Origin: Vulgatibacter incomptus
Lineage (GTDB): Bacteria; Myxococcota; Myxococcia; Myxococcales; Vulgatibacteraceae
Direction: 5' to 3'
DNA length: 64,000 nucleotides
Assembly (NCBI RefSeq): GCF_001263175.1
Contig: NZ_CP012332.1
Location: 2,601,501-2,665,500, forward strand
The notes below the pieces were generated by a model, which saw only the letters and a program-made list of their open reading frames with translations, was not told the origin of the DNA and searched no databases. Both the position numbers and the translations under genes were made by a program. Position 1 is the first letter of the stretch. The number at the start of each line of letters is the position of its first letter. This document shows positions 1 through 64,000 of this stretch, piece by piece.

Positions 1-977
1 TGGACCGCCCAGATCACGTGAGCCCGGAGGTCCGGACGATCCTCGACACGGAGGGCTTGCATGAAGAGCGCGAGCGCCTGGCTGAAGTGCCTGGCGGAGA
101 GGGCTTCCTCGCCTCGCGCCACCAGGGACCGAAGCTCCTCGTTGGCGATGGCGCCGGCCCGAAGCGGCCCGTTGCTCGAGAAGCCGGGCGTCCTCTCCAG
201 CTCGTTCGGCTGCCCAGCGGGCCGAGCGAGGACTTCGGCTTCGCCTTCGCCGGGTACCGCGAGAGCGATGCCCATCAAGAAGAAGGCGGCGGTGATCGCT
301 GCCGCCATGGGCTCGTCGACATCGGCCGCGGACAGGAGCTCCTTCAACGCCCGGGGCTCCAACATGCGCAGGACGACGGCGGTCTCCCGCTCCGCGAGCT
401 CGAAGTGGGCGGCGTACCGCTCCCATCCGTCTCGCAAGCGTAGACCATGGCCGGCAGGAATCTCCTTGAGGATCCGATGGGCGGTCGCGCGGCCGCCGGC
501 GGCCGCGAGCGCGTCGAGGATGGCGCGATGCGGGCCGATTCGGACCTCTTCGGTCCATGCCGGGAGATCGGAGACCGAGTGAAACGAGTAGACACCTTCC
601 GTGACGTTCGAGAGCGTCTGCAGATGGCTCCTGTGGTGGAGGCCGAGACCTCGAGCGAGTCGCTCTTCGGTGATGCAGCCGAGCGCGATGAGCGCTTCGC
701 CCTGTTTACGCCCCTCCGCGACCGCCACGAGGCTGCGCTCGAGGGCGACCATGTCGATCCAGCCCAGCTCGAGGAGGAACTGCCCCAGCGGCTTGAAGCC
801 GAAGAAGATCTGCACGCCGCAGGGGCGGCCCCCACGGAAGTAGACGTGGGAGGTACCCCTCGGGGAATCGATGACGAGGTTTCCGGTAGCCCTGGTGCGC
901 AGCGCCTCGATGAGGATCGAGGCGAAAGGCGAGGATCGAAGCTCGCCGCCCGAGAGGTCGCATGGAGGTCGGATCAC
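1..977 (-). CDS. DUF4388-domain protein, 3' end cut by window edge
   Basis: The frame stays open on the minus strand from a GTG at 977 to base 1, so the C-terminus is missing. The first ~190 residues read like a DUF4388 (PatA N-terminal-like) module: ASILIEALRTRATGNLVID, then GGRPCGVQIFFGFKPLGQFLLELG. DUF4388 is common in deltaproteobacterial and myxobacterial regulatory proteins, where its role is poorly defined. The visible C-terminal part (LRSLVARGEEALSARHFSQALALFMQAL) looks like the start of a TPR. It begins 11 nt after the trmL stop, so it is probably co-transcribed with trmL. The GTG start is chosen because no ATG precedes the conserved region; a G-rich run about 13 nt upstream is a weak ribosome site. 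Function unknown. Confidence 0.7.
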   Translation of the reverse strand, partial: MIRPPCDLSGGELRSSPFASILIEALRTRATGNLVIDSPRGTSHVYFRGGRPCGVQIFFGFKPLGQFLLELGWIDMVALERSLVAVAEGRKQGEALIALGCITEERLARGLGLHHRSHLQTLSNVTEGVYSFHSVSDLPAWTEEVRIGPHRAILDALAAAGGRATAHRILKEIPAGHGLRLRDGWERYAAHFELAERETAVVLRMLEPRALKELLSAADVDEPMAAAITAAFFLMGIALAVPGEGEAEVLARPAGQPNELERTPGFSSNGPLRAGAIANEELRSLVARGEEALSARHFSQALALFMQALRVEDRPDLRAHVIWAV

Positions 978-988
978 GATGTACGACT

Positions 989-1477
989 CTATCCCCCCTT
1001 TGGCCCCCTGGCCAATACCTGGCGTAGCGCCTCGTAGACCGCGATGCCCGCGGCGGTCGAAAGGTTGAGTGAGCGAAGTCCGGGCTGTTGAGGAATCGAC
1101 ACCGTTCGATCCGCGTGGCGCTCCAGGAGCTCGGGAGGCAAGCCGTGGGGCTCGGATCCGAACACGAGCTGGTCACCCGGCTGGAAGTCGGTCTCCCAGA
1201 GTGTACGGCTCGCACGGCCGGTGAAGAGATGCACCCGCGGGAAAGGCGCCGACGCCTCCCACGACTCCACGTCGGGGTGGATCCGGGCGACGACGCGATC
1301 CCAATAGTCGAGGCCGGCGCGGCGCAGATCCTTGTCCGCGATCGAGAAGCCGAGGGGCTCGACGAGGTGGAGCCTCGAGCCCGTGACGGCGCAGAGCCTG
1401 GCGATGTTGCCGGTGTTGGGAGGGATCTGCGGGTGGACGAGGACGACCGAGAACGGCGGATCGAGGTCGGGAAGCAT
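989..1477 (-). CDS. trmL: tRNA (cytidine/uridine-34 2'-O)-methyltransferase TrmL
   Basis: 162-residue SPOUT-class methyltransferase, the usual TrmL length (~157). It is expected to methylate the 2'-O of the wobble base in tRNA-Leu isoacceptors, using SAM bound in a trefoil knot. Visible family motifs are the N-terminal VVLVHPQIPPNTGNIARLCA, VFGSEPHGLP (motif 2) and, near the C-terminus, IPQQPGLRSLNLSTAAGIAV with the RSLNLS signature (motif 3). ATG start. The DUF4388 gene follows after 11 nt. The divergent DUF192 gene starts only 40 nt away, so the two share a very short promoter region. Confidence 0.93.
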   Translation of the reverse strand: MLPDLDPPFSVVLVHPQIPPNTGNIARLCAVTGSRLHLVEPLGFSIADKDLRRAGLDYWDRVVARIHPDVESWEASAPFPRVHLFTGRASRTLWETDFQPGDQLVFGSEPHGLPPELLERHADRTVSIPQQPGLRSLNLSTAAGIAVYEALRQVLARGPKGG

Positions 1478-1517
1478 AGGGCGCGCATCCTAATCGACTG
1501 CGTTGTAGAAAGGAGAT

Positions 1518-1910
1518 GTGCGCGACGATCGCTTCGAGGCCTGGAACGAGACCCGGGGGACCGCGCTGGCCCTTCGGGCCCGGAGGGCATCGAGCGTCTC
1601 CTCCCGCCTGCGCGGTCTCCTCGGAGAGGCGAGCTTCGAGCCCGGAGACGGCCTGCACATCGTCCCGTGCAACTCGATCCACACCTTCTTCATGAGGTTC
1701 CCGATCGACGTGCTCTTCCTGGACGCGCACGGCAAGGCGATCCGCGCGCTCCAGGACATCCCGCCCTGGCGCGCGACGCGCATCCACCTGGCGGCCCGGA
1801 CCGTCCTCGAGCTCCCCGCGGGCACGCTCCGCTCGACGGGAACGCTCGCGGGGGACTCGATTGCCCTCCGCGCACGCTCTGATCTTGCCTGCGCTCCGGC
1901 CATCCGGTAG
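1518..1910 (+). CDS. DUF192 family protein
   Basis: 130 residues. The core CNSIHTFFMRFPIDVLFLD followed by the ALQDIPPWR and VLELPAGT segments is the DUF192 fold, a small beta-barrel domain of unconfirmed function found alone or exported in many bacteria. No signal peptide is seen, although most family members have one; the first ~25 residues are hydrophilic. The start is GTG. An AAAGGAG lies just 2-3 nt upstream, which is tight, so initiation may be inefficient or occur slightly downstream. It stands between divergent trmL and the co-oriented PP2C gene 46 nt downstream. Confidence 0.8.
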   Translation: MRDDRFEAWNETRGTALALRARRASSVSSRLRGLLGEASFEPGDGLHIVPCNSIHTFFMRFPIDVLFLDAHGKAIRALQDIPPWRATRIHLAARTVLELPAGTLRSTGTLAGDSIALRARSDLACAPAIR

Positions 1911-1956
1911 TGATTCGACGCTCCTTGCAAGAAATTCAACGTGAGGCGAGGGCCAG

Positions 1957-2721
1957 ATGCGCATCGAGGCCGCGGGCAGCACGCATGTCGGTATGAAGCG
2001 CTCGCGGAACGAGGACAGCTTCCTCGTGTTCGAAGAGGAGCGGCTCTTCGTGGTCGCCGACGGGATGGGCGGGCACGTCTCGGGAGAGATCGCTTCTTCG
2101 CTCGCTGTCGCCGAGATGGAGGCGTTCTTCCGGCTCTCGGGTCGGGATCGCGAGCTCACCTGGCCCTTCAAGATGGAGCCGGATCGCAACTACGAGGAGA
2201 ACCGCCTCGCCACCGCGATCAAGCAGGCCAACGCCCGGATCGTCAGCCAGTCCCGCACGGATCCGCGCTGCAAGGGCATGGGCACCACCGTCGCGGCGCT
2301 GCACCTCGCCGACGGCGCGGCCTACATCGCCTGGGCGGGCGACAGCCGGGTCTACCGGCTCCGCGACGGTGAGCTCCTTCAGCTCTCCGAGGATCACTCC
2401 CTCCTCAACGATCTGATCAAGGCGAACAAGCTCTCGCCGGAGGAGGTCGAGCACTTCCCCCACAAGAACGTCATCGTCCGCGCCCTTGGGATCCAGGACG
2501 CGCTCCCGGTCGACGTGATCCGCGACGCGCCGCGCCCGGACGATCTCTACCTGCTCTGCTCGGACGGCCTCTCCGGCCTGGTCTCGGACGGCGAGATCGC
2601 GGCGATCCTGGGCCAGGTCGGGGACGACCGCACGGCGGTGGACGCGCTGATCGAGTCCGCAAACGCCGCCGGCGGGAACGACAACATCACGGTCGTCCTG
2701 GTGCGCTGCCGCGCTGCCTGA
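1957..2721 (+). CDS. PP2C-family Ser/Thr protein phosphatase
   Basis: 254 residues, a stand-alone catalytic domain of the Stp1/PrpC type. It removes phosphate from Ser/Thr (PPM family, two-metal mechanism) and typically opposes Hanks-type kinases; one such kinase is encoded at 29.4 kb. Metal-binding motifs are present in order: RNEDSF (~17-22), ADGMGGH (~34-40), the GMGTT and AGDSRVY strands mid-protein, SDGLSG near 190, and the terminal GGNDNITVVLV. No membrane segment, so cytoplasmic. ATG preceded by a GGCGAGGG ribosome site. It runs tail-to-tail with the MurU-like gene, with only 6 nt between the stops. Confidence 0.95.
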   Translation: MRIEAAGSTHVGMKRSRNEDSFLVFEEERLFVVADGMGGHVSGEIASSLAVAEMEAFFRLSGRDRELTWPFKMEPDRNYEENRLATAIKQANARIVSQSRTDPRCKGMGTTVAALHLADGAAYIAWAGDSRVYRLRDGELLQLSEDHSLLNDLIKANKLSPEEVEHFPHKNVIVRALGIQDALPVDVIRDAPRPDDLYLLCSDGLSGLVSDGEIAAILGQVGDDRTAVDALIESANAAGGNDNITVVLVRCRAA

Positions 2722-2727
2722 ACCAGC

Positions 2728-3714
2728 CTAGGCGATTGCGCTGCGTACCGTCCGGCCCCGGGAGACGAGCCCTCCGGGCGGAACGACCGCTTCGACCACC
2801 TCGCCCTCCACCACGCACCCCTCGTGGAGGACGGCCCTTGGCCCGACCTTCGCGCCGGCGCGGACCGTGACGCCGGGACCCACGTAGCTGGGAGCGACGA
2901 GCGACGCACCGTCTTCGATGGACGCGCCCTCGGCCACGACGATCCCGGCGGACATCTGGAATCCGCTGACGCTGGGGAGCCGATACCGACCCTCGAGGAG
3001 ATCGAGGTTGGCCTCCAGGTAGCGCTCGGGCGTCCCCACGTCGGACCACCTGCCGCCCTCCTCCACGTGGGCCGAGACCCGTCGGCCGGCGCGGATCAGA
3101 CCGACGTGCCCCGCGCGGTTGACGCACGAGGCGCCGTCGGCGGGCAAGGTCTCGAAGATCGCCGGGGTGAGCACGTGGATCCCGGTGAAGGCGAAGGATC
3201 GCAGCTCCTCGGCCACCTGCGCCTCCCGGCCGAGGCCGGCGATCCGCGCGATGTTCCCTCGCGCGTCCACTTCCACCGGGGCGAAGTCCGCGCCCTTCGG
3301 CATCGGGCGGAGGACCATCGTAGTGTCGGCGCCCGTCGCGAGATGCGCATCGAGGGCGCGGCGGGGATCGAGGTCGGTGAGGACGTCGCCGTTCAGGAGG
3401 AGAAAGGGCGCGCCTCGATCCAGGAGCGGCCGGGCCGCCACGAGGGCGCCGCCGGTCCCCAGGATCGCCCCCGACTCGAAGCAGAGATGGAGGCGAAGGG
3501 AGAGGCGGTCCGCCGCCTCGCGGGCCACGCGGGCGACGGTATGCGGGAGGTGGTGCGCGTTGACCACGACCTCCGTGGCGCCGGCGCGGGCCGCGAGGGC
3601 GAGGTTGCACTCCAGGAGCGTCGTCCCCGGAAGGGGGAGCGCCGGCTTGGCGATGCGGTCGGTGAGCGGGCGCAGGCGCGTACCGAAGCCTGCCGCGAGG
3701 ATCATCGCGATCAC
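2728..3714 (-). CDS. Nucleotidyltransferase of the MurU / NDP-sugar pyrophosphorylase family
   Basis: 328 residues. The N-terminus MILAAGFGTRLRPLTDRIAKP is the nucleotide-binding signature of sugar-1-phosphate nucleotidyltransferases, followed by LLNGDVLTD, which supplies the metal-binding Asp. After ~230 residues a C-terminal part with hexapeptide-type repeats (IVVAEGASIEDGASLVAPSY) suggests a left-handed beta-helix, which classical MurU (~223 aa) lacks. It sits 10 nt behind an AmgK-like sugar kinase. In Pseudomonas, AmgK and MurU turn MurNAc into UDP-MurNAc, bypassing early peptidoglycan synthesis (and fosfomycin's target). The same job is inferred here, but a hexose-1-phosphate guanylyl- or uridylyltransferase is also possible. 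The start is GTG at 3714; the in-frame ATG 9 nt later is an alternative. Confidence 0.75.
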   Translation of the reverse strand: MIAMILAAGFGTRLRPLTDRIAKPALPLPGTTLLECNLALAARAGATEVVVNAHHLPHTVARVAREAADRLSLRLHLCFESGAILGTGGALVAARPLLDRGAPFLLLNGDVLTDLDPRRALDAHLATGADTTMVLRPMPKGADFAPVEVDARGNIARIAGLGREAQVAEELRSFAFTGIHVLTPAIFETLPADGASCVNRAGHVGLIRAGRRVSAHVEEGGRWSDVGTPERYLEANLDLLEGRYRLPSVSGFQMSAGIVVAEGASIEDGASLVAPSYVGPGVTVRAGAKVGPRAVLHEGCVVEGEVVEAVVPPGGLVSRGRTVRSAIA

Positions 3715-3724
3715 GGGTGCGTCC

Positions 3725-4792
3725 TCACGCTGCCGGCCGAGCGAGCTCCGGCACGTGGCGGCCGAGGATCTCGTCGAGCTCCGCGAGCTCCGGCCTCCGC
3801 GCGAGCGCCTCCTTCACGTAGCGCAGCGAGGGCGCCACGTAGGGCAGGAAGGACGGGTTCTTCTTCACGCGGTCGATGAAGACGAAGCGGCCGGCGTCCT
3901 TGAGCTTGCGCTGCACCGTTAGGAGGTGGAAATCGGCCAGGAAGGCCTCGGGCTCGAGGACGGGGCCGCCCTCCTCCGCGAGCCGGACCAGGTAGCGGCG
4001 GACCATCCGCTCCACGAGCTCGATCGGGAGCTCCACGTAGGAGTCCCGCAGGAGCGCGACGAGGTCGTACTGGCGGGGGCCCTGCAGCGCGTCCTGGAAG
4101 TCGATCACCGCGAGCTCGTCGCCGGGGAGCACCATCAGGTTGCGAGACTGGTAGTCACGGTGGGTGAAGCCGCGGGGGAGCGCGGCCAGCGCGTGGGCGA
4201 TGGTGTCGGCGTGCCGCTCCACGATGCTCTTGGACGCGGGATCGAGGGCCACGCCGTGGAGCTCCGCGAGGCCCCACTCGAGGAAGTGGTCGAGCTCCCA
4301 GCGGTAGAGATCGAAGTCGAAGGCCCGGGTGGAGGCGAGGCAGGCCGGGTCGGGGTTCCGATCGGCGCGGGCCCTCAGCGAAGCCAGGAGATCGACGGCC
4401 TGGCCGTAGAGCGCCTCCCGCCGAGACGCGGGATCGCCCCCCTGGGCGAGGCCCGCCTCGAAGGTGACGTCGCCGAGATCCTCCAGGACCATGATCCCCG
4501 CCTCGGGCTCGTAGCGGTGGATCGCCGGGACGCGGACGCCGAGGCGGCCGAGGTATCGGTGCACGTTGACGAAGGGCAGCTCGGAGGGCGCCTCGCCCTT
4601 GGTGGCCTCCTCGCTTCCGGCGCCGGCGGGCATGGCCATCAGCACGAAGGAGCGATCGGGGAGCGCGACCCGGAAGTAGGAGCGGTTGGAGGCGTCCTGC
4701 TTCAGGCGGATCACGGGCCAGGAGGGATCGGCCACCAAGCCGGCAGCGAGCGCGGCGTGGCGGCGGAGGAGCTCGGGCGAGACGTCGGACAT
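3725..4792 (-). CDS. amgK: AmgK-like anomeric sugar kinase (APH fold)
   Basis: 355 residues, aminoglycoside-phosphotransferase fold. Motifs follow characterised AmgK closely: LKQDASNRSYFRV (nucleotide loop), MVLEDLGD (hinge), THRDYQSRNLMV (catalytic loop with Asp) and VIDFQDALQGPRQYDLVALL (metal-binding Asp). AmgK phosphorylates the anomeric hydroxyl of MurNAc/GlcNAc using ATP, producing the sugar-1-phosphate that MurU converts to the UDP-sugar. The next gene in the operon is the MurU-like transferase. The location in a cell-wall-rich region fits peptidoglycan recycling, though the substrate is inferred from family and neighbour. Confidence 0.82.
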   Translation of the reverse strand: MSDVSPELLRRHAALAAGLVADPSWPVIRLKQDASNRSYFRVALPDRSFVLMAMPAGAGSEEATKGEAPSELPFVNVHRYLGRLGVRVPAIHRYEPEAGIMVLEDLGDVTFEAGLAQGGDPASRREALYGQAVDLLASLRARADRNPDPACLASTRAFDFDLYRWELDHFLEWGLAELHGVALDPASKSIVERHADTIAHALAALPRGFTHRDYQSRNLMVLPGDELAVIDFQDALQGPRQYDLVALLRDSYVELPIELVERMVRRYLVRLAEEGGPVLEPEAFLADFHLLTVQRKLKDAGRFVFIDRVKKNPSFLPYVAPSLRYVKEALARRPELAELDEILGRHVPELARPAA

Positions 4793-4837
4793 GGTCTTTC
4801 GACTAACACAGGTCTCGGCCCGAACGCATCCGGCACG

Positions 4838-6283
4838 CTAGCCGGCGCTCCCTTCGAGGCCGGGCCCGGTCTTGGGCGGCGGCACCGAGGTCGGCCCGAT
4901 CCGCTGACGCTTCATTCGGCCCCACTCGCCCTTGCGGGTCCAGACCTGGAAGAAGGCGAGCAGGCGCTCGAACGCGAGGATCTGCCTCGGGCCCGCCATC
5001 TCGAGAAAAGCGCCGAGGATGAGGACGAGCCTCTCGCGAGGCGAGGCGTAGCGGTTCTCGAGGAGCATCTCGACCACCAGGCCCATGAGCGAGAGCAGCA
5101 GGCCGTAGGCGGCGGCGAGCAAGACGAAGTAGAGCGCGATCTCCGGCGCCAGCCACCCCATCCAGAGACAGATCGGGATCAGGAGGTAGCCGAGGATCTC
5201 GACGAACGGCGCCAGGCCCTCGAAGAGCCAGAGGTAGGGGATCGACACGAAGCCGAGCCGCCCAAAGGAGGGCCGGAAGAGCATGTCCCGGTGGGCCCAG
5301 AGCGTCTCCCACAGCCCGCGCTGCCATCGGTTGCGCTGCGCGCGAAGGCTGCCCAGGTCGGCGGGGACCTGGGTCCAGCACATGGGCACCGGGAGCGAGA
5401 CGATCCGGTAGGGGATCTTCCGGCTCCGGCAGTGCTTGTGGAGGCGGACCACGAGGTCGAGATCCTCGCCGACGGTGTCCACCCGATATCCGCCGACGGC
5501 GAGGACGGTCTCCCGATGGAAGACGCCGAACGCGCCGGAGATCAGCGTCAGGGCGTTCCAGCTTCCCCAGCCGACGCGGCCGGTGAAGAAGGCGCGGCCG
5601 TACTCGAGGATCTGGATCCGCTCGAGCCACTTGCGGGGCAACCGGAGCGCCTGGACCGTCCCGCCCTCGACCAACGCACCGTTCAGGGGCCGGACCGCGC
5701 CGCCCACCGCGACGACCTTCTCGTCGTTGGCGAAGATCCGGGCAGCGCGGAGCAGCGCGTCCCGTTCGATCAGCGAGTCGGCGTCGACGGTGCAGACCAG
5801 GGGATACTTCGCGAGGTTGAGGGCTGCGTTGAGCGCGTCCGCCTTTCCTCCCCTCTCCTTCTCGACGACGGTGAGGTTGGCGAGGCGACGGGAGGTGAGG
5901 ATCCGCTTCACCTCGGCGCAAGGGAGCCGTCGGGGGTGGAGCCGGGAGCGGGCCTCGAGGTCGAAGGCCGCCGTGAGGAGACGGACGGTGTCGTCGGTCG
6001 AGCCGTCGGAGACGACGATGATCTCGAACTCCGGGAAGCGGAGCTTCGAGAGGGCGCGCACGCTCTCGACGATGGTCCGCGCCTCGTTGTGGGCGGGGAC
6101 CAGGATCGAGACCGGCCGCCAGATCTTCTGCTCGACGAGGTCGTCGAGCATCGAGCGGGAGACGTCCCGCGAGGTACGCCAGAGGGTGCGAACGCCGCGC
6201 CAGGCGACGACGAACGAGAGGATCTGGAGGCCCGCGAAGTAGGCGAGCACCACCAGCTGGGCAAGGACCACGATGTGTTCCAC
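4838..6283 (-). CDS. Membrane glycosyltransferase family 2 (processive polysaccharide synthase type)
   Basis: 481 residues from a GTG that lies 2 nt after the upstream HEAT gene's stop. Order: TM helix (~5-30), cytoplasmic GT2 domain with PVSILVPAHNEA (~58-67), SDGSTDDT (~92-99), the DxD in TVDADSL (~165-171), GEDLDL (~272-277) and the QRNRWQRG motif (~316-323), then several TM helices from ~345. The Q(Q/R)xRW motif marks processive beta-synthases such as PgaC/IcaA (poly-N-acetylglucosamine), cellulose and hyaluronan synthases. With the YaiO-like barrel and deacetylase nearby, a secreted, partly deacetylated polymer is inferred; the sugar is unknown. A longer reading frame upstream has no credible start and would overlap the HEAT gene. 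Confidence 0.88.
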   Translation of the reverse strand: MEHIVVLAQLVVLAYFAGLQILSFVVAWRGVRTLWRTSRDVSRSMLDDLVEQKIWRPVSILVPAHNEARTIVESVRALSKLRFPEFEIIVVSDGSTDDTVRLLTAAFDLEARSRLHPRRLPCAEVKRILTSRRLANLTVVEKERGGKADALNAALNLAKYPLVCTVDADSLIERDALLRAARIFANDEKVVAVGGAVRPLNGALVEGGTVQALRLPRKWLERIQILEYGRAFFTGRVGWGSWNALTLISGAFGVFHRETVLAVGGYRVDTVGEDLDLVVRLHKHCRSRKIPYRIVSLPVPMCWTQVPADLGSLRAQRNRWQRGLWETLWAHRDMLFRPSFGRLGFVSIPYLWLFEGLAPFVEILGYLLIPICLWMGWLAPEIALYFVLLAAAYGLLLSLMGLVVEMLLENRYASPRERLVLILGAFLEMAGPRQILAFERLLAFFQVWTRKGEWGRMKRQRIGPTSVPPPKTGPGLEGSAG

Positions 6284-6285
6284 TA

Positions 6286-7482
6286 CTAGGCCACCTTCCA
6301 CCGCTGCAGATCGACCGAGCCCGCCATCTCCCTGGCGAAGCGATCGGGATGGGTCCGCGAGGCCCGCTCGAGGCACGCGTTCCCCGCAGCGCCGAGGGAT
6401 CGCAGGGTCTCGGCGGCGGCGACCCGCACCCACCAGGAGGAATCGCCGAGCCGCGCCCAGAGCGCGTCGAACATCTGGGAATCCGGCAGGTGGACCGCGG
6501 CCCTCGTGGCGTGGACGCGCAGGAAGGGCCGGTCGTCCTCCAGGCTCTCGCGGATGGAGTCGAGGCAGTCCTCGGTGACCTCGACCCGCGCGGCGAGCGC
6601 CTGGAGCGCGGCGGAGCGGACCTCGGGCTCGTCGTGCTTCGCGAGGCCCGCGATGGCGTCCGCGAGGGGCGCGCTCGACAAGCTCCGCGCCGCCATGAGC
6701 GCGGCACGGAGGTGCTCTTTCGAGAGGCCGGGCTGGTGGAGGAGGCTCGCGACGATCGCAGGTGCGGCGCCATCGGCGAGCAGGAGCACCTCGGCGATCA
6801 GCGTGGGAGGGAGATCCGCGTCCACGAGGGCCTCCGCGAATCGATTGCTGAAGCGTTCCGCGAGATCCCCAGGCACCCGGGCGAGGGTCCGCGACGCCGC
6901 GCGGAGCGCTGCGTGCCGGACGGCGGGATCCGTGGAGTGCGACGCGGCCAGGATGGGCTCGAGGGCATCCGGCAACCTCGCCCGCGCCAGGTCGTCGAGC
7001 GCGCCCAGTCGCGCGGCGCGACCCTTCTTGCCGAGCCGGCGCAGCAGGCCCTCACCGATCCCGCGCTCGCGGCCGAGCCCCGCGAGGACTCCATCGTCCG
7101 GCCGATCGGCCTCGCGGAGCCGCAGCCAGGCCTCGAAGCCGGCAGGGGGCAGCGGGCCGACCATCGCTGCAGGCGATCCCGAGTCCAGGGCCTCACGCCA
7201 ACGCTCGGTCCAGGCCGAGATGGCGCTCCGCCGCCTTGCGTCGGACGCCGACGACCACGCCACGTACGCCACGATGCCGGTGGCGATCCCCGCCACGATC
7301 GCGCCGGCGAGGACGACCCCGCCGATGAGGATCGCTCGGAGGCTTCCGTAGCTCAGCGCCTGGAAGGCATGCAGCCAGAAGGCCGTGGCGATGACAGCGA
7401 CTTCGAAGGCGAACAAGACGACGATCGCCAGAAGAACCCGCGGAAGCGAGCTGGGAGGAGGACGCTGGTAGACTGTGACCAT
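6286..7482 (-). CDS. HEAT-repeat membrane protein of the polysaccharide locus
   Basis: 398 residues. Two TM helices sit near the N-terminus (LLAIVVLFAFEVAVIATAFW and AILIGGVVLAGAIVAGIATG). A long cytoplasmic alpha-solenoid follows, built of repeated units such as DPAVRHAALRAASRTLARV, EPEVRSAALQALAARV and SWWVRVAAAETLRSLGAAG. HEAT solenoids are protein-binding scaffolds; HEAT proteins recur beside GT2 synthases and YaiO-type barrels, so an assembly or regulatory role for the synthase is inferred. Stop and synthase start are 2 nt apart. The ATG at 7482 places the first TM helix near the N-terminus; an upstream in-frame ATG at 7560 would add 26 unlikely residues. Neither has a clear ribosome site. 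Confidence 0.82.
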   Translation of the reverse strand: MVTVYQRPPPSSLPRVLLAIVVLFAFEVAVIATAFWLHAFQALSYGSLRAILIGGVVLAGAIVAGIATGIVAYVAWSSASDARRRSAISAWTERWREALDSGSPAAMVGPLPPAGFEAWLRLREADRPDDGVLAGLGRERGIGEGLLRRLGKKGRAARLGALDDLARARLPDALEPILAASHSTDPAVRHAALRAASRTLARVPGDLAERFSNRFAEALVDADLPPTLIAEVLLLADGAAPAIVASLLHQPGLSKEHLRAALMAARSLSSAPLADAIAGLAKHDEPEVRSAALQALAARVEVTEDCLDSIRESLEDDRPFLRVHATRAAVHLPDSQMFDALWARLGDSSWWVRVAAAETLRSLGAAGNACLERASRTHPDRFAREMAGSVDLQRWKVA

Positions 7483-7582
7483 TATTATTTTGATTTCACT
7501 CTTTGAGCCCAAAGAATGAAATTCCGCAAAAGGCGCGCGTTCGACTCTCCGCCCGCGCAAGCGGATCCCCGAGCTCAGGCCA

Positions 7583-8875
7583 TCAATCAGATGAACGAGA
7601 TGGTTTGAATCCCATGGTTGAGAGAGGCGCGGGACATTCGGACCAAAAGAACGGTGCCTTCGCGGACTCCAGCTCCGCCCGGATCAGCAGGTACCAGAGC
7701 GTGGGCGCTGCCGCGGGGGTGAGCGGAAAGTTCGGCGCCCACGCGGTGGAATAGACGAGAGGAAATCCATGGGAGCGGGCCAGCGCGTCCAGGCGTGCGA
7801 GGTCCTCCAGCGCTCCCGGAGCGCCCGGCGCAAGGCGGTGCGATGCGAGGGCGATTGCGGCAGAGCCTTCCACGAACCAGACCTCCGGGCCCTCAAGGTA
7901 GGGTCTGTAGCCCCGCCAATCAGGGCCACCGATTCGATGCATCCGCTCCACCCACTCCAGCGCGCGGGCGGCATCGTCGACCTGACCGCAGGCGAGGAGG
8001 AAGAGCGCACCCCAGCTCCCGCTGGCGTCGAGCGCGCTGGCGGGATCGATCGCTCCAGAGTTCAAGCCCAGGGCGAATCGTCCCGCATCCGGGAGCCAGA
8101 GGTAGCGAACGGCCCGCTCCCGGAGCTCCGTGGCCGCGTCCGACCAGGGTCCCGCCGGGTCGATGGATGCCAGGGCGGCGCATGCAAAGAATGCGTCGAT
8201 CTGATGCTCGGTTGCGGCGTAGTCCGCAATGTGGAGTGCGCTGAAGCTGGAGCCATTCTGGCCCCACCACCCTTTCCCGGCCCGGATGAGACCGGACCAT
8301 GGATCCCTCTGCGCGAGCAGCCACCGGCCCCCGCTGAGGGCCGCCTCCCGGACCCACGGCTCGCTCTCGTCGGCGTAGCGAGCGGCATACTTCGCGAAGG
8401 CGTAGACGACAAAGGCGACGACTCCGCTCCTCACGTAGCCCGAGTCGTAGAAGCCGTCGCTCCCGTCGACGCTGAATCCCCAGGCGCCGTCGGGGAGCTG
8501 GAGGGCGGCGAGAGCCGCCAGAACGCGAGAGGCGCCCGGGCGATCGTCCGCTCCGACCCGCGCGATCGCGAGAAGGGCGTCATCGTAGAGGAAGCTGCGT
8601 CCTGCCATCCGCTCGAAGCCCGGCGGCGCGCCCTCGAAGCGGAGCGGATCTGGAAAGCCGAGGACGAGCTCCCCACTAGGAGCTCCGTCCGGCCAGACGA
8701 GTTGCCTCTCGTTGCCCTCTGCGTCGTAGACGAGGGTCGTGTCGAAGGGACGCAGCGGGAGCGAGCTCCAAGCCTCCACTACCGGATCGGAACTCGGCCC
8801 GCCAAGCCCGATCGATCGAATCGAAGCGCAGGAGCTGGTCAGCGCCATCGCCAGGAGCAAAATGAAAAACTTCAT
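7583..8875 (-). CDS. Lipoprotein with alpha/alpha-toroid (glycosidase/prenyltransferase-like) fold
   Basis: 430 residues. MKFFILLLAMALTSSC is a signal peptide with lipobox TSSC, so the mature protein should be lipid-anchored in the periplasm. The rest is helical with repeated motifs (LLAIARVGADD, LAALAALQLPDGAWGFSVDG, YDSGYVRSGVVAFVVYAF, GGRWLLAQRDPWSGLIRAGKGWW, GSAAIALASHRL). This pattern resembles alpha/alpha-barrel proteins such as six-hairpin glycosidases and polysaccharide lyases. I do not recognise the precise family, and catalytic residues cannot be assigned. It leads the minus-strand half of the polysaccharide locus, so trimming or binding of the polymer is an inference. The start ATG at 8875 is chosen for the signal peptide; an earlier in-frame ATG (8932) lacks support. 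Confidence 0.72.
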   Translation of the reverse strand: MKFFILLLAMALTSSCASIRSIGLGGPSSDPVVEAWSSLPLRPFDTTLVYDAEGNERQLVWPDGAPSGELVLGFPDPLRFEGAPPGFERMAGRSFLYDDALLAIARVGADDRPGASRVLAALAALQLPDGAWGFSVDGSDGFYDSGYVRSGVVAFVVYAFAKYAARYADESEPWVREAALSGGRWLLAQRDPWSGLIRAGKGWWGQNGSSFSALHIADYAATEHQIDAFFACAALASIDPAGPWSDAATELRERAVRYLWLPDAGRFALGLNSGAIDPASALDASGSWGALFLLACGQVDDAARALEWVERMHRIGGPDWRGYRPYLEGPEVWFVEGSAAIALASHRLAPGAPGALEDLARLDALARSHGFPLVYSTAWAPNFPLTPAAAPTLWYLLIRAELESAKAPFFWSECPAPLSTMGFKPSRSSD

Positions 8876-9043
8876 ACCAACCACGGCACCGGGAAGCTTC
8901 CCGGGCCGACCCCGTATCAGCGGCTCTAACATTTTCAGGAAAAGTCTGCAACGAGCTCAAAGGACTCCCATACGAAAGCGATTTACGACCTCCCCTGCCC
9001 TTGCTATTTGAGCCCGCCTCGAGCTGTCTTCCGGGGGAGACCA
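8876..9043. promoter_or_regulatory. Divergent intergenic region with 16-bp perfect palindrome
   Basis: About 170 bp separate the two divergent halves of the polysaccharide locus. It is more AT-rich than the surroundings and must hold promoters for both directions. CCGGGAAGCTTCCCGG at 8889-8904 is a perfect palindrome 13 nt upstream of the lipoprotein start, so it would lie in that transcript's leader as a hairpin or serve as an operator. No certain -35/-10 pair was identified. Confidence 0.4.
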
Positions 9044-10351
9044 TTGTATTTCGCGTCCGCTACCCTGATTCCTGCCGTCGTATCGATCGCCCTGTTTGCC
9101 GCTTCGCCCGCCAGCGGCCAGGAGTGTCGCTCGGCGCGTGAGCTCTGGCCCGCCGGCGCGAGCGCCGCCGAGTCCCGGGCCCGCTCCTGTCTCGACGAAT
9201 CGCCCGGGAATCCCGAGCGACTCGTCGCGCTGTCGCAGATCCTCGCGTGGCAGGAGCGGCACCGCGAGGCCCTCGCCTGGGCCGAGATCGCTCGCGTCTA
9301 CGCGCCCGAAGACCTCGACGTGCAGGCGTGGCGCCTTCGCCTCCTGGGCTGGCTCTCGCGCTTCGACGACGCCGACGCCACGCTCGAGTCGCTTCCCGCG
9401 GCGCCGGAGCACCGGGAGCTGGCGCTCGTCCGCGCCGACCTCGCCCTCTGGCGGACCGACTGGCGCGGGGCCGAGGCCTCCTACTCGAGCTACCTCGAGC
9501 AGTGGCCGGACGATCCCGGCGCGAGGCGCTCCCTCGCGATCGCCCGCCTGAGGATGGGCGACGACGCGCGGGCGCGGCCGGTGCTCGCGGGCCTCTGCCT
9601 GGAGGACAATCGGAACGCATGCCTCACCGTGCGGGACCAGGGACGGAGCGGCACCGTGCTGCTCTTGCAGGGAGGGCCCGTCGCATCAACCGGGGACGGC
9701 TCGGGCTGGCGCGCACGGGCCGGCATCGAGGGCATGCCGTCGGACCGCTTCCGCCTCCGGGGCGGCGTCGAGCTGCAGGAGCGATCCTTCGCCGGGGAGT
9801 CCATGCGCGACACGCTCTTCGATGGCGGCGGCACGCTTCGGCTTGTCTCGCGGCTCACCCTCGACCTGGGCGCCGGCTTTGCGGTGAACCCGCAGTTCTC
9901 GCCGGACTGGAACGCGCACGCCGAGCTGGGCTACGGCCTCGGGAGCGGGTTCACGGTCTACGGGCGCTTCTGGCACATCGCGTTCGCGCGAGCGGGCGTA
10001 GACGTGCTCAGCCCGGCGATCGTCTACGAGGGGAGCGCCTTCTGGGCCTCGCTGCGGCTGTGGCGCTCGTTCGATCCGGCGGGCGACGGTCTCGCCGTCC
10101 TCGGGCAGGCAGGGATTCCCCTGATCGCGAAATTCGACCTCACCCTGGGTGCAGGCGCCGGCGACAAGGCGGACTACCTGACCGTTCGCGACGCCGCAGT
10201 CGAGCGCCACGTGGTGGGACTTGCCGGGCTCGCCTGGACCCCGGAGTACGAGTACCAGCTCCGGCTGGATTACGTTGGCCGCCGCGAGTGGAGCGGCGAC
10301 GACCGGTTGATGCGCCATGAGCTCCTTCTCGGCGTGGCGCGGCGGTGGTGA
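9044..10351 (+). CDS. TPR protein with C-terminal YaiO-type outer-membrane beta-barrel
   Basis: 435 residues from a TTG at 9044, preceded by a strong GGGGGAG ribosome site. The N-terminal hydrophobic stretch (LIPAVVSIALFAASPASG) is a signal peptide. TPR-like helices follow (~30-190: RLVALSQILAWQERHREALA, RRSLAIARLRMGDDARARPV), then ~220 residues of alternating strands (FRLRGGVELQERSF, LTLDLGAGFAVNP, FTVYGRFWHIAF) ending in LLLGVARRW, the aromatic terminus expected of a beta-barrel. YaiO/PgaA-like proteins export or bind exopolysaccharide. An upstream in-frame TTG at 9008 would give a more basic N-region but has no ribosome site. Its stop overlaps the next start. Confidence 0.8.
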   Translation: MYFASATLIPAVVSIALFAASPASGQECRSARELWPAGASAAESRARSCLDESPGNPERLVALSQILAWQERHREALAWAEIARVYAPEDLDVQAWRLRLLGWLSRFDDADATLESLPAAPEHRELALVRADLALWRTDWRGAEASYSSYLEQWPDDPGARRSLAIARLRMGDDARARPVLAGLCLEDNRNACLTVRDQGRSGTVLLLQGGPVASTGDGSGWRARAGIEGMPSDRFRLRGGVELQERSFAGESMRDTLFDGGGTLRLVSRLTLDLGAGFAVNPQFSPDWNAHAELGYGLGSGFTVYGRFWHIAFARAGVDVLSPAIVYEGSAFWASLRLWRSFDPAGDGLAVLGQAGIPLIAKFDLTLGAGAGDKADYLTVRDAAVERHVVGLAGLAWTPEYEYQLRLDYVGRREWSGDDRLMRHELLLGVARRW

Positions 10352-12672
10352 TGGAAGAGCGAGAGATGGATCGTGGGCCGGGAGCACTCCGACACAATCG
10401 CCGGGCGGTCACCGCTATCGCCGCCCTCGTGGCCGCGCTCTTGGCGGCCTGCGGCGGCAACGGTCCCAAGGATCCTTCCGTCGAGGCGTCGGACCGGTAC
10501 GAGTTCCGGGCCACGGACCACGGCTTCGAGTCGCGAAAGGGGGACGAGCCCTTCCGCGCCTTCTACTCCGCGGGGATCAACTTCGGCCTCGCGGTTCCCG
10601 GGACACTGCCGGGCGAGTTCCTGGCGACGAGGGAGCAGATCGCGCGCTGGATCGCCGCCACCGCCGAGCTCGGTCTGAACACCATCCGCATCTACACGGT
10701 GCAGAGCCCCGAGTTCTACGAGGAGCTCCGCCGCTGGAACCTCGAGCATCCCAAGATGCCGCTCTTCCTGCTCCAGGGGGCGTGGCTGCGAGAGCCCGAG
10801 GACGTTCCCGCGGACTACCTGGGCGAATACGACCGGGTCTGGTTCCGCGACGAGCTCGAGAAGGTCGTGGACGTGGTCTACGGGAACCGGGAGATCCTCC
10901 CCGGCGGCCCCGAGCGCCCGCTCAACTGGGGCCGGGCCTTCGGCACCTATACCGCCGACGTCTCGCCTTGGCTCCTGGGCTGGCTCATCGGCCGCGAGGT
11001 GGAGCCGCAGACGCTGATGACGACCTACGCGCGCCACGAGAGCGAGCGCGCGTACCACGGGGTCTACTTCACGGTGGAGGATGGCGATCCCTTCGAGGCC
11101 TACATCGCCGAGAGCTTCGACTACCTCGTGAGCCACGAGGAGCTCGGCTACGGACGGCGGCACCCGATCGCCTTCTCCAACTGGCCCACGCTGGATCCGC
11201 TGGACCACTACACGGAGCCGCCCTACCCCTACTCCTCCGAGGAGATGTTCTCGCTCGACATGAAGAAAGTCGCGGTGAGCCCGAATTTCACCGAGGGAGT
11301 CTTCATCTCGTACCACGCGTATCCGTACTACCCGGACTTCATCGTCTACCAGCCGGACTACCAGGTCTCCGACGCACAGGGCTCGAACTCCTACCTCGGA
11401 TACCTCCGCGATCTGCGCGCGTACTACGAGGGCTACACGGTGGTGATCTCGGAGATCGGCCTGCCGTCGAGCCAGGGATCGGCCAAGCGGATCCCCTCGG
11501 GGTTGGATCACGGCGGCCTCGACGAGCGCCAGCAGGGTGCGGGGCTCCTGCGCGCCCTCGGCTCGGTGGTCGACTCCGGCATGGACGGCTTCGCAGTCTT
11601 CTCGATCGTGGACGAGTGGTTCAAGCGCGCCTGGATCGTGGATCCGATCGAGCTCCCTGCGGACCGGCGCCACCTCTGGCACAACGCGATGAACCCCGAG
11701 CAGAACTTCGGCCTCATCGCCCTTCGCCCCGGGAGCCCCGAGCGCTTCCACTTCGTGGACGGCACCGACGACGGCTGGACCTCAGAGCCCCGCCTCCGGA
11801 AGGACGGCGGGCCCGCCGCGCCGCGCGGCGACGGCTACGATTCCATGCGGACCTTGAGGGACCTCACGATCGAGCACGACGAGGGCTATCTCCACCTCCT
11901 CCTCCGGGTGGACGACCTCGATCCGATGCGCACCGGCCGGCTCGATTGGTCGAAGGTGAGCTACTGGCTCGCCTTCGACACCGTGGATCCCGAGAGGGGA
12001 GACGGCTTCCTCGACCCCGCGAAGACCATCGGCGTGGAGCGCCGGGTGGAGTTCCTCCTCCGCCTGGACGCGGACGGCGCGTCGCTCCTGGTGGACAGGC
12101 CCTACGACCTCTACGGCGTCTGGCATGGGCTTCGCGACGAGAGCCAGGCCTGGCGGACCGTCGCCAACGACGACGGGATCTTCCACCCGATGCGGAACCT
12201 CACCAACTGGGAGTACGTCTACGAGGGCGAGCAGCTCGGCCCCTTCGTCGACGACGCGATCGGCACGCTGCCCATCGGTCCCGAGTCGGAGAAGAGCGAC
12301 ACGAGCTTCTGGTACTCGCTGGACGAGGGCACGCTGGAGGTCCGGATCCCCTGGAGCCTGCTCTACGTCACGGATCCCTCCCAGAGGCGGGTGGTGGACG
12401 ACCGGGGCGAGAGCCGCCGCGAGCTCGGCACCTCGGTCACGCCGGAGATCGCCGTCGCCGCCATGAGCCTCTCTCCCGCGGAGTCGCCGATCCTCGTCGA
12501 CGCGTTTGGCGCGATCCCCACCGAGGATGGCTGGCGGATCCCGGCGTCGGGCTTCGCGCGCTACTCCTGGGAGGGCTGGGACACGGTGACCTTCCACGAG
12601 TATCGCAAGGCCTCCTTCGGGATTCTGAAGGACGGCCTGCCCTCTCTGCTGGGCAGGGTCCAACCGCGGTAG
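10351..12672 (+). CDS. Glycosidase-like lipoprotein (clan GH-A TIM barrel) with C-terminal beta domain
   Basis: 773 residues. ATG at 10351 overlaps the previous stop by one base (TGATG), so translation is probably coupled. A signal with LLAAC lipobox is followed by a TIM-barrel-like domain (~60-430): GINFGLAVPG, LGLNTIRIYTVQSPEFYEEL, WLLGWLIGREVEP (Glu in the usual acid/base position) and VVISEIGLPSSQ (Glu in the usual nucleophile position). A ~330-residue region of strands follows (LRDLTIEHDEGYLHLLLRVD, VRIPWSLLYVTDP) and may bind carbohydrate. The GH family is not certain. Inferred role: cleaving or remodelling the polymer made by this locus at the outer membrane. Confidence 0.75.
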   Translation: MEEREMDRGPGALRHNRRAVTAIAALVAALLAACGGNGPKDPSVEASDRYEFRATDHGFESRKGDEPFRAFYSAGINFGLAVPGTLPGEFLATREQIARWIAATAELGLNTIRIYTVQSPEFYEELRRWNLEHPKMPLFLLQGAWLREPEDVPADYLGEYDRVWFRDELEKVVDVVYGNREILPGGPERPLNWGRAFGTYTADVSPWLLGWLIGREVEPQTLMTTYARHESERAYHGVYFTVEDGDPFEAYIAESFDYLVSHEELGYGRRHPIAFSNWPTLDPLDHYTEPPYPYSSEEMFSLDMKKVAVSPNFTEGVFISYHAYPYYPDFIVYQPDYQVSDAQGSNSYLGYLRDLRAYYEGYTVVISEIGLPSSQGSAKRIPSGLDHGGLDERQQGAGLLRALGSVVDSGMDGFAVFSIVDEWFKRAWIVDPIELPADRRHLWHNAMNPEQNFGLIALRPGSPERFHFVDGTDDGWTSEPRLRKDGGPAAPRGDGYDSMRTLRDLTIEHDEGYLHLLLRVDDLDPMRTGRLDWSKVSYWLAFDTVDPERGDGFLDPAKTIGVERRVEFLLRLDADGASLLVDRPYDLYGVWHGLRDESQAWRTVANDDGIFHPMRNLTNWEYVYEGEQLGPFVDDAIGTLPIGPESEKSDTSFWYSLDEGTLEVRIPWSLLYVTDPSQRRVVDDRGESRRELGTSVTPEIAVAAMSLSPAESPILVDAFGAIPTEDGWRIPASGFARYSWEGWDTVTFHEYRKASFGILKDGLPSLLGRVQPR

Positions 12673-12691
12673 ACGACACGAAGGGGATCCC

Positions 12692-14065
12692 ATGAAGACG
12701 CTGCTCCCGTTGGCTCTCGTTGGAATCATCATCGCCACCGGCTGCCAAGACAGGGCGCCGGGCGGCGACGCCGGCACCGGCGGAAGCGACGGCGGCACCG
12801 GCGGAAGTGACGGCGGCACCGGCGGAAGCGACGGCGGCACCGGCGGAAACGACGGCGGCACCGGCGGAAACGACGGCGGCTCCGGAGGAAGCGACGGCGG
12901 CTCCGGAGGAAGCGACGGCGGCAGCGGCGGACGCGAGGAGCCGGAGGTCCCGTTCCCCAACCTGATTCCGCCGGCCACCGGCCAAGCGGGTGCGACCGCG
13001 CCCGACGGCTGGACCTTCCTCGCGGACGACGGCGTGTTGGGCATGGGCGAGTGGAGCCGGGACGCGGACGGCAGCGTCGTCCTCTACACCGAGGTCTCGG
13101 GCGGCTCGCCTGCCGGTCACGCCAGATGGTGGTTCACGCCGATTCGGCTGACGGGCGGGCGCTTCTACGAATACGCCGACGAACACCGCTCCTACGGAAA
13201 GAGCCGGCTGATCTGGTCCTGCCAACCCGAAAACGGTGAACGACGGTTCCACTATGCGTGGCAGACCTCCTCGGCGAGCGTCTGGACCCGATCGTCGTTC
13301 CGGTTCTATGTGCCCGAGACCTGCGACGTGACGGTGATGAACGTCCTCGACCATCCGGGCTACCTGGAGACCCGCCACCACGAGCTCCGAGAAGTAGCTC
13401 CGGCGCCCCTCCCCCGCCCGCTCGTCTCCATCGCTTTCGACGACGGATACGCCTCCAGCGCGACCGTCGCAGCCCCTGCGCTCGAGGCCTTGGGGATGCA
13501 CGGCTCGTTCTACCTGGTGAACGGCTGGCTCGGGCGGGCCCCCTACCTCGCGGCCGACGCGGCAGCCAGCCTCGCCAGGGCGGGCCACGAGCTCGGCTGT
13601 CACTCCGCGAGCCACCCCGTGATGCCCGACGTCCCCGCCGGGCAACTACGAGACGAAATCGAGGGATGCCTCCGCCAGGTCGAGCGTCTCGGTGCGTCGG
13701 GAGGCCTCGCCTATCCCTTCGGCGAGTTCGACGAGGTCGTAGAGACCTATGCCAAGACCCAGGCGCGCTACATCCGCACCAGCCTCTCGGGCCTGAACGA
13801 CGCGACGGTCGATCCCTCCCGGATCCGCATCCTGGCGGTGACGACGGAGACCACGACCGCCGAGATCGAGCAGGCCATCGACTCCGCGGCGGCGACCTCC
13901 ACCTGGTTGGTGCTCCTCTTCCACGACCTGGGCACTCCGAACGAGTCGGATCCCTACACGACGGACCGCGGGCAATTCGACGAGGTCCTCCGCTACCTGG
14001 CCTCCAGTGGGAATCAGGTACTCCCCGTGGGCGAAGCGCTCGACGAGGTCGCCCGCGCGCGCTAG
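12692..14065 (+). CDS. Polysaccharide deacetylase (NodB fold) lipoprotein
   Basis: 457 residues. Signal peptide with lipobox IATGC (Cys 18), a Gly/Ser/Asp/Thr-rich linker (~25-85), a beta-sandwich-like region (~95-235), then a NodB domain: IAFDDGYASS (catalytic and metal Asp, ~245), CHSASHP (metal His pair, ~302), GLAYPFGEFDE (~335) and LVLLFHDLG (~408). Such enzymes remove acetyl groups from N-acetylglucosamine polymers, as PgaB does for PNAG. It ends the plus-strand arm of the locus, 19 nt after the glycosidase-like gene. It starts at ATG 12692. The polymer substrate is inferred from the neighbours. Confidence 0.88.
   Translation: MKTLLPLALVGIIIATGCQDRAPGGDAGTGGSDGGTGGSDGGTGGSDGGTGGNDGGTGGNDGGSGGSDGGSGGSDGGSGGREEPEVPFPNLIPPATGQAGATAPDGWTFLADDGVLGMGEWSRDADGSVVLYTEVSGGSPAGHARWWFTPIRLTGGRFYEYADEHRSYGKSRLIWSCQPENGERRFHYAWQTSSASVWTRSSFRFYVPETCDVTVMNVLDHPGYLETRHHELREVAPAPLPRPLVSIAFDDGYASSATVAAPALEALGMHGSFYLVNGWLGRAPYLAADAAASLARAGHELGCHSASHPVMPDVPAGQLRDEIEGCLRQVERLGASGGLAYPFGEFDEVVETYAKTQARYIRTSLSGLNDATVDPSRIRILAVTTETTTAEIEQAIDSAAATSTWLVLLFHDLGTPNESDPYTTDRGQFDEVLRYLASSGNQVLPVGEALDEVARAR
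12774..12932 (+). repeat. In-frame 21-nt tandem repeat encoding GGSDGGT linker
   Basis: About seven tandem copies of a 21-nt unit (GGCGGAAGCGACGGCGGCACC and close variants) encode the heptad GGSDGGT, drifting to GGNDGGT and GGSDGGS towards the 3' end. It forms a flexible surface linker between the lipid anchor and the enzyme domain. Length is likely to vary between strains by slippage. Confidence 0.9.
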
Positions 14066-14116
14066 TTTCGGCGGCTTCGAACGGCGCCCCCAGGCGGGCG
14101 GAATCGGGAGACCGAA

Positions 14117-15091
14117 GTGAACGTGAACCCCAACATCCTCGACGCGATCGGCGAGACGCCCCTCGTCAAGCTGAACAAGCTGGTCGGCCCGGACGACGCG
14201 ACCGTCCTGGTGAAGTGCGAGTACTTGAACCCCGGCGGCGCCATCAAGGATCGGATGGCAGTCCACATCGTAAACAAGGCCGAGCAGGCGGGCCTGCTCA
14301 AGCCGGGCGCGACCATCGTGGAGAACACCAGCGGAAACACCGGCGCGGCGCTGGCGATGGTGGCGGCGGTGCGCGGCTACAAGTGCATCTTCACGATGCC
14401 CGACAAGATGTCGCAGGAGAAGATCGACACCCTGCGCGCCTTCGGCGCCGAGGTGGTGGTCACGCCGACCAACGTGCCGGCGGACTCTCCCGACTCCTAC
14501 TACGAGACCGCGAAGCGCATCGCCCGGGAGACCCCGAACAGCTTCTACGTGAACCAGTACCACTCGATGGACAACGTGGAGGCGCACTACCTCTCCACCG
14601 GCCCCGAGATCTGGCGGCAGACGGGCGGGAAGATCGACGGCCTCGTGGCGGGCCTCGGCACCGGCGGGACCATGTCCGGGACCGGCAAGTACCTGAAGGA
14701 GCAGAACCCCGCGATCCGCAACGTCGGCGTCGATCCGGTGGGCTCGGTCTACTTCTCGTACTTCAAGACCGGCGAGCTCCCCGAGCCCCACACCTACAAG
14801 GTGGAGGGGATCGGCGAGGACATGCTCTGCAAGGCGATGGACTTCGGCGTGCTGGACGACGTACGGCAGGTGGACGACGCGATCTGCTTCGAGTACGCCC
14901 GCCGCCTCGCCCGCGAGGAAGGGATCTTCGCCGGGGGCTCGTCCGGAGGCGCTGTCTCCGTGGCGCTGAAGCTCGCCCGCGAGCTCGGCAAGGGCAAGAC
15001 GGTCGTGGCGATCCTGCCCGACGGCGGGAAGAGCTACATCTCGAAGTTCTACTCGGACGCCTGGATGAAGGCGAACGGCTTCAAGATCTGA
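14117..15091 (+). CDS. Cystathionine beta-synthase / cysteine synthase family enzyme (fold-type II PLP)
   Basis: 324 residues. Motifs: IGETPLVKLNKL, NPGGAIKDRMA (the Lys forms the PLP Schiff base), ENTSGNTGAALA (phosphate and substrate loop), GLGTGGTMSGTGKYL and FAGGSSGGAVSVAL. The NPGGAIKDR and EGIGEDM wording is closer to cystathionine beta-synthases than to CysK (NPxxSVKDR), but no C-terminal CBS-domain pair is present. The pairing with a cystathionine gamma-lyase/synthase at 15389 suggests transsulfuration: serine plus homocysteine to cystathionine, then to cysteine. O-acetylserine sulfhydrylase activity cannot be excluded. Cytoplasmic. Starts 51 nt after the deacetylase stop. Confidence 0.88.
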   Translation: MNVNPNILDAIGETPLVKLNKLVGPDDATVLVKCEYLNPGGAIKDRMAVHIVNKAEQAGLLKPGATIVENTSGNTGAALAMVAAVRGYKCIFTMPDKMSQEKIDTLRAFGAEVVVTPTNVPADSPDSYYETAKRIARETPNSFYVNQYHSMDNVEAHYLSTGPEIWRQTGGKIDGLVAGLGTGGTMSGTGKYLKEQNPAIRNVGVDPVGSVYFSYFKTGELPEPHTYKVEGIGEDMLCKAMDFGVLDDVRQVDDAICFEYARRLAREEGIFAGGSSGGAVSVALKLARELGKGKTVVAILPDGGKSYISKFYSDAWMKANGFKI

Positions 15092-15183
15092 TCGTTGGCG
15101 CGCCGCCCGTCACGGCGGGCGAAGCCATGCCGACGGGCTCCTGGATCCACGCGGACCCGGAGCCCGGCAGCCCCCTCCCTGGT

Positions 15184-15247
15184 CGCGAGCGCCCGGTCTC
15201 GAGGCTTCCCCCTGAAACGGGGAACCGCCTCTGGCCGGGCGCTTGTG
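15184..15247 (+). ncRNA. Nested stem-loop in the CBS/CGL intergenic region (candidate leader RNA or attenuator)
   Basis: A long self-complementary stretch. The outer arms AGCGCCCGG (15188-15196) and CCGGGCGCT (15235-15243) can extend outward by about 4 pairs including wobbles. The middle arms are GAGGC/GCCTC, and the inner arms TTCCCC/GGGGAA close a 7-nt loop. No T-run follows, so it is not a standard intrinsic terminator. It lies between a beta-synthase and a gamma-lyase gene and could be a leader structure, a processed 3' end or an attenuator. It matches no riboswitch class I know. Confidence 0.4.
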
Positions 15248-15294
15248 GTATAAGGGGCCCCTCTCGGCGGGCCCTCGGGCCATCGACCCGAGGG
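15246..15294 (+). promoter_or_regulatory. Possible extended -10 element and hairpin upstream of the gamma-lyase/synthase gene
   Basis: TGGTATAAG (TG at 15246-15247, hexamer 15249-15254) resembles an extended -10 promoter element in otherwise GC-rich DNA. It is followed by a perfect 8-bp hairpin, CCCTCGGG (15272-15279) with CCCGAGGG (15287-15294). No convincing -35 is seen. The remaining bases to the ATG at 15389 hold only a ribosome site (GGGAG, ~10 nt upstream). The whole 15092-15388 gap contains no supportable gene. Confidence 0.3.
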
Positions 15295-15388
15295 ATCCCG
15301 AGGCGGCTCCTGCGTCTTCCGCGCCGCCGTTCCTGGCATTGGCGGCGGCCGCAGCCCTCGGAAGGCGCGCCGCCGGGAGACTCGATCC

Positions 15389-16558
15389 ATGGCGTTTCTG
15401 GGCGACGGCAAGAAGGGCTTCGACACTCTCGCGATTCACGCGGGGCAGGCGCCCGATCCCACGACCGGCGCGATCATGACGCCGATCTATCTCACCTCGA
15501 CCTACGCCCAGACGGGCCCCGGCGAGCACAAGGGCTTCGAGTACAGCCGGACGCAGAACCCGACCCGCTTCGCGCTCCAGGATTGCCTCGCCGCCCTCGA
15601 GGGGGGGAAGTTCGGCGCCGCGTTCGCCTCCGGGCTCGCCGCCAGCAGCTGCATCCTTCACGGGCTCTCGACCGGCGACCACGTGGTCTGCTCGGACGAT
15701 CTCTACGGCGGGACCTTCCGCCTCTTCGACAAGGTCTTCCGGCAGCTCGGCCTCGAGTTCACCTACGTGGACATGACCGAGCCGAAGAACGTCGAGGCGG
15801 CGATCCGGCCCGGGAAGACCAAGCTCCTCTGGGTGGAGACGCCGACCAACCCGATGCTGAAGCTCGCCGACCTCTCTGCGATCGCCGCGATCTGCAAGAA
15901 GGCCGGGGTGATCAGCGTCGCGGACAACACCTTCATGTCGCCGTATTTCCAGCGTCCGCTGGAGCACGGAATCGACGTGGTCGTCCACTCGATGACCAAG
16001 TACCTCAACGGCCACTCGGACGTGGTCGGCGGCTGCGTGATCACCTCGAACGAGAAGCTGGCCGAGGGGATCTACTTCCGCCAGAACGCGGTGGGCGCGG
16101 TGCTCTCGCCCTTCGACTCCTTCATGGTGCTCCGGGGCCTCAAGACCCTCGGCGTGCGGATGGAGCGGCACCAGCAGAACGCCACGAAGATGGCCGACTT
16201 CCTCCTCTCCCACCCCAAGGTGGAGAAGGTGACCTGGCCGGGCCTCGACAGCCATCCCCAGGCTGCGCTCGCGAAGCGGCAGATGAGCGGCTTCGGCGGG
16301 ATGATGACCTTCGTGGTCAAGGGCGGCCTCCCCGCCGCCGATCGCTTCCTGCGCCGGGTGAAGGTTTTCTCGCTCGCCGAGTCTCTGGGCGGCGTGGAGA
16401 GCCTCATCGAGCATCCGGCGATCATGACCCATGCCTCGGTGCCGGCGGAGACCCGCGCGAAGCTCGGGATCTCGGACGGCCTGATCCGGCTGTCCGTCGG
16501 CATCGAGGATTCGAAGGACCTGATCGACGACGTCGCCCAGGCCCTGGCGGAGGCATGA
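15389..16558 (+). CDS. Cystathionine gamma-lyase / gamma-synthase family PLP enzyme
   Basis: 389 residues, Cys/Met-metabolism fold-type I PLP enzyme. Motifs: GFDTLAIHAGQ at the N-terminus, EYSRTQNPTR, ASGLAAS, YGGTFRLF, WVETPTNPML, VADNTFMSPYFQRPLEHG and VVVHSMTKYLNGHSD, in which the Lys binds PLP. The C-terminal SLGGVESLIEHPAIMTHASV is standard for the family. Lyase and synthase members cannot be told apart safely by eye. Next to the beta-synthase-like gene, reverse transsulfuration (cystathionine to cysteine) is the simplest reading. Full length. An unusual protein gene starts 7 nt downstream, possibly on the same transcript. Confidence 0.88.
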   Translation: MAFLGDGKKGFDTLAIHAGQAPDPTTGAIMTPIYLTSTYAQTGPGEHKGFEYSRTQNPTRFALQDCLAALEGGKFGAAFASGLAASSCILHGLSTGDHVVCSDDLYGGTFRLFDKVFRQLGLEFTYVDMTEPKNVEAAIRPGKTKLLWVETPTNPMLKLADLSAIAAICKKAGVISVADNTFMSPYFQRPLEHGIDVVVHSMTKYLNGHSDVVGGCVITSNEKLAEGIYFRQNAVGAVLSPFDSFMVLRGLKTLGVRMERHQQNATKMADFLLSHPKVEKVTWPGLDSHPQAALAKRQMSGFGGMMTFVVKGGLPAADRFLRRVKVFSLAESLGGVESLIEHPAIMTHASVPAETRAKLGISDGLIRLSVGIEDSKDLIDDVAQALAEA

Positions 16559-16565
16559 AACCATC

Positions 16566-17837
16566 ATGGCCACCTCGCGAAGCGGGAAGTCCGTGGGCGC
16601 CACGCCGGGTCGCCGCTCGACGAGTACGGCCGTTGCGGCGAAGACGAGCGTAGCCCGGCCGAGCCCCGCCGAGGCGGCCACGACCGAGGCGTCCACCGCC
16701 AAGGCGAAAGCGACCAAGACGGCCGCGAGCAAGTCGGCGCCCCAGGCGGCTGTGTCCAAGGCGACCCCCGCCAAGGCGACGGCGGCGACCAAGGCTGGCA
16801 CGACCCAGTCGGCCTCCAAGGCGGCTGCGATCCAGCCGGCGACGACCCACGCCGGAACGAGGGCGGGAACAAGGAGCGATCTCGAGTTGAGAGATTCCAG
16901 GCCGAGCAGGAACGAGACGAACGGGAAGGCCCAGAGCGGCACCTCGACCCGCGCCAAGCGCCCTTCGGAGCCCTGGTCGCCGCGGGCGATCCCCATTCAT
17001 CCCATCGATGGACGGCCCCAGGATCCCCGGCTCGCCGCCGCCCTCGCGGCTCGGGAGCGGCGGCACGGCCGAAGCGGCAGGCCCGCCCTCAAGAGCGCGA
17101 CCCAGGCCATCGCCTTCGTTCGCGAGCGACACCTCGTCCACTCCACGATCCTCTCGGCGCTCCCGAACCTCCTGGACCCCCTCGTCGGCCGGATCTGCAC
17201 CGACGAGGAGCGCGCCCAGGGGACCTACGCCTCGACGCTCGCGGCCTGGATTCCGGAAATCCACTCGGCGCCGGATCTGCTCGAGGCGCGCCTCTGCTTC
17301 GACCAGCCGACGCTGGTCGGCTCGGAGCTCTGGCCGTCGCTCGCGGCGGTGGCGGCGCCCCTCGACGAAGCGGCCCGGAACGGAGGCCTCCTCAGCCACG
17401 AGGCGGAAGAGGCTCTGGAGATCCTCGACCGCCGCGGCGTGATGGCGACCGATCGGCTCGCCCGGCTGCTGGACCTGACTCCCGAGAGCTTCGCCAAGGT
17501 GCAGGGTGAGCTGGAGAGCCGGCTCATGGCCCTCTCCCGCGGCGACCTGGACGACGAGGATCGGCCGATCACCGTCCTCGAGCCCCTCTCGCGCTGGGCC
17601 GAGCGTGCGGTTTCCCTCAAGAAGGGCGACGTCGAGCTCCACCGCGCCTGGACCTTCCTCTTCATCGCCGCGATCCGCTCGGCGGTGGTGCTCTGGCCGG
17701 AGGAGATCGAGGCGCTCTACCCCTGGACCGCCAGGGAGCGGGAGGCCGCGATCGCGGAGGCGATGGGGACCGGATCCGTGGTCATCTACGCCGAAGGCTC
17801 CACCCAGGCCTACGTGGCCTCTCCCGTTCCCCGGTGA
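16566..17837 (+). CDS. Unknown protein with histone-H1-like Ala/Lys/Thr-rich N-terminal tail
   Basis: 423 residues. Roughly the first 140 are low-complexity and basic, dominated by A, K, T and S (VAAKTSVARPSPAEAATTEA, TKAGTTQSASKAAAIQPATT), like bacterial histone-H1/AlgP-type tails. The rest is a folded helical domain (ALKSATQAIAFVRERHLVHS, LSHEAEEALEILDRRGVMAT, VELHRAWTFLFIAAIRSAVV) that I do not recognise. The HEAEEALEILDRRGVMATDRL stretch looks like a winged-helix or helix-turn-helix, so nucleic-acid binding is possible. No signal peptide or TM helix. Its stop overlaps the ABC ATPase start by one base, tying it to the exporter operon. Function unknown. Confidence 0.7.
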   Translation: MATSRSGKSVGATPGRRSTSTAVAAKTSVARPSPAEAATTEASTAKAKATKTAASKSAPQAAVSKATPAKATAATKAGTTQSASKAAAIQPATTHAGTRAGTRSDLELRDSRPSRNETNGKAQSGTSTRAKRPSEPWSPRAIPIHPIDGRPQDPRLAAALAARERRHGRSGRPALKSATQAIAFVRERHLVHSTILSALPNLLDPLVGRICTDEERAQGTYASTLAAWIPEIHSAPDLLEARLCFDQPTLVGSELWPSLAAVAAPLDEAARNGGLLSHEAEEALEILDRRGVMATDRLARLLDLTPESFAKVQGELESRLMALSRGDLDDEDRPITVLEPLSRWAERAVSLKKGDVELHRAWTFLFIAAIRSAVVLWPEEIEALYPWTAREREAAIAEAMGTGSVVIYAEGSTQAYVASPVPR

Positions 17838-18742
17838 TGACGTTTGCCATTGAGGCGGTGGCGCTGCGCAAGCGCTACGGTGGGCTCGGCGGAGGCCGGG
17901 AGGCCCTCGCCGGCATCGATCTCCAGGTTCCGCGCGGCTCGGGCTTCGGCCTGATCGGCCTCAACGGCGCGGGCAAGACGACCTTCATCAAATCCCTGCT
18001 CTCGGTGGTGCGCCCGACGTCCGGCCACCTCCGCGTGCTCGGAGGCGATCCCTCGGATCCGGCGATCCGCGCCCGGATCGGCTACCTCCCCGAGCGCCTG
18101 CAGCTCCCGCATGCTTGGAGGGCGACCGAATTCCTCGCGAGCATCGCGCGGCTCAAGGGCCTTGGCCGTCCGGGGCCCGAGGTCGAGCGGCAGCTCGCCC
18201 GGGTCGGCCTCGCAGGCGAAGCGAAGCGGATCGGCGCGTTCTCCAAGGGCATGAAGCAGCGCCTCGGGCTCGCCGCCGCGCTCCTGGGAGGCCCCGAGCT
18301 CCTGATCCTCGACGAGCCCACGGACGGCATCGACCCCCTGGGCCGCGCCGAGGTCCGGCGGCTCCTCTCGGAGGAGCTCGCCCGTGGAGCGACGGTCTTC
18401 CTGAACTCCCACCTGCTCTCGGAGACCGTCCGGATCTGCGATCGGATCGGGATCCTCGCCAAAGGTCGCCTGGTTCGCGAGGGCAGCCTGGACTCGCTCT
18501 GCGGCAGCGGAACGCGGCACCGCCTGCGCTTCGCCGCCGGCGCTGACCGCGAGAGGCTCCTGGACGCGGGCTTCCTGCCGTCGGCGGAGGATGGAGCCTG
18601 GAGCTGCGAGGCGGCAGACCCCGAGTCCCTCGGCGCGAGGCTCGACGCCGCCAGGGCGACGGGCGCTCTGCTCCTCGAGCTCGCGCCCGAGCTCCGCGAC
18701 CTCGAGGACGTCCTCGCGGAAGCGGTGGAGGCGGCCGCTTGA
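17837..18742 (+). CDS. ABC transporter ATP-binding protein (ABC-2 exporter type)
   Basis: 301 residues. Walker A is GLNGAGKTTF (~38-47), the signature is FSKGMKQRLGLAAALLGG, Walker B is LLILDEPTDGIDPLGR, and the H-loop is LNSHLLSE. The C-terminal ~80 residues match the extension of ABC-2 export ATPases. It pairs with the permease directly downstream, whose TTG start overlaps this stop by 4 nt. ATG at 17837 overlaps the previous stop (TGATG). Substrate unknown. Cytoplasmic face of the inner membrane. Confidence 0.95.
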   Translation: MTFAIEAVALRKRYGGLGGGREALAGIDLQVPRGSGFGLIGLNGAGKTTFIKSLLSVVRPTSGHLRVLGGDPSDPAIRARIGYLPERLQLPHAWRATEFLASIARLKGLGRPGPEVERQLARVGLAGEAKRIGAFSKGMKQRLGLAAALLGGPELLILDEPTDGIDPLGRAEVRRLLSEELARGATVFLNSHLLSETVRICDRIGILAKGRLVREGSLDSLCGSGTRHRLRFAAGADRERLLDAGFLPSAEDGAWSCEAADPESLGARLDAARATGALLLELAPELRDLEDVLAEAVEAAA

Positions 18743-19563
18743 GGTCTGTGGCGAACGTCGCTCTCGACCTGCTGCGAGAGGCGCTCTCGCGCAAGTGGTT
18801 CCTCGCCCTCGGCGCGGGCATCACGCTCCTGCTCGCGCTCCTCGCGCTCTCCCTGCGCCTGGAGGTGGCCGACGGCGCCCTCGCCGCGACCCGCCTCTTC
18901 GGCACCGACATGGGCGCGACGGACACGGCGATGAAGGCGATCCTCGGGGGCGCCGCCTCGCTGGTCTTCTACGGCGGCGTCGTCTTCGGGATCGTGGCCT
19001 GCGCGGACTTCGGCCCGAGCCTCCTCGCGCCAGGCCGCGTGGAGCTGATGCTGGCGCTCCCGATCCGACGATGGGAGCTCCTCGTGGGCACTTGGCTCGG
19101 TGTGTTCGCCATCGCTACTTTGGGTGCGCTCTATGGAGCGGGGGGCCTCACCCTCGTCCTCGGCCTGAAAGCGGGGCTGTGGACCCCGGGCCCGCTCCTC
19201 GCCAGTCTGCTGGGGAGCGCGACCTTCGCGGGGATCTACGCCGCGATGCTCGCCGCCACGACCTGGGTGCGCAGCGCCGCGGTCTCTGCGGCGGCGGGCT
19301 TCGCCGTCTTCTTCGCGGGGATCGTGGCCGGCCACCGCGACGACATCCTCCCTGCGTTCGCCCCGGGGGTGGGCCGCGCGGCCTTCTCCTTCCTCTCCAG
19401 CCTCTTTCCGCGGATCTCGTCGCTCGGGAGCGACGCGATAGCCCTCGCCGCCTCGGGCGCCAGCGAGCTCGACGGCCTCGCGTGGCACCTGGGCGGGCTG
19501 GCGATCTTCGGGCTCTCCTGCCTCGCCTTCGCGACCTGGCGCTTCGAGGGGAGGGACTTCTGA
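18739..19563 (+). CDS. ABC-2 type transporter permease
   Basis: 274 residues with about six TM helices: FLALGAGITLLLALLALSL, ASLVFYGGVVFGIVACADF, LLVGTWLGVFAIATLGALYG, LLGSATFAGIYAAMLAATTW, AAVSAAAGFAVFFAGIVAG and the last near HLGGLAIFGLSCLAFATW. This is the ABC-2 permease layout, with a short cytoplasmic N-terminus ending in LREALSRKWF. It starts at TTG 18739 inside the ATPase stop; GTG at 18748 is an alternative. Partner of the upstream ATPase. The substrate is unknown, and gliding-type (GldF-like) or antibiotic-export roles cannot be distinguished. Confidence 0.9.
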   Translation: MRSVANVALDLLREALSRKWFLALGAGITLLLALLALSLRLEVADGALAATRLFGTDMGATDTAMKAILGGAASLVFYGGVVFGIVACADFGPSLLAPGRVELMLALPIRRWELLVGTWLGVFAIATLGALYGAGGLTLVLGLKAGLWTPGPLLASLLGSATFAGIYAAMLAATTWVRSAAVSAAAGFAVFFAGIVAGHRDDILPAFAPGVGRAAFSFLSSLFPRISSLGSDAIALAASGASELDGLAWHLGGLAIFGLSCLAFATWRFEGRDF

Positions 19564-20633
19564 TGAATCGGGGACGCCTCACGTGGCTGGCGGCGGCTCT
19601 TTTCCTCCTCGCCGCGGCTGCGTGGCTAGCGTCGCGGGGCGACCCTCCGACCCCGGCGAAGCCACCCCGCACCGTGGAGTTTCCAAAGGAGCTCCGCCCC
19701 AGCGAGGTGGAGCGGGTCGCTCGCCGGAGGACCCTGCCGCCACCGGTCGCCCCCGAAGCGAAGGCCGATCGGAAGCCGGAGCCGCAGAGGGATCCCCTCC
19801 TCGCCGCCCTCTCCTCGGCGCCGGGCGCGTCCAACGTGGTGCTCGAGGTGAACGCCCTGCGGCACTCGCCCCTCGGAGAGCTCTTCGTCGGCTGCCTCGC
19901 GGCCGAGCACGGCGAGGAGCTGAAACGGCTGCAGGACGAGCTGGGCATCGATCCGCTGGAGGACGTGGACCGATTCGCCCTCGGCGGTGAGACGGTGATG
20001 ATCTCCGGCCACTTCGCCAACGCGAAGTGGGACAAGATCGCCGGCGACTCGGAGTCGAAGCCGATCGGCGAGCGCGGGCGCCTCTTCACGAAGGGGGATG
20101 AAGCGGTCGCGATCTGGAACGACGAGCTCGTCATCGCCGGGAAGAGCGTGGAGGCGGTGCAGGAGACCATCGACCGGGTCGAAGGTCGTTCGGAGAGCCC
20201 TCCCGCGCTGGACGAGTCTCTCACCTACGGTGAGATCTATGGCCAGCTCTCGGTGGAGTCGATGACCAAGCTACTGGGAACCGATCAGCCGGAGCTCGCC
20301 GAGCGCCTGCGCGAAGCGGCGGAGCGGATCGAGCTGCACGTCGACGCGACCGGCGACGTGGCGATCTCCGCGGACGTCCGGGGCGGCAGCGGCCAGGCCC
20401 TCGACGATCTCGCGCGCTCGATGAGCGGCGCGATCTCCCTCGCGCGGATCCAGTCCAAGGTCCGCGGCGACGCCGAGCTCTCGCAGCTCCTCGACCTCGC
20501 CAACGTCGCGCGGAAGGACGGCCGCTTCACGATCGAGCTTGCGCTACCGCTCGCTCTGCTCCAGAAGCACCTCGCCGATTGCGGGCGGTCGCCCGGGACG
20601 GCTTCCGAGAGCGCGGACGATCATCCGTATTGA
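19563..20633 (+). CDS. Membrane-anchored protein of unknown function coupled to the ABC exporter
   Basis: 356 residues. A single N-terminal TM helix or uncleaved signal (LTWLAAALFLLAAAAWLAS, ~6-24) is followed by a Pro/Arg/Lys-rich spacer (~25-80) and a mixed alpha/beta domain (VVLEVNALRHSPLGELFVGC, VDRFALGGETVMISGHFANA, DEAVAIWNDELVIAGKSVEA, QSKVRGDAELSQLLDLANVA). The pattern of an amphipathic domain that probes small differences (PLEDVDRFALGGE) resembles DUF3352-like periplasmic proteins, but this is not secure. ATG overlaps the permease stop by one base, so it should act with the exporter, most likely as a periplasmic accessory. Confidence 0.65.
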   Translation: MNRGRLTWLAAALFLLAAAAWLASRGDPPTPAKPPRTVEFPKELRPSEVERVARRRTLPPPVAPEAKADRKPEPQRDPLLAALSSAPGASNVVLEVNALRHSPLGELFVGCLAAEHGEELKRLQDELGIDPLEDVDRFALGGETVMISGHFANAKWDKIAGDSESKPIGERGRLFTKGDEAVAIWNDELVIAGKSVEAVQETIDRVEGRSESPPALDESLTYGEIYGQLSVESMTKLLGTDQPELAERLREAAERIELHVDATGDVAISADVRGGSGQALDDLARSMSGAISLARIQSKVRGDAELSQLLDLANVARKDGRFTIELALPLALLQKHLADCGRSPGTASESADDHPY

Positions 20634-20668
20634 ACGCTCGCGGCGCCGCCGCTTGCGCGAAAGAGCCC

Positions 20669-21832
20669 ATGGATCGCGTGAACATCACCAAGCGAGGCGT
20701 GGATCGGCTGCGAGCCGGCCACCCCTGGATCTACCGCAGCGATCTCCTGGGCAACCCCGGCGACTCGATCGAGAGCGGCGCGGCCGTGGAGGTCGCGGAC
20801 GACAAGGGCCGGCCGCAGGGCACCGCCTTCTACAGCGTGCAGTCGCAGATCGCGCTGCGGATGATCGCCCGCGAGACGGTTGAGCCGGATCGCGCCTTCT
20901 TCCGCTCGAAGCTCGCCAGCGCGATCGCCCTGCGCGAGCGGCTCTTCCCCGGCGCCACGGCGCTCCGCCTGGTCCACGGAGAGGCCGATCTCCTCCCGGG
21001 CCTCGTGGTGGATCGCTACGGCGACCACCTCTCGATCCAGACGCCGATCCCGGCGACCGAGCGGCGAAAGGAGCTGATCGCCGATCTCCTGGAGGAGCTC
21101 CTGAAGCCCGCGGGGATCGTGGAGCGGAACGACGCCCGCTCCCGCCTCCTCGAAGGCCTCGACCAGACGAAGGGGATCCTCCGGGGGAGCTACGAGGGGC
21201 CGACGGAGTACCGGGAGGGAGACACGATCCTCTCGGTCGACCTCCTCGAGGGCCAGAAGACCGGCGCCTTCCTCGACCAGCGCGAGAACCACATCAAGGC
21301 CGGCGACTACGCAAAGGGGCGCGCCCTCGATCTCTTCTCCTACGCCGGCGGCTTCGCCCTCCAGCTCGCGCGCGGCGCCAAGAGTGTCCGGGCGGTCGAA
21401 ATCTCCGAGGCAGCCTGCGAGACGATCGGCCGCAACGCGGAGCGCACGGGCCGCGACGTCGATGTGGTCTGCGCCAACGTCTTCGACTGGCTCCGGGACG
21501 AGCTCTCCTCCGGCGCCCGGTACGACACCATCGTCCTCGACCCGCCGGCCTTCGCGAAGAGCAAGTCGGCGATCCCCGCCGCCACCCGGGGTTACAAGGA
21601 AGTGAACCTCCGTGCCCTGCAGCTCCTCGCGCCGGGCGGCGTGCTGCTCACCTTCACCTGCTCGTACCACGTGGGTCCCGAGGACTTCGAGGCGATCGTG
21701 ACCGACGCGGCCCGGGACGCGAAGCGCGAGGTCCAGGTGCTCGAGCGCCTCGGCGCCGGCCGCGACCACCCCGTGCTCCTCACCGCCCCCGAGACCCGCT
21801 ACCTCAAGGGGTTGGTGCTGCGGGCGCCCTGA
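20669..21832 (+). CDS. rlmI: Class I rRNA methyltransferase, RlmI family (PUA + Rossmann)
   Basis: 387 residues. An N-terminal PUA-like domain (ITKRGVDRLRAGHPWIYRSD) is followed by the linking domain (LVHGEADLLPGLVVDRYGDH, GIVERNDARSR) and a SAM-binding Rossmann fold with FLDQRENH, ALDLFSYAGGFALQLARGA, AVEISEAACE and the catalytic VLDPPAFAKSKS. RlmI methylates C5 of a cytosine in 23S rRNA (C1962 in E. coli). The exact target here is inferred. ATG 20669 is chosen because the PUA domain begins at once; an earlier start would overlap the preceding gene. Confidence 0.88.
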   Translation: MDRVNITKRGVDRLRAGHPWIYRSDLLGNPGDSIESGAAVEVADDKGRPQGTAFYSVQSQIALRMIARETVEPDRAFFRSKLASAIALRERLFPGATALRLVHGEADLLPGLVVDRYGDHLSIQTPIPATERRKELIADLLEELLKPAGIVERNDARSRLLEGLDQTKGILRGSYEGPTEYREGDTILSVDLLEGQKTGAFLDQRENHIKAGDYAKGRALDLFSYAGGFALQLARGAKSVRAVEISEAACETIGRNAERTGRDVDVVCANVFDWLRDELSSGARYDTIVLDPPAFAKSKSAIPAATRGYKEVNLRALQLLAPGGVLLTFTCSYHVGPEDFEAIVTDAARDAKREVQVLERLGAGRDHPVLLTAPETRYLKGLVLRAP

Positions 21833-21893
21833 CGAAGGCGGAGCAAACGCGAATGGACGGACGGGTCCCGCTCTTGCGGGGCCGATCCCTTCA
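21833..21893 (-). repeat. Dispersed hairpin repeat, copy A (shortened)
   Basis: Read on the minus strand it begins inside the last codons of the lipoprotein gene: GTGAAGGGATCGGCCCCGC, then a GCGGGACC arm, ending in CGTTTGCTCCGCCTTCG. The order and tail match copies at 25471, 32865 and 36903, but the second small hairpin is missing. It sits tail-to-tail between the RlmI-like and lipoprotein genes, a natural place for a bidirectional terminator. Confidence 0.6.
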
Positions 21894-23609
21894 CACGCTC
21901 CGCGACGACACGAGGTCCGGGGGAAGCGCCTCGCGCTCCTCCTGGACCGGGGCCGGGGCAGGCGCCGGCGGAGGCTCAGCCCGCGACGGCTCCGGAGACG
22001 GAGGCGCGGCCAGCAACGGCGCGAGCCGCCGCTCCAGCTTGCGGACCCAGGGGCCGACTCCGAGCCCTTCCGCACCGGCCGCCCGTGCGAGCTCGTCCGG
22101 GCTGGCGCGTGCGCCCAGCGCGAAGAGGCGCAGGAGCTCCGCGCCGGCCTCTCCGGACGACCACCACCTCTCGCCATGGCGGGATTCGAGCTGCTCCTCG
22201 ATCGTCGCGGCCAGGATCTCCGCGACGAAGCGCTCGCTTCCAGCAAAGGGCACGCGCGGCTCGAGGTCGGCTGTCGCGTCCGGGGCGATCGGGAAGAGGA
22301 AGGCCTGCTCGAGGAGCTCTCGCGAGCGGCCTGCCGCCTTCCCCGCCGCGAGGCCGGAGCGCTCCCGATCGAAGAGGAGATGCGCCGCCGTCCGCCTGGC
22401 GAGGAAGAGGCGCCGGAGCGCGCTCCCGGCGAGCTGCGCCTCCGCTTCCGTTACGGTGAGCAGAGTGTGATCCCGGAGCCACGCAGGCGACTCCGTGAGG
22501 CCCTCGACCACCCGGGCGAGCCCCTCCACCGAAGCGCGGTTCCCGAGCTGGAGGAGCTCGAAGCCCTCGCCCTCCGCGTGGGCGGCCTGGGCGGCACAGC
22601 CCGCCTCGAGGAAGAGGGCGCCCCAATCCGCGGCCGGCGCCGCGCCGAGGACGAGCCGGACATCCGACGGCGGCCTCATCGGGAAGCAGGCCGGATCGGC
22701 GCCGCCGTCCGCCGAGGCGCTCTCGCGCCTCACGCCGTCGAAGCCGATGCCGAGCGTTTCGAACGTCGAGAGGATCGCCTCCAGCCCACCGCCATCGCTC
22801 GGGTAGCGGGCGTCAAAGGTGACGCCGCGGAAGAGCCTGGGCAGGTCCGGGCGCCGAAGCTCGCCGGGCTCGAGCCCCAGCTCCCGGCGCGCGGCGTTGT
22901 CCAGGGCCGAGCGGAACGCCGACCCGGTCGAGTCCAGGAGATCGCCGGCGAGAGTGTTCAGCGCGTCACGATCGACCTGGTGGACAAAGGCGCCCAGCGC
23001 GGACGCGTCCCGGTACCCCAGCTTCCTGGCCAGCGCCTCCATCCGCCCATTCCGCTCCCCGAGGGCGGCGGCGATCGGTCGCGTAGCCACGGCGGCGGCA
23101 GCTGCGAGCGCGCTCCGCCGTCCGGAGTCGGGTTCGGCGGCGAGGAGCCGCCCGAGCTCCCGTAGGGCGTGGATCTCCCCGCCCGCCTCGAAGCGCGCAC
23201 CCGCCTCGAGGGACGCGACCCTGGCGTCCAGCTCTTCGAGCTCACGGGCGACCTGCTCGCCAGTGAGGTAGGCCTCGAGCAGGCCCAACGCCTGGCGCCG
23301 ATCGGGCTCGCGCTCGGCGGTACGTACCCTCCGCACCGACTCGATCGTCTCCTTCGAAAAGAGCGCCGTCTCGGCCGAGACCGCACCCGGCGCAGCGCCT
23401 TCGACCCAGGCGCGATGGAGGAGCTCCGCCTGCCGGGTGAGGAGACCCTCCGCCTCGCGGCGGGCATCGACCACGCGCTCGCGATCCTTCTTGGACGGAA
23501 GACGAGGTTTGGGCGCGTCGACGGTCAGCGGCTTCGGCTCGGGTGCGACGGTCGCGCAGCCGGCTGCGGCGACGAGGAGGAGCGGGATCCAGGTAGAGGT
23601 TTTCAGCAT
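21891..23609 (-). CDS. Lipoprotein resembling an inactive M3/M2-type metallopeptidase
   Basis: 572 residues. Signal with lipobox AAAGC, then a helix-rich body reminiscent of thimet/oligopeptidase F proteins (ARREAEGLLTRQAELLHRAW, RKLGYRDASALGAFVHQVDR, RGVTFDARYPSDGGGLEAIL). Where these enzymes carry HExGHA it has LEAGCAAQAAHAEG, so both zinc-ligand His are lost, while a downstream ASVEGLARVVEG matches the usual third-ligand EG motif. The C-terminus is a Pro/Ala/Glu-rich tail. A structural or binding role (pseudo-peptidase) is inferred; the family link itself rests on by-eye similarity. ATG start, divergent from epmA. Confidence 0.6.
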   Translation of the reverse strand: MLKTSTWIPLLLVAAAGCATVAPEPKPLTVDAPKPRLPSKKDRERVVDARREAEGLLTRQAELLHRAWVEGAAPGAVSAETALFSKETIESVRRVRTAEREPDRRQALGLLEAYLTGEQVARELEELDARVASLEAGARFEAGGEIHALRELGRLLAAEPDSGRRSALAAAAAVATRPIAAALGERNGRMEALARKLGYRDASALGAFVHQVDRDALNTLAGDLLDSTGSAFRSALDNAARRELGLEPGELRRPDLPRLFRGVTFDARYPSDGGGLEAILSTFETLGIGFDGVRRESASADGGADPACFPMRPPSDVRLVLGAAPAADWGALFLEAGCAAQAAHAEGEGFELLQLGNRASVEGLARVVEGLTESPAWLRDHTLLTVTEAEAQLAGSALRRLFLARRTAAHLLFDRERSGLAAGKAAGRSRELLEQAFLFPIAPDATADLEPRVPFAGSERFVAEILAATIEEQLESRHGERWWSSGEAGAELLRLFALGARASPDELARAAGAEGLGVGPWVRKLERRLAPLLAAPPSPEPSRAEPPPAPAPAPVQEEREALPPDLVSSRSV

Positions 23610-23691
23610 GAACGCGCGACCTTATCCGGTCAGGGCGCTTTGGGCGACATCGGCTTGCCCCTCCAGCGCCATCGCGGATAGGTTCGCGCCG

Positions 23692-24734
<1,043 letters not shown>

Positions 24735-24738
<4 letters not shown>

Positions 24739-25472
24739 GCCATCTGCTCCGGAACACCCTCGCCTATGCGACGATCGCCTCCGCCACCGTGGGCTTCGGC
24801 GCGCTCTCCACGGCCCTGAGCGTGCTCAGCCTGGGGAGGAACCACGGCACGAAGGCGGTGGCCAAGGCGTGGGGCCACACGGTGCTCGCGGCCTCCGGGG
24901 TGCGGTACGTGGTGCGCGGCCTCGATCGCTTCGATCACGACCGGCAGTTCATCATCGCCTCGAACCACCAGAGCCTCCTCGATCCGCCGATCGTCCTCTG
25001 CGCCGCGCCCCAGAAGGTCCGCTTCGTCGCGAAGCGCTCGCTCTTCCACATCCCGATCTTCGGCCAGGCGATCTGGGCCGCGGGGAACGTCCCGATCGAT
25101 CGGCGGCGGTCCGAGGACGCCACGCGGAGGCTGGAGGAGCTCGGCCGGAGGGTGGGCAAGGATCTCTCGATCCTCTTCTTCCCGGAGGGGACCCGCTCGG
25201 TCGACGGCTCCCTCCTCCCCTTCAAGCGCGGCGCGACGATGATGGCCCTCCAGACCGGTCTCGCGCTGCTCCCGGTCGCCGTCGCCGGTACGGCGGCGCT
25301 CCTGCCGAAGGGCGCGCGCTCGCTGAAGCCGGGAGTGGTGGGGGTCGCGTTCGGCGAGCCGATCGAGGTCGCCGGCTGCGACCTTCCGGACCGCGAGGCG
25401 CTCACCAACGAGCTCCGCACATCGGTCGAGCGCCTGATGGCAGAGGCCGAAGAGGCACGCGTCGGCGCGTGA
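24735..25472 (+). CDS. plsC: 1-acyl-sn-glycerol-3-phosphate acyltransferase (PlsC family)
   Basis: 245 residues. Acyltransferase motifs: SNHQSLLDPP (the HX4D catalytic motif, with HQSLLD), GNVPIDRRR, FFPEGTRS (FPEGT substrate motif) and VAVAGTAALLP. The N-terminal hydrophobic segment (LAYATIASATVGFGALSTAL) anchors it to the inner membrane. It makes phosphatidic acid from lysophosphatidic acid. Overlaps epmA by 4 nt, so the two are probably translated from one mRNA although their functions are unrelated. A hairpin repeat begins at its stop. Confidence 0.93.
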
Positions 25473-25561
25473 AGAGATCGGACCCGCGGCGCGGGCCCGA
25501 TCTCTTCAGCTCGCGCTTCGCGCGAGACCGCCTATTTTCGTTTGCTCCGCCTCCGGCTTCG
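25471..25561 (+). repeat. Dispersed hairpin repeat, copy B (likely plsC terminator)
   Basis: Begins at the plsC stop. The first hairpin (25471-25507) has arms GAAGAGATCGG and CCGATCTCTTC plus inner GC pairs. The second small hairpin is CTCGCGC TTC GCGCGAG (25510-25526). The tail is TATTTTCGTTTGCTCCGCCTCC. It lies tail-to-tail between plsC and ddh. Same architecture as copies at 32865 and 36903. Confidence 0.75.
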
Positions 25562-25572
25562 CCCTAGGCGCT

Positions 25573-26478
25573 CTAGACGAGCTTGCGGATCCAGGTCTCG
25601 CGGTCGCCCGGGAGGAGATCCGCGATCGGCAGCTCGAGCAGCGTGTAGCAGCCCGGGGCCTGGCGGAAGGCGGCTCGAAGGGCCGAGACCATCACCTGGG
25701 CGGTGAGGGCCGGGTTCTGGATCCGCATCTCCCAGCGGAACTGCTGGTTGTGCGTCCGGCCGGACGCCCCCTTGCGCTCGAGCACCACCCCGTGTCCCGT
25801 GTCGACCAGGGCGGCGACGTCGTCGACGAAGCGGACCCGTGTCTCGTCGTGGGCGAAGTAGGCGTCGCGCAGAATCGCCGCCTCGACCTCGGCGGCGTCG
25901 GCGCCTTCCTCGAGCTCGACGTAGACCGCGCGGCGGTGGACGCCCTGCCCCGCCGGCAAGGTCATCGAGAGCGCGCTCTTCACGCCGGGGATCGCCTTCG
26001 CGGCCACGGTGTGGCCCATCGACATCCCCGGTCCGAAGTTGGTGTAGGTGAGGCCGCGGGGGGCCATGAGCTCGAGGATCCCGCGGATCATCGAGTCGGT
26101 CCCCGGATCCCAGCCCGCCGAGATCACCGCTCGGGTGCCCGCCGACACGGCCACGTCGCCGAGCTCCCGCCGCAGCGCGAGGAGCGGCTCGCCGTGGATG
26201 TCGAAGCTGTCGCAGGTGGCGATGCCCTTGGCGAGGAGCTCGCGGGCGACGGCAGGCACGCTACGAGTCGGGCACGCCAGCAGCGCGCCGTCGACCTCGC
26301 CGAGCTCGTCGACCCTCGTCGCGAAGGCCACGCCCGGCAGCTCCGCCGGCGCAGGCGCGGCTTCCCGGCGGACCACGCCGGCGAGCTCGAAGTCCGGCGA
26401 TTCGAGGACCGCATCCAGACAATGGCGGCCCACGTTCCCGTAGCCGACGACAGCGATTCGCTTCTTGGTGCGGGTCAC
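25573..26478 (-). CDS. ddh: meso-Diaminopimelate D-dehydrogenase
   Basis: 301 residues. N-terminal NAD(P) fold IAVVGYGNVGRHCLDAV, followed by Ddh hallmarks: CPTRSVP, CDSFDIHGE, SAGWDPGTDSMIRG, FGPGMSMGHTVAAKAIPGVK and the C-terminal RIQNPALTAQVMVSALRA. Ddh makes meso-diaminopimelate in one NADPH-dependent step from tetrahydrodipicolinate, ammonia being the nitrogen donor. That is a short-cut branch of lysine and peptidoglycan-precursor synthesis. GTG start at 26478 is supported by GAGGAG 8 nt upstream. It fits the MurE of this window, which carries the meso-DAP signature. Monocistronic by spacing. Confidence 0.9.
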   Translation of the reverse strand: MTRTKKRIAVVGYGNVGRHCLDAVLESPDFELAGVVRREAAPAPAELPGVAFATRVDELGEVDGALLACPTRSVPAVARELLAKGIATCDSFDIHGEPLLALRRELGDVAVSAGTRAVISAGWDPGTDSMIRGILELMAPRGLTYTNFGPGMSMGHTVAAKAIPGVKSALSMTLPAGQGVHRRAVYVELEEGADAAEVEAAILRDAYFAHDETRVRFVDDVAALVDTGHGVVLERKGASGRTHNQQFRWEMRIQNPALTAQVMVSALRAAFRQAPGCYTLLELPIADLLPGDRETWIRKLV

Positions 26479-26599
26479 GTGGCGGGCTCCTCGAGGCTCT
26501 CGGATCCCGGGTGCGCGCATCGGGATCCCGACGCGCGTTTGTAGCGCGAAGCCGGCAACTTCTGCACGCGCGACCTCGCGCCGAGGATCGCCTTTCGCT

Positions 26600-28132
26600 T
26601 TAGAGCCGCTCGAAGAGATCGTGCAGCGCCCCCGAGGTCAGGCGGGTCACGGTGGTCAGGCGATCGGCGATCTTCCGGAGCTCCCTGGCGCCCCTCTCGA
26701 GCTCTCCGCCGCTGGCGGGCCGAGACACGGGATCATCGATCAGCACACCGTAGATGGAGAAGCCGAGCCGCCGCTTCTCCTCCTGGAGCTCCCGGACGAA
26801 GGGGCTGCTCAGCGGCGCGCCGCCATCGGTCAGGAAGACGATGTCGCCCCTGGAGAGCCGGACGTCCTGGAGCAGGCAGAGCGCCGCCCGGAGCGGCCCC
26901 TCGAAGTCGGTGCCGCCGCCGGGGAAGTGCGTGGCGAAATCCATCACCTGCGCGAGCTCGGCCTCGCGCCTCCCGCCTCTTCCAGGCCCCTTGCTGCGAA
27001 GGAGCTCGAAGCGGGCGAGGGGCACGTCGCTTCCGGAGAAGACGATCGCCTCGGCCCGGCGGTTCTGCCTCCGGGCGATCTCGAGGAGCGCCAGCGAGAT
27101 CCCCTTGGACCAGAGCTCCCTGGGGCCGCGCATGCTGCCCGAGCCGTCCACGCAGACCACCAGCGGACCGCGGCCGCCGCGATCCGAGCCCTGAAGCTCG
27201 TACTCGGCGAGGTCGCGCTCGGCGAGCCTTCGAAGGAAATCGAGTCTCCTCGGCCCTTCGCCGATCAGCGAGACGAGCTCGCTCGGCAGCAGGCGGGAGA
27301 GCTCGCCTCCCCGTCCCACCCGGAACGTCTCCGTGGGCGCTCGGCGGATCCGCCGCTTGCGCGCCGCCAGCGCTTCGAAGCGGAAGGCGCCCGCGATCGC
27401 GGCCAGGCGACGCAGCTTCTCGCTCTCCCGGAGCCTCTCCGCGAGGGCGAGCCGCTCGGCGGCGCCCTCGGGGATTCGGCTGCCCACCGCCTCCGCGAGC
27501 TCCTGGACGAGCTCATCGTCCTCGCCCGCCCGAGCCGCGGCGGCCCTCGTCTGCTCCTGCACCATGCCCGAGAACGACGCAGGCAGCTCGTCGAGAGCGC
27601 CGTCGAAGCGGCTGCCCAGCTCGTCCTTCTTCTCGCGCTCGCGCTCGAGCTCGCGCCGGAACCGCTCTTCGATCCCGGGGGGAAGGCCCTCCTCCCGAAG
27701 CGCGGCGAGGCTCCGCTCGATCTCGCCGATCCGCTCCTCGCTCTTTTCCAGCTCCTTGCCGGCGAGGAGCTCCTCGTCCACGAGGATCTCGCCCTTGCGA
27801 ACCTCGCCGAGCACCGCCTTGCCGATGGCGAGGGCTGCGGAGGCCGAGCGGACGGAATCCAGGGCGCAGGCGCTGCGCAGCTCGGCGAGCTCCGCGGCCG
27901 ACTCCACGAAGGAGAGCACCCGGCGATTCCACTCGAGGGAGCGCCGATCGTCGCTCCGGAAGCGGATCACCAGCTTGAAGCAGACCGCGAAGAGGTCCTC
28001 CAGGAGCTCGCCGAAGTGCGGGAGCAGCCGGCTCCCCTGCTCCACCAGCACATCGATCGCGAGAACGTCGAGGGCGCGTGCGCGGGCATCGCGGTCGTAG
28101 GCGTCGGTCTCGACGAGGTGCGCGTCGTTCAT
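26600..28132 (-). CDS. viaA: VWA-domain protein, ViaA-like partner of the RavA ATPase
   Basis: 510 residues. Long charged helical N-terminal part with a probable coiled coil (ERIGEIERSLAALREEG, RFRRELEREREKKDELGSRF), then a C-terminal von Willebrand A domain with the MIDAS motif VCVDGSGSMRGPRELWSKG, FPGGGTDFEGPL and VFLTDGGAPL. ViaA works with the MoxR ATPase RavA. In E. coli the pair acts on respiratory complexes, fumarate reductase and lipid/aminoglycoside-related stress. The ATG begins 1 nt after the ravA stop, so it is translationally linked. Cytoplasmic. Confidence 0.87.
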   Translation of the reverse strand: MNDAHLVETDAYDRDARARALDVLAIDVLVEQGSRLLPHFGELLEDLFAVCFKLVIRFRSDDRRSLEWNRRVLSFVESAAELAELRSACALDSVRSASAALAIGKAVLGEVRKGEILVDEELLAGKELEKSEERIGEIERSLAALREEGLPPGIEERFRRELEREREKKDELGSRFDGALDELPASFSGMVQEQTRAAAARAGEDDELVQELAEAVGSRIPEGAAERLALAERLRESEKLRRLAAIAGAFRFEALAARKRRIRRAPTETFRVGRGGELSRLLPSELVSLIGEGPRRLDFLRRLAERDLAEYELQGSDRGGRGPLVVCVDGSGSMRGPRELWSKGISLALLEIARRQNRRAEAIVFSGSDVPLARFELLRSKGPGRGGRREAELAQVMDFATHFPGGGTDFEGPLRAALCLLQDVRLSRGDIVFLTDGGAPLSSPFVRELQEEKRRLGFSIYGVLIDDPVSRPASGGELERGARELRKIADRLTTVTRLTSGALHDLFERL

Positions 28133-28133
28133 G

Positions 28134-29285
28134 CTAGTGCCTCGACTCGGCCTCGCGGCTCCCGTCCTCGGCGAGGAGCTGGCGGACCAGCCTGCGGAGC
28201 TCCTCCCGCATGGCGCTCACCTTCTCGAGGGCGCGGCCGCGTCCCCTGGCCTCGTCCACGATCGAATCCACCTTGCGCGCGAGGTCGTGGAGCTTGGACA
28301 GCGCCTCGACCGAGGCCCTGTCGGCGATCTCCTCGTCTTCGTGCGGCCCCTGGGCGCTCTCGGCGACCTCCCGCGCCTGGAAGAGCAGCTTCTCCACCTC
28401 GTCCTCGTGGCCCCGCGAGACGAGGCGCAGCGCCTCCTCCACCGCGCCCTTGTCGTCCGGCTCGGTCCAGAGCACGTGGGACAGGAGCGCGAGGTCGTCC
28501 GAGGTCACCTTCGCTCGGCCGTGGATCGCGGCGCGGGCCCGGAGGAGCTCGAGCGAGAGCCGGTAGCGGCGATCCGAGGCCACCACGTCCTTGTCGAAGA
28601 GGATCCTGCGCAGGGTGGCGAGGTCCTGGAGGATCTCGCCCGGGACCTCCACGGCGGCGGCGTTCGCCCGCAGCTCGGTGAGCTCGTCGAGGCGAAGGGT
28701 CGAGCGGACGGCAGGCGGCCCGGCGCGCAGCATCTGGAGGAAGCGGAAGTCCTCGGCGAGGTATTCGACCTGATAGCGGAGGAGGAAGCGGTCGTAGAGG
28801 GCAGAGAGCTCCTCGTCCTCCGGGAGCTCGTTCGCCGCCCCCACCAGGGAGAGCAGCGGGACCTTCGAGGGCCCGTCTCCGCCGTCGAAGCGGCGCTCGT
28901 TCAGGATCGTCAGCAGGGTGTTGAGGATCGAGGAGGACGCCTTGAACACCTCGTCCAGGAACGCGATGTGGGCCCGCGGGAGCTTGCCCGCGGTGACGCG
29001 CAGATAGCGGTCCTGCTCGAGGCCCTTGAGCGAGATCGGCCCGAAGAGCTCCTCGGTGGTCGTGAATCGCGTGAGCAGCCACTGGAAGTAATCGGCCCCC
29101 TCGATCCGCTGGCAGAGCTCGTGTGCGAGCTCGCTCTTCGCGGTGCCGGGAGGACCGAGCAGGAGGACGTGCTGGCCCGCCACGAGGGCACAGAGGAGGC
29201 CTTCGATGACGTCGTCCCTCTCGAAGAAGGACGCGGAGAGCTCGCTGCGGATGAGGTCGAGGACGCGCTTCGGCTTCGATTCCAT
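28134..29285 (-). CDS. ravA: MoxR-family AAA+ ATPase, RavA subfamily
   Basis: 383 residues. Walker A is LLLGPPGTAKSELAHEL, then the RavA-style LLTRFTTTEELFGPISLKGL, Walker B AHIAFLDEVFKASSSILNTL, and sensor 1 with arginine finger LLSLVGAANELPEDEELSAL followed by YDRFLLR. It lacks the C-terminal LARA domain expected in full-length enterobacterial RavA (~498 aa) and instead ends in a helical, charged tail. Starts at ATG 29285, preceded by AGAGGCGGC. Heads a two-gene operon with viaA. Likely an ATP-driven remodelling chaperone; its client is unknown. Confidence 0.88.
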   Translation of the reverse strand: MESKPKRVLDLIRSELSASFFERDDVIEGLLCALVAGQHVLLLGPPGTAKSELAHELCQRIEGADYFQWLLTRFTTTEELFGPISLKGLEQDRYLRVTAGKLPRAHIAFLDEVFKASSSILNTLLTILNERRFDGGDGPSKVPLLSLVGAANELPEDEELSALYDRFLLRYQVEYLAEDFRFLQMLRAGPPAVRSTLRLDELTELRANAAAVEVPGEILQDLATLRRILFDKDVVASDRRYRLSLELLRARAAIHGRAKVTSDDLALLSHVLWTEPDDKGAVEEALRLVSRGHEDEVEKLLFQAREVAESAQGPHEDEEIADRASVEALSKLHDLARKVDSIVDEARGRGRALEKVSAMREELRRLVRQLLAEDGSREAESRH

Positions 29286-29366
29286 GCCGCCTCTAACCGC
29301 CGCAGGCCCGGATCCCATGCCCGCAGCATTGAGGACCGCGCCGGAACAGCCTAGGATTCGTCCCCA

Positions 29367-31106
29367 ATGGCTTCTTCGACCAGTCCCGCCGAGCCCTTCC
29401 GGCCACACGTATTCGGGAAGTTCTTCCTCCTCCAGAAGCTCGGAATGGGAGGAATGGCGGAGATCTACCGCGCGAAGATGGCGGGGAGCGGCGGCTTCGA
29501 GAAGGAGCTGGTGATCAAGCGGATCCTCCCCGCCCTCTCCTCCGAGTCGCAGTTCGTGCGGATGCTGGTCAACGAGGCCAAGCTCACGGTCGCGCTGACC
29601 CACCCCACGATCGCCCAGATCTTCGAGCTCGGGGAGATCGAGGGCCAGTACTTCATCTCGATGGAGCTGGTGGAGGGCGCCACCCTCCACGACCTCATCT
29701 TCCTCTCGCGGAAGATGGGCAGGCCCCTGACCATCGAGCAGTCGATGTACCTCTGCATCGAGGTGCTCCGAGGTCTGGAGTACGCGCACAAGCGCACCGA
29801 TGGTGCAGGCAGGGCCCTCGGCATCGTCCACTGCGACGTCTCGCCGGACAACGTGATGGTCACCTGGGAAGGGGGCGTGAAGCTCCTGGACTTCGGGGTG
29901 GCCCGCGCCGCGCAGAGCTCCCTCTCCAACTACAAGGAGGGGACGCTCATGGGGAAGCTCAGCTACGCGTCCCCCGAGCAGGCGGAAGGCGAGCGCTTCG
30001 ACCACCGCGTCGATCTCTTCGCGGTGGGCGTGATGTTCTACGAGCTCCTCACCGACACCCACCCCTTCGGCCGCGTCCAGACGGTGGAAGCGCTGATCGA
30101 GTCGCGCAAGAAGAAGGTGGTCCCTCCGTCCAAGATCCGCGCCGGCCTCCCCGCCGAGATCGACGCCTTCGTGTTGAAGAGCCTCGCACGCTCGGTGGAA
30201 AATCGGTTCCAGACGGCCAAGGAGATGGCCGACGAGCTGATGGACGTCCTCTTCCCGACCCCGACCAGCGCCGTCGCCGAGCACCTCTCGGCGTCGATGC
30301 GCGACCTCTACCGGGAGCGGATCGAGCGGCAGCAGCGCCTGCGGGCGAACGACTCCCTCCACATCAAGGTGCTCGCCAACGCCCGGTCGAAGACCGGGGA
30401 GACGCCGGTCCCCGCCCTTCCGGCGCAGCCAACGGAAGCGACGGCGCCACAGCTTCCGCCAGGCCAGGGCACACGGATCTTCGTCTCGGGACTGTCGGAT
30501 TCGACCTTCTCCGAGCCGCCTCCGCCCGGCAGCAGGACCCGCACCTCCTCCCGGTCGGTCCCTCGCAGCGTCGCCTCGGGGCCTTTCCGTGGGAGCCCGC
30601 GACCGGGCCTCATCGCCGCTGCCGCGGCGGCCGGCCTCGTCGCCGGAGCGGGCTCGGTCGTCGGCTGGCAGCGGAGCCAGCCGCCGGCGCTCGTGGTCCT
30701 GAGCGAGCCCGCTGGCGCGGAGGTGCTCTTCGAAGGCGTTCCCCTTGGCCGAACGCCGCTCGTCCTCGACGACTCTCCCGTGCCCCGTGGCGGAGAGGTC
30801 GTCGTGCGTCTGTCGGGATACAAGGACGCGGGCGTGCGCCCGGAGGCCGCCAACAGCCTCCTGGCCCGGGCGAAGGTGTCCCTGGAGTCCTCGATCGGCA
30901 CGTTGCGGGTCGAGTCGCAGCCCCCGGGGGCGCGGGTGACGGTGGACGGCCACTACGTCGGCCTCACGCCGACGGACATCCCGGGCATCGCCACGAACGA
31001 GGCCCACCGGGTCGAGCTCGAGCTGCGCGGCTACCAGCAGGACTCCTTCGTCCACTGGCCGCACGATCCGGGGCCCGTGATTATCCGAACCCTCGAGAGG
31101 CTCTGA
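29367..31106 (+). CDS. Hanks-type Ser/Thr protein kinase with TM helix and PEGA domains
   Basis: 579 residues. Kinase domain (~15-280) with glycine loop LGMGGMAEIYRA, ELVIKRI (ATP Lys), catalytic loop IVHCDVSPDNVMV, LLDFGVAR and YASPEQAEGE. HCD replaces the usual HRD, so it is a non-RD-type kinase that may not need activation-loop phosphorylation. A Pro/Ser-rich linker is followed by a TM helix (LIAAAAAAGLVAGAGSVVGW) and two PEGA repeats outside (PPALVVLSEPAGAEVLFEGV, GTLRVESQPPGARVTVDGHY). This layout is common in Myxococcota signalling. The PP2C at 1957 could reverse its action. Divergent from ravA. Confidence 0.93.
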   Translation: MASSTSPAEPFRPHVFGKFFLLQKLGMGGMAEIYRAKMAGSGGFEKELVIKRILPALSSESQFVRMLVNEAKLTVALTHPTIAQIFELGEIEGQYFISMELVEGATLHDLIFLSRKMGRPLTIEQSMYLCIEVLRGLEYAHKRTDGAGRALGIVHCDVSPDNVMVTWEGGVKLLDFGVARAAQSSLSNYKEGTLMGKLSYASPEQAEGERFDHRVDLFAVGVMFYELLTDTHPFGRVQTVEALIESRKKKVVPPSKIRAGLPAEIDAFVLKSLARSVENRFQTAKEMADELMDVLFPTPTSAVAEHLSASMRDLYRERIERQQRLRANDSLHIKVLANARSKTGETPVPALPAQPTEATAPQLPPGQGTRIFVSGLSDSTFSEPPPPGSRTRTSSRSVPRSVASGPFRGSPRPGLIAAAAAAGLVAGAGSVVGWQRSQPPALVVLSEPAGAEVLFEGVPLGRTPLVLDDSPVPRGGEVVVRLSGYKDAGVRPEAANSLLARAKVSLESSIGTLRVESQPPGARVTVDGHYVGLTPTDIPGIATNEAHRVELELRGYQQDSFVHWPHDPGPVIIRTLERL

Positions 31107-31111
31107 CCCCT

Positions 31112-32932
31112 CTAGCGAAGCGTCGCCCGGAGGCGCTCGAGCCGCGCCCGAAGGATCGGCTCGGGCGGCCGCGCCACCAGCGCCAGATCGAGCATCGTCG
31201 CAGCCGCAGCGGGATCGCCATGGGAGATCGTGCACTCGGCGAGCACCAGCAGCGCCAGCGGCTCCTCGGGAGCGAGGCGGCGAGCGGCAGCCGCGTGGCG
31301 GCAGCCTTCGCCCGGGAGGCCGTCCTGGAACGAGAGATCGGCGAGGCGGGCCGCCGCCTCCCAACGCCCCGGCTGGAGCCGCTCCGCTGACTCCACCGCC
31401 TCGGTGGCCTGGCGTGAGTTGCCGAGCTGCCTCTCCGCGTCCGCCAGCGACATCCAGCTCTCGTAGCGCGACGGCTCGATCCGCACGCGCTCCCGGGCCT
31501 CCAGGAGGAACTCCGGCTCGATGGGGCGCACGGTGGCGAGGATCCTCTCGAACACCCGATCGTAGCCGTCCAGGCGATTCGGGCGCGCGACGATCAGGTT
31601 GTAGAGGAGATTTCCACGGGAGAATAGGTGGGCGGTGACCCGCATCGGGGTCTCGTCCGCGACGAAGCGCACCTCCTGGGCCACGCCGAGCATGCCTCCC
31701 ACGAACGCCCAGCGGAGCCTGCCGAGCTCCAGTTGGGAGATCCGGCCCGCCTGCTCCTCGGGCGCGAGCTCCCGCGCCACGAACGCAGCGGCCGCCGACT
31801 CCAGATCCGGCGACTCGTCCGCGAGCCGCACTCCAGCCGTGAGCGACGCCCTGCCGCTCGCCGTCATCCCGTTGTCGAAGACGAGCTCGTCGCGCTGGAG
31901 CCATCGCGTCGGAAGCTCGAGGGCGAGGCCGTAGCGCGGGCTCCTCACCTCCACGAGCGCGGGAAGGCGATCCCGGAGGACCGCGCCGCCGGCCAGGACC
32001 GCGAGGAGGCCGAAGGCCAGGGGCGCGATCCGGGTGAGGACCGTGGAGCGTAGGCCGGGAGGATCGCCGAGGAGCCTGGGGCTGAGGAGCGCGGTCACCG
32101 TCGCCCCCGCCACGAGGCCGCCCACGTGTCCCCAGTTGTCGACGCCGGAGGAGATCCACCCGATGTAGAGGAATACGAACACCGTGGGCAAGACGGCGCC
32201 GCCGAGGACGCTGCGGTAGCGCGCGGGGAGGATCCGGCGGTACTTCAGCCCGAAGACCACCGCCGCGCCCAACATCCCGTAGGCGATCCCCGACGCCCCC
32301 GCCGAGGCGGCGTCGGTCATCGCGTAGCTGAGCGTCGTGGTGCCGAGGGCGGCGGCGAAGAGGATCAGCAGGTAGTCGAGGGGCCGGTAGGCGTTCTCGA
32401 CCGCCGCGCCGAAGTGGAAGACCACGAAGAGGTTGAAGCCGAGGTGGGCCCAGTCCCGGTGGACGAAGTTGGCGGTGAGCAGCCGCCACAGCTCACCCAG
32501 GTCGTGGAGGAGGGGCCCCGCCTTCGCTCCGAAGTCGAGGAGCGTCCCGGTGTCGACCGGACCCGCGCGCCGGGAGAGCAGGAAGACCGCCACGTTCGCG
32601 AGGGCCAGGGCGATGGTCAGGAGCGGGATCCGCCCGAGGTGGAAGGCGCGGCTGAAGTAGAGGGCCCGGGGCTCGTAGCGTCCGCGGAAGGGCTCGAGCT
32701 CCACCGCCCGGACCCATCCCGCGCCGGTCACCGGCGGGAAGCGGACCTCGCTGGCGGGGTCGATCTGGCCCCGCTCGACGCGCTCCTCGAACTCCTCGAG
32801 CTCGAGGGTCTCCTCGCCTCCCGGGCCCCGGATCGTGATGGTGCTCGACAGGCTCTGAGCGTGTGAAGAAGTCGGTCCCGCCGAATCGGGCCCGACTTCT
32901 TCAGCCGCGCTCCGCGCGGAAACGCTCTTCAT
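31112..32932 (-). CDS. Rhomboid-family intramembrane serine protease with C-terminal tetratricopeptide region
   Basis: 606 residues. An N-terminal GYF/DUF4339-like segment (LEEFEERVERGQIDPASEVR), then a rhomboid core with about six TM helices: WRLLTANFVHRDWAHLGFNL, catalytic Ser in AGASGIAYGMLGA and catalytic His in WGHVGGLVAGA. A soluble ~300-residue region ending in TPR-like units (EVRIEPSRYESWMSLADAER-type) follows. The start at ATG 32932 (GGAG 8 nt upstream) makes the first ~26 residues encode one copy of the dispersed hairpin repeat; no other in-frame start precedes the conserved part. Cleaves TM segments of unknown partners. Tail-to-tail with the kinase gene, 5 nt apart. Confidence 0.85.
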   Translation of the reverse strand: MKSVSARSAAEEVGPDSAGPTSSHAQSLSSTITIRGPGGEETLELEEFEERVERGQIDPASEVRFPPVTGAGWVRAVELEPFRGRYEPRALYFSRAFHLGRIPLLTIALALANVAVFLLSRRAGPVDTGTLLDFGAKAGPLLHDLGELWRLLTANFVHRDWAHLGFNLFVVFHFGAAVENAYRPLDYLLILFAAALGTTTLSYAMTDAASAGASGIAYGMLGAAVVFGLKYRRILPARYRSVLGGAVLPTVFVFLYIGWISSGVDNWGHVGGLVAGATVTALLSPRLLGDPPGLRSTVLTRIAPLAFGLLAVLAGGAVLRDRLPALVEVRSPRYGLALELPTRWLQRDELVFDNGMTASGRASLTAGVRLADESPDLESAAAAFVARELAPEEQAGRISQLELGRLRWAFVGGMLGVAQEVRFVADETPMRVTAHLFSRGNLLYNLIVARPNRLDGYDRVFERILATVRPIEPEFLLEARERVRIEPSRYESWMSLADAERQLGNSRQATEAVESAERLQPGRWEAAARLADLSFQDGLPGEGCRHAAAARRLAPEEPLALLVLAECTISHGDPAAAATMLDLALVARPPEPILRARLERLRATLR

Positions 32933-32957
32933 TTCTGCTCCGCCTTCGGCTCCGCGA
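32865..32957 (+). repeat. Dispersed hairpin repeat, copy C, overlapping the rhomboid N-terminus
   Basis: Hairpin GAAGAAGTCGG / CCGACTTCTTC (32865-32902), then CCGCGC TCC GCGCGG (32905-32919), then GGAAACGC and the TGCTCCGCCTTCGG tail. Unlike the other copies it covers the 5' end of a gene: its minus-strand reading supplies both the ribosome site and the first residues of the rhomboid protein. Confidence 0.75.
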
Positions 32958-33115
32958 GTGGAGATCCTGGTCCGGGAAGTTCCAATGGCCGGTCCGCCGC
33001 CCGGTTCCGACGCCCGACACCCATGCCTCGAAGGCGCTAGGAGCACCTGTCGCCCGATGCTACCATCGCCCGGCTGGGGCGTTCCACCGCTGCCCCGGGC
33101 AAGCGAGGGCCGGCC

Positions 33116-33859
33116 TTGAGACTGATCATCGAGGACGACACGGGCCGGAAGTACCTGGTCCCGCTCGAGCAGGACGAGCTCACAATCGGCCGCCACGAGG
33201 CCAACCACGTCCGGCTGACCGAGCGCAACGTCTCCCGCCGCCACTGTCGCTTCCTCCGCGCGGGCGAGTCGGTCTTCGTCGAGGATCTCCAGAGCTCGAA
33301 CGGCCTCTGGGTGAACGGTAGCCCGATCCTGGGCCGCCGGCAGGTCTCGCCAGGGGATCGGATCTCGGTGGGGGACTACCTGCTCGCGGTCGAGCGCCCG
33401 CCCCGCGAGGCTGCGCCCCCCGAGACGACCTCGACCCTCCCGAAGAGCGGAGGCTCGCCGGGGCCGGCCGGGATCCCGATCCCGCCCTTTCCGGGCAAGG
33501 CCCCTCGGCCGCCCGACGCCGACCTCGACGTCGCGATCGACGCGCCGAGGCTGGTGATCGTCGGAGGCGAGCTCCCGGGCCGGGTGCTGGTCCTCGCGGA
33601 GAAGGAGCTGTGGCTCGGCAGGAGCCCCGGAGCCGATCTCTCGATCGATCACCGCTCGCTGGCGCCGCTCCACTGCCGCATCGAGCCGGTCCCGGGAGGC
33701 GGGCGCCGGATCGTCCGCGCGAACCCCTCGCTCCCGCTCGCGGTCAACGGGGAGTCCTGCGCCGACGCGGTCCTCCGCCCGGGGGACACGGTCGTCGTCG
33801 GCGCCTTGCCGATGCGCATGGTCGGGCCCGGCGAGCTCGTCCGGATCCCGCGCGCCTGA
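33116..33859 (+). CDS. Protein with two FHA domains
   Basis: 247 residues. First FHA ~1-95 with IGRHEANHVRLTERNVSRRH (Arg and Ser of the phosphothreonine pocket) and LQSSNGLWVNG. A Pro/Gly-rich linker follows (~100-140). The second FHA-like domain (~145-245) has WLGRSPGADLSIDHRSLAPL and ends near the C-terminus. FHA domains bind phosphothreonine; this one could read out the nearby kinase at 29367. In the second domain the pocket looks less canonical. The TTG start at 33116 is chosen because the domain begins at once; GAGGG lies 7 nt upstream. No TM segment. Confidence 0.85.
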   Translation: MRLIIEDDTGRKYLVPLEQDELTIGRHEANHVRLTERNVSRRHCRFLRAGESVFVEDLQSSNGLWVNGSPILGRRQVSPGDRISVGDYLLAVERPPREAAPPETTSTLPKSGGSPGPAGIPIPPFPGKAPRPPDADLDVAIDAPRLVIVGGELPGRVLVLAEKELWLGRSPGADLSIDHRSLAPLHCRIEPVPGGGRRIVRANPSLPLAVNGESCADAVLRPGDTVVVGALPMRMVGPGELVRIPRA

Positions 33860-33914
33860 AGGAATCGGCCAGCCGGGCACGGTTCTCGCGCAGACAACGA
33901 CGCTCTCGTTTGGC

Positions 33915-34694
33915 TCAGCGTCCCGAGAAGCGAGGCTCCCGGCGCTCGAGCACCGCCGCGATCCCTTCCTGGGCGTCCTCGGAAGCGAACGAGGCCCGCC
34001 GAAGCGCCTCCACCTCCGCCACCGCCGCCGCGGGGAGCTCGCGCCGCCGCATCAGGGTGAGGATCCGCTTCATGCCCTGGACCGCTCGCGGCGAGTTGCG
34101 GGCGATCCGCTCCGCGAGCTCGACGGCCCTGTCCAGCGCCTGGCCCTCGGGCACCACCTCGTCCACGAGGCCGAGCTCCAGGGCCTCACTGGCGCCGATG
34201 GGATCGCCGGTGAAGAAGAGGCGCTTGGCGCGCGAGAGGCCCACGAGCTCCACGAAGCGCTGCAGGCCCTCCGGCGCATAGACGATCCCGAGGCGCGCGG
34301 GCGGCATCGCGATGGTCGCGTTCTCGGCGGCGATCCGTAGATCGCAGGCGACCGCGAGCTCACCGCCGGCGCCGAAGGCCGCGCCGTTCACCGCCGCGAT
34401 CACCGGCGGCGCCGCCCGCTCGAGCGCGTGGAGGGTCTCCTGCAGGGCCACGTCCGGGAGGCGCTCCTCGGAGCCCCCCTTCTCTCGCAGCACGCGCAGG
34501 TCGTACCCGGAGCAGAACGCGCGCGGGCCCTCGCCCGTGAGGACGAGGCAGCGCGCGCCCTCGGCGTCGGAGGCCACGGCCGCCGACCGGAGCGCCTCGA
34601 GGAGCTCGGGATCCACGGCGTTCCGCTTGGCCTCGTTGGCCAGAGTGAACACGTGGACGCCGCCCTCCCGGCGATCGATATGAAGCGCGCCCAT
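33915..34694 (-). CDS. Enoyl-CoA hydratase/isomerase (crotonase) family protein
   Basis: 259 residues, crotonase fold. Oxyanion-hole segments: AFCSGYDLRVL and AAFGAGGELAVACDLRIA. Where hydratases have the catalytic Glu in (Q)PExxLG, this has AMPPARLGIVYAPEG, so the first catalytic Glu is missing and a plain hydratase activity is doubtful; isomerase or other crotonase chemistry is possible. Final gene of a biotin carboxylase, biotin carrier and crotonase operon, 11 nt after the carrier gene. Leucine/isovalerate breakdown (methylglutaconyl-CoA step) is one reading, unproven. Confidence 0.82.
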   Translation of the reverse strand: MGALHIDRREGGVHVFTLANEAKRNAVDPELLEALRSAAVASDAEGARCLVLTGEGPRAFCSGYDLRVLREKGGSEERLPDVALQETLHALERAAPPVIAAVNGAAFGAGGELAVACDLRIAAENATIAMPPARLGIVYAPEGLQRFVELVGLSRAKRLFFTGDPIGASEALELGLVDEVVPEGQALDRAVELAERIARNSPRAVQGMKRILTLMRRRELPAAAVAEVEALRRASFASEDAQEGIAAVLERREPRFSGR

Positions 34695-34705
34695 GAGATG
34701 AGTGC

Positions 34706-34927
34706 CTAACCGATCACCATCAGCACGTCGCCTTCCTGGACGGCCTGCCCCTCGGAGCAGCGCACGTCCTGGACGACGCCGTTCTCCGGCGCCTCCAGCG
34801 GCATCTCCATCTTCATCGACTCGAGGATGACGAGCACGTCGCCCTCGCTGACCGCGTCACCCTTCCGCTTCTCGATCTTCCAGATGGTGCCGGTGATGTG
34901 GGCGGGGATCTCGACTGCCATGCTCAT
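34706..34927 (-). CDS. Biotin carboxyl carrier (biotinyl domain) protein
   Basis: 73 residues, only a biotinyl domain. The ESMKMEMP motif holds the biotinylated Lys (SMKM), flanked by GDAVSEGDVLVILE and AVQEGDVLMVIG. It carries carboxylated biotin between a biotin carboxylase and a carboxyltransferase. It is encoded separately, as in the acyl-CoA carboxylases of several deltaproteobacteria and actinomycetes, rather than fused to the carboxylase. Lies 51 nt downstream of the carboxylase gene. Cytoplasmic. Confidence 0.9.
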   Translation of the reverse strand: MSMAVEIPAHITGTIWKIEKRKGDAVSEGDVLVILESMKMEMPLEAPENGVVQDVRCSEGQAVQEGDVLMVIG

Positions 34928-34978
34928 GCCTCTCGTTGGGAAGTGTGCGGGGCGGAGACTACCCCAACCCGCGGCCGA

Positions 34979-36331
34979 TCAGGGCCGCGCGTGCTTCTCC
35001 AGGAAGTGGGTGTCGAGGTCGCCCGCCCGGAAGGCGGGGTCGGTGAGGATCCGCTCGTGGAGGGCAAGGTTGGTCTTCAACTTCTCACCCTCGATCCGGA
35101 AGGATCGCACCGCCGCCAGCGTGCGCTCGATCGCCTCGTCCCGGCTCGCGCCGGCGACGATGAGCTTGGCGAGCAGGGGATCGTAGTACGGAGTGACCTG
35201 CTGTCCTGCCTCGTAGCCCGCGTCGAGGCGCACGCCTTCGGCCTCCGGGAGCTCCCAGGTCGTGATCGTTCCCGGCGCAGGGAGGAAGCGCACGGGATCC
35301 TCGGCGTAGATCCGGAGCTCGATGGCGGCGCCGCTGCGGCGGACCTCCTCCTGTCGCAGGTCGAGGCGCTCTCCGGCGGCGATCCGGAGCTGCCAGCGGA
35401 TGAGGTCGATCCCGGTCGTCAGCTCCGTGACCGGGTGCTCCACCTGGAGCCGGGCGTTCATCTCCATGAAGTAGAACTCGTCGCCGTCGACGAGGAACTC
35501 CACCGTGCCGGCGTTCGAATAGCCGAAGGCCTTCGCCGCCCGCACCGCCGCGCTGTAGATCCGCTCGAGGAGCTCGGTCTTTCCCTCCCAGAAGAGGGGC
35601 GACGGGGCCTCCTCGACCACCTTCTGGTGCCGGCGCTGGATCGAGCACTCGCGCTCGAAGAGTTGGAGGGTGTTGCCGAAGGCGTCGCCGAGGATCTGGA
35701 CCTCGATGTGCCGGGGCGTCTCGAGGAGGCGCTCGAGGTATACGGCGTCGCGGCCGAAAGCCGAGCGCGCGCGGTCGCTCGCCTGGCGGAGGGCCTTCTC
35801 GAGGCCAGCCTCGTCGTGGGCGGCGGCCATGCCGATCCCGCCGCCTCCTCCCGCCGGCTTGATCAGTACGGGATAGCCGATCCGCGCGGCCGCCTCCTTG
35901 GCCTCCTCGACGGAGGAGACCACGTCCTCGGTTCCGGGGACCACCGGAACGTCGAAGGCGGACACCAGGCGGCGCGCCTCGGCCTTGTTCTTCATCCGCT
36001 CCATCGACTCGGGCGGCGGGCCGATGAACGTCAGGCCGGCCTCGGCCACCTTCCGCGCGAAGACGGGATTCTCGGAGAGGAAGCCGTACCCGGGGTGAAT
36101 AGCCTCAGCACCGGTGACCTTCGCTGCCTCGAGGATCGCGTCCATGTCGAGGTAGCTGTCCCTCGGAGCCGGGCCGCCGATCCGCACGGCGACGTCCGCC
36201 GCTCGGGTGTGGGGCGCGCCGGCGTCCGCGTCGCTGTAGACCGCGACCGTCCTCACGCCCATGGGGCGAACGGCGTCCGCGATGCGCTTGGCGATCTCTC
36301 CGCGATTCGCAATCAATATGGTTTTGAACAT
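34979..36331 (-). CDS. Biotin carboxylase subunit of an acyl-CoA carboxylase
   Basis: 450 residues, standard AccC length. Motifs: ILIANRGEIAKRI at the N-terminus, HPGYGFLSENP, ATP-grasp KPAGGGGGIGM, IQRRHQKVVEEAPSP and EMNARLQVEHPVTE. It carboxylates biotin on the adjacent carrier protein, using ATP and bicarbonate. Which acyl-CoA is used cannot be told, since no carboxyltransferase is in the window. ATG at 36331 chosen for the MFKTILIANRG start, with AGAGCAAGAG upstream; an in-frame ATG at 36403 adds non-conserved residues and would run into the csp terminator. Confidence 0.93.
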   Translation of the reverse strand: MFKTILIANRGEIAKRIADAVRPMGVRTVAVYSDADAGAPHTRAADVAVRIGGPAPRDSYLDMDAILEAAKVTGAEAIHPGYGFLSENPVFARKVAEAGLTFIGPPPESMERMKNKAEARRLVSAFDVPVVPGTEDVVSSVEEAKEAAARIGYPVLIKPAGGGGGIGMAAAHDEAGLEKALRQASDRARSAFGRDAVYLERLLETPRHIEVQILGDAFGNTLQLFERECSIQRRHQKVVEEAPSPLFWEGKTELLERIYSAAVRAAKAFGYSNAGTVEFLVDGDEFYFMEMNARLQVEHPVTELTTGIDLIRWQLRIAAGERLDLRQEEVRRSGAAIELRIYAEDPVRFLPAPGTITTWELPEAEGVRLDAGYEAGQQVTPYYDPLLAKLIVAGASRDEAIERTLAAVRSFRIEGEKLKTNLALHERILTDPAFRAGDLDTHFLEKHARP

Positions 36332-36359
36332 CTCTTGCTCTCGACCTCTCTTAAACGTG

Positions 36360-36393
36360 CGAAGGTCCGGGAGATATAGCTCCCGGACCTTCG
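36360..36393 (-). terminator. Stem-loop terminator after the cold-shock gene
   Basis: Perfect 14-bp stem, CGAAGGTCCGGGAG with CTCCCGGACCTTCG, around the loop ATATAG. It sits 26 nt after the csp stop on the minus strand and upstream of the biotin carboxylase start. Only a short T-run (GTTTAAG) follows, so termination may be partial. Confidence 0.8.
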
Positions 36394-36418
36394 GTTGGGT
36401 CAAGAATGCGAGCCGAGA

Positions 36419-36622
36419 TTACTCGGGGCGACGCACGTTCGCCGCCTGCAGCCCCTTGGGGCCACGGGTCACATCGAATTCGACCGCCTCGCCCTCGGCG
36501 AGAGTCTTGAACCCGGACATCGTGATGGCCGAGAAGTGCACGAAGACGTCCTCGCCCCCCTCCTGGGAGATGAATCCGAAGCCCTTCGCGTCGTTGAACC
36601 ACTTGACCGTACCCTGCGCCAT
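36419..36622 (-). CDS. Cold-shock family protein (CspA-type)
   Basis: 67 residues, exactly the CSD length. RNP1 is [11 protein letters not shown] and RNP2 is DVFVHFSAI, with the N-terminal AQGTVKWFN. It binds single-stranded RNA/DNA and acts as an RNA chaperone. ATG 36622 has AAAGGAAGC upstream; a longer frame from 36712 would read through the leader. It has its own promoter (36768-36796), a ~140-nt leader and a strong terminator, so it is an independent unit between ftsZ and the carboxylase operon. Confidence 0.95.
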
Positions 36623-36767
36623 CGGTGCTTCCTTTGCTCTGGGCGCCGTTAACGCCCCGTGTTGTGCCCTGAGGCAGTCCCTCCCCGGGACTCCCCCGTA
36701 CCCCTGCCCCACGGCACCCCAATCGAGGAGGCCACCGCGGTTGACTCGCTTGTGTGAAGCGGAAGCA

Positions 36768-36796
36768 CGCTAACGTAGCCGCCAAGAAAGTGTCAA
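36768..36796 (-). promoter_or_regulatory. Promoter of the cold-shock gene
   Basis: On the minus strand TTGACA (36796-36791) is followed after exactly 17 nt by TTAGCG (36773-36768). The perfect -35 hexamer is notable in this GC-rich sequence; the -10 is weak. Transcription would start near 36760, giving a ~140-nt untranslated leader that contains a small hairpin, AGTCCC/GGGACT (36676-36692). Long leaders are usual for cold-shock mRNAs. The rest of the gap 36623-36971 holds the hairpin repeat and no further gene. Confidence 0.6.
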
Positions 36797-36902
36797 GACG
36801 GGTACCGGCACTCGAATTCGCAAGAGTCGGCTGGGAAACGGTTCCCGAGGGCGGGAGCGCTCCCGGAAGCGGGGAGCGCTCGTTCGAAAGGGCTCAAAAC
36901 GT

Positions 36903-36960
36903 AAAGAAGTCGGACCTGCGCGAGGCGGGTCCGACTTCTTCAAATGCGCTCCGATCGGAA
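36903..36960 (+). repeat. Dispersed hairpin repeat, copy D (likely ftsZ terminator)
   Basis: Arms AAGAAGTCGGACC and GGTCCGACTTCTT (about 36904-36940), followed by GCGCTCCGATCGGAAACGC, which matches copy C closely. Read on the minus strand it starts about ten bases after the ftsZ stop, and the hairpin is followed by ACGTTTTG. It should end the dcw transcript. Confidence 0.75.
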
Positions 36961-36971
36961 ACGCCTCGCTC

Positions 36972-38171
36972 TCAGACGGAGCCGGAAGCGCCCCGCCGCA
37001 GGAATGTCGGGATGTCGAGCTCGTCCTCGACCTCGGCGCCGACCTCACGGAGGATCTGGCCGTAGTTGCTCCGGGTGGCCGGGAGGCCGCGGGGCCCGGG
37101 CGTGAGCGCGAGCTCCTCCTTCGGAGGCGGAGGCGGCTGCGCGCGGCCAGCGGGAGCGGCGCCCTGGAGGGCACGGCCCTGCGCAACGGGGGCCGCCTGC
37201 CGAGGCGCGTGGCGCTGGGCGAAGCCGGTGGCGATGATCGTGATCTTGACCTCGTCCTCCATCTTCGGGTCGACCACGCTGCCGAAAATGATGTTGGCGT
37301 CCTCGTGGGCGGCCTCGCGCACCAGGGAGAGCGCCTCGTCCACCTCGGTGAGGGAGAGGTCGTCCGGGCCGGTGATGTTGATCAGCATCCCGGTCGCGCC
37401 GTTGATCGAGACGTCCTCGAGGAGCGGCGAGGCGATCGCGGCGTGCATCGCGTCGAGGCAGCGATCCTGGCCGCCGCCGCGGCCCGTGCCCATCAGGGCC
37501 ATCCCGCGATCCGCCATCACCGCGCGGGCGTCGGCGAAGTCGACGTTCACGTAGCCGTGGTTCTGGATGAGATCCACGATGCCCTGCACCGCGTTCAGCA
37601 GCACCTCGTCGGCGCGGCGGAACGACTCCAGGAGCGGGGTCCGCTTGTCGGCGACCGAGAGGAGGCGCTGGTTCGGGATGGTGATCAGCGTGTCCACCGC
37701 GCCCTGCAGCGCCTCGATGCCGGCCTCGGCCTGCCGCGCCCGGCGGTTGCCCTCGAAGCCGAAGGGCTTGGTCACCACACCGACGGTGAGCGCGCCGAGC
37801 TCCTTCGCGACCTCGGCGATCACGGGCGCCGCACCGGTGCCGGTGCCACCGCCCATGCCGGCCGTGACGAAGATCATGTCGGCGCCCTCGAGGAGCTCCG
37901 CGAGCCTCTCCCGATCCTCGAGGGCGGCGGCGCGGCCCACCTCGGGGTTCGCGCCGGCGCCGAGGCCGCGGGTGAGCTGCGGTCCGAGCTGGATCTTGAA
38001 CGGCGCCCGGCTCGACGCCAGCGCCTGGATGTCCGTGTTGGCGACGATGAAGTCCACGCCGGAGAGGCCCGAGGCGATCATGCTGCCGATCGCGTTTCCG
38101 CCACCACCGCCGACGCCGATCACCTTGATCTTCGCACCCGGTACGATCGTCTGTCCTTCGAACTCGATCAT
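36972..38171 (-). CDS. ftsZ: Cell division GTPase FtsZ
   Basis: 399 residues. Tubulin signature [10 protein letters not shown] (in [17 protein letters not shown]), N-terminal [26 protein letters not shown]-like [13 protein letters not shown]7 loop region [11 protein letters not shown], a Pro/Ala-rich linker (~330-375) and a C-terminal conserved peptide LDIPTFLRR. It polymerises into the Z-ring at midcell and recruits FtsA and the septal synthesis machinery. Last gene of the dcw cluster, 25 nt after ftsA, followed directly by a hairpin repeat. ATG start with AGGGG upstream. Confidence 0.98.
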
Positions 38172-38196
38172 TTCATTGGCCCCTGGTGAGCTGTGA

Positions 38197-39426
38197 TCAA
38201 AAGATCTCGGCGAACCATTCCTTCATGCGCTTGCCGACCTTCTTGTACGTCCCCTCGTCCTCGCGGATCTTGAAGTTGCGAAGGTCCAGGTGGCGAGCGC
38301 CGTAGAGCACGAGGCCCACGCCGGTGGCGTACATCGGGCTCTTCACGACGTCGACGAGGCCGCCGATCCCGCGGGGGTAGCCGCGCCTCGTCGGGAGGCC
38401 GGTCACCTCCTCGGCGAGCTCCGGCATCCCGGGGAGCAGCGTCGTGCCGCCGGTGATCACGATCCCCGACGCGAGGAGGTCCTCGTAGCCGCAGCGCTGG
38501 ATCTCGCGGTGGACGAGCTGGAAGATCTCCTCCACGCGGGGCTCGAGGATCTCCGTGAGGATCCGGCGAGAGAGCACGCGCGGCTGGCGACCGCCGACGC
38601 TGGGGACCTCGATCGTGTCCGCCTCATCGACCATCGAGGGCAGGCAGCAGCCCGCCTTCTGCTTGATCCGCTCCGCCTCGTGGGCAGGCGTGCGCAGGCC
38701 GATGGCGATGTCGCTGGTGAGGTTGTTGCCGCCGAGGGCGATCACGGCGGTGTGGGCGATGGCGCCGCCCGAGAAGATCGCGATGTCGGTGGTGCCGCCG
38801 CCGATGTCCACCAGGCAGACACCGAGCTCCTTCTCGTCCTCGCCCAGCACCGCCTCGGCGGAGGCGAGGGGCTGCAGCGCGATGTCGGCCACGTTGAGGC
38901 CGGTCTTGTTCGCGCACTTGATGATGTTCTGCGCCGAGGAGACCGCGCCCGTGACGATGTGGACCTTGGCCTCGAGGCGAACCCCGGCCATGCCGAGGGG
39001 CTCCTTGATGCCGCCCTGATCGTCGAGGATGTACTCCTGCGGAAGGACGTGGATCACCTCGCGATCCAGCGGGATCGCGACGGCCTTCGCCGCGTCGACC
39101 ACGCGCTGGATGTCCGTCTCGCGGACCTCCTTGTCCTTGACCGCAACGATCCCCTGGGAGTTGAAGCCCTTGATGTGGCCGCCGGCGATCCCGGTGTAGA
39201 CCGTGTTGATCTCACAGCCCGCCATCAGCTCCGCCTCTTCGATCGCGCGCTTGATCGACGAGACGGTGGCCTCGATGTTGACGACGACCCCCTTGCGCAG
39301 CCCCTTCGACGGATGGCTGCCAATGCCGATGATGTCGAGGCCCTGATCGGTCACCTCCCCCACGATCGCGCAGATCTTGGTGGTGCCGATGTCCAGCCCG
39401 ACGATCAGCTCGCCCTTCTTGGCCAT
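38197..39426 (-). CDS. ftsA: Cell division protein FtsA (actin-like)
   Basis: 409 residues, the usual length. Phosphate-1 motif [19 protein letters not shown]-domain region [11 protein letters not shown], phosphate-2 [14 protein letters not shown], adenosine motif [14 protein letters not shown], and an amphipathic C-terminal tail [13 protein letters not shown] that docks on the membrane. It tethers FtsZ to the inner membrane. ATG with AAAGGAAGG at the proper distance. Sits 25 nt before ftsZ; a 110-nt gap separates it from ftsQ. Confidence 0.98.
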
Positions 39427-39536
39427 GGCCGGCCTTCCTTTCCCGCTCCCTCCGTCTCCGGAGGAGCTCTCTCGGCGTGGTCGGCCTTCCTCTCGGAAGA
39501 GCCGCGCCGCGTCCTACAGTTCCTGCTGGCGGCCTT

Positions 39537-40373
39537 TCAGCCGCCTTTCTTCTGCGCCTCGCCCTCCGCGAGCCGGGCAGCGACCCATCCCGGCCTCGTG
39601 CGGTGATCGAGACGAACCAGCTCGAGCTCCTCGCCCCTGCGAGACGCCACGGCGATCACGCGCTCGAGCCTCTCGAGCTTTCGCTCGAGATCACCGCGGC
39701 CGAGCTTCACTGCCATTCCCCGCTCGCCGAGGTAGAGGGTGAGCCCCTCCGCCTCGTCGAAGTGGATCTCCGAGAGCGGGCGGCTGCCTGCGAGCATTCG
39801 TCCGGAATAGACCTCGAGCGCATCCAGAACCTCGCCGAGCTTTTCCCGCGCCTCTTTGGGCCTCGCCGACCACTCTTCCCGCGGCAGGCCGGTGACGACG
39901 GGGAGATCAAAGGGATCCCCAGTCGCCACCTTCTTGAAGAGCTCTCCACCTCGATCGACGAGGTAGAGTCCACCCAGGTCTACGAGAGCGGCGGCCTTCC
40001 GCTCAAGGACGGAGATCTCGACTCCCTGTGGGAAACTTCGTGACACGCTGACGTCGGCTATCCAAGGGTGGCTGCGGAGCTGCCTCTCGGCCGCCTCCGT
40101 ATCCGTTCGGAAGAAGTTGTCCCCCTCCGCGATCCCGGCGAGCGTCCGGATCTCGAGCTCCGTCGCACGATCATTTCCGACGATCGAGAGCGTCGTGATC
40201 GCGAGGCTCGGGCTCGTGGTCGCGAAGCGGTGGACGTAGCGGACAGCGCCCGCGATTGCCACGATCCCGGCGAGGACCGCGGTTGCCTTGGCGGCGGCGA
40301 GCGAGGCGCGGCGAGCGAAGGCTCCAGCGACGCGGCGCTGTTCCGCGCGATCTTTCTTTCGACGATTGGCCAC
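39537..40373 (-). CDS. ftsQ: Cell division protein FtsQ (POTRA domain)
   Basis: 278 residues from GTG 40373 (VANRRKKDRAEQRR, a basic cytoplasmic tail), then one TM helix (ATAVLAGIVAIAGAVRYVHR), a POTRA domain (LSIVGNDRATELEIRTLAGI, RQLRSHPWIADVSVSRSFPQ) and the beta domain (ISVLERKAAALVDLGGLYLV). It recruits FtsB/FtsL and passes signals to FtsWI. An in-frame TTG at 40481 would add 36 residues but has no ribosome site and would put the start only 32 nt from the divergent gene, over inverted repeats that look regulatory. The shorter form is preferred but not certain. Confidence 0.88.
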   Translation of the reverse strand: MANRRKKDRAEQRRVAGAFARRASLAAAKATAVLAGIVAIAGAVRYVHRFATTSPSLAITTLSIVGNDRATELEIRTLAGIAEGDNFFRTDTEAAERQLRSHPWIADVSVSRSFPQGVEISVLERKAAALVDLGGLYLVDRGGELFKKVATGDPFDLPVVTGLPREEWSARPKEAREKLGEVLDALEVYSGRMLAGSRPLSEIHFDEAEGLTLYLGERGMAVKLGRGDLERKLERLERVIAVASRRGEELELVRLDHRTRPGWVAARLAEGEAQKKGG

Positions 40374-40408
40374 GGTCGCACGATCGATGCGGCCTGCCGG
40401 AGGGGCCA

Positions 40409-40438
40409 GTTTTCCGCCTGTGGAAAACGTCTCACGTT
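40409..40438. promoter_or_regulatory. Inverted repeats and a DnaA-box-like site upstream of ftsQ
   Basis: GTTTTCC (40409-40415) and GGAAAAC (40422-40428) form an inverted repeat around GCCTGT, followed by AACGT CTC ACGTT (40426-40438). TGTGGAAAA (40419-40427) is the complement of TTTTCCACA, one mismatch from the DnaA-box consensus TTATCCACA. They lie between divergent ftsQ and the YbaK-like gene, a likely double promoter. Function is inferred from position only. Confidence 0.35.
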
Positions 40439-40513
40439 TTTGATCTGCGCTGTCGGCGAGGGCGGACGTGCCCAGGTTCAAGGCGCGCGGTGGCGCAAGG
40501 AAAGGGGCCCGAC

Positions 40514-41020
40514 GTGATCCAGCCTCGGCTCGAGAGATACCTTCGCGAACGCGGGACGCCCTACCGCTTCCTCGGGCACCCGCGGGCCATCGCCTCCCAG
40601 GAGACCGCCGAGGCCGAGGGCATCTCGGGCTGGCAGCTCGCCAAGAGCGTGGTGGTCGACCTGGCGGCCGGCGACGAGGTGATCTGCGTGGTCCCCGCGC
40701 CGACCTGGGTCGACCTGGACGCGGTCTGCGACGCCACCGAGACCGAAGACGCGATCCTCAGCGACGAGGACCGCATGCGTGAGCTCTTCCCGGGTTGCGA
40801 GGTCGGCGCCGAGCCTCCCTTCGGCGGCCTCTGGAACCTGCCGGTGATCTTCGATCCGAGCCTCCTCGCGATCGACCGGATCCTGATGAACGCCGGCACC
40901 CACGACGACCTCATCGAGCTCCGCACGGAGGACTATCTGATCCTCGAGCGCCCCCTCCTCGCCCCGATCGCCGTGATGCCCGGCGAGCCGTGGCGCCACG
41001 CGATGCCCGCCGAGGTGTAG
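40514..41020 (+). CDS. YbaK/ProX-type aminoacyl-tRNA deacylase domain protein
   Basis: 168 residues. The fold is recognisable from PYRFLGHPRAIASQETAEAE, the conserved Lys in GWQLAKSVVV, and LWNLPVIFDPSLLAIDRILM with the HDDLIELRTEDYLILERPL end. YbaK/ProX proteins clear mischarged tRNAs in trans (Cys- or Ala-tRNA-Pro). GTG start at 40514 with AAGGAAAGGGG upstream. It is the only plus-strand gene inside the dcw region, facing fic tail-to-tail with 4 nt between stops, so it interrupts the ddl-to-ftsQ run. Substrate unknown. Confidence 0.85.
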   Translation: MIQPRLERYLRERGTPYRFLGHPRAIASQETAEAEGISGWQLAKSVVVDLAAGDEVICVVPAPTWVDLDAVCDATETEDAILSDEDRMRELFPGCEVGAEPPFGGLWNLPVIFDPSLLAIDRILMNAGTHDDLIELRTEDYLILERPLLAPIAVMPGEPWRHAMPAEV

Positions 41021-41024
41021 CTCG

Positions 41025-42164
41025 TCACGGATCGTCGCGCTCTGGCGACGGAGACGCGGCTCGGCCGACGAGCGCATAGCTCGTGCTCCGGCCGCCAGAC
41101 GCCTCGCGACGCAGAATGCCGCGGGCAATCAACTCCGAGATGTCGCGCAGGGCCGTGTCCTGCGAGCACTTCGCCAGCTTCGCCCACTTGGAGGTGGTGA
41201 GCTTTCCCGTCCACGGGCCGAGGAGTCGCTGGATGACGATGCGCTGGCGCTCGTTGAGTGTCTCCCGCGGGTGCTCGTCCCAGAATCGAGACACATCGAG
41301 GACCGAGGCGAGAGTCGCCTCGGCTCCTTCGATCGCGCGCCCGAGGCACCGGAGGAACCAGTCCAGCCACGGCGTGACGTCGGGCGTTCCTCGCTGTGTG
41401 GACTCGAGGATCTCGTAATAGCCCTTCCGCTCCCGGCACACCTGCGCGGACATGCTGTAGTAGCGCTGCGAGCTTCCGTCTGAACGGGCAAGTGCGAGAT
41501 CGGTGATCGCGCGTGCGATGCGTCCGTTCCCATCCTCGAAAGGATGGATCGTGACGAATCGCAGGTGCGCCAAACCGGCGCGGAGGACTGGGTCGCGGGG
41601 GGCGGCTCCGCTCTCGAACCAATCGAGGAACGAGCCCATCTCAGACGGAACGCGGGAGGGCGCTGGAGCGACGAAATGGACACGCTCTCGTCCAATCGGC
41701 CCAGACACCACCTGCATCGGCCCTGAATCCTCTGGCCGCCATCCCCCGACCCGAATCCGCCTCATGCCGCTGAAGCCGGTCGGGAACAGGACCGCGTGCC
41801 AGCCACACAGCCGCTCCTCCGCCAGGGGCTCGGCGAACCGTTGCGTCGCGTCGAGCATCATCTCGACCATCCCCTCGACGTTCCGATCCACCGGCTGCAG
41901 GCCGCCCTCGTCGATCCCCAACCGCCGAGCGATGGAAGAGCGAACCTGCGCCCGATCGAGGATCTCTCCCTCGATCTCGCTCGACGTGATCACGTCTGCC
42001 GTGAGGGTCTGGAGGAGCGTCTCCGATCTCAGCGGAAACCCAATCCCCTCCATCCGGCCAAACAGTCGGCCCTGTCGATGGCGAACGTCGGCGAGCCGCT
42101 CGGCAAGAGTCGGAAGATCCCACTCCAGGGCGGGCCATCCCGCGCGCTCGTGGATGAAAGGCAC
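41025..42164 (-). CDS. Fic-domain protein (AMPylase-type) with C-terminal winged helix
   Basis: 379 residues. N-terminal DUF4172/Fic_N-like part with the inhibitory alpha-helix motif TSSEIEGE ((S/T)xxxE(G/N), autoinhibition in cis), catalytic HPFEDGNGRIARA with all consensus residues, and a C-terminal winged-helix-like segment (LTTSKWAKLAKCSQDTALRD, ISELIARGILRREASGGRST). Fic enzymes usually transfer AMP to hydroxyls of target proteins. The intact HxFx(D/E)GNGRxxR suggests activity held in check by the Glu. GTG start with AGGAG 11 nt upstream. It sits between ddl and ftsQ, has its own operator-like repeats upstream, and probably came in as a separate unit. Confidence 0.9.
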   Translation of the reverse strand: MPFIHERAGWPALEWDLPTLAERLADVRHRQGRLFGRMEGIGFPLRSETLLQTLTADVITSSEIEGEILDRAQVRSSIARRLGIDEGGLQPVDRNVEGMVEMMLDATQRFAEPLAEERLCGWHAVLFPTGFSGMRRIRVGGWRPEDSGPMQVVSGPIGRERVHFVAPAPSRVPSEMGSFLDWFESGAAPRDPVLRAGLAHLRFVTIHPFEDGNGRIARAITDLALARSDGSSQRYYSMSAQVCRERKGYYEILESTQRGTPDVTPWLDWFLRCLGRAIEGAEATLASVLDVSRFWDEHPRETLNERQRIVIQRLLGPWTGKLTTSKWAKLAKCSQDTALRDISELIARGILRREASGGRSTSYALVGRAASPSPERDDP

Positions 42165-42165
42165 G

Positions 42166-42263
42166 ATTCACCGCACTCCTTGCGGAGATTCTGCGCCTCG
42201 CTTGGCCTCCGGGCAAGTGAATCGCCGCAGGCACTGCGGTGATTGGAGACCCCATTCACCGCA
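42166..42263 (-). promoter_or_regulatory. Operator-like repeats upstream of fic
   Basis: Three copies of a 10-bp motif lie in the fic upstream region: ATTCACCGCA at 42166-42175, touching the ribosome site, its complement TGCGGTGATT at 42235-42244, and ATTCACCGCA again at 42254-42263. The last two form an inverted repeat with 8-bp perfect arms. Fic proteins of this type with a winged helix may control their own gene, and these would be the sites. The remaining bases to the ddl stop (42264-42357) show no gene. Confidence 0.6.
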
Positions 42264-42357
42264 AGGGCCGGCCGATCGCATGCCCTCCCCTCCGCCGACC
42301 GAGCCCGTGATACGGCCGCCGTTCGGGAAGATGGTCTTCCCTTCAGGCGCGCGGCGC

Positions 42358-43278
42358 TCAGGCCTTGAGCGACGCGCCGGCGAGGATGCGCTCGCAGAGG
42401 TCGGCGAAGTCGAGGCCGACGCCGGCGGCGATCTTGGGGAGGAGCGAGGTCTCGGTCATGCCCGGCAACGTGTTCACCTCGAGCACCCGGAGGTCGCCGT
42501 CGTCGGAGACGATCAGATCGGTGCGGGTGGCGCCGGAGCAGCCGAGGGCTCGGTGGGCGGCGAGGGCCGCGTCGAGGGTGGCCTTGTAGAGAGGCTCGGG
42601 CAGCGGGGCCGGGAAGAGGTAGCGGGTGGTGCCGCCGGACTTGTACTTGGCCTGGTAGTCGTAGAACTCGGCGGCGGGGACGATCTCGATGGCGCCCAGG
42701 GCCTCGTCGTCGAGGACGGCGACCTGGACCTCGCGGCCCTTGTGGTAGCGCTCGAGGATCACGTCGCCCTTGAAGCGGGCGGCGTCCTCGCAGGCGGCGG
42801 TGAGGGCGGCCTGGTCGCGGGCGATATGGACGCCGACGGAGGAGCCCTCGGAGGCCGGCTTGACCACGACGGGGAGCGGGAACGGGAGGTCCTCGGCCTG
42901 GAGCTTGCGGGCCTTCTCGGGGCGCATGGAGACCCAGGCAGGCGTGGGGATGCCGCGGGCGTCGAAGACCTGCTTGGAGGCGACCTTGTCCATGGCGAGG
43001 GCGCTCGAGAGGACGCCGGAGCCCGTGTAGGGCAGGCCCATGGACTCGAGGAGGCCTTGGATGCAGCCGTCCTCGCCGAAGCGGCCGTGGAGGCCGATGA
43101 AGACGGCCTCCGCGCCGAGCTCGCGGAGGCGCGCGGCGACGTCGAGCTCGACGTCGAGGAGGTGGGCGTCGTAGCCGCGGGAGGCCAGCGCCTTGTGGAT
43201 GGCGGCTCCGGTCCACAGGGAGACCTCGCGCTCCGCCGACCTTCCCCCGTAGAGGACCACCACCTTCTTCGTCTTCAT
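42358..43278 (-). CDS. ddl: D-alanine--D-alanine ligase
   Basis: 306 residues, ATP-grasp enzyme joining two D-Ala for the peptidoglycan stem. Motifs: VVVLYGGRSAEREVSLWTG, FIGLHGRFGEDG, PYTGSGVLSSALAMDKVASK, VVKPASEGSSVGVHI, and EVNTLPGMTETSL with the second Mg site. ATG 43278 starts MKTKKVVVLYGG, the usual N-terminus; longer frames add basic non-conserved residues. It follows murB after 63 nt. Cytoplasmic. A normal dcw member, but here the next gene is fic rather than ftsQ. Confidence 0.96.
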   Translation of the reverse strand: MKTKKVVVLYGGRSAEREVSLWTGAAIHKALASRGYDAHLLDVELDVAARLRELGAEAVFIGLHGRFGEDGCIQGLLESMGLPYTGSGVLSSALAMDKVASKQVFDARGIPTPAWVSMRPEKARKLQAEDLPFPLPVVVKPASEGSSVGVHIARDQAALTAACEDAARFKGDVILERYHKGREVQVAVLDDEALGAIEIVPAAEFYDYQAKYKSGGTTRYLFPAPLPEPLYKATLDAALAAHRALGCSGATRTDLIVSDDGDLRVLEVNTLPGMTETSLLPKIAAGVGLDFADLCERILAGASLKA

Positions 43279-43341
43279 CTCGCTCACGATATCGTCGTCC
43301 CGATGTCTCTCGCGCGCCCTTGCGCGCGCTTGGTGCAAGGA

Positions 43342-44259
43342 TCAAACGCCCCAGCGGCCCAGGAGCTTCACCTCGGGGGTGAGCTCGACGCCGAACCGCG
43401 CGGCGACCTCGGCCTTCGCGGCCTCGATGAGGAAGCGTACATCCGAAGAACGCGCGCCGCCCAGGTTCACGATCCAGTTGGCGTGGAGCTCGCTGATCTG
43501 GGCGCCCCCCTGCCGCCGCCCCTTCAGGCCGCAGGCCTCGATGAGGCGGCCTGCGTGGTCGCCCGGCGGGTTGGTGAAGACGCTCCCCGAGTTGGGGAGC
43601 TGCAACGGCTGGGTCCGCTTGCGGTATCCCAGGTCCGCCTCCATGGCGGCGCGGGAGGCCTGGAGGCCCGCCTCGTCCACGCGACGCAGGCGCAGCCGCA
43701 GCCGGGTCACCACCGAGCCCACGGGGAGCTCGCAGCGGCGATAGCGCCACGTCAGCTCGTCGCGCGGGATCCAGCGCACGCCGCTGGCGGAGGCGAGCTC
43801 GACGGCCTCGACCACCTGCACGAGCTCGCCGTTCTTGGTGCCGGCGTTCATGGCGGTGGCGCCGCCGAGGGTGCCCGGGATGCCGGCGAGGAACTCGGCG
43901 CCCACGAGGCCGTGGGCCTTCATGAGCTGGGGCACCTTGGTGATGGGCGCGCCGGCGGAGAGGACGAAGCTGCCGCCGGACTCGTCGAGCGCCTCCTCGG
44001 CGGGAGCGGCGGGGAGGCGGACGACCACGCCCTCCACACCGTCGTCGGCGACGAGGCTGTTGGCGCCGCCGCCGAGGACGGTGACGGGGACGTCCGCCGA
44101 GGCGCAGGCGACGAGGAGGACGCGGAGATCGTCGGAGTCGGCGGGCCTGGCGAAGAGGTCGGCCGCCCCGCCGGTGCGCACGCTCGTGCGGACGGCCAGG
44201 GGCTCGTTCGCCCGCAGCTCGCCGCGCAGATGGCGCGAGAGCTCGCCGTGGAGGCTCAT
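43342..44259 (-). CDS. murB: UDP-N-acetylmuramate dehydrogenase MurB
   Basis: 305 residues, type II size. FAD-binding TSVRTGGAADLFARPADS, VTVLGGGANSLVADDGVEG, FLAGIPGTLGGATAMNAG, the catalytic NSGSVFTNPPGDHAG (Ser) and C-terminal TPEVKLLG (Glu). It reduces the enolpyruvyl group of UDP-GlcNAc-enolpyruvate to UDP-MurNAc with NADPH. Starts 43 nt after murC. A normal dcw gene with nothing odd seen. Confidence 0.97.
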   Translation of the reverse strand: MSLHGELSRHLRGELRANEPLAVRTSVRTGGAADLFARPADSDDLRVLLVACASADVPVTVLGGGANSLVADDGVEGVVVRLPAAPAEEALDESGGSFVLSAGAPITKVPQLMKAHGLVGAEFLAGIPGTLGGATAMNAGTKNGELVQVVEAVELASASGVRWIPRDELTWRYRRCELPVGSVVTRLRLRLRRVDEAGLQASRAAMEADLGYRKRTQPLQLPNSGSVFTNPPGDHAGRLIEACGLKGRRQGGAQISELHANWIVNLGGARSSDVRFLIEAAKAEVAARFGVELTPEVKLLGRWGV

Positions 44260-44302
44260 CGCGCCAGGCTCCCGTCGCGGCCGATGGTGACCCGTGCCAC
44301 GC

Positions 44303-45676
44303 TCACTGCCCCAGGAGCTCCAGGAGCTCGGTGCTCACCTGGCTGATGTCGCCGGCGCCAAGAGTGATCACCAGGTCGCCCTCGCGGACGGCCCCGCGCA
44401 GCGTGGAGGCGAGCCCGGACCGCTTCGCGAAGTCCACGTCGCGGTGGCCGTGGGAGCGGACGGCGCCGGCGAAGGCCTCGCCGGTGACGCCCGGGATCGG
44501 ATCCTCGCTGGCGGCGTAGATCTCGGTGACGAGCAGGCGGTCGGCCTCGTTGAAGGAGGTGGCGAAGTCGGCGAGGAGGTCCCGCGTCCGCGAGTAGCGG
44601 TGGGGCTGGAAGGCGACGACGATCCGCCGCTTGGGGAAGGCCCGCCTGGCGCCGTCGAGGGTGGCCTTGATCTCGGCCGGATGGTGCCCGTAGTCGTCGA
44701 CGACGGTGACACCAGCCGCCTCTCCACGGATGGTGAAACGCCTCTGCACACCCGAGAAGGTCTCGAAGGCGTCGCGCACCTTGTCCATGGGCAGGCCCAC
44801 GTCGTCGGCGACGGCGATGGCGGCCAGGGCGTTCTGCACGTTGTGGAGGCCGATCATGGGGAGGCGGAAGGCGCCCAGCGGCTCGCCTCCCCTCGTGGCC
44901 ACGAACTTCACCTCGAAGGCGTTCGTCTCGATGGCCTCGGCCCGGTAGTCGGCCTGGGGCGAGAGCCCGTAGGTGACGCAGCGGCGGTCGACGCTGGGGA
45001 GCATCGCCTGCACCACCGGGTGGTCGGCGCACATCACGGCCACGCCGTAGAAGGGCACCTTGTTGACGAAGTCGACGAAGGCGCGCTGGAGCGTGTCGAA
45101 GTCGCCGTAGTGGTCGAGGTGCTCAGGGTCGACGTTGGTGACGACGGCGATCGCCGGCGAGAAGCGCAGGAAGCTGCCGTCGGACTCGTCGGCCTCCACC
45201 ACCATGTACTCGCCGTTGCCGAGCTTGGCGTTGGAGCCGAGGTTGTTGAGCTTGCCGCCCACCACGGCGGTGGGGTCGAGGCCGCCCGCGGCGAGGAGGT
45301 GGGCGATCATCGAGGTGGTGGTGGTCTTGCCGTGGGAGCCCGCGACGGCGATGCCGACCTTGAGGCGCATGAGCTCCGCGAGCATCTCCGCCCGGGGAAT
45401 CACGGGGATGGCCCGGCGGCGCGCCTCTACCACCTCGGGGTTCTGCTGGCGAACGGCCGAGGAGATCACGACCACGTCGGCCTTGCCCACGTTCTCGGCC
45501 CGGTGACCGACTGCGATCCGCGCGCCGAGGCCCTCGAGGCGGCGGGTGGTGTCGCCCTCCTTGAGGTCGGAGCCCGTGACGGGATAGCCGAGGTTCACGA
45601 GCACCTCGGCGATGCCGCTCATCCCGATCCCGCCGATGCCTACGAAGTGGATGGTCGGCCTTCTGCCTCGAAACAC
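44303..45676 (-). CDS. murC: UDP-N-acetylmuramate--L-alanine ligase MurC
   Basis: 457 residues from GTG 45676. N-terminal [19 protein letters not shown] motif [60 protein letters not shown] and FQPHRYSRT. It adds L-Ala to UDP-MurNAc. The GTG is preceded by TTGGAGAGA at good distance and puts the GIGGIG motif at residue ~13, as in the family. An ATG at 45772 gives a longer, non-conserved tail and no ribosome site. The 125 nt between murG and this start hold nothing else. Confidence 0.95.
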
Positions 45677-45801
45677 GTCTCTCTCCAACCGCTCTGCCCG
45701 CGCCCGGGCGCCTGTCTCCAGAAGAACCGCCTGCGAGCCGGGAACGCCGAACGTCCGACCACCTGGCTCCATGCCCGTGTGGCGGCGAAGCGGCGCGACC
45801 G

Positions 45802-46902
45802 TCAGCCCGCGCCCTGCTCTCTCCCCCGGTAAACGAGATTCACACAGACGTCGGCGATCTCCTTCGCGGCCTCGGGGCGGCCGAGGAGGCCCGCCGCCCG
45901 CTCCATCTTCTTCAGGCGCGACGGATCCTCCATCAGGCTCGAGATCTCGGAGGCGAGGCGTTCGCCGTCGAGCTCGGGCTGGCGGATCATCACCGCGGCG
46001 CCCTTCTCCACCAGCGAGCGTGCGTTCACCTCCTGGTGGTTGTCGGCGGCGTACGGGAAGGGGACGAGGATCGCGGCCTTCTTGCAGACGGTGAGCTCGG
46101 AGAGCGTGGTCGCGCCGGAGCGGCAGATCACCAGGTTGCTGGTGGCGTAGGCCCGGGACATGTCGTCGATGAACTCCACCACCTCGGCGCGGACGCCGGC
46201 GTCGGCGTAGCCCTTGCGCGTGAACTCCCGGTCCGCGGCGCCGGTCTGGTGGAGGATCTCGAGCTTGTCGCGCATGGGCGCGAGCTTCCGCGCGGCGTCG
46301 ATGGCGGCGACGTTGATCGCGTGGGCGCCCTGGGAGCCGCCGAAGATCAGGATTCGGAAGCGCTCGTGGGGCTCCTGGGGCCTGAGGAAGTTCTCCATCA
46401 GCGCCTTGCGGATCGGGTTGCCTACGTTGTGGACCTTGTCCTTGGGGAAGAAGCGCGCCGCCTCGTCGAAGGAGATGAAGACGGTCCGCGCGATCTTTCC
46501 GAGGAGGCGGTTTGTCAGGCCCGGGAGCGCGTTCTGCTCCTGGATCGCGGTGGGCATCCCGCGCAGGAAGCCGGCGAAGACCATGGGGAAGCTCGCGTAC
46601 CCGCCGACTCCGACGACGACGTCCGCCTGGTACTCCCGGAGGATCGTCATGCACCGGAGCACCGCAGCGGGCAACCGGAGCAAGCCGCCGATGAGGCCCT
46701 TGAGGCCGCGCCCCTTCACGCCGGTCACGTCGATGAGCTCGAGCTTGAAGCCGCTCTGGGGCACCACGCGCGCCTCGATGCCGCGGGCGGTCCCGACGAA
46801 GAGCACGTCGTTGGAGGGGTGGCGCGTGACCACCTCTTCGGCGAGGGCGATTCCGGGAAAGAGATGGCCGCCGGTGCCTCCCCCCGCGATCACGACCTTC
46901 AT
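45802..46902 (-). CDS. murG: Undecaprenyldiphospho-muramoylpentapeptide GlcNAc transferase MurG
   Basis: 366 residues, GT28. G-loops [20 protein letters not shown] and [10 protein letters not shown], then [29 protein letters not shown], and the UDP-GlcNAc site [20 protein letters not shown]. It converts lipid I to lipid II on the inner face of the membrane. ATG start, 30 nt after ftsW. The context is fully consistent with the dcw cluster. Confidence 0.98.
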
Positions 46903-46932
46903 CGCCTCACCTTCATCGCCTGAACCGTGCCT

Positions 46933-48114
46933 TCATCGCCGGACCGTCCGATGCGGGCGGAGGAAGCCGCCGGTGCCGCTCGAGATCGCGAGGAGCACGC
47001 CCGCGGACACGAGGGATAGCACGAGCGAGGTTCCGCCGTACGAGATGAACGGGAGGGTGAGTCCCTTGGTGGGGAGCAGGCCCATCGCCACCAGCATGTT
47101 GACGATGGCCTGTACGCCGAGGAGCGCGGTGAGGCCCAGGGCGAGGTAGGCGCCGAACGCGTCCGGGGCGTTGAAAGCGGCGCGCATCCCCCGCCAGAGC
47201 ACGACGCCGAAGAGGACGAGGACGGCGAGGATCCCGAGGAGGCCGAGCTCCTCGCCGATCACGGCGATGATGAAGTCGGTGTGGGCCTCGGGCAGGTAGT
47301 AGAGCTTCTGCTTGCCGGCGCCGAGGCCGAGGCCGGTGAGGCCGCCGGAGCCCACGCTCATCAGGGACTCCGCCACCTGGTAGCCGATGTCCTGGCGGTG
47401 CTTCCACGGATCCAGGAAAGCCAGGATCCGCTTCATCCGGTACTCCTTGCCGGCGACGAGGTGCCACGCGATGGGGAGCGAGACGAGAACGGTGCCGACG
47501 AGCCAGGAGATCTTCGCGCCCGAGCAGAAGAGCATCACGAAGAGGATCAAGCCGATGGTGACCGCGGTGCCGAAGTCGGGCTGCCCGAGCACCAGCAGGA
47601 TGAAGAGGCCGGCGACGATGGTGTGGGGCACGAAGCCGATGGAGAAGTCCCGCACCTTCTCCCGTTTTCGGGAGAGCGAGCGAGCGAGGTAGAGGGCCAT
47701 CGCGACCTTGGCGATCTCGCCCGGCTGCAGGCTGAAGAGCGGGAGGCGGATCCAGCGCCGCGCGCCGCCGGCCATCGAGCCGATGCCCGGGATGAGCACC
47801 AGGATCAGGGCGATCAGCGAGACCAGCAGGATCGGGTAGGCGAGGGGCTCGAGGCGCCTGTAGCCGAAGCGCATGGCCGCGATCATCCCGGCCATGCCGA
47901 GACCTGCCGCAGCGGCCTGCCGCTTCACGAAGTAGAAGGAGTCGCCGAGGCCCTGGGCCGCCTTCACCGCCGAGGCGGAGTAGACCATGGTGAGGCCGAG
48001 GGCCGTCAGGGCGAGGACGGCCCAGAGCAGGACCCGGTCGTACGCGGGTGCCTCGTCGCCCTGATCGGCGCGGGCGTCGTCGTAGACGGCTTCGGAACGG
48101 AGCTCGGCGTTCAC
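46933..48114 (-). CDS. ftsW: Septal peptidoglycan polymerase FtsW (SEDS family)
   Basis: 393 residues with about ten TM helices. SEDS motifs: VYSASAVKA near the first helix, ARRWIRLPLFSLQPGEIAKV, LGQPDFGTA (Asp and Glu/Gln region), EAHTDFIIAVIGEELG and LPFISYGGTSLV. It polymerises lipid II with its partner FtsI at the septum. GTG 48114 with GGGAGG 5 nt before is chosen; a longer frame would run back into murD. Lies 25 nt after murD. Confidence 0.96.
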   Translation of the reverse strand: MNAELRSEAVYDDARADQGDEAPAYDRVLLWAVLALTALGLTMVYSASAVKAAQGLGDSFYFVKRQAAAAGLGMAGMIAAMRFGYRRLEPLAYPILLVSLIALILVLIPGIGSMAGGARRWIRLPLFSLQPGEIAKVAMALYLARSLSRKREKVRDFSIGFVPHTIVAGLFILLVLGQPDFGTAVTIGLILFVMLFCSGAKISWLVGTVLVSLPIAWHLVAGKEYRMKRILAFLDPWKHRQDIGYQVAESLMSVGSGGLTGLGLGAGKQKLYYLPEAHTDFIIAVIGEELGLLGILAVLVLFGVVLWRGMRAAFNAPDAFGAYLALGLTALLGVQAIVNMLVAMGLLPTKGLTLPFISYGGTSLVLSLVSAGVLLAISSGTGGFLRPHRTVRR

Positions 48115-48139
48115 TCGCGCCTCCCGCAGGGAAGGGTCG

Positions 48140-49513
48140 TCACGGGAGCGCCTCCACGAGCGCGCGGAAGGCGGCGCCGCGGTGCTCGTAGCTCCGGAAC
48201 TGGTCGAAGGAGGCGCAGGCCGGCGAGAGGAGGACCGCCTCGCCCGGGAGGGCCATGCCTTCGGCGACCCGGACCGCCTCGTCGAGGGTGCCACAGCTCG
48301 TGGCGGGAGCGAGGTCGCCGAGGGCGGAGGCGATCGCCTGGGCGTCGCTGCCGATGGTGAGAATGGCCTTCACACGACCGGGGAGGAGCGCGCGAAGCGG
48401 CTCGTACGGCGCCCCCTTCCCCAGGCCCCCGGCGATCCACACCAGCGGCCCCGGGAGGGCGGCCAGGGCCACCTTCACCGAGTCCACGTTGGTGGCCTTG
48501 GAGTCGTTGATCCACTCCGTGCCGCGGAGGGTGCGCACCAGCTCGAGCCGGTGGGGGAGCCCGCCGAAGGAGGCGAGGCCGGCGCGGATCGCCTCGGGCG
48601 CGGCGCCGCAGAGCCGGGCCGCGAGGATCGCCGCCATCGCGTTCTCGCGGTTGTGCCGCCCGCGCAACGCCGGAGAGAGGCGCTCGTAGAGCTCCTCTTC
48701 TTCCCCGCCCACGCCGCGGACGACGATCCGCTTCCCGTCGTCCCGGGCGGCGCGATCGTCCCCGGCAAGCTCGACCGCGCCGTGCCCGAAGGAAACGGGC
48801 TTGGAGAGGGCGCCGCGGTGGAGCGCGAGGACCTCGGGATCGCCCGCGTTGAGGACGGCGAAGTCGCTCTCGCGCTGCGCCCGGAAGATCGCTCGCTTCG
48901 CCTCGTAGTAGTCCTGCGGGCCGGGGTAGCGATCGAGGTGATCGGGGCTGAGGTTGGTGACCACGGCCACGTGGGGCCGAAGGGTCTCTACCGCCTCGAG
49001 CTGAAAGCTGGAGAGCTCGGCCACCGTGACGTCCAGGGCGCCGCCGGCGAGCACCCGCTCGGAGAGCGGCGTGCCCAGGTTGCCTCCCAGGAAGACTCGT
49101 TTTCCGGCGGCCGTGAGGAGGTGGCCGATCAGCGCCGTAGTGGTGCTCTTGCCGTTGGTGCCGGTGATCCCGACCACGGGCTCCTCGATGAAGGTGGCGG
49201 CGAGCTCCGCCTCTCCGATGATCGGCACGCCGGCCGCCCGCGCCGCGACGAGCTCGCGGCCGGCGAGGGGCACGCCGGGCGAGACCACGATGAGCTCGGC
49301 GGAGGTGAAGGCGGCCTCGTCGTGGCCGCCCAGCTCGAAGCGGACGCCGAGGGGCAGCAGCGCCTCCACGGCCGGGCCCAGCTCGGCGGCTTTTCGTCCA
49401 TCGGTCGCCGTGACGATGGCGCCCTCGCGGCAAAGGAGCTTCGCCGCGGCGACACCAGAGCGCGCCAGGCCCACCACGAGCACCCGTCGACCTGCGAGAG
49501 CAAGCATCAGCAT
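48140..49513 (-). CDS. murD: UDP-N-acetylmuramoylalanine--D-glutamate ligase MurD
   Basis: 457 residues. N-terminal VLVVGLARSGVAAAKLL, VVSPGVPL, ATP motif GITGTNGKSTTTALIG, ELSSFQLEAV, NLSPDHLDRY, HNRENAMAAILAA, INDSKATNVDS and LLSPACASFDQF. It adds D-Glu to the stem peptide. Its ATG overlaps the mraY stop by one base (TGATG); a second in-frame ATG 6 nt on fits a GAGG ribosome site better, so the true start may be 49507. Confidence 0.96.
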   Translation of the reverse strand: MLMLALAGRRVLVVGLARSGVAAAKLLCREGAIVTATDGRKAAELGPAVEALLPLGVRFELGGHDEAAFTSAELIVVSPGVPLAGRELVAARAAGVPIIGEAELAATFIEEPVVGITGTNGKSTTTALIGHLLTAAGKRVFLGGNLGTPLSERVLAGGALDVTVAELSSFQLEAVETLRPHVAVVTNLSPDHLDRYPGPQDYYEAKRAIFRAQRESDFAVLNAGDPEVLALHRGALSKPVSFGHGAVELAGDDRAARDDGKRIVVRGVGGEEEELYERLSPALRGRHNRENAMAAILAARLCGAAPEAIRAGLASFGGLPHRLELVRTLRGTEWINDSKATNVDSVKVALAALPGPLVWIAGGLGKGAPYEPLRALLPGRVKAILTIGSDAQAIASALGDLAPATSCGTLDEAVRVAEGMALPGEAVLLSPACASFDQFRSYEHRGAAFRALVEALP

Positions 49514-50625
49514 CACCTCAGCTTCAGGCTGATCAGGGTCACGAGGGAGAGGAGGATCGCCACGATCCAGAAGCGCACGATGATCTTGGGCTCGGCGGAG
49601 CCGCCGAGCTCGAAGTGGTGGTGGATGGGCGCCATGCGGAAGACGCGCTTGCCCCGGCTCTTGAACGAGGCCACCTGGATCATCACCGAGACGATCTCCA
49701 CGAAGAAGACGCCGTGGAGGATCACGCTGGCGAGCTCGTTCTTGGTGAGGACCGCGAGGGTTCCCAGCGCGCCGCCGAGGGCGAGGGCGCCGATGTCGCC
49801 CATGAAGACGCTGGCCGGGTAGGTGTTGAACCAGAGGAAGGCGATCCCCGCGCCGACGGTCGCCGCGCAGAAGACGGCGAGCTCCTCGGCGCCGGCGATG
49901 TGGGGGATGAAGAGGTAGTCGGCGACGTTGAAGCCGGCGATCACCGTGCCCGCGAGGTACGCGAGGATCAGGAAGGTGAGCGAGCTCACGATGGTGGGGC
50001 CGATGGCGAGGCCGTCGAGGCCGTCGGTGATGTTCACCGCGTTCGAGGTCCCGACCACCACCACCCACGCGAAGGGGAGGAAGAACCAGCCCAGGTCGGG
50101 CTGGAAGTACTTCGTCGACACGAAGGGCAGGCTGAGGTGCGTGTCGAAGCGGAGCGCGAACGTGCTCCAGTCGAGGCCGAAGCCCAGGAAGGCAGCGAGG
50201 AAGATCGCGGTGAGCCCCACCATCTTCAGCCGCCCCGGCAGCCCCTTGGAGTTGCGCTTGGTGAGCTTCAGGTAGTCGTCGAGGAAGCCGACGAGGCCGT
50301 AGCCCAGGGTCACGACCAGCACCATCCACACGTGGCGGTTGGTGAGGTCGGCGAAGAGGAGCGTGGACACCGAGAGGCAGAAGAGGATCAGGCCGCCGCC
50401 CATGGTGGGCGTGCCGCGCTTCTTCTGGTGCCGCTCGGGCGTGTCTTCCCGCACGTTGGAGGCGCCGTACTGCCGGCTCCTCAGCTCGCGGATGAACCAG
50501 GGCCCGAGCCACATGCCGAGCACGAGGCTGAAGATCCCCGCGGCGATGATCCGGAAGCTCGGATAGCGGAAGACGTTGAGGACTGCGAGCTTGTGCGCGA
50601 GCGGGTACAGCAGGTGATAGAGCAT
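49513..50625 (-). CDS. mraY: Phospho-N-acetylmuramoyl-pentapeptide transferase MraY
   Basis: 370 residues, about ten TM helices. Catalytic and substrate motifs: KRGTPTMGG, FLDDYLKLT (Asp pair), NAVNITDGLDGLA, FMGDIGALALGG, and MAPIHHHFEL (His triad). It transfers phospho-MurNAc-pentapeptide to undecaprenyl phosphate, producing lipid I. The ATG follows the murF stop without any gap, and its stop overlaps murD. Confidence 0.97.
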   Translation of the reverse strand: MLYHLLYPLAHKLAVLNVFRYPSFRIIAAGIFSLVLGMWLGPWFIRELRSRQYGASNVREDTPERHQKKRGTPTMGGGLILFCLSVSTLLFADLTNRHVWMVLVVTLGYGLVGFLDDYLKLTKRNSKGLPGRLKMVGLTAIFLAAFLGFGLDWSTFALRFDTHLSLPFVSTKYFQPDLGWFFLPFAWVVVVGTSNAVNITDGLDGLAIGPTIVSSLTFLILAYLAGTVIAGFNVADYLFIPHIAGAEELAVFCAATVGAGIAFLWFNTYPASVFMGDIGALALGGALGTLAVLTKNELASVILHGVFFVEIVSVMIQVASFKSRGKRVFRMAPIHHHFELGGSAEPKIIVRFWIVAILLSLVTLISLKLR

Positions 50626-52044
50626 CTAGACTTCCTCCCCCTTTACGAGGGGGTCGGCGATCCGCTCCAGGCGCGTGCCGCGGCTGGCCTTGAAGAGCAC
50701 GAGGTCGCCTTCGCGCAAGCTGCGGCGCAGCCACGCGAGGGCCTCGGCGGGATCGTCCGTTGAGAGGATGGCGGCGTCGGGGATCCCCCGAGCCGCAGCC
50801 TCGGCGGCGGTGGTGCGGGAGCGCGGGCCGAAGGCGACCAGGCCGGCCACCTTCGCCTCCGCTGCCGCCGCTCCCACCTCGCGATGGCCGGACTCCTCGA
50901 AGGAGCCGAGCTCGCGGAGATCGCCGAGGACCGCGACGACGCGGCCCTCGCCGGCGAGGGCCCGTGAGGTGCGCAGCGCCGCGACGGCAGAGGCCGGGTT
51001 GCCGTTGTAACAATCGTCCAGCACGGTCACACCGCCGGGGGCGGCCTTGAGCTCGAGCCGGCGCAGGAAGCCCTTCGCGGCGGCGAGGCCCGTCAGCAGG
51101 CGGTCGGGCGCGGCACCGAGGGCGAGGCCCAGCGCCAGAGCAGCGCAGGCGTTCTGCGCGTTGTGGAGGCCCACCAGCGGGATCCGCACGAACGCGGGAT
51201 CGCTGCCCCGGAACGAGACCTCGAAGGCGAGCCCGCGCAGGTCGTGGGAGACGATCCGGACCAGGCGGACGTCGGCCTCCGCGCCGGTACCGAAGGTGAG
51301 GAGGGGGCGGCGGGAGGCCCGGGCCTCGGCGAGGGTGAGGGGATCGTCGAGGTTCGCCACCGCCACCGCGCCGGGGGGCAGGCCGTGGAAGAGCTCGCCC
51401 TTGGCCTTGGCCACCGCCTCGATCGAGCCGAGCCCCTCCAGGTGAACGGCCTGTGCACAGGTGACGAGGCCCGCGGAGGGCTCCGCGATCGCGGCGAGGC
51501 GGCCGATCTCGCCGGGGTTGCTCATGCCCATCTCGACCACCGCCGCCCGATGGGAGGGATCGAGGCGCAGCAGGGTGAGCGGGAGGCCGATCTCGTTGTT
51601 CAGGTTGCCCTCGGTCTTGAGGGACTCGCCGAAGGCGAAGGAGATCGCCGCGTGGGCGAGCTCCTTGGTGGTGGTCTTGCCGTTGCTCCCGGTGACCGCG
51701 CCGAGCTTCAAGGAAGGGAAGCGCCGGCGGTGCACCCTCGCGAGGGCGCCCAGCGCCGCCAGGGTGTCGGAGGTCTCTACGAGGCCGAAGCCGGCGGGCA
51801 GAGGCTCACTCGGAGTGAAACCTTCACGCACCAACGCAGCCCGTGCCCCAGCGCGGGCGGCCTGGGCCACGAAGGCGTTTCCGTCGAAGCTCTCCCCGCC
51901 CAGGGCGACGAAGAGGTTGCCCTCGGAGACGGTGCGGCTGTCGGTGGAGACGCCGTCCAGCGCCAGGAGCGGTTCGCCGGCCCGAAGGGCGCCGCGGACA
52001 GCGGCTTTCACGTCCGCGAGGCAGAAGATCGCCCGGTTCGTCAT
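50626..52044 (-). CDS. murF: UDP-MurNAc-tripeptide D-alanyl-D-alanine ligase MurF
   Basis: 472 residues. ATP-binding TGSNGKTTTKELAHA, KTEGNLNNEIGLPLTLLRL, VVEMGMSNPGEI, HNAQNACAALALG, LDDCYNGNPASAVAAL and VAVLGDLRELGS. It adds the D-Ala-D-Ala dipeptide. The ATG overlaps the murE stop by 4 nt (ATGA) and its stop touches the mraY start. Normal length and context. Confidence 0.97.
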   Translation of the reverse strand: MTNRAIFCLADVKAAVRGALRAGEPLLALDGVSTDSRTVSEGNLFVALGGESFDGNAFVAQAARAGARAALVREGFTPSEPLPAGFGLVETSDTLAALGALARVHRRRFPSLKLGAVTGSNGKTTTKELAHAAISFAFGESLKTEGNLNNEIGLPLTLLRLDPSHRAAVVEMGMSNPGEIGRLAAIAEPSAGLVTCAQAVHLEGLGSIEAVAKAKGELFHGLPPGAVAVANLDDPLTLAEARASRRPLLTFGTGAEADVRLVRIVSHDLRGLAFEVSFRGSDPAFVRIPLVGLHNAQNACAALALGLALGAAPDRLLTGLAAAKGFLRRLELKAAPGGVTVLDDCYNGNPASAVAALRTSRALAGEGRVVAVLGDLRELGSFEESGHREVGAAAAEAKVAGLVAFGPRSRTTAAEAAARGIPDAAILSTDDPAEALAWLRRSLREGDLVLFKASRGTRLERIADPLVKGEEV

Positions 52045-53546
52045 CGATCCATCCTCGAGCCCAGCGCGCGGCGGAGCTCCTCGCGGTCGTCGAAGTGCAG
52101 GCGCTGGTCGCCGACGAGCTGGTAGGTCTCGTGGCCCTTGCCCGCGACCAGCACGAAGTCGCCCGGACGCGCGCAGGCCACCGCGAGCTCGATCGCAGAG
52201 CGGCGGTCGGGCTCCACCGCAAAACCCAAAGCGCCGGCGCGGGCTTCCTCGTGGGAGAGGCGCCTGCTGCCCGCGCGCTCGAGGCCCGGGAGGATGCCGG
52301 CGATGATCTCCTCCGGCCTCTCGGACCGGGGGTTGTCGCTGGTGACGATGGCGAGATCCGCTGCGCGGGCCGCCACCTCACCCATCAGCGGGCGCTTTCC
52401 CTTGTCCCTGTCGCCGCCACAGCCGAAGACCACCAGGAGGCGGCCTTTGCCCGCCTGGCGCAGGGCCGCGCAGACCCGGGCGAGGGCGTCATCGGTGTGG
52501 GCGTAGTCCACGAAGGCGGAGAAGCCCTCGCCGTCCACGCGCTCCAGCCGCCCCGGCGCGCCATGGGCTCCGAACAGTCCCTTGGCGATCGCCTCGAGGC
52601 CATGGCCACACGCGAGGGCGAGGCCCGTGGCGCAGAGCAGGTTCTGCAGGTTGTGGGCGCCGACGAGGGGCGAGCGCAACGCGAAGCCGCCGGCAGGCGT
52701 CGCCACGTCTGCCCGTATCCCGGCGTCGGAGAACTCCACGTTTCGTGCAAAGATCTCGCACGCAGAGTCGTCGATGGAGAAGCGGAGGAGCGTCGTGGGA
52801 TCGACGCTCTCCGCGAGCTGCCGGCCCCAGGCGTCGTCGGCGTTGATCACCGCAGCGCCACCATCGCGCAGGTGGTCGGAGAAGAGCCGCGCCTTCGCCT
52901 CGAAATAGGCCTCCATGGAGCCGTGGTAATCGAGGTGATCGCGGGTGAGGTTGGTGAAGGCGGCCGCGGCGAAGCGGAGGCCCTCCACCCTTCCCTGCTC
53001 GAGCGCATGGGACGAGACCTCGAGCACCGCGGAGTCGCACCCCTCCGCGACCATCGTGCCCAGGAGCTTCGACAGGCTCACCGAGTCGGGCGTGGTGTGC
53101 GTGGTGGGGAGCTCCTTCGCGCCGGCGAATGCGCCGGTGGTCCCGATGACGCCGCAGGACGAGCCCGCCGCCACGGCGATGGAGCGGAAGAGCCAGCTCA
53201 CCGTGGTCTTTCCGTTGGTGCCGGTGATCCCCACCAGCGAGAGCTTCTCCTCCGGATGGCCCTGCAGCGCCGCAGCGCAGCGGGCGAGCGCTGCCCGGGT
53301 GCTCGCGACCCGGATCACGAGGGCGCCGGGAGCGTCGACCTCGCGCTCGACCAGGATCGCGGCGGCGCCCTTGGCCGCTGCCTGCGCCGCGAAGTCGTGG
53401 CCGTCGCGGCTGCCGCCCGCCACGCAGACGAAGAGCGCGCCGTCCCCCGCCTCGCGGGAGTCCGCCGTCACCGCGCGGATCTCGGGATCGGGGGTACCGG
53501 GCGGGAGGCTTCCGCCGACGTCTGCGATGAGCTGCGAGAGGCGCAT
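52041..53546 (-). CDS. murE: UDP-MurNAc-tripeptide synthetase MurE (meso-DAP type)
   Basis: 501 residues. ITGTNGKTTVSWLFRS (ATP), EVSSHALEQGRV, NLTRDHLDYHGSME, HNLQNLLCATGLAL, FVDYAHTDDALA, and TSDNPRSERPEEI. DNPR is the signature of meso-diaminopimelate-adding MurE, whereas lysine-adding enzymes differ there, so this organism's peptidoglycan is expected to be meso-DAP type. ATG start, 57 nt after the ftsI stop. Agrees with the ddh gene at 25.6 kb. Confidence 0.97.
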   Translation of the reverse strand: MRLSQLIADVGGSLPPGTPDPEIRAVTADSREAGDGALFVCVAGGSRDGHDFAAQAAAKGAAAILVEREVDAPGALVIRVASTRAALARCAAALQGHPEEKLSLVGITGTNGKTTVSWLFRSIAVAAGSSCGVIGTTGAFAGAKELPTTHTTPDSVSLSKLLGTMVAEGCDSAVLEVSSHALEQGRVEGLRFAAAAFTNLTRDHLDYHGSMEAYFEAKARLFSDHLRDGGAAVINADDAWGRQLAESVDPTTLLRFSIDDSACEIFARNVEFSDAGIRADVATPAGGFALRSPLVGAHNLQNLLCATGLALACGHGLEAIAKGLFGAHGAPGRLERVDGEGFSAFVDYAHTDDALARVCAALRQAGKGRLLVVFGCGGDRDKGKRPLMGEVAARAADLAIVTSDNPRSERPEEIIAGILPGLERAGSRRLSHEEARAGALGFAVEPDRRSAIELAVACARPGDFVLVAGKGHETYQLVGDQRLHFDDREELRRALGSRMDR

Positions 53547-53603
53547 GGGTCTGCCGCTTTCTACACCAATCCGTTCTGTCGTCTACAGCACCCGGCCCGC
53601 TGA

Positions 53604-55667
53604 CTACAGAGGCTCCAGGGCGATCGCCACCTGGCTGCCCCGCTCCACGATCGAGCCGGCGGGCGGACGCTGGGAGACGACCTTTCCGCTTCCTTCGAGG
53701 CTGGCCCCGAGCTTCGCGTCGCCCAGCTTTCGCAGGGCGGCGCGGGCGAAGAGGCCGCGGACGTCGGGCACCAGGACCTGGTCGCCGTCGCCAGGTGCGT
53801 CTTCCTCCGACACCCACCCCTCGGCGGGATCGTCGCGGGGGGTCGGCTTCTTCGGCTCCGGCTTCGCGCCCTTTGCCGCCGTCTTGTTCTTCTCGTCGGC
53901 CTTGGCGAGCAGTGGGAGCGACGGCGGGATCCCGCGGGACTTGAGCGCGGCCTCGGCGATCTCCCGGAAGACCGGCGCCGCGATCTGGCCGCCGTAGACG
54001 CTCCCCTCCTTCGGCTCGTCGATCATCACCACGATGGCGAGCTTCGGATCCTCGGCAGGGACGAAGCCCGCGAACGACGCGAGGCGGCCCTTGCCGTAGC
54101 GGCCGATCGAGGCGTCGACCTTCTGCGCCGTACCGGTCTTCCCCGCCACGCGATAGCCGTCGATCGCGGCCTTGCCCGCGGTCCCGTCGAGGACCACGTT
54201 CTCGAGCCACCGCGCGATCTCCTTCGCCGTGGCCGGAGAGATCGCCTGGCCGGCGACCTCCGGCTCGCCGCGGCGGATCACGGCGCCGTTCGGATCCACG
54301 ACCGAACGCACGATCCAGGGCTTCATCCTCGTGCCGCCGTTGGCGATCGCCGCGTAGCCCGAGGCGATCTGCAGCGACGACGCCATGATCGGCCCCTGGC
54401 CGAAGGACGCGGTCACGAGGCCGATCTCTCCCTTGAACGGCCTCATCAGGCCCGGCGACTCGCCGGGGAGCTCGATCCCGCCCCGCGTCCCAAAGCCGAA
54501 GTCCCGGTAGACCTGGGCGAGCCTCTCGTTTCCGAGCGCCATCGCCACCTTTCCCGAGCAGACGTTGGACGAGACGCGAAGGATGTCCGGGGGCGTGAGG
54601 GCGGGATAGGGATGCGTGTCGTGGATGACGTGCTTGCCGATCTTCCAGCGACCCTTCTCGCAGTCGAAGCTCTGGTCCTTGCGGATCGCCTTCCGATCGA
54701 GGGCGCCGGCGAGGACGAAGACCTTCATGGTCGAGCCGGGCTCGAAGGCGTCGGTCACCGCGCGGTTGCGGACCGCGGCGCGCCCCTTCGCCCCGGGGAT
54801 CACGTTCGGGTTGAAGGTCGGCATCGAGACCATGGCGAGCACCTCGCCCGTGGAGGGATCGAGCACGACGGCGGAGCCCGCCTCCGCGTTCGCCTTCTCC
54901 ACCGCCTTCGACAGCGCCTTCTCCGCCGCGTACTGGATCGTCCGATCGATCGTCAGGGTCACGGACGCGCCGGTCCGCTCCTCCATCGGCACCGCGGCCT
55001 CGGCGAGGAGCGCGTTGCCCCTCGCGTCCCGGAGGCCCGCCACCTGGGCGCCCTGGCCGCGGAGATCGTCGTCGAGGCTCCGCTCCAGGCCCTCGAGGCC
55101 GTGGCCGTCCGCGCCGACGAAGCCGAGAATCTGTGAAGCGAGCTCTTTCTGAGGGTAAAAGCGCCGCGACTCCTTCACGAAGCCGACGCCAGGCAGCCCC
55201 AGCGCCCGGACCTTGGCGACGATCGCCGGGCTGGACTTGCGGCGCACCCACACGAAGCGGCTGCCGGGCTGCGCGGACCGGGACTGGAGCGCGCGGAGCT
55301 TCTCGCGCGAGAGGCCCGCCGCCCTTCCCACCCTCTCCACGCCGTCACGGAGCTCGGCAGGGTCCCGGGCGAGGAGCCCCGGATCCACGAAGATCGACTC
55401 CACCTCGACGCTCGACGCGAGGGTGTTTCCGTCCCGGTCAAGGATGTCGCCCCGATGCGGCGACAGCTCCACCGTGCGGATGTACTGATCCCGCGCCAGC
55501 GTACCCAGCTTGTCCTGCTGGACGATCTGCAGATGGATCGCGCGCCCCAGCACCACGCAGAGGCCGACGCCGAGGAGCACGGCGAGGATCGTGGCGCGCA
55601 CGCGCACCCAGCGCGCGCCGTCCCAGGCGCCGGCAAATCGGCTCCCGGACATTCGCCCCTCGCTCAT
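53604..55667 (-). CDS. ftsI: Septal transpeptidase FtsI (PBP3) with C-terminal PASTA domain
   Basis: 687 residues. TM helix (VRATILAVLLGVGLCVVLGR), pedestal region (HRGDILDRDGNTLASS), then the penicillin-binding domain with EPGSTMKVFVLAGAL (catalytic Ser), VSSNVC (SxN) and RVAGKTGTAQKV (KTG). After a Lys/Pro/Glu-rich linker (~600-635) comes a PASTA domain (LVPDVRGLFARAALRKLGDA, VVSQRPPAGSIVERG). Most Gram-negative FtsI lack PASTA, but it recurs in Myxococcota. It cross-links septal peptidoglycan with FtsW. ATG overlaps the ftsL stop (ATGA). Confidence 0.96.
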   Translation of the reverse strand: MSEGRMSGSRFAGAWDGARWVRVRATILAVLLGVGLCVVLGRAIHLQIVQQDKLGTLARDQYIRTVELSPHRGDILDRDGNTLASSVEVESIFVDPGLLARDPAELRDGVERVGRAAGLSREKLRALQSRSAQPGSRFVWVRRKSSPAIVAKVRALGLPGVGFVKESRRFYPQKELASQILGFVGADGHGLEGLERSLDDDLRGQGAQVAGLRDARGNALLAEAAVPMEERTGASVTLTIDRTIQYAAEKALSKAVEKANAEAGSAVVLDPSTGEVLAMVSMPTFNPNVIPGAKGRAAVRNRAVTDAFEPGSTMKVFVLAGALDRKAIRKDQSFDCEKGRWKIGKHVIHDTHPYPALTPPDILRVSSNVCSGKVAMALGNERLAQVYRDFGFGTRGGIELPGESPGLMRPFKGEIGLVTASFGQGPIMASSLQIASGYAAIANGGTRMKPWIVRSVVDPNGAVIRRGEPEVAGQAISPATAKEIARWLENVVLDGTAGKAAIDGYRVAGKTGTAQKVDASIGRYGKGRLASFAGFVPAEDPKLAIVVMIDEPKEGSVYGGQIAAPVFREIAEAALKSRGIPPSLPLLAKADEKNKTAAKGAKPEPKKPTPRDDPAEGWVSEEDAPGDGDQVLVPDVRGLFARAALRKLGDAKLGASLEGSGKVVSQRPPAGSIVERGSQVAIALEPL

Positions 55668-56044
55668 CGCGCGGCGCCCGGGATCGGCACGATCCGGTCC
55701 GGCGCGGGCTCCACCATCCCGAGCTTGCCCCTGGCGTTGGCCTCGATCCGCTTCGCGCCCTTGCGGGTGGCGAGCTCGATCCGCAGCGCGTTCTGCTCGC
55801 GGAGGAGATCGGAGTGCTCCGCCTGGACGCGGGAGAGATCGTAGCCCGCCATCGTCCCCTCGATCCGGGTCCACGCGAAGATCGACGCGACGACGCAGAG
55901 CACGGCGAAGACCAGGAGGTCGGCGAGGACCCCGCGCGTCTCCACCGCTCCCCGCAGCTTCCGGCTCCGCTTGGGCCTCGAGGCACCGCGATGTGATCCG
56001 CGCGGCGCGGGGAGCACGGCGTCGTGCGCGGAATGGGCGCTCAT
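55664..56044 (-). CDS. ftsL: Cell division protein FtsL
   Basis: 126 residues. Basic N-terminal tail ([16 protein letters not shown]), a TM helix ([20 protein letters not shown]), then a coiled coil ([40 protein letters not shown]). It forms the FtsQLB complex that activates FtsWI. Identified by position and topology, since FtsL is poorly conserved. ATG 56044 overlaps the rsmH stop, and its stop overlaps ftsI. Confidence 0.85.
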
Positions 56045-56952
56045 AGCCTCTCCACCGCTCGCAGCTTCGCGCTGCGGGCACGGGGGTTCTCGGAGACCTC
56101 CGTCTCGTCCGCGACGATCGCCTTGCGGACCGGGAGGCGCCACTCGGCGGAGCCGCAGATGCAAACGGGCATCCCCGGAGGGCACCGGCAAGGATGGGCC
56201 AGGCCGGCGAACGCGTGCTTCACCATGCGATCCTCCAGCGAGTGGAAGGAGATCGCGGCGGCGCGCCCTCCCTTCGCGAGGATCCGCGGGAGCGACTCGA
56301 GCCAGTCCTCGAGCGCGCCGAGCTCGTCGTTCACCGCGATCCGGAGGCCCTGGAAGGTGCGGGTCGCGGGATGTATCCCCTTCGGCCACGCGCCCCTGGG
56401 GATCGCGCCGCCCACCACCTCGGCGAGCCGGGCCGTGTCGTGGATCGTGGGGAGCTCGCGCTTGATCGCCTTCGCGATCGGGCCGGCCCAGCGCTCCTCG
56501 CCGTAGGTGGCGATCACCCGCCGGAGCTCGCGATCGTCCACGCGGGCCAGGAACTCGTCCAGGCGCTCGGCGTCCTCGCCCATCCGCATGTCGAGGGGGC
56601 CCGCAGCCCGGAAGGAGAAGCCTCTCTCCGCCACGTCGAGCTGGGGGCTCGACACGCCCAGGTCGACGAGCACGCCATCCACCCGATCGATCCCGAGCTC
56701 GGCGAGGATCTCCTCGGCGTTCCGGAAGTTCCCCTGCACCGCCCGGAAGCGCTCACCGAAGGGGCGCAGCCGGTTGCGGGCGGCCTCGAGGGCCCTCGGA
56801 TCGCGATCGACGCCGATCACCTCGGCGCCCGCTTCCAGCAGCCGCTCGGAGTGTCCCCCGTATCCGAGCGTGCCGTCGAGGATCCTCCGGCCCGGCCCCG
56901 CGTCCAGGATCTCGACCGCCTGGCGGGCGAGTACGGTCACATGGGCAGGCAC
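56041..56952 (-). CDS. rsmH: 16S rRNA (cytosine-1402 N4)-methyltransferase RsmH (MraW)
   Basis: 303 residues. [16 protein letters not shown]-binding [65 protein letters not shown] and [13 protein letters not shown] with the terminal [11 protein letters not shown]. It methylates C1402 in 16S rRNA. In most dcw clusters it follows mraZ directly; here a STAS gene sits between (19 nt upstream). ATG start. Confidence 0.97.
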
Positions 56953-56971
56953 TGGGGGACCTCTCGTTCAA

Positions 56972-57370
56972 TCAGGAAAGGCCGGGGCCGGCCTCGGCAG
57001 CGAAATCGGCGACGGCGGTGCGCTCGTCCTCGAAGTACTCGAAGGCGTTGTAGAGCCCTTCGGCGCGGACGAGGTTAAAAAGATAGATCGAAAGGCCCGA
57101 GAGCTTGAGCCCCCCGCCCGACTGCTGCGAGAAGCGCGCGCAGGAGGCCAGGGAGCGGAAGCCGCCGTAGGGCACGTGGGAGACGCCGGAGAGGTCGAGG
57201 ACGAGGTTCGACCGGCCCGAGCAGACCAGGCTCACGAGCTCGTCGCAGAGCGAGGTCAGGTCCGTCTCGTCCAGGATGCCCGAGCGGGCGATGACGTGGA
57301 CGTCCGCGGTGACGGCGGCGGCGATGGCCGCGTCGTATCCCGAGATCTTCGCGTAGGTGATCTTGTTCAT
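56972..57370 (-). CDS. STAS-domain protein coupled to mraZ
   Basis: 132 residues. An alpha/beta sheet pattern typical of STAS (SpoIIAA/anti-sigma antagonist): ITYAKISGYDAAIAAAVTAD, VHVIARSGILDETDLTSLCD, SNLVLDLSGVSHVPYGGFRS and LSGLSIYLFNLVRAEGLYNA. Where anti-sigma antagonists carry the phosphorylated Ser (DxSGLG), it has VPYGGFRSL, so classical kinase control is unlikely; it may act as a scaffold or sensor. ATG overlaps the mraZ stop by 4 nt (ATGA), so it is translated with it, and rsmH follows 19 nt later. I know of no described role for a STAS protein in dcw. Confidence 0.75.
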   Translation of the reverse strand: MNKITYAKISGYDAAIAAAVTADVHVIARSGILDETDLTSLCDELVSLVCSGRSNLVLDLSGVSHVPYGGFRSLASCARFSQQSGGGLKLSGLSIYLFNLVRAEGLYNAFEYFEDERTAVADFAAEAGPGLS

Positions 57371-57825
57371 AGCCCCAGGTCCCCTAGTGCTCGAGCCAGG
57401 TTCTCCACCTGCTCGCGCTGCTTGAGCTTCCAGACGCGATAGGCCTCAGCGTCCCAAATCTCGATGAACTTGAGCGAGCCCACGAAGGCGACGTCCTTCG
57501 TGAGGCTTCCGTGCTCTCTCAGGCTCGGCGCCATCAGCATCCGGCCCAGCTTGTCGACCGGCGTCTCGTGGGCGCCGCCGACGAAGAGGCGAAGGAGCGT
57601 GTTGAGCTTGGGGTCGAAGTTCCCCCGTGCCGCCAACGTCTCCTCCACCGCCTGCCACTCCTCCATCGGATAGGCGCGGAGGCAGGGGTCGAGCGGGCTC
57701 GGGGCGACGACCAACGTCTGCCCTTCCGCACCGCCGTACTTCGCCGCGAGGACCTCACGGAACTTCGCCGGAAGGGACGTCCGTCCCTTGGCGTCGATCG
57801 CGTGCTCGAAGGTCCCGCGGAACAA
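57367..57825 (-). CDS. mraZ: Transcriptional regulator MraZ
   Basis: 152 residues from TTG 57825, the family length. Two AbrB-like halves: LFRGTFEHAIDAKGRTSLPA with the DxKGR signature, and TPVDKLGRMLMAPSLREHGS with DKxGR; FVGSLKFIEIWDAEAY closes it. MraZ represses its own operon by binding repeats upstream. The TTG has AGGGG 5 nt before and gives LFRG at the N-terminus, as usual. A GTG at 57864 would lie inside the operator repeats and has no proper ribosome site. Confidence 0.93.
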   Translation of the reverse strand: MFRGTFEHAIDAKGRTSLPAKFREVLAAKYGGAEGQTLVVAPSPLDPCLRAYPMEEWQAVEETLAARGNFDPKLNTLLRLFVGGAHETPVDKLGRMLMAPSLREHGSLTKDVAFVGSLKFIEIWDAEAYRVWKLKQREQVENLARALGDLGL

Positions 57826-57840
57826 ATTGACCCCTATCCA

Positions 57841-57890
57841 CCGTGCCGATCCGCTTCGATCCACCTTTTACCACTTCCCCCCTCAAAATG
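57841..57890 (-). promoter_or_regulatory. Probable MraZ operator: five 10-bp-phased repeats
   Basis: On the minus strand a G-rich tetramer recurs every 10 bases: GAGG (57881-57884), GTGG (57871-57874), GTGG (57861-57864), GCGG (57851-57854) and ACGG (57841-57844). MraZ in E. coli and Mycoplasma binds direct repeats with this spacing (TGGG/GTG-type cores) upstream of mraZ. They lie 16-65 bases before the TTG start, in the position for autorepression of the whole dcw operon. Confidence 0.7.
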
Positions 57891-58046
57891 ACCAGAACGA
57901 TGGTCGTCCGATCCACCGGCCGAGGGGCGCGATCGTGATTTCGCGGGGTTACGCACGCGGGCGCCCCTTCCGGGCTGCGCCCTGCGAACGTGGAAGCGAT
58001 GGGGGAAGGGCTATCGGCGGAGCGCGGGCCGGGGCGAGTTGCGACG

Positions 58047-58071
58047 AAGGGAGGAGCCGTCGTCCTCCCTT
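58047..58071. terminator. Stem-loop between treT and mraZ
   Basis: Perfect 9-bp stem AAGGGAGGA / TCCTCCCTT around a 7-nt loop. On the minus strand it follows the TreT gene by about 75 nt and could end that transcript before the dcw promoter; no T-run is present. The gap 57826-58144 (319 bp) holds this hairpin, the MraZ repeats and presumably the dcw promoter, but no gene. A TTGACC (minus strand, 58089-58084) lacks a matching -10. Confidence 0.4.
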
Positions 58072-58144
58072 TCCTCACACTTAGGTCAAACCGCTTACAC
58101 TTTGGGTAACCAGGCGGCGCCTCGCCCGGGCTCGCGATGTGAGT

Positions 58145-59392
58145 TCAGAGCACGATCGGGTTCCGGCCGTCGGCCGCGCGCAGGGTATGGAGCATGAGGA
58201 GCGCGCTCTTCACGTACGAGGTGATGAGCAGGTTCTCCCGGACGTAATGGTGGGCCGCCCTGCCGAGGCGGCTCGCGAGCCCGGGGTTCGCCAGGAGCTG
58301 GCGAACCCGATACGCCGTGCCTTCGACGGTCCGCACGAGGAAGCCCGTCTGCCCGTGGACGATCTGCTGGGCGATCCCGCCCACGGCGGTCCCGACCACC
58401 GGCTTCCCCTTCCACATCGCCTCGGTGACCACGAGGCCGAAACCCTCGCGTAGCGACTTCTGCACGACCACCGTGGCGCCACGCTGGAGGGCGTTGATCG
58501 TCCGGTGCGCGTTGGGCGGCAGCTCCGCCACGTGGATGTCGGGATCGCCCTCTGCTCTCTCCCGCACCTCTTCGAGGACCTGGGCGCCCTCGGGATCGTC
58601 CGAAGCGCTTCCGCCGGCGAGGACGAGCTGGCAATCGAGCCACTTTCGCACCAGGCGATAGGCCTCGATCACGCCGAGAGGATCCTTGAGCCTGTCGAAG
58701 CGGGAGACCTGCACCACGAGCGGCCGGCCCGGATCGATCCCGAGCTCCTCGAGCGTGTCGCGAATCGTCTCGGGCGGCATTTCGCGGTTCTTCTCGTCGA
58801 GGGGATCGATCGCGGGCGTGTTGATGATCTGCGGGATCAGCAGCTCCTTCGCGTACTGCGGCAGGTGGAAGATCGCGGCGTCACAGCGTTCGACGAAGGG
58901 GCGCAGGAAGCCCCAGACCCGAAGGTCGGCGTCCGAGATGTCGATGTGACAGCGCCAGACCCACCGCTGCTCCGGCGCTGCCTTCCGGAACTGGACCAGG
59001 CCGAGAGGCTGGGGATCGTGGACGCCGACGACGTCTGCGTCTCCGGAGATGAGGCCGGCGTTCTTCTCGTTGGTCTCCAGGTAGAGCGCATAGCTCTCGG
59101 GCGTGATCTCCTCATCGCCGCCGTGGAGCGCGTTGTGGAAGGCCTTGGTCACGTCGAAGAACGCGGGCTCGGCGGTCATCACGTCCCAGCGGGCACCGAT
59201 TCCCACCTCGCGCAGGAGCGGCGTGAGGCGCGCCATCAGCTCCGCGACGCCGCCGCCGACGAGGGTCGAGCTCACGTTCTGGAGCCGCAGGTCCCGGAGC
59301 GGCTCGGCGAGGCGGCGGATCTCATCCAGCGCAGCCGGGCCCACGATGGGCTCGTACGTGCAGAGCTTGCAGGTTCCTTCCTCCTTCGCCAT
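58145..59392 (-). CDS. Trehalose glycosyltransferring synthase (TreT family, GT4)
   Basis: 415 residues, TreT size. Family wording is close throughout: LQNVSSTLVGGGVAELMARL, VTKAFHNALHGGDEEIT, VGVHDPQPLGLV, RCHIDISDADLRVWGFLRPF, VQVSRFDRLKDPLGVIEAYR, QKSLREGFGLVVTEAMWKGK and the sugar-phosphate GT4 E-x7-E pattern. TreT makes trehalose reversibly from NDP-glucose and glucose; other GT4 chemistry remains possible. ATG 59392 with AAGGAG upstream. A DUF5752 gene precedes it in the operon (14 nt gap). Trehalose would serve stress and desiccation protection. Confidence 0.85.
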   Translation of the reverse strand: MAKEEGTCKLCTYEPIVGPAALDEIRRLAEPLRDLRLQNVSSTLVGGGVAELMARLTPLLREVGIGARWDVMTAEPAFFDVTKAFHNALHGGDEEITPESYALYLETNEKNAGLISGDADVVGVHDPQPLGLVQFRKAAPEQRWVWRCHIDISDADLRVWGFLRPFVERCDAAIFHLPQYAKELLIPQIINTPAIDPLDEKNREMPPETIRDTLEELGIDPGRPLVVQVSRFDRLKDPLGVIEAYRLVRKWLDCQLVLAGGSASDDPEGAQVLEEVRERAEGDPDIHVAELPPNAHRTINALQRGATVVVQKSLREGFGLVVTEAMWKGKPVVGTAVGGIAQQIVHGQTGFLVRTVEGTAYRVRQLLANPGLASRLGRAAHHYVRENLLITSYVKSALLMLHTLRAADGRNPIVL

Positions 59393-59406
59393 CGCCGCTG
59401 GCTCCT

Positions 59407-60054
59407 TCAGAGGTAGAGCGCGACCAGGTCTCCGATCCGCTCCCTCAGGTCGAAGAGATCGTCGCTGTAGGGCGAGAGCTCTCGCAGCTTTCCGGCGATC
59501 TCCGGCGCGCCGCACTCGCGCTCGATCCACTTCGAGAAATCGTTCTCCTTGGGGCCGACGCGAAGCGGCGCGACCACGAAGTGGTGGAAGATCGAGTCAG
59601 GGCCGACGGTGCGGACCTTCGCCGCAAAGTCGCGCAGCGAGGTCGCGACCACGCCGGTCGGAAACACGACGCTCCGCGCTTCCTGGAAGAAGAAGCTCGA
59701 GAGTCCCGGCACGTGCGGGATCGTCTCGACCGCCCCCACGTGATGCTCCACGACTTCGACGATCGCGTCGCGGACCGCGCGGACGGTCCCGAACTCCAGC
59801 GGGTCCAGGATCGCAAGGCGCTCGGCGAGGGTCTCCTCGTGGAGGGTCGTCCACGCCCACCGCGCAAAGTCGTTCACGAAGGCGGCGGCGGCGGTGTGGC
59901 GGCGAAAGAGCGCGTGATGGACGTGGTAGAAGATCGAGCTGCCGGGCACCCGCTTCAGCCAGCGCAGGAGCGTCCTCAGATTGTCGGCGCGATAGCCGGT
60001 GTAACGCGCCATCACAGCGGCGCTCTTGAATTGGAAGCCCCGGGATTCGTCCAT
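59407..60054 (-). CDS. DUF5752 family protein, partner of TreT
   Basis: 215 residues. FHHFVVAPLRVGPKENDFSKWI and SSIFYHVHHALFRRHTAAAA are repeated half-motifs (a helical His-rich pair), as in DUF5752 proteins found beside or fused to trehalose and glucan genes. No signal or TM segment. It directly precedes treT with 14 nt between, so the two are co-transcribed. A regulatory or substrate-channelling role is inferred from linkage alone. The start ATG 60054 is plausible; an upstream ATG at 60105 adds 17 residues. Confidence 0.7.
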   Translation of the reverse strand: MDESRGFQFKSAAVMARYTGYRADNLRTLLRWLKRVPGSSIFYHVHHALFRRHTAAAAFVNDFARWAWTTLHEETLAERLAILDPLEFGTVRAVRDAIVEVVEHHVGAVETIPHVPGLSSFFFQEARSVVFPTGVVATSLRDFAAKVRTVGPDSIFHHFVVAPLRVGPKENDFSKWIERECGAPEIAGKLRELSPYSDDLFDLRERIGDLVALYL

Positions 60055-60148
60055 CCTATGGCTCAGGTTGCGTCCCGACGCCGGATCGTGCATGCCACGC
60101 GGCATCCGGGCGCATGGCGGGCCGGCAGAGCGCCGCTCGGAACTTGGT

Positions 60149-60172
60149 GGGCGTTTCCTTAAAAAAACGCCC
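60149..60172. other. AT-rich stem-loop in the DUF5752/PAP2 intergenic region
   Basis: GGGCGTTT (60149-60156) and AAACGCCC (60165-60172) form an 8-bp perfect inverted repeat with the loop CCTTAAAA. It lies between two divergent genes, where a terminator is not expected, so it may be an operator or leader hairpin. Apart from it, the 188-bp gap shows no gene. Confidence 0.5.
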
Positions 60173-60242
60173 TCTGCGCGCCTGGCCGAGGCACTTTTCC
60201 GGGCGGTCGACCAAGCCGCAGGGCTGACGGAATGGATCGGAC

Positions 60243-61034
60243 GTGAGCCGAAGCTCCCTTGCCGCCCTCGCCCTCGCCGCCTCGATGGCCCTGCACGCGG
60301 GCGGCGCCAAGGCGGACGAGCTCCGCTACGACCTGGTGCCCGACGGCGCCATCACCCTGGGTGCAGTCGGCCTGCTGGCCGCCGATCGCCTCCTGCAGCC
60401 CTCGCTCGCCCCTGACCACTGCAACTTCTGCGGCGGCAACGCCTTCGATCGCTCGCTCACCGAGAGCCTGCGCTGGGAGGACCATTCTCTGGCCGCGAAG
60501 CTCTCGGACCTGGGCGCCTTCGTCCTCCTCCCGGCGAGCGCCATGGGCTACGCCTTCATCGCCGGCGGCGGGCACGCCGGACTCCGGGACACGCTCGTCC
60601 TCGTGGAGACGACGGCCCTCACCATCGTCGCCGTGGATGCGATCAAGTACTCGGTCGCGAGGCAGCGCCCGATGGTCCTCTACCTCCCGGAGACCGAACC
60701 CGCCCGACTCCGGCATCCGCGCGAGGCCAACGTCTCCTTCCCATCCGGCCACTCGGCCATCGCCTTCGAGCTCGTGGCCACGACCGCGACCCTCGCCGAC
60801 CTCCACGGCCGCGATCCGCTGCCCATCTGGCTCGTGGGCCTGCCCATCGCTTCGACCGTCGCCTACCTGCGGGTGGCCGGCGTCTGGCATTGGACCACCG
60901 ACGTCCTGGCAGGCGCCGCCATCGGCACGGCCGCGGGCGCCTTCCTTCCCAGGCTGCTCCACGGCCGCAGCGATCGCCGTGCCTCGTCGGCGGGCACCAC
61001 CGCGACACCTCTCGTCCTGGGCGGGACCTGGTAG
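60243..61034 (+). CDS. PAP2-superfamily phosphatase (membrane)
   Basis: 263 residues. Signal-like N-terminus (LAALALAASMALHAGGAKA), TM helices, and the three acid-phosphatase motifs: KYSVARQRP, SFPSGHSAIAF and RVAGVWHWTTDVLAG (KX6RP, PSGH, RX5HX3D). It dephosphorylates lipid phosphates such as undecaprenyl pyrophosphate or phosphatidate on the outer face of the inner membrane. A CxxCG-containing segment near residue 58 (HCNFCGGN) is unusual. GTG start. Substrate not determined. Confidence 0.88.
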   Translation: MSRSSLAALALAASMALHAGGAKADELRYDLVPDGAITLGAVGLLAADRLLQPSLAPDHCNFCGGNAFDRSLTESLRWEDHSLAAKLSDLGAFVLLPASAMGYAFIAGGGHAGLRDTLVLVETTALTIVAVDAIKYSVARQRPMVLYLPETEPARLRHPREANVSFPSGHSAIAFELVATTATLADLHGRDPLPIWLVGLPIASTVAYLRVAGVWHWTTDVLAGAAIGTAAGAFLPRLLHGRSDRRASSAGTTATPLVLGGTW

Positions 61035-61135
61035 CCGGATACGCCTGGTGCGCCGATGGGAGTCGAGGGATTAGAAGAGGATCGGGCTTCACCCGAACGA
61101 GCCAGCGGTCTCCCCTCGCTCGAAAGGATAGACCG

Positions 61136-62146
61136 ATGCGACCCCTGCTCCTCGCCTCCACCCTCGCGCTGCTGCTCGCCGGTTGCGCCACGACCGGTCC
61201 TCACGGGACGTCCGCCCCGGGTTTGGACCCCGAGCTGACGAACTTCCCTTATCCCTTCGAGACGCACGTCTTCGCGATCGAGTCGCAGCGCGAACGGCTC
61301 CGGATGGTCTACATGGACGAGCGGCCCGCCGACTGGAACGGCCGGACGGTGCTCCTCCTCCACGGGAAGAACTTCTCGGGCGCCTACTGGGCGCCGACGA
61401 TTCGCGCACTGACGGCGCGGGGGTTCCGCGTGGTGGCGCCGGATCAGATCGGCTTCGGCAAGTCGAGCAAGCCGGATCGCTACCAGTTCTCGTTCTCCCA
61501 GCTCGCGCTCAACACGATGTCGCTACTCGACTCGCTCCAGGTGCAACGGGTCGTGGTGGTGGGACACTCGATGGGCGGGATGCTCGCGAGCCGGATCGCG
61601 ATCGACCATCCCGAGAGGACCGAGCAGCTCGTCCTGGTGAACCCGATTGGCCTCGAGGACTACCGCGCGCTCGCCGGCTACCGCTCAATTGACCGGAACT
61701 ACGAGCAGGAGCTCGAGGCCACCCCGGAGAGCATCCGCGCGTACCAGCAGCAAAACTACTTCGCCGGCAAGTGGAAGCCGGAATACGACCCGTACGTCGA
61801 GATCCTCGCGGGCTGGACCGAGAGCCCCGAGTACCCCCGCGTCGCCTGGGACGCCGCGCTGACGACCGACATGATCCTCACCCAGCCGGTGGTCTACGAG
61901 TTTCCGCGGATCACGCGGCCGACGCTGCTGATCATCGGCACCCGGGATCGCACGGCGCTCGGCCGCGGTTGGGCGCCACCGGACGAGGCTCCGACCATGG
62001 GTGACTACACCGTGCTGGGCAAGCGGACGGCACGCGCGATCCCCGGCGCGCGCCTCGTGGAGCTGGAGGGCCTCGGTCACATCCCGCAGGCGGAGGACTT
62101 CGACGCCTACTTCGCGCCGCTCGTCGAGTTCATCGAGAGGCGGTGA
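61136..62146 (+). CDS. Alpha/beta-hydrolase lipoprotein
   Basis: 336 residues. Lipobox LLLAGC (Cys ~18), then an alpha/beta-hydrolase fold: oxyanion LLLHGKNFSGAYW, nucleophile elbow VVVGHSMGGMLA, acid in IIGTRDRTALG and His in GLGHIPQAEDF. The DQIGFGKSSKPD stretch is common in haloalkane-dehalogenase- and epoxide-hydrolase-like enzymes, but the substrate is unknown. Lipid-anchored in the periplasm. ATG 61136 gives the signal peptide. Tail-to-tail with the GNAT gene (52 nt apart). Confidence 0.88.
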   Translation: MRPLLLASTLALLLAGCATTGPHGTSAPGLDPELTNFPYPFETHVFAIESQRERLRMVYMDERPADWNGRTVLLLHGKNFSGAYWAPTIRALTARGFRVVAPDQIGFGKSSKPDRYQFSFSQLALNTMSLLDSLQVQRVVVVGHSMGGMLASRIAIDHPERTEQLVLVNPIGLEDYRALAGYRSIDRNYEQELEATPESIRAYQQQNYFAGKWKPEYDPYVEILAGWTESPEYPRVAWDAALTTDMILTQPVVYEFPRITRPTLLIIGTRDRTALGRGWAPPDEAPTMGDYTVLGKRTARAIPGARLVELEGLGHIPQAEDFDAYFAPLVEFIERR

Positions 62147-62198
62147 GCTCAGGACGAGGGCGAGAGCCGTGTGAACCTGGCGCCGGGGCGGTCGTCCG

Positions 62199-63059
62199 TC
62201 AGGGCGACGCTGCCTCCGCGACGCTCGGGATGGCGCCGCGCATCTGGAGCACCTCCATGCGCAGCGTCGCGCCCGCGTCGACGAGGAGGCGGGAGAGCCA
62301 GGCGTCCTCCTCCACGAAAATCGAGATCCGGGGTGCGTCCGACGGCGTCAGAGCGAACAGCTCTTCCACGATTGGGCGGACGAGGGAGGGGGACCGGCAG
62401 CGGAACACGCTCGCCCCGGAATAGGCCGGATCGAAGAGCGCGAGGGCCGGCGCGGGATCTCCGGCGTGCTCCGGCGCGACGAGGCGGACCACGTGCCGGC
62501 CGGGCGCGCGGAACCTGCGAATCGAGCCCGGGAGCAGATTCCAACGAAGCTCCAGCGCCTCCTCCTCGTCCGGATCGACCTCCGCCCGTATCCATTCCGG
62601 ATTGGCGCTCGGCAGGCTGGACAGGGCCTCTCGCCCCAGCCAGTTCAACCACGCTGGATAGACTTTCGAGAGGCCGAAGGCGCGATAGAGCCGAAGCGCA
62701 GGCTCGTTGGCCGGACGGACGTGGAGCCGCCAATTGCGGCTACCCGCGGCGTGGAGCCTCGCGGCAAGCACGCGCATCAGATGGTCGCCCACGCCTCGTC
62801 CCCGGGACTCCGGGTCGACCACCACGTGCGACACGTGCGACCACTCGCCGAACGACCAGGCGTAGCCGTAGCCGACGCGCTTCCCCTCCGCCTCGAGGAT
62901 GACGGTGTTCGGCGCGTACGAGGCGAGCCACCTCTCCTTGGAGGGAACGGGATCGTCGCTCGCGAGCTCGCTCAGGCAGCGAAGGAAGAACTCGTAGTCC
63001 GCGGCCTCGGCGGTTCGCGCCGTCCAGTGCGGTTCAATGGGTGTCGAGACCTCGTACAT
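62199..63059 (-). CDS. GNAT-family N-acetyltransferase
   Basis: 286 residues. N-terminal GNAT domain with the acetyl-CoA loop HVVVDPESRGRGVGDHLMRV and NWRLHVRPANEPALRLYRAF. A second, GNAT-like half follows (HVVRLVAPEHAGDPAPALAL, VEEDAWLSRLLVDAGATLRM) without a clear Q/RxxGxG loop, so it looks like a tandem in which only the first copy is active. ATG 63059. 53 nt downstream of pntB. Substrate unknown. Confidence 0.85.
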   Translation of the reverse strand: MYEVSTPIEPHWTARTAEAADYEFFLRCLSELASDDPVPSKERWLASYAPNTVILEAEGKRVGYGYAWSFGEWSHVSHVVVDPESRGRGVGDHLMRVLAARLHAAGSRNWRLHVRPANEPALRLYRAFGLSKVYPAWLNWLGREALSSLPSANPEWIRAEVDPDEEEALELRWNLLPGSIRRFRAPGRHVVRLVAPEHAGDPAPALALFDPAYSGASVFRCRSPSLVRPIVEELFALTPSDAPRISIFVEEDAWLSRLLVDAGATLRMEVLQMRGAIPSVAEAASP

Positions 63060-63112
63060 GGTGTCCTCCGCTGAGGCGGGAAGGATACCGCATCGGTCGC
63101 GTTCACCTGCGG

Positions 63113-64000
63113 TCAGAGCTGCTTGAGCTCGCCGATGAGCTCCTGCAGCACCTTCTTGGCGTCGCCGAAGATCATCATCGTGTTCGGCTGCTCGAAGAGC
63201 TCGTTCTTGATGCCGGCGTAGCCCGCGCCCAGGCTGCGCTTGACCACGAAGACCGTGCGAGCGTGGTGCACCTCGAGGATGGGCATGCCGAAGATGGGGC
63301 TGTCCTTCTTGACCAGGGCGGCCGGGTTCACCACGTCGTTGGCGCCGAGGACGATGGCCACGTCGGTGTCGCGGAGCTCGGGGTTGATGCGGTCCATCTC
63401 CCAGAGCTTCTCGTAGGGGATGTCGGCCTCGGCGAGAAGCACGTTCATGTGTCCGGGCATCCGGCCTGCCACCGGATGGATCGCGTAGGTGACCGCGGCG
63501 CCGCGCTTCTCGAGGAGCTCGCCGAGCTCGCGGACGGCGTGCTGAGCCTGGGCCACCGCGAGGCCATAGCCGGGCACCACGACCACCTTGCGGGCCGCCT
63601 CGAGGACCATGGCGGCCTCCTCGGCGCCTGCGCTCCGTGTATTCGAATACTCTCCGGAGGCGGCACCTTCCGCCGTCGCCGAGTCGCCGCCGCCGAAGCC
63701 GCCGAGGACCACGGAGACGAGCGAACGGTTCATCGCCTCGCACATGATCCGAGTGAGGATGATGCCCGCCGCGCCCACCATCGCGCCGCTGATGATCAGC
63801 AGGTTGTTGCCGATCACGAAGCCGGTCGCACATGCGGCGAGGCCCGAGTAGGAGTTCAGCAGCGACACGACCACGGGCATGTCGGCGCCGCCGATCGGGA
63901 TGACCAGGAGCACGCCGAGCGCGAGGCTCGCTCCGAGGAGCCCCCAGGCGGCGACCGCGCCTTCGGCGGGATCGCCGACGGTGTAGCTGAAGGCCAGGCC
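63113..64000 (-). CDS. pntB: NAD(P) transhydrogenase beta subunit PntB, 5' end beyond window
   Basis: The frame is open to the window edge; ~295 residues of a ~460-residue protein are visible. TM helices (LLVIPIGGADMPVVVSLLNS, IGNNLLIISGAMVGAAG) precede domain III, the NADP-binding part: KVVVVPGYGLAVAQAQHAV, MPGHMNVLLAEADIPY, VIVGANDVVNPAA-type VLGANDVVNPAAL and FVVKRSLGAGYAGIKNELF. It couples proton flow to NADPH formation in the inner membrane. A hydrophilic insert near the domain boundary (GDSATAEGAASGEYSN) is normal for the hinge. Confidence 0.95.
   Translation of the reverse strand, partial: GLAFSYTVGDPAEGAVAAWGLLGASLALGVLLVIPIGGADMPVVVSLLNSYSGLAACATGFVIGNNLLIISGAMVGAAGIILTRIMCEAMNRSLVSVVLGGFGGGDSATAEGAASGEYSNTRSAGAEEAAMVLEAARKVVVVPGYGLAVAQAQHAVRELGELLEKRGAAVTYAIHPVAGRMPGHMNVLLAEADIPYEKLWEMDRINPELRDTDVAIVLGANDVVNPAALVKKDSPIFGMPILEVHHARTVFVVKRSLGAGYAGIKNELFEQPNTMMIFGDAKKVLQELIGELKQL

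Follow-up and report, generated by a model that had tools for sequence, protein, structure and literature searches.

A STAS-domain gene between mraZ and rsmH in the dcw cluster of Vulgatibacter incomptus and its relatives in the class Myxococcia

We analyzed a stretch of 64,000 nucleotides from Vulgatibacter incomptus (RefSeq assembly GCF_001263175.1, contig NZ_CP012332.1, positions 2,601,501 to 2,665,500), referred to here as the window. It contains a co-directional dcw cluster in which a gene for a STAS-domain protein lies between mraZ and rsmH (Table 1). Few gene orders in bacteria are as well conserved as mraZ-rsmH at the head of the dcw cluster. The initial annotation had placed a STAS gene between these two neighbors without giving its strand, and profile searches bear out both identities (MraZ, PF02381, 6e-23; RsmH, PF01795, 1e-96). 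In the remainder of the cluster, murD was assigned by position only. A gene for a Fic-domain protein (DUF4172 and Fic domains; 41025–42164, minus strand) is found between ddl and ftsQ; its HPFEDGNGR motif is intact, and an SSEIEGE stretch resembles the N-terminal inhibitory motif.

Table 1. Features at the mraZ-rsmH junction and in the surrounding dcw cluster (positions in the window).
Feature	Position	Strand	Description and basis
MraZ-box-like repeats GAGG-GTGG-GTGG-GCGG	57851..57884	(-)	10-bp period, upstream of mraZ; score attained in 0/200 shuffled versions of the upstream region
mraZ	57367..57825	(-)	From likely start TTG (MFRGTFEHAIDAKGR...); longest open reading frame starts at 57864
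STAS-domain gene	56972..57370	(-)	132 aa, ATG start; open reading frame list, profile search, structure model
Codons of β3-α2 loop motif H65-V-P-Y68-G-G-F71	57158..57178	(-)	Arithmetic from the reading frame start at 57370
rsmH (mraW)	56041..56952	(-)	16S rRNA m4C1402 methyltransferase; profile search
ftsL-like gene	55664..56050	(-)	Next in cluster; FtsL 0.0023, below cut-off; position
Rest of co-directional dcw cluster: ftsI, murE, murF, mraY, (murD), ftsW, murG, murC, murB, ddl, ftsQ, ftsA, ftsZ	36972..55650	(-)	Profiles

Because the Pfam and NCBIfam matches of MraZ begin at residue 14 of the longest open reading frame, the true start of mraZ is probably the TTG codon at position 57825. The longest frame overlaps the MraZ-box-like repeats. 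As first described, the STAS gene starts inside the mraZ stop: four bases (ATGA) are shared with the TGA codon, and the junction reads ...GGGGCTATGAACAAG. The GTG start codon of rsmH follows 19 bases past the stop of the STAS gene, with a Shine-Dalgarno-like sequence (GAGAGG) in between, and no Rfam match to a structured RNA was obtained in the region 55500–58500. The translational coupling with mraZ that had been proposed holds for the window species and for the one relative from the same family (L001 and L002), the only loci in which the ATGA overlap was seen, but does not extend to other lineages, where the STAS gene starts 2–95 bases past the mraZ stop. Since the overlap is limited to these two relatives, the coupling is a local trait. 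In part of family f6, the STAS gene overlaps the start of rsmH.

MraZ is reported to repress its own cluster, and its operator has been described for E. coli and Mollicutes (PMC8475190). Nearly every locus, the window included, has GTGG repeats with a 10-bp period ahead of mraZ, and these fit the described operator. Together with the overlaps and short gaps between the genes, the shared repeats suggest that the STAS gene is co-transcribed with mraZ and rsmH.

The 132-residue protein is a member of the STAS domain superfamily. It matches PF13466 (STAS_2, 3e-7) and PF01740 (STAS, 1.7e-5), both above the curated cut-off, and each of the 20 sampled orthologues matches both profiles. An AlphaFold2 model, for which an alignment of the window protein and 28 relatives served as input, reached a pLDDT of 84.6. 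When this model was compared to the PDB with Foldseek, the top matches were all STAS proteins (4hyl, SpoIIAA, RsbV, and RsbS), with TM-scores on the query of about 0.6–0.73; structure prediction thus returned the STAS fold and no other. The usual first β-strand could not be confirmed in the model, as the first ~20 residues are of low confidence. According to the profile search, the protein is a single domain with no recognized sensor domain. It scores below the cut-off of the anti-anti-sigma family TIGR00377 (17.8 against 53.45 bits).

The STAS_2 match, together with weak MlaB profile and PDB matches, would be compatible with an MlaB-like subunit of an MCE/Mla lipid transporter encoded apart from its operon, and the two MlaE permeases of the genome (at 1.10 and 2.00 Mb) have no STAS_2 or other STAS match near them. 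Against this stand a score for the MlaB equivalog NF033618 of 14.5 bits where the cut-off is 90, and a strict linkage to dcw rather than to mla genes. On these two grounds we rejected membership of the MlaB family, and a looser, MlaB-like role appears very unlikely.

The β3-α2 loop of the window protein reads VSHVPYGGF, and in profile alignments its tyrosine is aligned with the phosphorylated serine of SpoIIAA and TM1442, in agreement with the initial annotation, which had noted VPYGGF in place of the serine. Among 64 non-identical sequences of the family, the histidine of this loop is present in 63 and the tyrosine at the phosphoserine position in 58, giving a family loop H-[LVI]-[ND]-Y-R-G (consensus H-L-[ND]-Y-R-G-V). 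The window species (HVPYGGF) has kept the His and Tyr and lost the Asp/Asn and Arg. A serine occupies the phosphoserine position in a single sequence out of the 64, that of an f7 relative (L074, HLDSAG). The aspartate of the GELD motif is kept in 6/64 family members, among them the window protein (GILD), and a second tyrosine, Y96, is found in 61/64, preceded by a conserved serine. Canonical STAS proteins use these loops for partner contact, as in the SpoIIAA/SpoIIAB pair. By analogy, the lineage-specific conservation thus appears to cluster on the loops through which canonical relatives contact their partners.

A classical SpoIIAA switch is unlikely because the phosphoserine is absent. Its other components were sought by profile in the one genome of V. 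incomptus. No standalone kinase of RsbW/SpoIIAB size was found there, as HATPase_c_2 matches occur only in open frames of at least 382 residues, and no SpoIIE phosphatase scored above the cut-off, with one match below it. With no such kinase or phosphatase at the profile level, a classical serine-based partner switch is unlikely in this species. The profile search detected two STAS proteins in the genome in all; in the second, a STAS_2 protein (L070, G000:C1:2890354-2890572, plus strand), SDFG replaces the phosphoserine motif. The tests on loop, aspartate, kinase and phosphatase led us to reject the classical SpoIIAA switch, which had been considered improbable from the outset.

These observations bear likewise on a partner-switch protein with a changed switch residue, in which the loop Tyr (or His) would be modified and the protein would antagonize an unlinked anti-sigma factor or histidine-kinase-type ATPase. 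The tyrosine lies exactly at the phosphoserine position in 58 of the 64 sequences, the closest relatives of solved structure are SpoIIAA, RsbV, and RsbS, and the serine is still there in the f7 relative. However, the genome offers neither a kinase of the required size (the smallest HATPase_c_2 frame has 382 residues) nor a SpoIIE above cut-off, the canonical aspartate is not conserved, and in the loci read the immediate neighbors are mraZ and rsmH, without a kinase or sigma gene. We regard this explanation as unlikely.

A profile of the gene matched 142 of the 145 genomes of the class Myxococcia, including all 116 of good quality, so the gene is far from absent in close relatives. Comparison of match positions with rsmH positions placed it on the same strand and directly upstream of rsmH in 141 of the 142; in the sole exception (G065) both genes lie at contig ends, owing to a contig break. 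In the fetched loci the order mraZ-STAS-rsmH was read directly. Taxa carrying the gene include Myxococcus, Corallococcus, and Archangium, with M. xanthus among them (L051). A record titled Comamonas sp. KCTC 72670 (L050) has a Myxococcus-type dcw locus with a STAS protein 81% identical, and its name is probably wrong. Of the three genomes without a match, two are incomplete and also lack a found rsmH. The third, G141, is Anaeromyxobacter-like by our assumption, as is family f6; here the STAS gene is absent, and the stop codon of mraZ shares a GTGA sequence with the start codon of rsmH (L111:2110-2130). Provided that the assembly is correct, this is a clean loss, and the gene would hence not be essential everywhere. 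In f6 (L064, L065, L066, L069, L071, L072, L073), the STAS protein is reduced to about 100 residues, with a gap after α2 where the fourth strand is expected, and H-L-H-Y/F is kept.

In 27 loci from other classes of the phylum, mraZ and rsmH lie no more than about 200 bases apart, which leaves no room for the gene. One further class, represented by three genomes (G161, G162, and G163), has a divergent STAS gene in the corresponding position, with a Pfam STAS match in each of the three; their E-values with the follow-up profile are by construction, because that profile included their sequences. A two-gene tree did not fix the position of this second class relative to Myxococcia, and its two families were not grouped together. 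The presence of the gene in the two classes may reflect a single origin followed by losses, or two origins.

The STAS gene is under purifying selection, with a median dN/dS of about 0.34 in Myxococcaceae-type genomes, and evolves faster than both neighbors (mraZ, 0.14; rsmH, 0.24). Its retention at the same place throughout the class and this dN/dS value argue that the open reading frame is not a chance one. The faster evolution, the motif eroded in the window species, the shortening in f6, and the clean loss in G141 would suit a decaying hitch-hiker with little function, but near-universal retention in the class, the selection on the gene, and the near-invariant His and Tyr make this highly improbable.

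Protein distances of the STAS family correlate with those of MraZ (Spearman 0.86) and RsmH (0.78), consistent with vertical inheritance. Partial correlations were 0.57 for STAS-MraZ and 0.61 for STAS-RsmH, and a mirror-tree choice of partner was set aside, as these values single out neither protein. The value for RsmH, the placement immediately before rsmH in all but one of the 142 genomes, and the overlap with its start in part of f6 are compatible with a protein that binds the methyltransferase and tunes the m4C1402 modification of 16S rRNA, or RsmH stability. RsmH is kept, however, in all classes without the gene (the 27 adjacency loci), and we know of no precedent for such a partner; we think it improbable that this is the role of the protein.

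The initial annotation favored a sensor or scaffold linked to division or stress, which would here act on the divisome. The position of the gene in dcw and the structural likeness to the stressosome protein RsbS (TM 0.73 on query) are in line with this, but the protein is a single domain without a recognized sensor domain, and it is position alone that points to the divisome. This role is rather unlikely in our view.

The explanation we prefer, with a probability of roughly 0.5, is that the gene is an accessory dcw gene, inherited vertically, whose product is a STAS module for protein interaction that has no Ser switch and binds a dcw-linked partner. Near-universal in Myxococcia, the gene encodes a single-domain STAS protein in which the Ser/Asp phosphoswitch known from anti-anti-sigma factors is gone; on the face where canonical STAS proteins bind their partners, it has an H-x-x-Y loop specific to the lineage. 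Expressed from the putative MraZ-controlled dcw promoter alongside division and wall enzymes, such a protein would most likely act as an always-competent binding module, in which its level and not its phosphorylation would be the signal. MraZ would be our first guess for the partner, with modulation of operon repression as the effect, followed by RsmH and then by a divisome protein. The role is probably the tuning of dcw output or of a dcw product. Several observations weigh against this explanation: the partial correlations give MraZ no preference over RsmH, the gene evolves faster than mraZ and rsmH, the loop deviates in the window species and has Ser in the f7 relative, and G141 does without the gene. 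A more specific proposal, that the family forms a new subclass of STAS regulators (H-x-x-Y loop in place of a phosphoserine) with MraZ or a different dcw product as binding partner and with control over the output of division and wall genes in Myxococcia, is tentative.

If this proposal were true, the H-x-x-Y STAS regulator would add a lineage-specific layer of control to an otherwise conserved dcw cluster. The family is in any event a case of a STAS protein that is kept without the classical Ser switch. The gene is fixed at mraZ-rsmH throughout a class of bacteria that are predatory and undergo development, and its conserved, unusual loop provides a testable entry point; as the gene is present in the genetically tractable model M. 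xanthus, its function is directly testable there. The gene is presumably annotated in databases already as encoding a STAS-domain protein. In line with the initial annotation, which knew of no described counterpart, we found no publication in the open-access literature that deals with a STAS gene in the mraZ-rsmH interval, and no paper on the M. xanthus gene under locus tags near that of mraY (MXAN_5607), the exact tag being guessed. To our knowledge, no STAS protein has been described whose gene is an accessory member of dcw located between mraZ and rsmH.

Among known systems, SpoIIAA and RsbV (1th8, 1sbo, 6m36) share with the protein the single STAS domain and the same fold and are its best PDB profile matches. 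The family differs from them in having Tyr for the phosphoserine, Arg for the following Ser/Ala, and an added near-invariant His; the GELD aspartate is mostly lost, and the gene is flanked by mraZ and rsmH within dcw. RsbS, the STAS protein of the stressosome (6jhk, 2vy9), is likewise a single domain and has the highest TM-score among single-domain matches (0.73), whereas the protein described here has no Ser site and its gene has no RsbR/RsbT-type genes beside it in the loci read. MlaB, the STAS subunit of MlaFEDB, is similar in belonging to the STAS_2 family and in being a small cytosolic binding subunit; here, in contrast, the score is far below the equivalog cut-off, linkage to mlaE/mlaF is absent, and so is the Thr site. 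In its genomic setting, the gene resembles accessory genes of dcw clusters in general, being a lineage-specific gene in an otherwise conserved cluster.
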